A DNA stretch of 21,647 bases from Acidobacteriaceae bacterium. Its GTDB lineage: Bacteria > Acidobacteriota > Terriglobia > Terriglobales > SbA1. Shown piece after piece: positions 1-21,647 of this stretch. Both the position numbers and the translations under genes were made by a program. Location of the stretch: positions 16,584-38,230 of the forward strand of contig PMHI01000738.1 in assembly GCA_003156615.1 (NCBI GenBank), given 5' to 3'. How positions within the stretch are numbered: the first letter of the stretch is position 1; every line of letters begins with the position of its first letter. Below the pieces are notes generated by a model, which worked only from the letters and a program-made list of their open reading frames with translations, did not search any database and was not told the DNA's origin.

Positions 1-777
1 GTGGAGGGTCGAGGAGGCTTCTATGACCAGACCGGAACGATTCGTGATGTCATCCAGAATCACTTGTTTCAGGTGTTATCGAATCTGGCGATGGAGCCTC
101 CGGTCCGTACCGATAGTGAGTGCACGCGCGACGAGAAGGTAAAAGTGCTCAAAGCGATTTCGCCGATAGAAGAGAAGAACCTTGTCCGCGGCCAGTTTCG
201 CGGTTACGAGGACGAGAAGGGCGTGGCGAAGGGTTCTCAAACCGAAACCTTTGCGGCGCTCAAGCTGGAGATCAACTCCTGGCGCTGGAAAGGAGTTCCG
301 TTCTACATTCGGGCCGGAAAATGTTTGCCCTTAACCTGCACCGAGATCGTAGGCAAATTCCGTAAGCCTCCCACATTGATTCCGGACAGCATTCTGACCG
401 AGAACCATCTCCGGCTCCGCCTGAGCCCTGAAGTCACGATCGCCATGGGAATGATGGCGCTCGCTCCGGGCGATGGAATGTCGCTTCAGACCGGGGAAAT
501 GGTGGCCAGCCGGTCTCCTCGCGCCGGCGATATGGACGCGTACGAACGTGTTCTCAGAGCGGCGATGGAGGGCGATGCAACTCTATTCGCCCGGGAGGAC
601 TACGTCGAGGAGGCGTGGCGCATTGTCGATCCTGTATTGAGAGGAAACACGCCGATTCATCCCTACCAACCGAGCACGTGGGGACCTCAGGAAGTCGAGC
701 AACTGACCCCACCTGGGGGCTGGGTCAACCCGAAAGCCGGCCAAGAGTCCTTTGCCGTTAGCGGCGAAGCTGCGTGA
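1..777 (+). CDS. zwf: Glucose-6-phosphate 1-dehydrogenase, C-terminal part (5' end outside window)
   Basis: Oxidises glucose-6-phosphate to 6-phosphogluconolactone with NADP+, first step of the cytoplasmic oxidative pentose phosphate pathway. The 258 residues seen match the C-terminal domain of the family: FYDQTGTIRDVIQNHLFQVL, a segment ending in EKVKVLKAI, the strand YIRAGKCLPLTCTEI, and the closing WRIVDPVL and PYQPSTWGP. Family members are about 490 residues, so roughly the first half, with the Rossmann fold and active-site His, lies before the window. The GTG at position 1 is therefore probably an internal Val codon and not a start. The stop codon sits inside a perfect hairpin (766-795). 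No pentose-phosphate partner follows; the gene looks like the edge of a core block. Confidence 0.93.
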   Translation: MEGRGGFYDQTGTIRDVIQNHLFQVLSNLAMEPPVRTDSECTRDEKVKVLKAISPIEEKNLVRGQFRGYEDEKGVAKGSQTETFAALKLEINSWRWKGVPFYIRAGKCLPLTCTEIVGKFRKPPTLIPDSILTENHLRLRLSPEVTIAMGMMALAPGDGMSLQTGEMVASRSPRAGDMDAYERVLRAAMEGDATLFAREDYVEEAWRIVDPVLRGNTPIHPYQPSTWGPQEVEQLTPPGGWVNPKAGQESFAVSGEAA

Positions 778-795
778 GAAATCTCACGCAGCTTC
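766..795 (+). terminator. Perfect 14-bp hairpin overlapping the zwf stop codon
   Basis: Bases 766-779 (GAAGCTGCGTGAGA) are the exact reverse complement of 782-795, separated by AA. The left arm contains the last codons and the TGA of zwf. There is no clear T-run on the plus side (ATTCG follows), so it may act as a bidirectional or Rho-assisted terminator or as an mRNA-stabilising stem. Seen directly; the function is inferred. Confidence 0.6.
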
Positions 796-802
796 ATTCG
801 AT

Positions 803-834
803 CGGAAGTGGCGGAACTGGCTGACACACCATCT
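803..834 (+). pseudogene. Fragment of a tRNA-Leu gene, 5' half only
   Basis: These 32 bases match bases 1499-1530 of the intact tRNA-Leu downstream at 30 of 32 positions (mismatches in GTGGC/GTGGT and GGCTGAC/GGCAGAC). The copy covers acceptor 5' strand, D arm and anticodon-stem 5' strand and stops at the start of the anticodon loop. No 3' half follows. It reads as an old attachment-site duplication left by an element integrated in the tRNA, consistent with the recombinase remnant lying between the two copies. Alternatively it is the stump of a second tRNA-Leu gene. Confidence 0.65.
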
Positions 835-936
835 GCGACATCGCTTTAGCAATTCCTCACAAGCTTCTGATAATACACTCTTCTACCTTTCGCCTGATCA
901 CAGGCAATATCTGCCGAACTCTCTTTCGGACGACGG

Positions 937-1160
937 TCAGTACGGCCTGAATGTGGCTGGGGCAGCGGTATCTCCCAAAATCTCCGGGCCTCCCCGATAG
1001 ATCATCGACTTTATGGAACTGTTCGGAATGTAGAGTATGTCCTGCGCTTGCATCTGTCGGTCGTTCTCCTTGTCCCCTGAGAATCTTCTTCAAAGGAATC
1101 ATGATCTCGAAGTAGCCATCGTCGGCCTTGTGGATGAGTCTCGCGTGCTCGAGCATGTCA
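937..1160 (-). pseudogene. C-terminal remnant of a Wza-like polysaccharide export protein (SLBB type), frameshifted
   Basis: Read on the minus strand, one frame gives ADDGYFEIMIPLKKILR. After a shift at the C-run 1074-1077 the next frame gives KENDRQMQAQDILYIPNSS, then IKSMIYRGGPEILGDTAA and a TGA at 937-939. This resembles the C-terminus of outer-membrane polysaccharide export proteins, where a final SLBB unit ends with the ...DILYIPNS... strand. One extra G in the run would explain the shift. The N-terminal export domain is absent: on the upstream side the sequence passes into the recombinase remnant near 1160. Dead fragment; the family assignment rests on motif resemblance. Confidence 0.6.
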
Positions 1161-1469
1161 TTCGGGACTGCATCACGGCTTCTGGAAGACTCCCCATGTG
1201 ACTATGTCTTCACGAGCCCACATCCGACAAAGCCTCTTGGGCCTTTTCTGAGCGGGGCCGGAGAGTACGCGGATCCCTTCACGTTGCAGTATGTCGCCGG
1301 AGACGATAACATTAAGACCACCACGCGCCATGTACACCCGCGGGAGGTTGCGGTCCACAAGTTGTTTGCGCGATTGGCGGACTTGCAGCAGCCAGAGGAG
1401 CCCATCGCGTGCAACAAGTCGGTGCAAATCCGGTGCAATTGTAAATGCCCTCGCAGGACGACTTGTTAA
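1128..1469 (+). pseudogene. C-terminal remnant of a phage-type tyrosine recombinase (integrase), catalytically dead
   Basis: The open frame contains YADPFTLQYVAGDDNIKTTT followed by RHVHPREVAVHKLFARLADL. This is the last conserved block of tyrosine recombinases, normally ...L(x)GH(x)(x)IKTT(x)RYVHP.... Here the His of the GH box is Asp (GDDN) and the nucleophilic Tyr before VHP is His. The catalytic Arg and His-x-x-Arg blocks that should precede are missing; the residues upstream (CDYVFTSPHPTKPLGPF) look like a rearranged upstream piece. The fragment lies just before tRNA-Leu, the usual place for an integrase. It is a relic of an integrative element. The recognisable part is about 1250-1420. 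Confidence 0.75.
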
Positions 1470-1497
1470 ACTATTGATTACAGGTAATTCACAAAGT

Positions 1498-1582
1498 GCG
1501 GAAGTGGTGGAACTGGCAGACACACCATCTTGAGGGGGTGGCGCCGAAAGGCGTGGGGGTTCAAATCCCCCCTTCCGCACCA
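1498..1582 (+). tRNA. tRNA-Leu, anticodon GAG
   Basis: Class II tRNA of 85 nt including an encoded CCA. The acceptor arms GCGGAAG (1498-1504) and CTTCCGC (1572-1578) pair perfectly, the discriminator is A and CCA is at 1580-1582. The anticodon stem CCATC/GGTGG holds the loop TTGAGGG, giving anticodon GAG (reads CUC and CUU). The long variable arm CGCC-GAAA-GGCG and the T arm GGGGG-TTCAAAT-CCCCC are typical of tRNA-Leu. It appears intact and functional. A partial copy of its 5' half lies at 803-834. Confidence 0.97.
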
Positions 1583-1735
1583 GCAACTCATTTATACTCA
1601 TATAGTTAGAGGCACGTTCTTGGAATCGTACGATGATCGTACAATGTTTCCACATGATGGATGCCATAAGGGCTTCTTGCCAGGTCCCAACTTTTCGGCA
1701 CGCGGCTTCTGCCCGCACGATCATGCGACTGTTGA
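1583..1735. other. Intergenic stretch between tRNA-Leu and the PQQ dehydrogenase remnant
   Basis: No convincing gene. The only structure noticed is the direct/inverted repeat ATCGTAC at 1625-1642 (GTACGAT-G-ATCGTAC), too small to assign. No copy of the tRNA 3' end was seen here. Confidence 0.5.
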
Positions 1736-1880
1736 TTAATGAGGGAGCGAGAAGCTGATAACATCGCTTCCGCAGCGAGCGCCACGTACTGAACCCCATC
1801 GACCGCGTAACTCATCGGTGAAGCGTGGATGGTCTGGCCGGAATTGCCAACTACCATCTGCTCGACGGCGACGCAGCCGA
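1736..1880 (-). pseudogene. C-terminal remnant of a PQQ-dependent dehydrogenase, frameshifted
   Basis: The minus strand encodes GQTIHASPMSYAVDGVQYVA-LAA in one frame and GSDVISFSLPH-stop (TAA at 1736-1738) in the next; a missing base near 1771 restores a continuous tail. The intact quinoprotein in this window ends with ASPMTYAIGSKQYVAIAAGS and DVFSFALP, so this is the tail of a paralogue. Upstream of about 1880 similarity fades, and at 1968 the remnant meets the stop codon of the lactonase gene. Its position right behind the lactonase and cytochrome genes suggests that this cluster once had its own PQQ enzyme. Confidence 0.75.
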
Positions 1881-1964
1881 TCCGTTGGAGGTGGTGCGGG
1901 GCGTAGGACAACGACTGGCATCCCTGCCCGTGTATATCTCGGGCGTGGCTCCCCGATCGCCTCT

Positions 1965-2939
1965 TCATCGATACGGCACGAAGCCTTGCGTCTTCATCTC
2001 CAGGCGGTAGACTGAGGTGGTGGCCGTGATGTAGAGGGTTCGATAGTCCTTGTCACCCCAGTTCAGATTTGCCGGCTGCTCCGGCGTCACGATGGTGCCG
2101 AGATGGTTGCCCTTGGCGTCCCAGACCCAGATGCCTTTGGGCCCGGTGACAAAGACGTTGCCGTTCTGATCCAGTTTCATCCCATCGGGTACGCCATCGC
2201 CCTTCCCGCCCGGCTCCTCGCCAAAGATTCGGCCGTTGGCGATGGTTCCGTCGGAAGCGACGTCGTACACTCGGACGTTTCTTTTTTCGCTGTCATCGAC
2301 ATAGAAGTGCTTGCCATCCGGCGAAAAAGCGAGACCGTTGGGCTGCGTCAGGTCGTTGGTGAGTAACTTCACGTTGCCTTTGCCATCCAGGCGGTAGACG
2401 CCCTGGAACGGGATTTCCTGCTTTTCTCCAGCCACCAGATCCAAGGTCGGATCCGTGAAATAGAGCGCCCCGTCCGGACCAACGACCACATCGTTGGGAC
2501 TGTTCAGCTTTTTGCCGTCGTAATGGTCGGCCAGAATTTTGTATTTTCCGTCGGGAGTTACTTCGATGATGGCGCGCAACACGCTGGCACAGTCGATTAG
2601 GCGATGCTGGCGGTCGAAGGTGTTGCCGTCGGGATCGCCGAGCGCAATCACGTCCTCTTTTTTGCCATCGGGATGGAGCCGGAAAATCTTATTGATGGTT
2701 TCGTCGCTCACGTAGAGGAATCCTGCCTGGTCCCACACCGGGCCTTCAGTAAACCCGAAGCCCGTGCCCACGACGCCGAGCTTGGCGTTGTGATCCACCA
2801 GATCCCAGAACTGCGGCGATTCGGCTTGCAGCTTAAAATCTCGAGGCGCGCGTGGGACTAGAAAACCTGACGCTCGAACCGCAATGAGCAGTGAGGTCGC
2901 GATGATGAAAGTCTGCAGGATTTTCATGCTGCGATTCAT
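1965..2939 (-). CDS. Exported SMP-30/gluconolactonase/LRE family protein
   Basis: Predicted lactonase with a six-bladed beta-propeller (SMP-30/LRE domain) of 324 residues. The start at 2939 is chosen because AGAAAGG lies 7 nt upstream and the first 25 residues (MNRSMKILQTFIIATSLLIA...) form a Sec signal; a longer frame to 3086 would run into the cytochrome gene. Expected metal ligands are present: Glu in GFTEGPVW, Asn in QPNGLAFSPDG and Asp in VPDGMKLDQNG, plus SPNDVVVGPDGALYFTDPT. The family hydrolyses sugar lactones. Being periplasmic and next to a cytochrome c and a PQQ enzyme relic, it likely opens lactones made by a quinoprotein dehydrogenase. The true substrate is unknown. Confidence 0.88.
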   Translation of the reverse strand: MNRSMKILQTFIIATSLLIAVRASGFLVPRAPRDFKLQAESPQFWDLVDHNAKLGVVGTGFGFTEGPVWDQAGFLYVSDETINKIFRLHPDGKKEDVIALGDPDGNTFDRQHRLIDCASVLRAIIEVTPDGKYKILADHYDGKKLNSPNDVVVGPDGALYFTDPTLDLVAGEKQEIPFQGVYRLDGKGNVKLLTNDLTQPNGLAFSPDGKHFYVDDSEKRNVRVYDVASDGTIANGRIFGEEPGGKGDGVPDGMKLDQNGNVFVTGPKGIWVWDAKGNHLGTIVTPEQPANLNWGDKDYRTLYITATTSVYRLEMKTQGFVPYR

Positions 2940-3027
2940 GAGAATGCCTTTCTCTTTGAGTGGAACTCTGAATGAAGCTCTTGAATTAGCTCTCTCCGAT
3001 CGTCGACCATGGAGGAACGCGCCACGT

Positions 3028-3873
3028 CTATTCCTCCGATTCGTCCACTTTCGCGGGAATTTCCGACCCGCTGGCACTGGCCACACGCATCAGATAACTG
3101 ACGACATCATTCGATTCATCGAGACCGAGCGTGGAGCTGTAGTCAGATGGCATCAGGGCTTGCGAATTGTATTCCAGCCCCTCGAGGTCTGACTTCGTCA
3201 CAAAGTGAAACGTCCCGTCCAGGCTCTGTAGCTGCAGAGAGAAATTGTCTTCATTGCGAATTCTGCCGACAACTTTCTCGCCGCCGCGAGTGGTGGCCGT
3301 CACCAATCGCGCCTGCCGGTCGGCGGCCGAAGAGGGAGTGGTGATCGCGCTCCGAATCTGCTCCGCATCATGAGTGCGGGCGTAGCCCGACAGATCGGAG
3401 GCGATAAAGCCGCCCTTACCGGCAATCATGTGGCAGCCGGAACATCCTGCCTTCCCGAAGAAAACCCTCTCGCCGCGGACTGGATCACCGGGCAGCTTCA
3501 GCGTTTGCCTTGTCCCCTGAAGAGTGCGCAGGTAGGTTACTACCGCTTTGACATCGGAAGTCTCAAGGGAGTGGAAGGCCGGCATTCCAGTGCCGGGAAC
3601 GCCATTCTCAATAATGTGCGCGATCTGCGAATCGGTAAGGCGCTGGACCTTTAGATTTTCGGCGATGTTGGGCGCACGTTCGCCGCCTCTGCCGTCCAGG
3701 CCATGGCAGTTGGCGCAGGTCGAGGCGAAAGTTTGCTTGCCCTGCGTCGAGACCGGTCTGACGTTTTTCTGCGGGGAGGGTTGCTGCGGGGTCTGCGGCC
3801 AGGCGGCAAAGCAACTGGCGGCCCATAGGGCCGCCAGAACCAGCACGGGCTTTGACCTGGAGCTTGGAAGCAT
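3028..3873 (-). CDS. Exported diheme c-type cytochrome
   Basis: 281-residue periplasmic electron carrier. A signal peptide (residues 1-27, ending near FAAWPQ) is followed by a first cytochrome c domain with CANCH at 53-57 and a probable Met ligand in GTGMPAF (Met97). A second heme site, CSGCH, is at 144-148. The second half (GEKVVGRIRNEDNFSLQLQS, then TFHFVTKSDLEGLEY) resembles the heme-binding domain (TIGR02603 type) common in Planctomycetes, Verrucomicrobia and Acidobacteria. It lies 88 bp before the lactonase on the same strand and probably takes electrons from a PQQ dehydrogenase. No strong ribosome site is seen before the ATG at 3873. The receptor pseudogene ends only 14 bp upstream. Confidence 0.9.
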   Translation of the reverse strand: MLPSSRSKPVLVLAALWAASCFAAWPQTPQQPSPQKNVRPVSTQGKQTFASTCANCHGLDGRGGERAPNIAENLKVQRLTDSQIAHIIENGVPGTGMPAFHSLETSDVKAVVTYLRTLQGTRQTLKLPGDPVRGERVFFGKAGCSGCHMIAGKGGFIASDLSGYARTHDAEQIRSAITTPSSAADRQARLVTATTRGGEKVVGRIRNEDNFSLQLQSLDGTFHFVTKSDLEGLEYNSQALMPSDYSSTLGLDESNDVVSYLMRVASASGSEIPAKVDESEE

Positions 3874-3887
3874 TAGCGAAAAACGGC

Positions 3888-4684
3888 TTAGAACAAGAAC
3901 TTTAGGGCGAGTTGCATGATGCGCGGATCTCGCGCACCAGTCACATATCCAAAACCGCCCTGCCCGGTGTTGTCAACCTGCCCTGACGGGTTCATGAACT
4001 GGGCATGATTGAAGACATTGAACGCTTCTGCACGGAACTGCACCTGCATTTTTCTGTTATCCGGGTATCTTTCAGCAAGGCCATGTCAAAGTTGTCGATC
4101 CTCGGCCCACTAAAGAACCGGCGCATGGCGTTTCCGACCGTTCCAAGGTTCTCTGGAGCGAAGTAATTTGGGTTGAAGTAGGGTTGCCCCGAACGTGGAT
4201 TGCGGTTTACGAACAGGGGACCGCCAACAACCTGAGGCTCGTCGATCGTGGCATCGAACGTTCCACTCAGTGAGTTGTCATCGGATTCACTCAGCTGGAC
4301 GGGCTCACCTTTGGCGAATGTCGCGATAACAGACAACGCCCATCCCGCGGTGAGTCTTCGAGCGGCGCCACCGGTAAGCCTATCAAAGGGCATCTGGACG
4401 GTATAGCTCACGGTTAAGTCTTGCGGAAAATCGAAAATCGACAAGGCGCGGCTTAATCCGGAGTTAAACACATTGGTTGCATCAAACGACGTGGAACCAG
4501 TCTTTTGAGTATTCTGGACCCCGGTCAAGGTGTTGGTCGCGACCACCGAGGCGCCGGAAACAACGGCGCCCCACTTGTCCGTGACCACGCCGGAGGTGCT
4601 GCCGGTGATGCTTGCCGACGCCAACGCCAACGCGAAAAGCACGAACGCGAGAACTGCGACAACCGCACACCGACGATTACGCAT
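3888..4684 (-). pseudogene. TonB-dependent (Oar-like) receptor with a large internal deletion and a frameshift
   Basis: The N-terminus has a signal (MRNRRCAVVAVLAFVLFALA) and the start of a carboxypeptidase-regulatory-like domain (STSGVVTDKWGAVVSGASVV). Just after NTLTGVQNTQKT the sequence jumps to the C-terminal barrel of the same family (SYTVQMPFDRLTGGAARRLT, NYFAPENLGTVGNAMRRFF). Acidobacterial Oar-like receptors are usually about 1,000-1,200 residues, so some 800 are missing. A second lesion at the T-run 4049-4053 moves the ending (QVQFRAEAFNVFNHAQF ... DPRIMQLALKFLF, stop at 3888-3890) out of frame; one more base restores it. It would have been an outer-membrane importer for this cluster's substrate. 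An ATG at 4747 extends the frame but precedes the signal peptide. Confidence 0.88.
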
Positions 4685-4932
4685 AGCTGATCTCTTGCCG
4701 GAAGAGGCCTCACCGGATTCAACAGTGCTCCGCTCTCGCACTTTCATCTGGTGAAACCTAGTCTTGGGTCTTGAAAGTACAATGCACGATGGATGACTGG
4801 TTTATCTCAACCGTAGTAGGCGTGTCAACCATTTTGCGTTCCGGCTTAGGCCTAATAGGCAACCTCCGCTTGCTGCGCGAACTTTCTTCGACGATAAGCA
4901 GAGAATGGCCGTTTCGCCAGCAGCCGGACGAG
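4685..4932. other. Intergenic region between the receptor pseudogene and exported RidA
   Basis: About 250 bp without a supported gene on either strand. One plus-strand frame is open here (4771-5193), but it runs antisense through the RidA gene and looks like nothing known. The small palindrome TAGGCCTA near 4850 was seen; no function is assigned. Confidence 0.45.
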
Positions 4933-5400
4933 CTACTTCTGTTTCACCGCGATTGCCGAGATTTCAATTCGGGCATTGTTGACCAGGGCTGCTGCCTGAA
5001 TGGTCGCGCGCGCCGGCTTAGGGTCAGGCATAACGCTCTTGTAAACCTTGTTCATGTCCGGGAACTCACGAATGTCGGCGAGATAGACCGTGACACTGAC
5101 GATGTCCTTGAGCTCAAAGCCAGCGGCCTTGAGGACCTTCTGAATATTGTCGAGGGCCCCGGTCGTCTCCGGGCCAATACCCCCTGCGGCTAGCTTGTTG
5201 GACTCATCGGTACCCTCCTGGCCTGCAATGTACAGAGTGCTTCCCGCCACGATGCCGTCGCTAAAAGGAAGTCCCCTGGCGGGGGATAGATTCACCGCTC
5301 TCCGTTCCTGGGCATAGCCCGGATGCACTGAAACGCTTAGGGTCAGTGCGATCGCGAAGATCCAAAGAAGCAAGCGGCCAGTTCTGATCACCATCGTCAT
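4933..5400 (-). CDS. Exported RidA/YjgF/UK114 family protein
   Basis: 155-residue protein of the RidA family, whose members hydrolyse reactive enamines and imines released by PLP enzymes. The start is put at 5400 because AAAGGA lies 6 nt upstream; the ATG at 5406 would touch that site. Residues 1-30 (MVIRTGRLLLWIFAIALTLS... ending VHPGYAQE) are a Sec signal, unusual for a family that mostly works in the cytoplasm. The fold motifs are complete: LYIAGQEG, SVTVYLADIREFPDMNKVY, and the active-site Arg in PKPARATIQ (Arg131) with the following Glu in ARIEISAIA. It diverges from the rraA-like gene. A second exported RidA lies at 8850. The substrate is unknown; a periplasmic imine is inferred. Confidence 0.88.
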   Translation of the reverse strand: MTMVIRTGRLLLWIFAIALTLSVSVHPGYAQERRAVNLSPARGLPFSDGIVAGSTLYIAGQEGTDESNKLAAGGIGPETTGALDNIQKVLKAAGFELKDIVSVTVYLADIREFPDMNKVYKSVMPDPKPARATIQAAALVNNARIEISAIAVKQK

Positions 5401-5406
5401 TTTCAT

Positions 5407-5491
5407 TCCTTTCGGATAAATGGATTGGATCTTCCACCCAACGACAAACAGTGTTAGAGTCCCCGCACATATATACATCCAGGAGGGGGAA
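5407..5491. promoter_or_regulatory. Divergent promoter region between exported RidA and RraA-like genes
   Basis: The only divergent gap inside the catabolic cluster (about 85 bp), so it should hold promoters for both arms. The stretch ACATATATAC (5468-5477) could supply a -10 for one or both strands. The RraA ribosome site AGGAGGGGGA is at 5481-5490. I could not define -35 boxes or an operator. Confidence 0.4.
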
Positions 5492-6277
5492 ATGAACAAG
5501 TTTCGTGGCTTTGTGAAATCTCACAGAATCGCGGCATCGCTGGTTTCCATCGGCCTTTTGTCTGCTATCTCGTGGGGAGCCAGATTCTTGCGGGCACAAT
5601 CAGTCGCCGGAGCAACTGCACCGCAGACCGACAACGCCTTGATCGCAGACTTCCGCCGGGTGGAGGTGGCTTCGGTCTCCGATGCTCTGGAGCAGTTGAC
5701 CGGCAAGCGGATGTACATGAGTCACCGCATGCATCCGATCTTGACCGCAAAGTTTGCCGGCTTTGCGCGGACGGTCCTACTCAAGAAGGACGAGGGAAAC
5801 AGCGATCCCGCGGCGTTGAATGGAATGCTGGCAACCATTGATGAGGGCTCCGCAGATTCTGTTTACGTGATGGTCGTCGAGGACGGCGAGGACATCGCGG
5901 GAATGGGCGGGCTGATGGGCACCGCCCTGGCTGCGCGCGGCTACGTGGGAGCAGTGATCGATGGGGGAGTGCGCGATGTCGCCTATCTGCGCAAGATTGG
6001 GTTTCCCGTGTATGCGACGGGCATTGTGCCGTCGACGTCGGTGCATCATTATCGATTCGGGGGATCCCAGATTCCAGTGCGGTGCGATGGGGTGACGGTG
6101 AATGCGGGCGACATTATCGCGGCGGATAGTGATGGCGTGGTGGTTGTGCCCAGGGCGAGGGCTGAAGAAGTTCTAACCCTGGCCAAACAAATGGACTTCA
6201 AAGAACATTCGATGTATGCCGTAATTGAAGAGATGAAGTCGATTGTGGAGGCGGTAAAGAAGTTTGGAAGATTGTAG
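5492..6277 (+). CDS. RraA-like (HMG/CHA aldolase-type) protein with N-terminal export signal
   Basis: 261 residues; the start at 5492 follows AGGAGGGGGA directly. Residues 1-37 (RIAASLVSIGLLSAISWGAR, then FLRAQS) look like a Sec signal or membrane anchor. The rest is an RraA-like fold: FRRVEVASVSDALEQLTGK, MGGLMGTALAARGYVGAVID, then GGVRDVAYLRKIGFPVYATG with the Arg161-Asp162 pair conserved in metal-dependent 4-hydroxy-4-methyl-2-oxoglutarate/CHA aldolases, and GDIIAADSDGVVVVP. Family members are pyruvate aldolases, oxaloacetate decarboxylases or RNase E inhibitors. The export signal argues against an RNase E role. As first gene of the plus-strand block it may cleave a 2-keto-3-deoxy acid outside the cytoplasm; this is inference. 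Confidence 0.83.
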   Translation: MNKFRGFVKSHRIAASLVSIGLLSAISWGARFLRAQSVAGATAPQTDNALIADFRRVEVASVSDALEQLTGKRMYMSHRMHPILTAKFAGFARTVLLKKDEGNSDPAALNGMLATIDEGSADSVYVMVVEDGEDIAGMGGLMGTALAARGYVGAVIDGGVRDVAYLRKIGFPVYATGIVPSTSVHHYRFGGSQIPVRCDGVTVNAGDIIAADSDGVVVVPRARAEEVLTLAKQMDFKEHSMYAVIEEMKSIVEAVKKFGRL

Positions 6278-6305
6278 AGGATAAAAGAACTATTGCACAA
6301 AATCG

Positions 6306-6365
6306 ACTTTCATCAGATAATCCGCACTTTCATTTTGTGAGCGGTCGACGTCGATTAACTTTCAT
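6306..6365 (+). promoter_or_regulatory. Three direct copies of ACTTTCAT before iclR, candidate operator
   Basis: The 8-mer ACTTTCAT occurs at 6306-6313, 6327-6334 and 6358-6365, spaced 21 and 31 bp, that is about two and three helical turns, so all copies face the same side of the DNA. The last copy runs into the ATG of the IclR gene. The same word also occurs at 4740-4747, upstream of the receptor pseudogene. Direct repeats are seen; an operator role for the adjacent IclR protein is inferred. Confidence 0.35.
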
Positions 6366-7188
6366 GGCTAATACTCCAAAGCGAAGCTACAACATCACCG
6401 CGTTGCAGCGCGGGTTGCGTCTTCTCCGCATTTTCAGCGAGTCACCGCACGGGCTCACGGCAACGCATGTGGCGGGACGATCCCAGCTGCCGGTGAGTAC
6501 GGTCCACCGTTTTCTGGCGAACTTAGAAGGTGCGGGCTTTTTGAACCGCGGCGGAGACGGCGTGTTTCACCTGGGAATCGCGTGTTTCGCGATCGGCCAG
6601 GCGGCTTTGGGTCAGCTCGATATTCGTGGGGTAAGCCTGCCGTATCTTCAGGAATTAAACCGGCAGACGCGCGAAACCATTCACCTTACAGTGCGGCATG
6701 GGCTTTCCGCGGTTTACGTCGAGAAACTGGATTCGCCCGAGCAGTTGCGCATTCACTCCCGCATCGGTGCAGCCGTTCCCTTGTATTGCACCGCAGTGGG
6801 CAAGATCATGTTGACGTACATGCCCGACGATGAGCGGAAACAAGCGCTGCCGCAGTTGGGATTGCGGCGTCTGACCCCCAACACGGTTGGAAACCTTCAG
6901 GAGCTCCAAGCTGAACTTTACCGCGTCCGAAAGAATGGCTACGCCTGCGATTTGGAGGAGCATGAACTCCATATACGGTGCATCGCAGCTCCCATCTGGG
7001 ACCACGCTGGTGGGGTGAATTCCAGCCTCAGCATTACTGCGCCGGTGGTACGCATGCCGGTCACCCGCTTGCGCCAACTCGCGACGCTTATTCAGACGGC
7101 TGGACTCCAAATTTCGCGCGAGTTGGGATATCGGACCGCCGGTTACGGATCGCCGCCGCGAAGACCTGCGGAAGGATCCGCCGCATGA
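6364..7188 (+). CDS. IclR family transcriptional regulator
   Basis: 274-residue DNA-binding regulator. Residues 10-62 form the winged helix-turn-helix (ITALQRGLRLLRIFSESPHG, SQLPVSTVHRFLANLEGAGF). Residues 85-255 are the IclR effector domain, with ETIHLTVRHGLSAVYVEKLD, GAAVPLYCTAVGKIMLTYM and RKNGYACDLEEHELHIRCIA. IclR proteins such as KdgR often sense 2-keto-3-deoxy sugar acids or aromatic acids. The start is taken at the ATG 6364; a GTG at 6337 is possible and neither has a good ribosome site. Its stop overlaps the next start as ATGA (7185-7188), so it is translationally coupled to the PQQ dehydrogenase. It is the obvious local regulator; the inducer is unknown. Confidence 0.92.
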   Translation: MANTPKRSYNITALQRGLRLLRIFSESPHGLTATHVAGRSQLPVSTVHRFLANLEGAGFLNRGGDGVFHLGIACFAIGQAALGQLDIRGVSLPYLQELNRQTRETIHLTVRHGLSAVYVEKLDSPEQLRIHSRIGAAVPLYCTAVGKIMLTYMPDDERKQALPQLGLRRLTPNTVGNLQELQAELYRVRKNGYACDLEEHELHIRCIAAPIWDHAGGVNSSLSITAPVVRMPVTRLRQLATLIQTAGLQISRELGYRTAGYGSPPRRPAEGSAA

Positions 7189-8807
7189 GGATGGTATCGC
7201 TCATCGCCGTGGTCTTTACCTGCCTGGCAGCTTGGGCGGGAAATGATGCGCCGGCAAGCGTGTCGACGGCGATCGATGTGCGGCCTGCGGATCTACTGGT
7301 CCAACCCCCGACCGCGAACTGGATTTCCTACAACGGGGACTATTCGGGCCGGCGCTATAGCGGACTTTCCGAAATCAACCCGGGCAATCTGGGGGGGCTG
7401 CGCGCCGAATGGGTCTTTCATGCGCACAACTCGGGACGGCTTGAGGTCACTCCAGTTGTCGTGAAAGGAATGATGTTCGTGACTGCTGCGAATGATGCCT
7501 CCGCGCTCGACGCGCGGACTGGACGAGTGGTATGGCACCATTCGTGGCCGATTTCGGAAGGGCTGATCGACGACGCGTCGGGGCACATCAACCGCGGGGT
7601 TGGGGTTTGGCACAATCGGGTTTACATGGAAACGGACAATGCGCATCTCCTCTGCCTGGACGTGCGCTCGGGCTATCTGATCTGGGACGTGGCGTATGCG
7701 GATTGGAACCGGAATTACGGCGCAACCAGCGCACCGCTCGTGGTCAAAGACAAAGTCTTGGTGGGGACCTCCGGCGGCGATGACGGCGTGCGGGGCTTTG
7801 TGGCAGCCTACGACGCATTGACCGGCAAGCTAGCTTGGCGATTCTGGACGATACCGGGTCCGGGAGAATTCGGATCCGAGAGCTGGCCCGGGAAACTCTA
7901 CCTGCACGGCGGCGGAACTACGTGGATGCCCGGCACATACGATCCCCAGCTCAACACGATTTATTGGGGTACAAGCAATCCTGCGCCTGACTTCGAGGGT
8001 GGCGTGCGCCCGGGAGACGATCTCTACACCGACTGTGTATTGGCACTGGATCCCGATACCGGAAAATTGAAGTGGTATTTCCAGTTCACGCCGCATGACC
8101 TTTTCGACTTCGACGCGGTTGAGACTCCGATCCTGATCGATGCCGTTTATCAGGGTACGGCACAAAAATTACTGGTGCAGGCAAACCGCAATGGCTACAT
8201 CTATGTGCTCGACCGCACCAGCGGAAGGTTTCTGTCGGCAACACCATTCGTGGACAAACTGAACTGGGCGAAAGGAATCGATGCACAAGGCAGGCCTCTT
8301 GTGACCGGCATCCAGCCGACTGCGGGAGGAACACGAGTCTGCCCCGGCTATTCGGGAGCCACCAACTGGTTTGCACCGTCGTACAGCGAGTCCACGCATT
8401 CCGTTTATTTCATGGCCCTGGAGGAATGCGAAACCTATTTTTTCAAGCCGCAGACTTTTCGGGAAGGTCAAGGCTATTACTCGACGGGAGTAAAGCGTAT
8501 TCCGGGGGAACATTCCCAGAAGGTTCTGATTGCATTCAACCTGGATACAAATTCGATAAGCTGGAAATATCCGCAAACAGGCGCGGGACGCTCCTCCGGT
8601 GGGACCATGACAACGGCGGGCGGCCTGGTGTTTTTCGGGGACGATGCGGGCTCGCTTGAGGCTGTAGACGGGCGAAGTGGCAAGGCGCTATGGCACTTCA
8701 ATACGGGGCAAGACATGAGTGCGTCCCCTATGACCTATGCAATCGGCAGCAAACAATACGTGGCGATTGCAGCGGGTAGTGATGTTTTCAGCTTCGCATT
8801 GCCCTGA
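7185..8807 (+). CDS. Periplasmic PQQ-dependent dehydrogenase (quinoprotein, no fused heme)
   Basis: 540 residues: a signal peptide (residues 1-20, MVSLIAVVFTCLAAWAG) and an eight-bladed quinoprotein propeller with repeated W-motifs (DARTGRVVWHHSWP, DPDTGKLKWYFQ, DGRSGKALWHFNTG). The catalytic region reads TPHDLFDFDAVETPIL with Asp308 in the catalytic-base position and Asp310 two residues on, the pair found in lanthanide-dependent XoxF-type enzymes (calcium MxaF-type enzymes lack the second Asp). No CXXCH is present, so electrons must leave through a separate cytochrome c, such as the diheme protein on the minus strand. The family oxidises alcohols or sugars. The start at 7185 overlaps the iclR stop; AAGGA lies just upstream. 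RidA follows 42 bp later. Confidence 0.92.
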   Translation: MRMVSLIAVVFTCLAAWAGNDAPASVSTAIDVRPADLLVQPPTANWISYNGDYSGRRYSGLSEINPGNLGGLRAEWVFHAHNSGRLEVTPVVVKGMMFVTAANDASALDARTGRVVWHHSWPISEGLIDDASGHINRGVGVWHNRVYMETDNAHLLCLDVRSGYLIWDVAYADWNRNYGATSAPLVVKDKVLVGTSGGDDGVRGFVAAYDALTGKLAWRFWTIPGPGEFGSESWPGKLYLHGGGTTWMPGTYDPQLNTIYWGTSNPAPDFEGGVRPGDDLYTDCVLALDPDTGKLKWYFQFTPHDLFDFDAVETPILIDAVYQGTAQKLLVQANRNGYIYVLDRTSGRFLSATPFVDKLNWAKGIDAQGRPLVTGIQPTAGGTRVCPGYSGATNWFAPSYSESTHSVYFMALEECETYFFKPQTFREGQGYYSTGVKRIPGEHSQKVLIAFNLDTNSISWKYPQTGAGRSSGGTMTTAGGLVFFGDDAGSLEAVDGRSGKALWHFNTGQDMSASPMTYAIGSKQYVAIAAGSDVFSFALP

Positions 8808-8849
8808 TTGCGAGCGGATCCCGAAGGCTAAATCGGAAGGAGGAGGTAT

Positions 8850-9359
8850 ATGAATTTGACTTTCACTCGACGAACGTTTGCGGCGCGGTTCGCTTCCGTG
8901 CTTTCCGCGTTGGGAGTTACTGCCGCCGTTTTGCCTAACCGTGCATTGGCGCAAAATGCTGGCGCGCAGGATGGGGGAATCCGCAAGCTGAATAGCGAAG
9001 GCAAACCGGGCAGCGAGAAAGACGTCATCATGCCGGTGATTGTTCACCGCGGGTTGATTTATGTCGCGGGGCAGGGTGCCCACGATAAACGCGACTCCAA
9101 GGAATGGACGATCGAGTCTCACACCAGCATGGTCATGGACAAGATCAAGAAGCACGTGGAAATCGGCGGGGGAACCATGGACAGCATTTTGCAACTGAAT
9201 GTCTTCCTGGTGAAGATTGAACACTGGGACGGAATGCATAAAGTGTTCTCGACATATTTTCCTCATGGCGGCCCGGCGCGCACAACCGTTGCGGTGGCTG
9301 CGCTGCCGGGAGACTCGCTGGTGGAAATCAATTGCATCGCCGCAGTCACCAGTAAGTGA
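8850..9359 (+). CDS. Tat-exported RidA family protein
   Basis: 169 residues; the start follows the strong site GGAAGGAGGAGG at 8836-8847. The N-terminus has a twin-arginine motif (TRRTFAARF) and a hydrophobic stretch ending in ALAQ near residue 35. The RidA fold follows: GLIYVAGQGAHDKRDSKEWT, MDSILQLNVFLVKIEHWDGM, and the active-site Arg in GGPARTTVAVAALPGD (Arg144) with Glu in VEINCIAA. RidA proteins speed hydrolysis of enamine/imine intermediates made by PLP lyases. The next gene, 20 bp on, is a PLP enzyme with its own Tat signal, which is a direct functional match. It differs from the Sec-type RidA at 4933-5400, so the two may act on different intermediates. Confidence 0.88.
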   Translation: MNLTFTRRTFAARFASVLSALGVTAAVLPNRALAQNAGAQDGGIRKLNSEGKPGSEKDVIMPVIVHRGLIYVAGQGAHDKRDSKEWTIESHTSMVMDKIKKHVEIGGGTMDSILQLNVFLVKIEHWDGMHKVFSTYFPHGGPARTTVAVAALPGDSLVEINCIAAVTSK

Positions 9360-9379
9360 GCGGTAAGGGAGCTTCATTC

Positions 9380-10642
9380 ATGCGACTGAACTCAAAGTGG
9401 AATCGCCGGAGTTTTCTTGGTGGCGTGGGAGCCATTGCCGGTTCGATCCTGGCGCCACGCAAGTTGTTTTCCTGGAATCGCCGGGCGGCGGGCGCAAGCA
9501 TACCGGTAAACGGGTTCGGGCAAACAGGAAACCCCTACGAAGAACTTGGAGTTACGACAGTGATTAACTGTGAAGGGACCATGACGATGCTGGGCGGTTC
9601 CCTTCCCCACCCCGAACTCGAAGCGGTGATGACCATGGCTGGGCGCCACTTTGTAAGCATCCCAGAGTTAGAGGTGGCCGCGGGAAAACGCATCGCGGAA
9701 ATGCTCAAGTTGCCGGAGGGTTACACGGCGCTTGTGACCTCGGGCGCGGCGGCAGCGATGCAATCAGGCCTGGCGGGCATTCTCACTGGTGGGAACGAGG
9801 CCTTGATCCGGCAATTGCCGGATCTCACCGGTATGAAGTCGGAAGTGATTATTCAGAAATCACATCGCAATCCGTTTGATCACCAGCTGCGATCTACGGG
9901 AATCAAGCTGATCGAGATTGAAACCGTTGATCAATTGCGAGCTGTGGTGAATGAGCGCACGGCGATGATGCACTTCTCCAATTTCGCCAACGCGGCGGGG
10001 CAGATCAAAGTAGACGACTGGGTCAAGCTGGCCAAGCAACATAACGTCCCTTGCATGAACGACGCCGCGGCCGATACGCCACCGGTGTCTCATCTCTGGG
10101 ACTACACCAACATGGGGTACGACCTTGTGACTTTTAGCGGCGGCAAAGCGATTCGCGGGCCGCAGTGCGCCGGCCTGTTGATCGGACGGAAGGACTTGGT
10201 GGCCAATGCGCTGCTCAACAACAGCCCGCACGAGGACACATTAGGCCGCAGCCAGAAGGTCGGAAAAGAAGAAATCCTGGGAATGCTGAAAGCGCTCGAA
10301 CTTTTTCTCGCGGAAGACCACGAGGCGCTGGCAAAAGAATGGCAGGCTCGGCTGGAAGGGATTTCGCGCGAAATCACGAAGGTTCCAGGCGTCAGTACAT
10401 CGTTCTTTGTTCCGGACATTGCCAATCACGTGCCGCACATGAGCATCACGTGGGACGCGGCCAGCATTTCGTTGACGCCCGAACAGGCTTCCAAGCAGTT
10501 GCGCAACCTGAAGCCGTCCATCGTGATAGGAGGCGGCGAAGGGCGACCGGGGCTGGCCATGAACTCGTTCATGCTGCAAGCCGGCGAAGACAAAGTCGTA
10601 GCCGAGCAACTTTCGCGCCTGCTGCGCGAACACGCGGCGTAA
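9380..10642 (+). CDS. Tat-exported PLP-dependent enzyme, SelA/DgaE (D-glucosaminate ammonia-lyase) type
   Basis: 420 residues, fold type I. The Tat signal NRRSFLGGVGAIAGSIL lies within the first 30 residues; the start at 9380 is preferred because AGGGAG lies upstream and the Tat motif then sits near the N-terminus (GTG at 9356 is also possible). Domain landmarks: YEELGVTTVINCEGTMTMLG, ALVTSGAAAAMQSGLAG, the cofactor Asp in CMNDAAADTPP, and the Schiff-base Lys in TFSGGKAIRGPQ (Lys256). The family includes L-seryl-tRNA selenium transferase-like proteins and D-glucosaminate(-6-phosphate) ammonia-lyases. Export of a folded, PLP-loaded enzyme fits the Tat route. Together with the RidA before it, a periplasmic ammonia-lyase for an amino-sugar acid is the best reading. 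No selenocysteine genes are nearby. Confidence 0.85.
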   Translation: MRLNSKWNRRSFLGGVGAIAGSILAPRKLFSWNRRAAGASIPVNGFGQTGNPYEELGVTTVINCEGTMTMLGGSLPHPELEAVMTMAGRHFVSIPELEVAAGKRIAEMLKLPEGYTALVTSGAAAAMQSGLAGILTGGNEALIRQLPDLTGMKSEVIIQKSHRNPFDHQLRSTGIKLIEIETVDQLRAVVNERTAMMHFSNFANAAGQIKVDDWVKLAKQHNVPCMNDAAADTPPVSHLWDYTNMGYDLVTFSGGKAIRGPQCAGLLIGRKDLVANALLNNSPHEDTLGRSQKVGKEEILGMLKALELFLAEDHEALAKEWQARLEGISREITKVPGVSTSFFVPDIANHVPHMSITWDAASISLTPEQASKQLRNLKPSIVIGGGEGRPGLAMNSFMLQAGEDKVVAEQLSRLLREHAA

Positions 10643-10659
10643 CCGAGGAATATCCTGCG

Positions 10660-12015
10660 ATGAACAGTGCTAGAACGAGCCATGTCCGCTGGTTTCTGGT
10701 GTTCTGGCTGTTCATCCTCAGTGCCGTGTCTTATCTCGACCGAGTAAACATTTCCATTGCCGGCGGGTCCATTGCGGAGGCCTACCATCTCAGCGATGTG
10801 CAACTGGGTAAAGTGTTCAGCGCCATGCTGGTCGGCTACGCACTGTTCCAGACGGTTGGCGGGAGGCTGGCCGACCGCTTTGGACCCCGCCGTGTGTTGG
10901 CTGCGGGCGTCGCGTGGTGGGGAATCTTCACCGCCCTCACTGCCATGGTTCCCGCAAACATTGCAGGCGCGATCTTTGTTTTCGTCGTGGTGCGCTTTCT
11001 TCTGGGCGCGGGCGAAGCGGTGATTTATCCCTCCGCCAATCAATTCATTGCGCGTTGGATTCCGCCTTCGGAGCGAGGTATTGCGAATGGCTGGATTTTC
11101 GCTGGTGTGGGAGCGGGCGCCGGCCTTACTCCGTTGCTCATTACCCACATCATGCTTCGTTACGGCTGGCGATCGTCTTTCTGGGTATGCTCCATCATCG
11201 GATTTGCCGCGGGTGCGGTCTGGTTCCTGATTGCTCGCGACGCGCCCGCCGAGCATGCTGGCGTTTCTGCCTCTGAGTTGACGTTGATTCGCTCGGGGCT
11301 GACGCACGCGGAGTCGAATAATGATCCGAAAGTGCTCGTAACCTGGGGTCGCGTAATGCAAAGCAAAGAAGTCTGGGCCGTCACCCTCAGCTACTTTTGC
11401 TATGGCTACGTGGCTTGGATTTTCTTCAGTTGGTTCTATCGTTATCTCGCCAAAGCGCGTGGCCTGGATTTGAAGGCCAGCGCCTTTTACACCATGTTGC
11501 CATTTCTCGCCATGTTGGGGTGCTGCCTCTTAGGAGGAGCTATCAACGACCGGCTTACAAAATGGCAAGGGCCGCGGGTTGGACGCTGCGGTCTTGCGGC
11601 GTTCGCGATCGCCGTGGCAGGGATATTCATCGCTTTCGGGTCGCAGGTTCAAAGCGCGCGGCTGGCCAGCGTGGTACTCGCCGGCGGAGCCGGGGCGCTT
11701 TATTTGTCCCAGAGTTCCTTCTGGTCGGTGACGGCGGATATTGCTGGCGCGTCCTCGGGTTCAGTATCGGGCTTCATGAATATGGGGAACCAGATTGGAG
11801 CGGCGCTCACGGCTTCTCTCACTCCCTGGATCGCAGCCCGATTCGGTTGGACGACTTCATTTCTGGTGGCAGCGGGGTTGTGCGCGGTAGGCGCGGTGAG
11901 CTGGCTGGTGGTGGATCCATCGCGGCAACTCGGAGTTTTGACCGCTGATGCTGTTGGGTTGCAGGTTCAGAGTTCTAAACGTATGTCCGATCAGTTTCGT
12001 GAAGTTACGTCGTAA
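10660..12015 (+). CDS. MFS transporter, anion:cation symporter (ACS) family
   Basis: 451-residue inner-membrane transporter with about 12 hydrophobic segments in two six-helix halves. The first helix carries SYLDRVNISIAGGSIAEAY, the signature of the ACS family (hexuronate, glucarate, galactonate and related acid transporters). The loop motif GGRLADRFGPRRVLA follows helix 2, and RFLLGAGEAVIYPSANQFIA matches helix 4. The start at 10660 has GAGGA upstream; the open frame before it is antisense-free overlap with the PLP gene and carries no membrane helix. It lies 17 bp after the PLP gene and 5 bp before the glycoside hydrolase, within one operon. Likely imports the sugar acid or keto-acid produced outside the membrane. 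Confidence 0.9.
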   Translation: MNSARTSHVRWFLVFWLFILSAVSYLDRVNISIAGGSIAEAYHLSDVQLGKVFSAMLVGYALFQTVGGRLADRFGPRRVLAAGVAWWGIFTALTAMVPANIAGAIFVFVVVRFLLGAGEAVIYPSANQFIARWIPPSERGIANGWIFAGVGAGAGLTPLLITHIMLRYGWRSSFWVCSIIGFAAGAVWFLIARDAPAEHAGVSASELTLIRSGLTHAESNNDPKVLVTWGRVMQSKEVWAVTLSYFCYGYVAWIFFSWFYRYLAKARGLDLKASAFYTMLPFLAMLGCCLLGGAINDRLTKWQGPRVGRCGLAAFAIAVAGIFIAFGSQVQSARLASVVLAGGAGALYLSQSSFWSVTADIAGASSGSVSGFMNMGNQIGAALTASLTPWIAARFGWTTSFLVAAGLCAVGAVSWLVVDPSRQLGVLTADAVGLQVQSSKRMSDQFREVTS

Positions 12016-12020
12016 AGATC

Positions 12021-14216
12021 ATGCCGAAGCTGAACATCAAATCGAAAAAGCGGTTGAGCAGATCCGGCCTTGCGATCGCTGTTCTTCTTGTTGTCGTGCA
12101 CAGCACCGGTGCGACCGCTCAATCGGCGTCTGCCGCGGAACCGCAGCCGGTGGCTACCGTTCACGTCGACGCTACTCCTGGCCATGCCATCAACTCCTTC
12201 GATCCCGACAGCGCTCTTGGCAGCTCCATCGATGTTCTATCTCATGATGGGATCGACAGGGTTTACACCCCGCACATCATCCAGGAGTCCCTTTCGGCGG
12301 GCTGGGGACCGATTACTTATCGCAACAACTCCGAGTTGCGCATGGCAGCTTGGCATTGGACCGAGAACGGGACGTGGAGCGATCCTGCACACAAGAGGGG
12401 GTACTTTACTGGAAACACCGAGCTCAAGGAACCGCTGCGCTACATCCTTTCCTACGCGTTGCCGCACCGCGGTTTCTCGACCAGCGGAGACCGCCCGCTG
12501 CAAGGTCCAAATCTCAGCTACTGGAAGAGCAATCCGTATCTAACCAGCAAGTTCACGGGGGAAAGCGACGCCCTTCATCCGCAATGGGTGGTCGTGGACC
12601 TACAGGCCGAAAAACCGGTGAGTGCTATTCGCATCGCCTGGGCCGACCCGTATGCGACGACCTATCAAGTGGAGTATTGGGTGGGAAAACGCGCCCTCGA
12701 CTTCGATGAAGGCCCGAAGGGTGAGTGGAAGACCTTTTCCGCAGGAGCGATAAAGGACGCGCACGGTGGAACCGTCAATCTGAAGCTCGCCGACACACCC
12801 ATCACAACACAGTACGTGCGCGTATTGATGACTGAATCATCGAACACTTGCGATCTGCATGGATCGGACGACGTCCGCAATTGCGTGGGATACGCCATTC
12901 AGCAAATCCGCGTCGGCAGCGTCGATTCCAGCGGCGCTTTTGCCGAGGTCCAGAAGAATATGGGCGATCGGCCAACCACTTATTGCTCCTCCTCGATTGA
13001 TCCCTGGCACTCGGCCGCTGACGTGAACGCCACCGGCAGCTACCAGCACAGTGGCTTTGATCTTTTCTTCACCAGCGGCCTCACTAACAATCTGCCCGCA
13101 ATGATTCCGGTCACCATGCTTTACGGCACGCCGGACGATGCTGCCGCTGAAATTGCCTACATTGAGAAGCGTGGCTATAGCATCGGATACATCGAACTGG
13201 GTGAGGAGCCCGACGGCAAGCACGCCATGCCCGAAGACTACGCGGCCTTGTTCATCCAGTGGGCGGCGGCTATCCACAAAGTAGATCCGAAACTTAAGCT
13301 GGGCGGGCCGATCTTTGAAGGGGTGAATGACGACATTCGAGTCTGGCCCGACGCGCAGGACCGGACCTCATGGATGGGCCGCTTCGTGGACTACCTGAAG
13401 GCGCACGGCCGGATTTCCGACCTGACTTTCGTGTCGTTCGAGCACTATCCGTTTGAAGCGTGCACCATTACCTGGGAAACTCTGTACACCGAGCCTCAGT
13501 TGATGAAGCACATCCTGCAGGTGTGGAGAGACGACGGCGTGCCCAAAGAAGTTCCGCTCATGGTTACCGAGAACCATCTAGCCGCTGAGCTAACGGGACC
13601 GATGACCACGATTTTTGCAGCGCTGTGGCTCGCGGACAATGTCGGCTCTTTCTTCGAGGGTGGAGGCGCTGCCTTTTATCACTCGCCGATTCAGCCGCAA
13701 GGCGTTCAGAACAGTTGTCTGGGTTGGGCCTCATGGTCGAATTTTGTTTCTGACGATAGCTACGACATCAAGGGATACACTTCGCCCTACTTTGCCGCTC
13801 ATATGATTAACCTGGAGTGGGTACAGCACCGCTCCGGGCTGCATCACATGTTCCCTTCTTCCACCGATGTCAAGGATGCCGAAGGCAATGTGCTGGTCAC
13901 GTCGTATGCAGTGCATCGTCCAGACGGAAACTGGTCTCTGATGCTGGTCAACCGGGACGAGACCAAACCGCACACCGTGCGCGTGGAATTTGAGGACTCC
14001 AAAAGCAAGCAGAGGGTGTCGTTTTTCGGGCCGGTCGCCTTCGTGACTTTCGGGAGCGAACAGTATGTGTGGATTAGCGACGGCCCAAACAGTCACGCGG
14101 ACCCCGATCATCCACCGATCGCGACTACCCTGGCCTCGACCCCCGAGACTGCGTTCACCCTGCCGAAGGCCTCAATCACCGTCCTGCGGGGAAAGGTGGC
14201 GAGGTTCAAGGATTGA
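12021..14216 (+). CDS. Secreted TIM-barrel glycoside hydrolase with discoidin-like domain
   Basis: 731 residues. A signal peptide (residues 1-33, LAIAVLLVVVHSTGATAQ) is followed by an N-terminal domain, then a discoidin/F5-8C-like beta domain at about 188-305 (QWVVVDLQAEKPVSAIRIAW, TTQYVRVLMTESSNTCDLHG). A TIM barrel of the clan-A kind covers about 340-600, with the acid/base candidate Glu396 in IELGEEPDGK and the nucleophile candidate Glu517 in LMVTENHLA. A C-terminal beta domain (YAVHRPDGNWSLMLVNRDET) resembles the cap of GH30/GH39/GH79-like enzymes. The exact GH family is not clear to me. It starts 5 bp after the MFS gene and ends the operon; it probably releases the sugar that the exported enzymes process. 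A 6-bp hairpin (14215-14230) covers the stop. Confidence 0.78.
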   Translation: MPKLNIKSKKRLSRSGLAIAVLLVVVHSTGATAQSASAAEPQPVATVHVDATPGHAINSFDPDSALGSSIDVLSHDGIDRVYTPHIIQESLSAGWGPITYRNNSELRMAAWHWTENGTWSDPAHKRGYFTGNTELKEPLRYILSYALPHRGFSTSGDRPLQGPNLSYWKSNPYLTSKFTGESDALHPQWVVVDLQAEKPVSAIRIAWADPYATTYQVEYWVGKRALDFDEGPKGEWKTFSAGAIKDAHGGTVNLKLADTPITTQYVRVLMTESSNTCDLHGSDDVRNCVGYAIQQIRVGSVDSSGAFAEVQKNMGDRPTTYCSSSIDPWHSAADVNATGSYQHSGFDLFFTSGLTNNLPAMIPVTMLYGTPDDAAAEIAYIEKRGYSIGYIELGEEPDGKHAMPEDYAALFIQWAAAIHKVDPKLKLGGPIFEGVNDDIRVWPDAQDRTSWMGRFVDYLKAHGRISDLTFVSFEHYPFEACTITWETLYTEPQLMKHILQVWRDDGVPKEVPLMVTENHLAAELTGPMTTIFAALWLADNVGSFFEGGGAAFYHSPIQPQGVQNSCLGWASWSNFVSDDSYDIKGYTSPYFAAHMINLEWVQHRSGLHHMFPSSTDVKDAEGNVLVTSYAVHRPDGNWSLMLVNRDETKPHTVRVEFEDSKSKQRVSFFGPVAFVTFGSEQYVWISDGPNSHADPDHPPIATTLASTPETAFTLPKASITVLRGKVARFKD

Positions 14217-14770
14217 AGCGGCGGCGCTTCGGCATGTTGACATTCGAAAACGGAGCGGCACCGACGATTGGGACTGCGAGAACGTTCTGCACCGAGCGGG
14301 TGTCGGCGTTTCCCGACATCCTCTGTTGGTACTTTTTGCCCTCCACTGCTAGTGCATGCGTGACGCAGTTGGCGGCTTCCGTAAGTCATTCCCAGATCGG
14401 GATCACTTATTTCAAACAGTGGCGGGCAAACTCTGTGGTGGAACAGACCTCATACTGGCCGGGCCATTTCGGCATAAATCGCAAGTCGGAGGCCGAGTGC
14501 CAAGCGAACGCTACACGCCTAGCCGAGCCGATTCAAAAAATGATGCCCGTTCTCCGTTTCTTTCTAGCGCCATTGTCCTGTGATCCCCGCACTCGGAAGC
14601 GAATAGAGTCTGCAATAGCGCGAGCTCTTTATGACCAGCCCGGCATGATCGGAGCCTTTCAAGAGCAGGGAGTCCGCTACAATCCGCGAATCCACAGCGA
14701 ACAGGCAGTCGCGTGCGTAATCAATTCTCCCGCGCTACTTCTCGGCGTACCCCAGCGGTTTTCGGCCTAG
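14213..14770 (+). CDS. Hypothetical protein; C-terminal half resembles GIY-YIG-nuclease-associated tails, possibly truncated
   Basis: The open frame is 185 codons, but its TTG start overlaps the previous gene and the first ~60 residues look like nothing known, so the real start is uncertain (no internal ATG with a ribosome site was found before the conserved part). The second half is coherent: MPVLRFFLAPLSCDPRTRKR, IESAIARALYDQPGMIGAFQ, VRYNPRIHSEQAVACVINSP, LLLGVPQRFSA. This resembles the tail of acidobacterial hypothetical proteins often annotated as GIY-YIG nuclease-like. The GIY and YIG strands themselves are not visible. It may be a truncated remnant beside the operon end. Confidence 0.4.
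   Translation: MKRRRFGMLTFENGAAPTIGTARTFCTERVSAFPDILCWYFLPSTASACVTQLAASVSHSQIGITYFKQWRANSVVEQTSYWPGHFGINRKSEAECQANATRLAEPIQKMMPVLRFFLAPLSCDPRTRKRIESAIARALYDQPGMIGAFQEQGVRYNPRIHSEQAVACVINSPALLLGVPQRFSA
14215..14230 (+). terminator. Small hairpin at the end of the catabolic operon
   Basis: GAAGCG (14215-14220) and CGCTTC (14225-14230) form a 6-bp stem with a GCGG loop across the stop codon of the glycoside hydrolase. No T-run follows. Weak candidate terminator. Confidence 0.3.
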
Positions 14771-14930
14771 ATTCGACGTTACCCGATACAATATTATAAG
14801 GCCGTAAAACAGAAAGCCCGGCGCGAGGGCCGGGGCATGCGTTTGCACGCCAGGGCGTGACGCGATGGGTTTGGCGGTGACGATCTCTTGCTAATCCGAC
14901 CTGTGAGAAACTGGAAAGTCAAACTGGGTT
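14771..14930. other. Intergenic region with two hairpins
   Basis: GCCCGGC (14816-14822) pairs with GCCGGGGC (14829-14836) with one bulged G, and CACGCC (14846-14851) pairs exactly with GGCGTG (14854-14859). The first may terminate transcription from the left. An AT-rich patch ATACAATATTATAA lies just upstream (14787-14800) and could be a promoter. No coding frame is supported. Confidence 0.4.
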
Positions 14931-15224
14931 TTGGCAGATAGCAGTGCAGCAGCGAAGAAGGCGGCTCAGACCAGAAAACGCAGGACGGCAGGTAAGAAGG
15001 CGGCGAAGACGCGGAAATTGAGAGCGGCTGGCGAGAAGGCGGCTAGAACTCGGAAGCTGAGGGCGGCAGGAAAGAAAGCAGCACTAACCAGAAAGCGAAG
15101 AGTGGCGGGGCGGAAGGCAGCAGCTACTCGCAAGCTCAAAAAGGCACAGAGTTCATCTGCGCCGCCAGCCCAGCAAACGGAAGCGCAGATCACACAGCCG
15201 GAGATTGGTGAAGTTCAGCAGTGA
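14931..15224 (+). CDS. Histone H1-like Lys/Arg/Ala-rich repeat protein
   Basis: 97-residue very basic protein made of five 13-residue repeats with consensus AGKKAAxTRKLRA: units at bases 14949-14987, 14988-15026, 15027-15065, 15066-15104 and 15105-15143. Each carries the core KAAxTRK. A Ser/Gln/Pro-rich acidic tail (SSSAPPAQQTEAQITQPEIG) follows. Such AK-rich repeats resemble bacterial histone H1-like and SWIM/HU-tail proteins that bind DNA or RNA non-specifically. A TTG start at 14931 is the only start after an in-frame TGA at 14904 and has a poor ribosome site. The third bases differ between units, which speaks for selection on protein. The stop lies 6 bp from the end of the convergent ASCH gene. 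Function is inferred. Confidence 0.7.
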   Translation: MADSSAAAKKAAQTRKRRTAGKKAAKTRKLRAAGEKAARTRKLRAAGKKAALTRKRRVAGRKAAATRKLKKAQSSSAPPAQQTEAQITQPEIGEVQQ

Positions 15225-15230
15225 TTGCGG

Positions 15231-15533
15231 TCACCGCTTGGGTTTCTGCTGTCGCTTGTCCCAATGTTTGAAACCCAGAACCTTCTTGATGTGCAACTGG
15301 TAATCACCAGCGCGGCGGTCCTTCGTGATTTTGTGGATCAGCACCGTGACCTCGGGAACTGGCGGATTCATCCCGTTGAGTAGGCGCAATTAAAACGGCA
15401 CCGCAACCTTCTCAAAGCGTTTCGAACAATAGGGTTTGATCTGGCGATATTCGATCTTCTTGGTTCCAGCGATGATCTCCGCTAGCCACTGGCGCTCGAT
15501 TGTCGTCGTTATCCGGTCGTAGCGAAGTCGCAT
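15231..15533 (-). pseudogene. ASCH-domain protein gene interrupted by one in-frame TAA
   Basis: Read on the minus strand from the ATG at 15533 (GGAGA 5 nt upstream) the frame gives RQWLAEIIAGTKKIEYRQIK and PYCSKRFEKVAVPF. Then comes a TAA at 15390-15392 (codon 48), and the same frame continues with LRLLNGMNPPVPEVTVLIHK, ITKDRRAGDYQLHIKKVLGF and KHWDKRQQKPKR to a TGA at 15231. The whole matches an ASCH (PUA-like, RNA-associated) domain of about 100 residues without any frameshift. One substitution explains the stop. Either it is a very young pseudogene, a sequencing error, or a recoded stop. It is transcribed divergently from hen1, 65 bp away, and could be tied to the RNA repair operon. Confidence 0.78.
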
Positions 15534-15598
15534 AGGTTCTCCGTAGAGTAGAGGTTATCCGATTTGCAACTCCCCTCAGGCATAATGGCTGTTCAGCC

Positions 15599-16999
15599 AT
15601 GCTTCTAACAATCACCAACACGAAGAGTCCCGCGACGGACTTAGGCTACCTGCTTCACAAGAACCCGAACCGCTTGCAGTCGTCCGAACTTTCATTCGGA
15701 AAAGTCCATGTTTTCTACCCCGAAGCGTCAGCCGACCGCTGCACCGCCGCCCTGCTGCTCGACGTTGACCCAGTGGGGCTCGTGCGTAATCGCCGTGGGC
15801 CGTCTGGAGAGGGTGGGATGCTCGATCAATACGTGAACGACCGTCCCTATGTCGCATCGTCGTTCATGAGTGTCGCCATCGCTCGGATTTTCAATTCCGC
15901 GTTGGCGGGAAACAGCAAAGATCGCCCGGAACTCGTGACCGTTCCGCTCCCTCTTATTGCGCGGATCGCCGTCCTGCCCTGCCGTGGCGGGGAGGATTTC
16001 CTGCGCCGCCTGTTCGAACCACTGGGGTATCAGGTCGTCGCAGAACACCATCCGCTCGATGAGAAGTTTCCCGAGTGGGGCGAAGGCCCGTACTACACCG
16101 TGGAGATAAGCAAGATCGTTACCTTGCAACACTTGCTCACCCATCTTTACGTTTTGATCCCTGTGCTCGATGCAGACAAACACTACTGGGTGGGAACGGA
16201 TGAAATCGAAAAGCTGCTTCGCCACGGCGAAGGCTGGCTACAAGCACATCCAGAGCGCGAAGCAATCGTAAATCGCTATCTGCGGGGGTTTAGAAATCTG
16301 ACCCGAGAGGCATTGGCACGGCTGACAGAAGATGAATCCCTTGATCCCGACGCGGAACAGGAAACAAAAGAGGAGCAGGAACAAGCGATTGAGGCTCCCA
16401 TTCGCCTTCATGATGCCCGGCTCCAGCAGGTCGCATTCGAACTCAAAGCCAGCAGTGCCAAACGGGTTCTCGATCTCGGCTGTGGAGAGGGCAAACTCGT
16501 CCGCGAACTGCTGAAGGACAAACAGTTTGAAGAAATCGTGGGAATGGATGTGTCGTATCGCAGTCTCGAAGTAGCCGCCGAACGCCTCCACTTAGATACT
16601 CTACCGCCTAAGCAGAAGGAGAGGCTGAAACTGATGCAGGGCTCGCTCATGTATCGAGACAAGCGGCTAACCGGATTCGATGCTGCCGCCGTTGTCGAGG
16701 TCATCGAGCATCTGGATGAGCCACGGCTCGCGGCGTTCGAACGAGTGCTCTTTGAATTCGCACGTCCGCAAACCGTAGTGCTGACGACACCGAATGCCGA
16801 GTACAACGTGAAATTCGAGACGCTACCTGCTGGTCAGTTTCGGCATCGAGACCACCGCTTCGAGTGGACTCGTGAGCAATTCCAGAAGTGGGCGAATGGA
16901 ATCGGTGAAAGGTTTGGATACGGGGTGGAGTTCAAGGCTGTGGGCAAAGAGGATCAGCAAGTCGGGGCACCGACTCAGATGGGAGTGTTCCGGCAATGA
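15599..16999 (+). CDS. hen1: Bacterial Hen1: 3'-terminal RNA ribose 2'-O-methyltransferase
   Basis: 466 residues, the usual length of bacterial Hen1. It methylates the 2'-OH at the 3' end of a cleaved RNA before Pnkp ligates it, so the repaired RNA resists a second cut. The N-terminal half starts with MLLTITNTKSPATDLGYLLH, typical of the family's ligase-activating domain. The C-terminal methyltransferase has the SAM loop VLDLGCGEG (residues 290-298) and the metal-binding set Glu367, Glu370 and His371 in VVEVIEHLDEP, with His419 in HRDHRFEWTREQF, as in plant HEN1. The ATG at 15599 fits the family N-terminus although no strong ribosome site is seen. Its stop overlaps the pnkp start (ATGA, 16996-16999), showing coupled translation. 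Confidence 0.95.
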   Translation: MLLTITNTKSPATDLGYLLHKNPNRLQSSELSFGKVHVFYPEASADRCTAALLLDVDPVGLVRNRRGPSGEGGMLDQYVNDRPYVASSFMSVAIARIFNSALAGNSKDRPELVTVPLPLIARIAVLPCRGGEDFLRRLFEPLGYQVVAEHHPLDEKFPEWGEGPYYTVEISKIVTLQHLLTHLYVLIPVLDADKHYWVGTDEIEKLLRHGEGWLQAHPEREAIVNRYLRGFRNLTREALARLTEDESLDPDAEQETKEEQEQAIEAPIRLHDARLQQVAFELKASSAKRVLDLGCGEGKLVRELLKDKQFEEIVGMDVSYRSLEVAAERLHLDTLPPKQKERLKLMQGSLMYRDKRLTGFDAAAVVEVIEHLDEPRLAAFERVLFEFARPQTVVLTTPNAEYNVKFETLPAGQFRHRDHRFEWTREQFQKWANGIGERFGYGVEFKAVGKEDQQVGAPTQMGVFRQ

Positions 17000-19551
17000 A
17001 GATCACGGTTCCCGAACTCTCACTTGTGTTGCTGGTTGGCCCGTCTGGCTGTGGCAAATCTACGTTTGCTCGCCAGCACTTCAAGCCTACGGAAGTCCTG
17101 TCGTCTGACTATTTTCGCGGATTGGTGTCGGACGATGAAAACGACCAGACCTCAACGAAAGAGGCGTTCGAAGTTCTGCACTTCGTCGCCCGAAAGCGAC
17201 TCGCTGCTGGGCGGCTGACCGTTGTCGATGCAACGAACGTGCAGCCGGACTCTCGGAAGCCGCTGGTTGCTCTAGCACGTGAATTTCATGTGCTTCCAAT
17301 TGCCATTGTTTTCGACTTCCCGGAAAAGGTCTGCCAAGAGCGCAATCGAACCCGACCGAATCGCGACTTCGGACCCCACGTTGTCCGCAATCAGGCGCAG
17401 CAGTTGAGGAAGTCCCTACGAGGGCTCGAACGAGAGGGTTTCAGGGGGGTCCACATCTTCAAAACTCCCGAGGAATTGGAAAGATTGGAAATCGTGCGGC
17501 AGCCGATGTGGACGAATCGCCGCAGCGAGCACGGACCCTTCGACATCATCGGCGATGTTCATGGTTGCTTTGAAGAGTTATTGGAGTTGATGACGACGCT
17601 CGGCTACTCGGTCGAGAGAGATGGCGAAGGGTACAAAGTCGGGACGCCGGAGGGCCGGAAGGCGATCTTTCTTGGCGATCTGGTAGATCGGGGGCCGAAG
17701 ATTCCCGAGGTGCTGAAGCTCGTTATGGGGATGATTGAAGCCGGAACCGCAGTCTGCGTTCCCGGTAACCATGACATGAAGCTGCTTCAAAAACTGCGCG
17801 GCAAGGACGTGAAGATGGCGCACGGACTCGCCGATTCCGTGGCACAACTTGAAGCCGAGTCTCCGGAACTCAAGAGCAAACTCGCCGAGTTCCTAGACGG
17901 TCTCATTAGCCACTATGTCCTTGACGACGGCAAGCTGGTGGTCGCGCACGCTGGCATGAAGGAGGAGATGCAGGGGCGCGGCTCCGGAGCGATCCGTTCG
18001 TTCGCGCTGTTTGGTGAGACTACGGGAGAAACCGATGAGTTCGGGCTCCCGGTGCGCTACAACTGGGCAGCGGACTATAGGGGCAAGGCAATGGTCGTCT
18101 ACGGGCACACTCCTATAGCCGAGCCGCAGTGGTTGAACCGCACAGTTAACATCGACACTGGCTGTGTGTTCGGCGGCAAGCTGACTGCGCTTCGTTATCC
18201 TGAAAAGGAGTTCGTCTCGGTACCATCCCATCGGACATATTACGAGCCAGCAAAGCCGTTGGTGACACCGCAAGCCGCGACCGCCTTGTCACAGCAGCAC
18301 GAGCAAGATGATGTTCTGGACATTGATGATGTCATTGGAAAGCGGATCATCGAAACGAGGCTCCATGGGAATCTCACTATCAGGGAAGAAAATGCAATCG
18401 CTGCTCTGGAAGTGATGAGTCGCTTCGCCAGCAATCCGAAGTGGCTGATCTATCTGCCGCCAACGATGTCCCCGAGCGAGACTACCAAGCAGCCGGGCCT
18501 GTTGGAGCACCCCGCTGAGGCACTTGCATACTATCGCAAAGACCATGTGGAGAAGGTGATCTGCGAGCAGAAGCACATGGGATCGCGTGCGGTCGTGATT
18601 GTCTGCCGCGACCGCGATGCGGCGTTGCGTCGATTCGGCACTGTGCAGGACGAGATTGGGGTCTGCTATACGAGGACTGGCAGGCGATTCTTCAACGACA
18701 CCATGCTGGAGAAAGAGTTCCTCAGTCGTGTGCAGGCCGCGGTAACGAAGTCAGGTCTATGGGACGAGCTTGCGAGCGATTGGGTGTGTCTCGACTGCGA
18801 ATTGCTGCCGTGGTCATCGAAGGCGCAGGACTTGCTTCGCCAGCAGTACGCTCCAACTGGCGCGGCTGCTCGTGCCGGACTTTCAGCGTCAATAGCTGCT
18901 TTGCGAATGACCAGCAAGCTCGTGCCGGAAGCCTCCGAACTCGCCGGGCGCTATGAGGAACGCCGGGTGATGGCGGAACAATACGTCGAGGCGTACCGCC
19001 GCTACTGCTGGCCTGTTCACTCATTGGCAGATTTAAAGCTTGCGCCCTTTCACCTGCTTGCGAGCGAAGGCGTCGTGCACGGAGACAAAGACCACGTGTG
19101 GCACATGGCGACTCTGGCTCGCCTTTGCGCTGCCGATCCTGAGCTTCTGTTGGCTACTCCCTACAGAGCAGTCGATCTCAACGATGAGGCAAGCCAGTTA
19201 GCCGGGATCGCGTGGTGGGAAGAACTAACGGCGTCCGGGGGAGAAGGAATGGTTGTGAAGCCTGTCCAATTTGTTACGAAGAGCCGACGAGGGCTGGTAC
19301 AGCCAGCGGTGAAGTGCCGTGGTCGGGAATACCTGCGGATCATCTACGGGCCGGAATACACCGCGCCAGAGCATCTGGAGCGTCTTCGCTCCAGAGGGCT
19401 CGGCACAAAACGGTCATTGGCGCTACGGGAATTTGCTTTGGGGATAGAGGCCTTGCATCGGTTCGTCGAGCGCGAACCGCTTCGACGTGTCCATGAATGC
19501 GTGTTCGGAGTGCTCGCGTTAGAAAGCGAGCCCGTTGATCCACGACTTTAG
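16996..19551 (+). CDS. pnkp: Polynucleotide kinase-phosphatase-adenylyltransferase Pnkp (RNA repair)
   Basis: 851-residue three-module RNA end-healing and sealing enzyme, partner of Hen1. The N-terminal 5'-kinase has the P-loop GPSGCGKST (residues 15-23, Lys21) and VVDATN. The central calcineurin-like 2',3'-phosphatase has GDVHGC (186-191), GDLVDRGP (227-234), GNHD (257-260) and VVYGHTPIAEPQ. The C-terminal ligase-like adenylyltransferase has the nucleotidyl motif EQKHMGSR with Lys526 and motif IV GEGMVVKP (Glu750-Lys755), followed by PAVKCRGREYLRIIYG. All modules look intact. Bacterial Pnkp alone can be adenylylated but needs Hen1 for sealing; both together repair RNAs such as tRNAs cut by ribotoxins. 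A 4-bp overlap with hen1 confirms the operon. Confidence 0.96.
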   Translation: MKITVPELSLVLLVGPSGCGKSTFARQHFKPTEVLSSDYFRGLVSDDENDQTSTKEAFEVLHFVARKRLAAGRLTVVDATNVQPDSRKPLVALAREFHVLPIAIVFDFPEKVCQERNRTRPNRDFGPHVVRNQAQQLRKSLRGLEREGFRGVHIFKTPEELERLEIVRQPMWTNRRSEHGPFDIIGDVHGCFEELLELMTTLGYSVERDGEGYKVGTPEGRKAIFLGDLVDRGPKIPEVLKLVMGMIEAGTAVCVPGNHDMKLLQKLRGKDVKMAHGLADSVAQLEAESPELKSKLAEFLDGLISHYVLDDGKLVVAHAGMKEEMQGRGSGAIRSFALFGETTGETDEFGLPVRYNWAADYRGKAMVVYGHTPIAEPQWLNRTVNIDTGCVFGGKLTALRYPEKEFVSVPSHRTYYEPAKPLVTPQAATALSQQHEQDDVLDIDDVIGKRIIETRLHGNLTIREENAIAALEVMSRFASNPKWLIYLPPTMSPSETTKQPGLLEHPAEALAYYRKDHVEKVICEQKHMGSRAVVIVCRDRDAALRRFGTVQDEIGVCYTRTGRRFFNDTMLEKEFLSRVQAAVTKSGLWDELASDWVCLDCELLPWSSKAQDLLRQQYAPTGAAARAGLSASIAALRMTSKLVPEASELAGRYEERRVMAEQYVEAYRRYCWPVHSLADLKLAPFHLLASEGVVHGDKDHVWHMATLARLCAADPELLLATPYRAVDLNDEASQLAGIAWWEELTASGGEGMVVKPVQFVTKSRRGLVQPAVKCRGREYLRIIYGPEYTAPEHLERLRSRGLGTKRSLALREFALGIEALHRFVEREPLRRVHECVFGVLALESEPVDPRL

Positions 19552-19741
19552 ACTGAGGGCAGGCATCGATGGCCCCACAACTCAACCACACCAAATCGCC
19601 CAAGTTTCGGGTCTCGCACCCCAATACATCTCCACTCAGCGGGAGAAGTACTCTCTCAGAGCGATCCCTTTGTCTGCACAGCAGAAGGCTGCAATGGACG
19701 GATTCTTCTCGCCCGGATTTTTGAAGCCTGATGACGCTTAG
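19535..19741 (+). CDS. Small hypothetical ORF after pnkp
   Basis: 68 codons from a TTG that overlaps the pnkp end by 17 bp; no ribosome site is visible. The sequence QIAQVSGLAPQYISTQREKY and SLRAIPLSAQQKAAMDGFFS is compositionally protein-like (polar, with a predicted helix), unlike the other frames here. It may be a small gene of the operon or the stump of a larger one. I do not recognise the family. Confidence 0.35.
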   Translation: MIHDFRLRAGIDGPTTQPHQIAQVSGLAPQYISTQREKYSLRAIPLSAQQKAAMDGFFSPGFLKPDDA

Positions 19742-19761
19742 CTCAAGGCAGGAGTTAGAAA

Positions 19762-20130
19762 ATGCCGAGGAAGAACAATGACCTTAAGGACCGCCTCGCC
19801 CGCTACCGCCGGATCAAGCTCAGCGTGATAGGTAGGAAGTCAGGCAAGACAATCTCGAATCCCGTCTGGTTCGTCGCAGAAGGCGACACACTGTACCTAC
19901 CGCCCGTGCACGGCTCGGAGACGCAATGGTATAAGAACGTCCGGAAGAACTCGACGATTCGGATTGATGCGCGGGGCGCGGAGGCAGAGTTCCATGCGAA
20001 GCCGAGCACCGAATCCGACTCGGTGAAATCTGTGATCGAGAAGTTCCGCGAAAAGTACGGGGCGGCAGACGTGAAGAAGTATTATTCAAAGTTCGACGCG
20101 GCGGTTGTGGCAGAACTAGCGAATCCCTGA
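19762..20130 (+). CDS. DUF2255/F420-type nitroreductase-like small protein
   Basis: 122 residues; AGGAG lies 9 nt before the ATG. Motifs: RRIKLSVIGRKSGKTISNPV, WFVAEGDTLYLPPVHGSETQ, WYKNVRKNSTIRIDARGAEA, then a Lys-rich helical tail FREKYGAADVKKYYSKFDAA. The GRKSG...NPVWFV...L...G.....WYKNV layout is that of split-beta-barrel proteins of the DUF2255/deazaflavin-dependent nitroreductase group, which bind F420 or flavin. Cytoplasmic, no signal. It sits inside the RNA repair gene string but has no obvious link to RNA; it may be a passenger or reflect stress co-regulation. The family assignment is by pattern and fairly secure at the fold level only. Confidence 0.7.
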   Translation: MPRKNNDLKDRLARYRRIKLSVIGRKSGKTISNPVWFVAEGDTLYLPPVHGSETQWYKNVRKNSTIRIDARGAEAEFHAKPSTESDSVKSVIEKFREKYGAADVKKYYSKFDAAVVAELANP

Positions 20131-20154
20131 CGGCCCGTGTTCCAATCGAACGGT

Positions 20155-20601
20155 ATGGCACATTTTAAATTCCTCTTGGATAGGAGCGTGAAGTCTCTCA
20201 CACCCTGCTTCCCAGACAAGCGCGTCGAGACCACCGAATCAATCGGACTGCCCGATGACGCACCTGACGAGACTGTTGTGGCGGAAGCCTCGACCGGGAA
20301 GTTCCTTCTCGTCGCTGGAAACCGCTGCGATTTTAGGGAGTGCGTGCGCAACTACGTCGCACAGTCCTCAAAGAAGCCGATGGGTTGCCATACGGTCAAT
20401 GGCATGGTTCTTTTGATTCCAAACGAGCGCCATGTCCAAGAAAAGATACCGAAGAATCTGGAGTCGAGGCTTTTCTTTGAGGGCAGAAAGATCACATACA
20501 AAGACGTTCATGACCGAGAATTGCTGGTGCAGGTGGAATCTGATGGCACGCCGAGACTGGAGCGCCTTCCCAGATGTAGACATTGTGGACAGGACGATTA
20601 G
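20155..20601 (+). CDS. PIN-like (DUF5615/Mut7-C type) protein with C-terminal CRHC
   Basis: 148 residues. The N-terminal part reads HFKFLLDRSVKSLTPCFPDK, GLPDDAPDETVVAEASTGKF, LLVAGNRCDFRECVRNY. The acidic positions in FLLD, DDAPDE and CDF are laid out as in DUF5615/Mut7-C PIN-like nucleases, which cut RNA. The C-terminus ends LPRCRHCGQDD, half of a possible zinc ribbon. An upstream GTG at 20137 is possible; ATG 20155 puts the first beta strand near the start as in relatives. No clear ribosome site. In this operon it could be an RNase or toxin-like subunit acting on the same RNAs that Hen1-Pnkp repair; that is inference. Confidence 0.6.
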   Translation: MAHFKFLLDRSVKSLTPCFPDKRVETTESIGLPDDAPDETVVAEASTGKFLLVAGNRCDFRECVRNYVAQSSKKPMGCHTVNGMVLLIPNERHVQEKIPKNLESRLFFEGRKITYKDVHDRELLVQVESDGTPRLERLPRCRHCGQDD

Positions 20602-20631
20602 TCCTGCGCTCCCTCACGCTAGATTTCTGAT

Positions 20632-21441
20632 ATGACCCGCGCCGAACAACTCATGTCCGCCGTGCAGCAATCGGGATTCCCGCATCTCGACAGCCTCATT
20701 CACCTGTTTGTTGGAGGCAGCGAATTGCACGGTGCCAAGGTGAAGGATACGGACGATCTCGATATCTATGGCGTGTATCTGGAGCCGGCCGAACTCGTGC
20801 TGGGCCTGGACAAGCAAGACTTCTACGTCTGGAGCACGGCAGGCAACGAGCGCAGGAGCGGCCCGGACGATGTGGACGTGTGCCTGTACTCCTTGTGCAA
20901 GTGGGCTGGGCTGGCAGCAAAGGGCAATCCGACTGCTCTACACTTTCTGTTTTCCCAGAACTATGCACCGAAGCCGGAGCCGTGGGACCGAGTTTTGAGG
21001 AGCCGGAACGTATTCCTCTCGCGACAGGCAGCCCTACAGTTCCGTGGGTTTGCCGAGGCTCAAGTCCGCCGCCTACAAGGGATTGGACCTGGCAAAAAGG
21101 GTCAGAGGCACGAGTTAATCGGTGTCCACGGGTATGACATAAAGGCTGCCATGCACGTGATCCGCTTGCTGAACGAGGGCATCGAACTGATGCGCTCCGG
21201 CACGATCACATTGCCTCGTCCGGAAAGGGAGTTGCTGATTACGATCCGCACGGGGAATTACGGTTCCCTTGAGCGCGTGCTAAGCCTTGCGAATTCCCTG
21301 TTCCGCGAACTCGAAGAAGCCGAAGCGAAGAGCGGATTGCCGGAGAAGGTGGATAGAACGAGAATCTCTGCGCTTGTGAGCGAGACTTATCTTCACTTTT
21401 GGAGCAACTCTCCGGCAATGCTGGGGCCACGCCAGCCATGA
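20632..21441 (+). CDS. COG3541-type nucleotidyltransferase (DNA polymerase beta superfamily)
   Basis: 269 residues. The catalytic pattern is clear: VGGSELHGAKVKDTDDLDIY gives GGS (28-30) and Asp42-x-Asp44, with a third acidic site in DDVDVCLYSLCKW (Asp80/Asp82). The helical second half (HGYDIKAAMHVIRLLNEGIE, SGLPEKVDRTRISALV) fits predicted nucleotidyltransferases of COG3541 (YcgL-like). Such enzymes transfer a nucleotide to RNA ends, proteins or small molecules. Members occur in predicted RNA repair gene clusters with Hen1 and Pnkp, which supports a role on damaged RNA ends here. No ribosome site is evident before ATG 20632. Its stop overlaps the next start as ATGA (21438-21441). Confidence 0.8.
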   Translation: MTRAEQLMSAVQQSGFPHLDSLIHLFVGGSELHGAKVKDTDDLDIYGVYLEPAELVLGLDKQDFYVWSTAGNERRSGPDDVDVCLYSLCKWAGLAAKGNPTALHFLFSQNYAPKPEPWDRVLRSRNVFLSRQAALQFRGFAEAQVRRLQGIGPGKKGQRHELIGVHGYDIKAAMHVIRLLNEGIELMRSGTITLPRPERELLITIRTGNYGSLERVLSLANSLFRELEEAEAKSGLPEKVDRTRISALVSETYLHFWSNSPAMLGPRQP

Positions 21442-21647
21442 CGACCCTCTTTCGTCCTGTGGGGCTTCACGAACTCGCCCTCATCTGGGATTCGGGAATG
21501 CGCCAGTTTCCTCCGCGATTGCCACAGCAGCCGATCTTCTATCCCGTGGCGAACACGGAGTATGCAACCCAGATAGCGAGGGACTGGAATACAAAGGACT
21601 CGAGCTTTACCGGGTACGTGACTAACAGCCCGGGGTGTAAGTCCGGA
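21438..21647 (+). CDS. Crystallin J1/ADP-ribosylation-annotated family protein, N-terminal part (runs off window)
   Basis: 70 codons open to the window edge: TTLFRPVGLHELALIWDSGM, FPPRLPQQPIFYPVANTEYA, TQIARDWNTKDSSFTGYVTN. This is the N-terminus of a conserved bacterial family (FRPVGLxELxLI...FPPRLPxQPIFYPVxNxEYAxQIARDWN) often annotated ADP-ribosylation/crystallin J1, with unknown activity. The start overlaps the nucleotidyltransferase stop by 4 bp (ATGA), so it belongs to the same transcript. The remaining part is outside the window, and the annotation name is not evidence of ADP-ribosyl chemistry. Confidence 0.65.
   Translation, partial: MTTLFRPVGLHELALIWDSGMRQFPPRLPQQPIFYPVANTEYATQIARDWNTKDSSFTGYVTNSPGCKSG

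Follow-up and report, generated by a model that had tools for sequence, protein, structure and literature searches.

On balance, a gene cluster of an Acidobacteriaceae bacterium probably encodes an extracytoplasmic (periplasmic) route, in which a 2-amino-2-deoxy sugar would be converted to 2-keto-3-deoxygluconate (KDG) and ammonia before anything crosses the inner membrane. Among 2-amino-2-deoxy-aldonates, D-glucosaminate would be the leading candidate substrate. The cluster lies in a window of 21,647 nucleotides, the whole stretch of DNA analyzed here. The gene positions given in the original prediction were confirmed, with starts read from the sequence; in the following list, "exported" refers to a predicted signal.

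1965..2939, minus strand: SMP-30/gluconolactonase-type lactonase, exported, Sec-type signal (PF08450, 1.6e-51)
3028..3873, minus strand: diheme cytochrome c, exported, two CxxCH motifs (PF13442, TIGR02603)
3992..4684, minus strand: TonB-dependent receptor remnant (PF25183 match, positions 637-794 of 838 only)
4933..5406, minus strand: RidA1, Sec-type signal (PF01042, 2.2e-31)
5492..6277, plus strand: RraA-like protein, exported, R-D motif (PF03737, 4e-34)
6364..7188, plus strand: IclR-family regulator, no signal (weak matches including BhcR and KdgR)
7185..8807, plus strand: quinoprotein dehydrogenase, exported (TIGR04528, 524.4 bits; TIGR03075, 466.2 bits; both below cut-off)
8850..9359, plus strand: RidA2, twin-arginine signal (PF01042, 1.3e-20)
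9380..10642, plus strand: DgaE-like PLP ammonia-lyase candidate, twin-arginine signal (TIGR01437, 172.7 bits, below cut-off; 7lc0, 1.1e-30)
10660..12015, plus strand: MFS transporter, ACS/galactonate-type (TIGR00893, 1.7e-64, below cut-off)
12021..14216, plus strand: glycoside hydrolase with F5/8C domain, exported (PF00754)

The start of the quinoprotein gene (7185) overlaps the end of the IclR gene in an ATGA overlap.

Conservation of the cluster

In line with the original prediction, the gene set recurs in relatives. RidA2, the predicted partner of the PLP enzyme, immediately precedes the PLP gene in 45 of 55 loci and is absent from that place in 10; the quinoprotein is found in 43 of 52 loci, the diheme cytochrome c in 40 of 46, RraA in 40 of 50, and the MFS transporter in 34 of 44. 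SMP-30 is located upstream on the opposite strand in 24 of 40 loci, the IclR regulator is present in 24 of 50, and RidA1 in 20 of 49. Locus gene counts exclude locus L063, and these flank-based fractions refer to loci with enough flank.

These genes might be chance neighbors that share no pathway, their export signals being no more than is usual in a genome with many secreted proteins. Indeed, some PLP homolog is detected at E 1e-60 in 133 of the 299 genomes of the class, several PLP paralogs in the loci start with a twin arginine, and in L033 the PLP gene is accompanied by the MFS gene alone, most of the cluster being absent. However, gene order and orientation are conserved across most of the 62 related loci, down to about 64% identity, and the parts of the cluster diverge in correlation (r 0.57-0.83 across loci, each r being based on only the loci with both genes, under identity and length limits). 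Thus, chance association is disfavored as highly improbable.

Predicted export signals

Our own heuristic scan, rather than SignalP, called a signal either where net positive charge preceded a hydrophobic stretch or where the RRx[FLIMVY] motif occurred. Sec- or Tat-type signals were assigned to eight window products. Seven are scan-positive: SMP-30, the cytochrome, RidA1, RraA, RidA2 (TRRTF), the PLP enzyme (NRRSFL), and the glycoside hydrolase. The quinoprotein was assigned partly by eye: scanned from the ATG at 7191, it has a strong hydrophobic stretch with no preceding charge, and from 7185 one Arg precedes the stretch.

The export signals postulated for the PLP and RidA proteins are supported in the related loci. 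The twin-arginine motif (RRx[FLIMVY] with a moderate hydrophobic stretch after it) is found in 60 of 63 N-termini of the PLP enzyme and 44 of 46 of RidA2, versus 0 of 62 cytoplasmic controls (IclR 0/25, KDG kinase 0/16, KDPG aldolase 0/12, NagB-like 0/9). Three of the five misses are the second piece of a split gene (L058), a RidA2 gene cut by the contig start (L003), and a RidA2 with a single Arg (L035). These counts rest on frames with at least 60% identity for PLP and at least 45% for RidA; 12 frames were dropped because they offered no usable start (PLP 1, quinoprotein 5, RraA 3, SMP-30 1, glycoside hydrolase 1, NagB 1). By the conserved motif, the PLP enzyme and RidA2 are predicted Tat substrates. 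The strict Sec rule performs more weakly in relatives (quinoprotein 26/51, glycoside hydrolase 10/15, cytochrome 39/48); among the 13 quinoprotein rows listed, four have a strong stretch yet no charge ahead of it. The IclR regulator, taken from the start as cytoplasmic, has no signal by the scan in the window either. Signals thus divide at KDG. In each family acting before it, half to all members bear one, and no member of the kinase, aldolase, IclR, or NagB-like family does.

The PLP enzyme

The PLP enzyme was originally described as a glucosaminate ammonia-lyase type, and comparisons agree. DgaE (7lc0) is both its closest PDB sequence (1.1e-30) and the best fold match of its model (pLDDT 86.2, TMt 0.84). 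It scores 126.6 and 172.7 bits, the latter with the DgaE-type lyase model TIGR01437, which is its best NCBIfam match, although under the cut-off. Its DgaE/SelA-like fold is, we assume, fold-type I. The name selenocysteine synthase, used in some sources, was rejected, as the SelA NCBIfam model yields 43.6 bits versus 172.7 for the DgaE-type model and the fold scores are lower. In a search for proteins like the PLP enzyme, 6917 of 7999 scored candidates match, and the source names seleniumtransferase or uncharacterised occur among the 120 matches listed.

The PLP lysine of DgaE, K213, corresponds to K256 of the window protein and is kept in 36 of 36 aligned proteins; this SGAK lysine, at position 213 of the chain, is numbered Lys-217 in the DgaE paper. 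The carboxylate arginine R226 corresponds to R270; of the 36 aligned proteins, 32 have Arg at this position, three orthologs have K or Q, and L063 has H. DgaE and the window protein would also share the product class, 2-keto-3-deoxy acid (PMC9529869). They differ in the Tat signal of the window protein and in the loss of two sets of residues. First, the phosphate arginines R301, R332, and R346 are replaced by H353, G384, and F397, and none of the 26 aligned orthologs, window included, has Arg at these positions, a loss that makes phosphorylated glucosaminate an unlikely substrate. Second, the pair H162/H163 is replaced by N201/F202, and all 26 have NF or NY, in a loop whose alignment with DgaE contains a two-residue gap. 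In DgaE, His-163 is the proton donor, and the H163A mutant frees the enamine (PMC9529869). Based on its fold and these residues, the enzyme would acquire its PLP before export by Tat, while still in the cytoplasm, and then remove water across C2-C3 of an unphosphorylated amino-aldonate. Having lost the C3 proton donor of DgaE, it may, by analogy with the mutant, free the enamine, which would then be hydrolyzed by exported RidA towards KDG and ammonia. Release of a free enamine would provide a reason for the neighboring RidA. Other histidines conserved in most orthologs (H198, H350, and H353) could serve as alternative proton donors.

The same protein might be an oxygen-dependent oxidase or decarboxylase like Cap15 (8t7j), with RidA handling the imine formed by oxidation. 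The Cap15 structure fits the model no less closely than DgaE (TM 0.84-0.87 by target versus 0.84; 24-26% identity in the fold alignment), it has no HH pair in that loop of the sequence alignment, its substrate is likewise a beta-hydroxy-alpha-amino acid (PMC7497351), and PvdN demonstrates that such an enzyme can be Tat-exported. Unlike the proposed lyase, Cap15 is a decarboxylating monooxygenase of antibiotic synthesis. Since, within NCBIfam, the protein matches the DgaE-type lyase model best and oxidative decarboxylation would not give the KDG needed by the kinase and aldolase, we regard this alternative as improbable and favor an ammonia-lyase.

The window RidA proteins score 108.8 and 74 bits with PF01042 (cut-off 27.3). 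Their conserved arginine, which we take to be the catalytic residue, is present in both and in 76 of 77 aligned sequences, one being a reference chain (frames >110 aa); the PAR arginine is retained in RidA1. No RidA match was found in the L033, L044, L045, and L046 stretches of 14.7-21 kb; in L046 (isolate KBS 96), the only parts of the cluster lying close together are the PLP, quinoprotein, cytochrome, and SMP-30 genes.

Proposed oxidation of the amino sugar

In the first step of the proposed route, the exported quinoprotein would oxidize the aldose (hexosamine) at C1, with the diheme cytochrome c as the presumed electron acceptor; SMP-30 would then open the lactone to give the amino-aldonate, with D-glucosaminate the leading candidate. 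Similarly to the PedH-type lanthanide quinoproteins (6zcw), the window quinoprotein has the D-x-D motif, the catalytic Asp, and the metal Asn; unlike them, it has no vicinal cysteines, its metal Glu is replaced by Asp, and it falls under the NCBIfam cut-offs (TIGR03075, 466.2 of 480.05; TIGR04528, 524.4 of 650).

A somewhat unlikely alternative is that the quinoprotein is a non-working PQQ enzyme and that oxidation occurs elsewhere, the cluster receiving ready-made sugar acids, for example, from oxidized chitin. The best model, TIGR04528, represents the nearest group, named acido-empty-quinoprotein in NCBIfam; the vicinal Cys pair is found in 0 of 49 sequences, 48 of which have Asp in place of the metal Glu. 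However, the catalytic Asp, metal Asn, Trp, Arg, and the lanthanide-type D-x-D are retained in 49 of 49, second copies included (48 of 56 related frames, those >450 aa, were used). PqqE data point both ways. It is above the cut-off in 20 of 30 host genomes and absent from 10, and it is missing in 8 of the 23 genomes with a PLP ortholog; nevertheless, it is enriched with the cluster (15/23 versus 52/276 genomes without the ortholog; hand count over 299 genomes of the class, which are related and hence not independent trials in Fisher statistics). Moreover, PQQ is used by many bacteria that do not make it (PMC12124388). The proposed route retains the quinoprotein as the putative oxidizing enzyme.

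Proposed fate of the keto-deoxy acid

KDG would be imported by the MFS transporter, the presumed KDG importer, and processed by cytoplasmic KDG kinase and KDPG aldolase, families found in some relatives, to pyruvate and glyceraldehyde-3-phosphate. Neither enzyme is encoded in the window. Downstream in the related loci, a KDG-type kinase is found in 15 of 62 and a KDPG aldolase in 11 of 62, neither with a signal. The aldolase is above the TIGR01182 cut-off (195.1 versus 156.05), and the kinase is best matched by KDG-kinase models, below their cut-offs. Thus, the boundary seems to lie at KDG, with a cytoplasmic aldolase rather than an exported RraA. The original suggestion that an RraA-type aldolase may cleave the keto-deoxy acid is accordingly downgraded, and the import step changes with it: the ACS-type transporter is present, but the keto-deoxy acid most likely enters whole and is handled in the cytoplasm, so that RraA need not be an aldolase. 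The R and D of its motif, which is presumably that of metal-dependent RraA-fold aldolases, are retained in 45 of 45 aligned proteins (frames >200 aa), and some aldolase or decarboxylase role is possible. KdgR senses KDG, and by analogy the IclR protein is probably a KDG sensor.

The adjacent kinase was dismissed as proof by itself, since it is common in the class, and part of its link to the cluster may therefore be taxonomic. Of 36 loci with enough flank, only 10 have it adjacent. Counting any genomic location, a kinase with at least 71% identity is encoded by 25 of 30 host genomes (three of the genomes being incomplete); at 60% or more, it occurs in 17 of 23 genomes with a PLP ortholog versus 60 of 276 without (the same hand count, with the same dependence among genomes). 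This bears on an unlikely reading in which the exported lyase-RidA chemistry acts on another beta-hydroxy-alpha-amino acid (D-threonine/D-serine-like, an amino-uronate, or a peptidoglycan-derived amino sugar acid) and the KDG enzymes serve a neighboring sugar-acid pathway. Besides the wide distribution of the kinase and its adjacency in a minority of loci, the reading is favored by OngC, a cytoplasmic analog that also deaminates D-serine and D-threonine (PMC9537276), and by the resemblance of the glycoside hydrolase model to beta-glucuronidases. On the other side, the KDG kinase, KDPG aldolase, KdgR-matching IclR, and ACS-type transporter in one row best fit KDG, and no amino-acid enzyme is among the recurring families annotated. 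A hexosaminate remains our preferred candidate substrate.

Comparison with known systems

The closest functional analog is the ong cluster for GlcNAc1A catabolism in Pseudoalteromonas prydzensis. There, in the way proposed here, a PLP enzyme converts glucosaminate (GlcN1A) to KDG and ammonia; the RidA protein OngD is essential, a KDG kinase follows, and TonB receptors operate at the outer membrane (PMC9537276). For comparison, a KDG-type kinase lies downstream in the 15 of 62 related loci mentioned above, and none lies in the window. The differences are that (i) OngC is of fold-type III and predicted to be cytoplasmic, whereas the window enzyme matches a DgaE/SelA-like model and has an export signal, and (ii) the ong system uses the deacetylase OngB and an SSS transporter, so that GlcNAc1A, not KDG, crosses the inner membrane (PMC9537276). 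No deacetylase match was obtained among the window products searched.

PvdN and PtaA of Pseudomonas are PLP enzymes exported folded by Tat and acting on periplasmic amino groups, but in siderophore tailoring (decarboxylating, transaminating) rather than catabolism; the available part of the source mentions no RidA (PMC6206403). In the chitin clusters of Natrarchaeobius, a DgaE-like lyase is accompanied by an IclR regulator, a RutC-family protein, and glucose dehydrogenase; there, a phosphorylated route is proposed, RutC is taken as a repressor, and export is not discussed in the available part of the source (PMC12343721).

The membrane L-amino-acid deaminase of Proteus may be a further precedent for deamination outside the cytoplasm. 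The statement that extracytoplasmic deamination is not a described pathway was too strong, given the periplasmic PvdN and PtaA (PMC6206403) and the cytoplasmic conversion of glucosaminate to KDG with an essential RidA (PMC9537276). Both ingredients have precedents, the chemistry in the cytoplasmic ong and dga systems and Tat export of PLP enzymes in PvdN and PtaA; what is new is their combination, in an unusual compartment. Literature searches yielded no paper titled on glucosaminate, periplasm, and deamination, nothing on the RidA family with a signal peptide in Acidobacteria, and nothing related, by title, on Acidobacteria, PQQ, glucosamine, and periplasm.

Taken together, these observations lead us to a broader, tentative reading. 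Acidobacteria may break down amino sugars with a complete module located beyond the inner membrane. In it, a lanthanide-type quinoprotein would oxidize a hexosamine and pass the electrons to a cytochrome; a Tat-exported DgaE-family lyase without the C3 proton donor would deaminate the amino-aldonate and free a reactive enamine; a RidA exported alongside would quench this enamine; and KDG, which carries no nitrogen, would be all that enters the cytoplasm. Lyase and RidA may form a general exported module, since distinct Tat-PLP paralogs adjoin other exported-looking RidA genes. If so, members of this phylum, ubiquitous and abundant in soil (PMC12124388), would carry out periplasmic deamination of amino sugar acids, such as those derived from chitin or peptidoglycan, and release of carbon and nitrogen would be tied to a quinoprotein and possibly lanthanides. 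RidA would gain a role outside the cytoplasm, explained chemically by a PLP lyase that has no proton donor, and functions would be suggested for PLP proteins named seleniumtransferase or uncharacterised.

Accessory genes and remnants

The glycoside hydrolase, initially assumed to free the sugar, was rejected as a core part of the pathway: it is an accessory gene found in 11 of 63 loci, and its first codons in the window appear to be a relic of a KDG-kinase gene, with a 41-bp match to the kdgK start of L003. Its model has a pLDDT of only 67, and the fold matches are beta-glucuronidases and GH51 enzymes.

The TonB-receptor remnant at 3992-4684 is absent from the original prediction. It has a two-piece DNA match to L001, relative to which about 2.87 kb appears to be missing.

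Gene content and predicted export signals

The cluster is organized as two divergent groups of genes:

within 1965-14216, minus strand: SMP-30 lactonase, diheme cytochrome c, TonB-receptor remnant and a RidA protein (RidA1, 4933-5406)
within 1965-14216, plus strand, divergent: RraA-like protein, IclR, quinoprotein (7185-8807), second RidA (RidA2, 8850-9359), PLP enzyme (9380-10642), MFS and glycoside hydrolase (GH, 12021-14216)

Eight products of this cluster are predicted to bear signals. We scanned N-termini from the window and of orthologues from related loci for a charge-free hydrophobic stretch after net positive charge, scoring the twin-arginine motif as well; cytoplasmic enzymes of the same loci served as controls. 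By this heuristic, the twin-arginine motif is present in 60/63 N-termini of the PLP enzyme and 44/46 of RidA2. All RidA1 (20/20), RraA (46/46), and SMP-30 (31/31) proteins were positive under the strict hydrophobic rule, as were part of the cytochromes (39/48), quinoproteins (26/51), and GH proteins (10/15); of 13 quinoprotein rows listed, 4 have a strong stretch with no preceding charge. Neither signal rule recognized the controls: IclR (0/25), 2-keto-3-deoxygluconate (KDG) kinase (0/16), KDPG aldolase (0/12), and NagB-like protein (0/9). The predicted export signal of the PLP protein agrees with its structure model, in which pLDDT is under 50 for residues 1-42 and the remaining chain is mostly well ordered.

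Conservation of the gene set

In a large protein collection, 6917 of 7999 scored candidates match the PLP protein at E 1e-3, and the 120 matches listed are 86-98% identical. Identity to the PLP proteins of two acidobacterial records, L001 and L002, is 91-92%. Scanning one genome per species with this single protein yielded 63 loci. Of these, 62 come from records titled Acidobacteria, Acidobacteriaceae, Sulfotelmatobacter, Terriglobia, Bryobacteraceae, Acidiferrales and similar, and we take them to be members of Acidobacteriota where the title is silent. The remaining locus, from Latescibacterota, has 36% identity and no signal.

Synteny was counted over the 62 loci sharing 60% identity or more, the denominators being loci with enough flanking DNA. 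RidA2 lies directly upstream of the PLP gene in 45/55 loci. The counts for the other genes are quinoprotein 43/52, RraA 40/50, cytochrome 40/46, MFS 34/44, SMP-30 24/40, IclR 24/50, and RidA1 20/49. Divergence is correlated across the cluster: pairwise distances of its parts follow the PLP enzyme distances with r 0.57-0.83. An exception is L033, where PLP and MFS genes stand alone in 21 kb; no RidA match is found in the L044, L045, and L046 stretches. Within the class, a PLP orthologue (at least 62% identity) occurs in 23/299 genomes. The wider PLP family is common, as 133/299 genomes have a match at E 1e-60.

Some loci contain a second PLP-RidA module. PLP paralogues with 36-45% identity are adjacent to RidA-family genes in L037 (2355-4789), L015, L020, L023, L038, L048, L050, and L052. 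Most of them have a visible twin-arginine start, and their RidA neighbours look exported by eye; the L037 partner combines three L-PSP domains in a single protein. Additional paralogues (52-53%) accompany a RidA1-type gene in L053 and L055. Overall, 10/17 PLP paralogues have a RidA neighbour, 3/17 are cut by the locus end, and 4/17 (L035, two in L045, and L046) have none.

Predicted substrate of the PLP enzyme and a proposed role for RidA

The closest PDB sequence and top fold match is DgaE, a cytoplasmic PLP ammonia-lyase (7lc0). Docking in DgaE puts the phosphate close to Arg-301, 332, and 346 and the carboxylate close to Arg-226, while His-163 supplies the C3 proton (PMC9529869). In the alignment, the window protein has H353, G384, and F397 at the phosphate positions, R270 at Arg-226, and N201/F202 at His-162/163. 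None of 26 aligned orthologues, window included, has Arg at any of the three phosphate positions, and all 26 have NF or NY at the N201/F202 site. Loss of the phosphate arginines together with NF/NY at the histidine site predicts an unphosphorylated carboxylate as the substrate and a free enamine as the product, which RidA would then remove. The H163A mutant of DgaE is still active but releases the enamine, and the enamine signal is gone by 60 s without RidA (PMC9529869). Thus, RidA would be protective or rate-helping, the chemistry having no strict need of it. Another proton donor, such as H198, H350, or H353, is possible, since the His-162/163 loop is aligned with a two-residue gap and these histidines are conserved in most orthologues.

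The quinoprotein and its possible cofactor

Residues were checked in 49 quinoproteins, the window copy plus 48 frames from the loci, second copies included. All 49 keep the catalytic Asp, metal Asn, Trp, and Arg, and in the lanthanide D-x-D motif (named following PMC11996626) they keep the second Asp too. The metal Glu is replaced by Asp in 48/49, and the vicinal Cys pair occurs in none. Judging by these residues, the proteins possibly form a lanthanide-dependent subgroup. The quinoprotein may carry no PQQ, as the name of the nearest NCBIfam model, acido-empty-quinoprotein, suggests; however, PqqE exceeds the cut-off in 15/23 genomes with the cluster vs 52/276 without it. Use of PQQ without synthesis is described as common, although the same study found the PqqU importer, among Acidobacteria, in Vicinamibacteria only (PMC12124388); that name is found in none of the 63 locus record titles. 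Oxidation of glucosamine to glucosaminic acid is known in acetic acid bacteria (PMC9171043).

Downstream genes and a probable link to KDG

PfkB-type kinase genes occur in 16 loci and KDPG aldolase genes in 12. Counted strictly, downstream on the same strand, they occur in 15/62 and 11/62 loci, or 10/36 and 9/35 with enough flank. The representative aldolase passes TIGR01182; the best models for the representative kinase, a KDPG-aldolase/kinase fusion and KDG/KDGal kinases, are all below cut-off. Of 30 host genomes, 25 (three of them incomplete) encode the kinase somewhere at 71% identity or more. In the class, the kinase at 60% or more goes with the PLP orthologue (17/23 vs 60/276 without it, hand count). 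These enzyme families point to KDG as the compound that would enter the cell. For the IclR protein there is a below-cut-off match to KdgR (3.9e-50) and a slightly better one to BhcR.

Among the other recurring neighbours, an exported protein with a weak resemblance to mutarotases (42 bits vs cut-off 550) is present in 14 loci, a NagB-like protein in 10, and a cupin in 8. The cupin mostly bears a signal, as does a second RraA present in 15 loci. In 13/62 loci, including L007, L009-L011, L016, L021, L022, L029, and L041, this second RraA (~36-40% identical) immediately follows the PLP gene and is encoded on the other strand.

One branch (L044, L045, L046, and L055, and genomes G021, G022, G023, and G027) keeps the PLP and quinoprotein genes, with neither an MFS match nor a KDG kinase beside them. 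In this branch kinase matches do not exceed 45% identity and PqqE stays under its cut-off, so its pathway may have a different layout.

Relation to known systems

The same chemistry is known from the ong cluster, where glucosaminate becomes KDG, RidA is essential, and a KDG kinase takes part; there it is cytoplasmic and employs a fold-type III enzyme (PMC9537276). PvdN and PtaA are PLP enzymes loaded in the cytoplasm and then Tat-exported (PMC6206403). Chitinase gene clusters of Natrarchaeobius are reported to contain a DgaE-like, RutC-family, IclR, and glucose-dehydrogenase set (PMC12343721). An exported lyase-RidA catabolic route is absent from the literature matches listed, which cover open-licence full texts only and in two cases comprise 15 of 19 and 12 of 589 matches. 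Glucosaminate/RidA chemistry and Tat-exported PLP enzymes each have a precedent, in ong and in PvdN/PtaA, and the exported route would combine the two.

Possible rearrangements and flanking genes in the window

Compared with L001, ~2.87 kb is absent from the middle of the TonB-dependent receptor gene (3992-4684), and the remnant frame is still open (251 aa from 4747). At the GH gene start, 41 bp (12016-12056) match the start of the KDG kinase gene kdgK in L003 at 88%. This suggests that kdgK, and perhaps the aldolase gene, was lost here in a deletion that joined the kdgK start to the GH gene, unless the assembly is wrong. The TonB gap and the kdgK-GH junction are either true rearrangements or assembly joins. 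Downstream, two long overlapping genes (15599-19551) look by eye like the RNA-repair pair of Hen1 methyltransferase and polynucleotide kinase-phosphatase. At the other end, a partial gene (1-777) resembles, also by eye, glucose-6-phosphate dehydrogenase.
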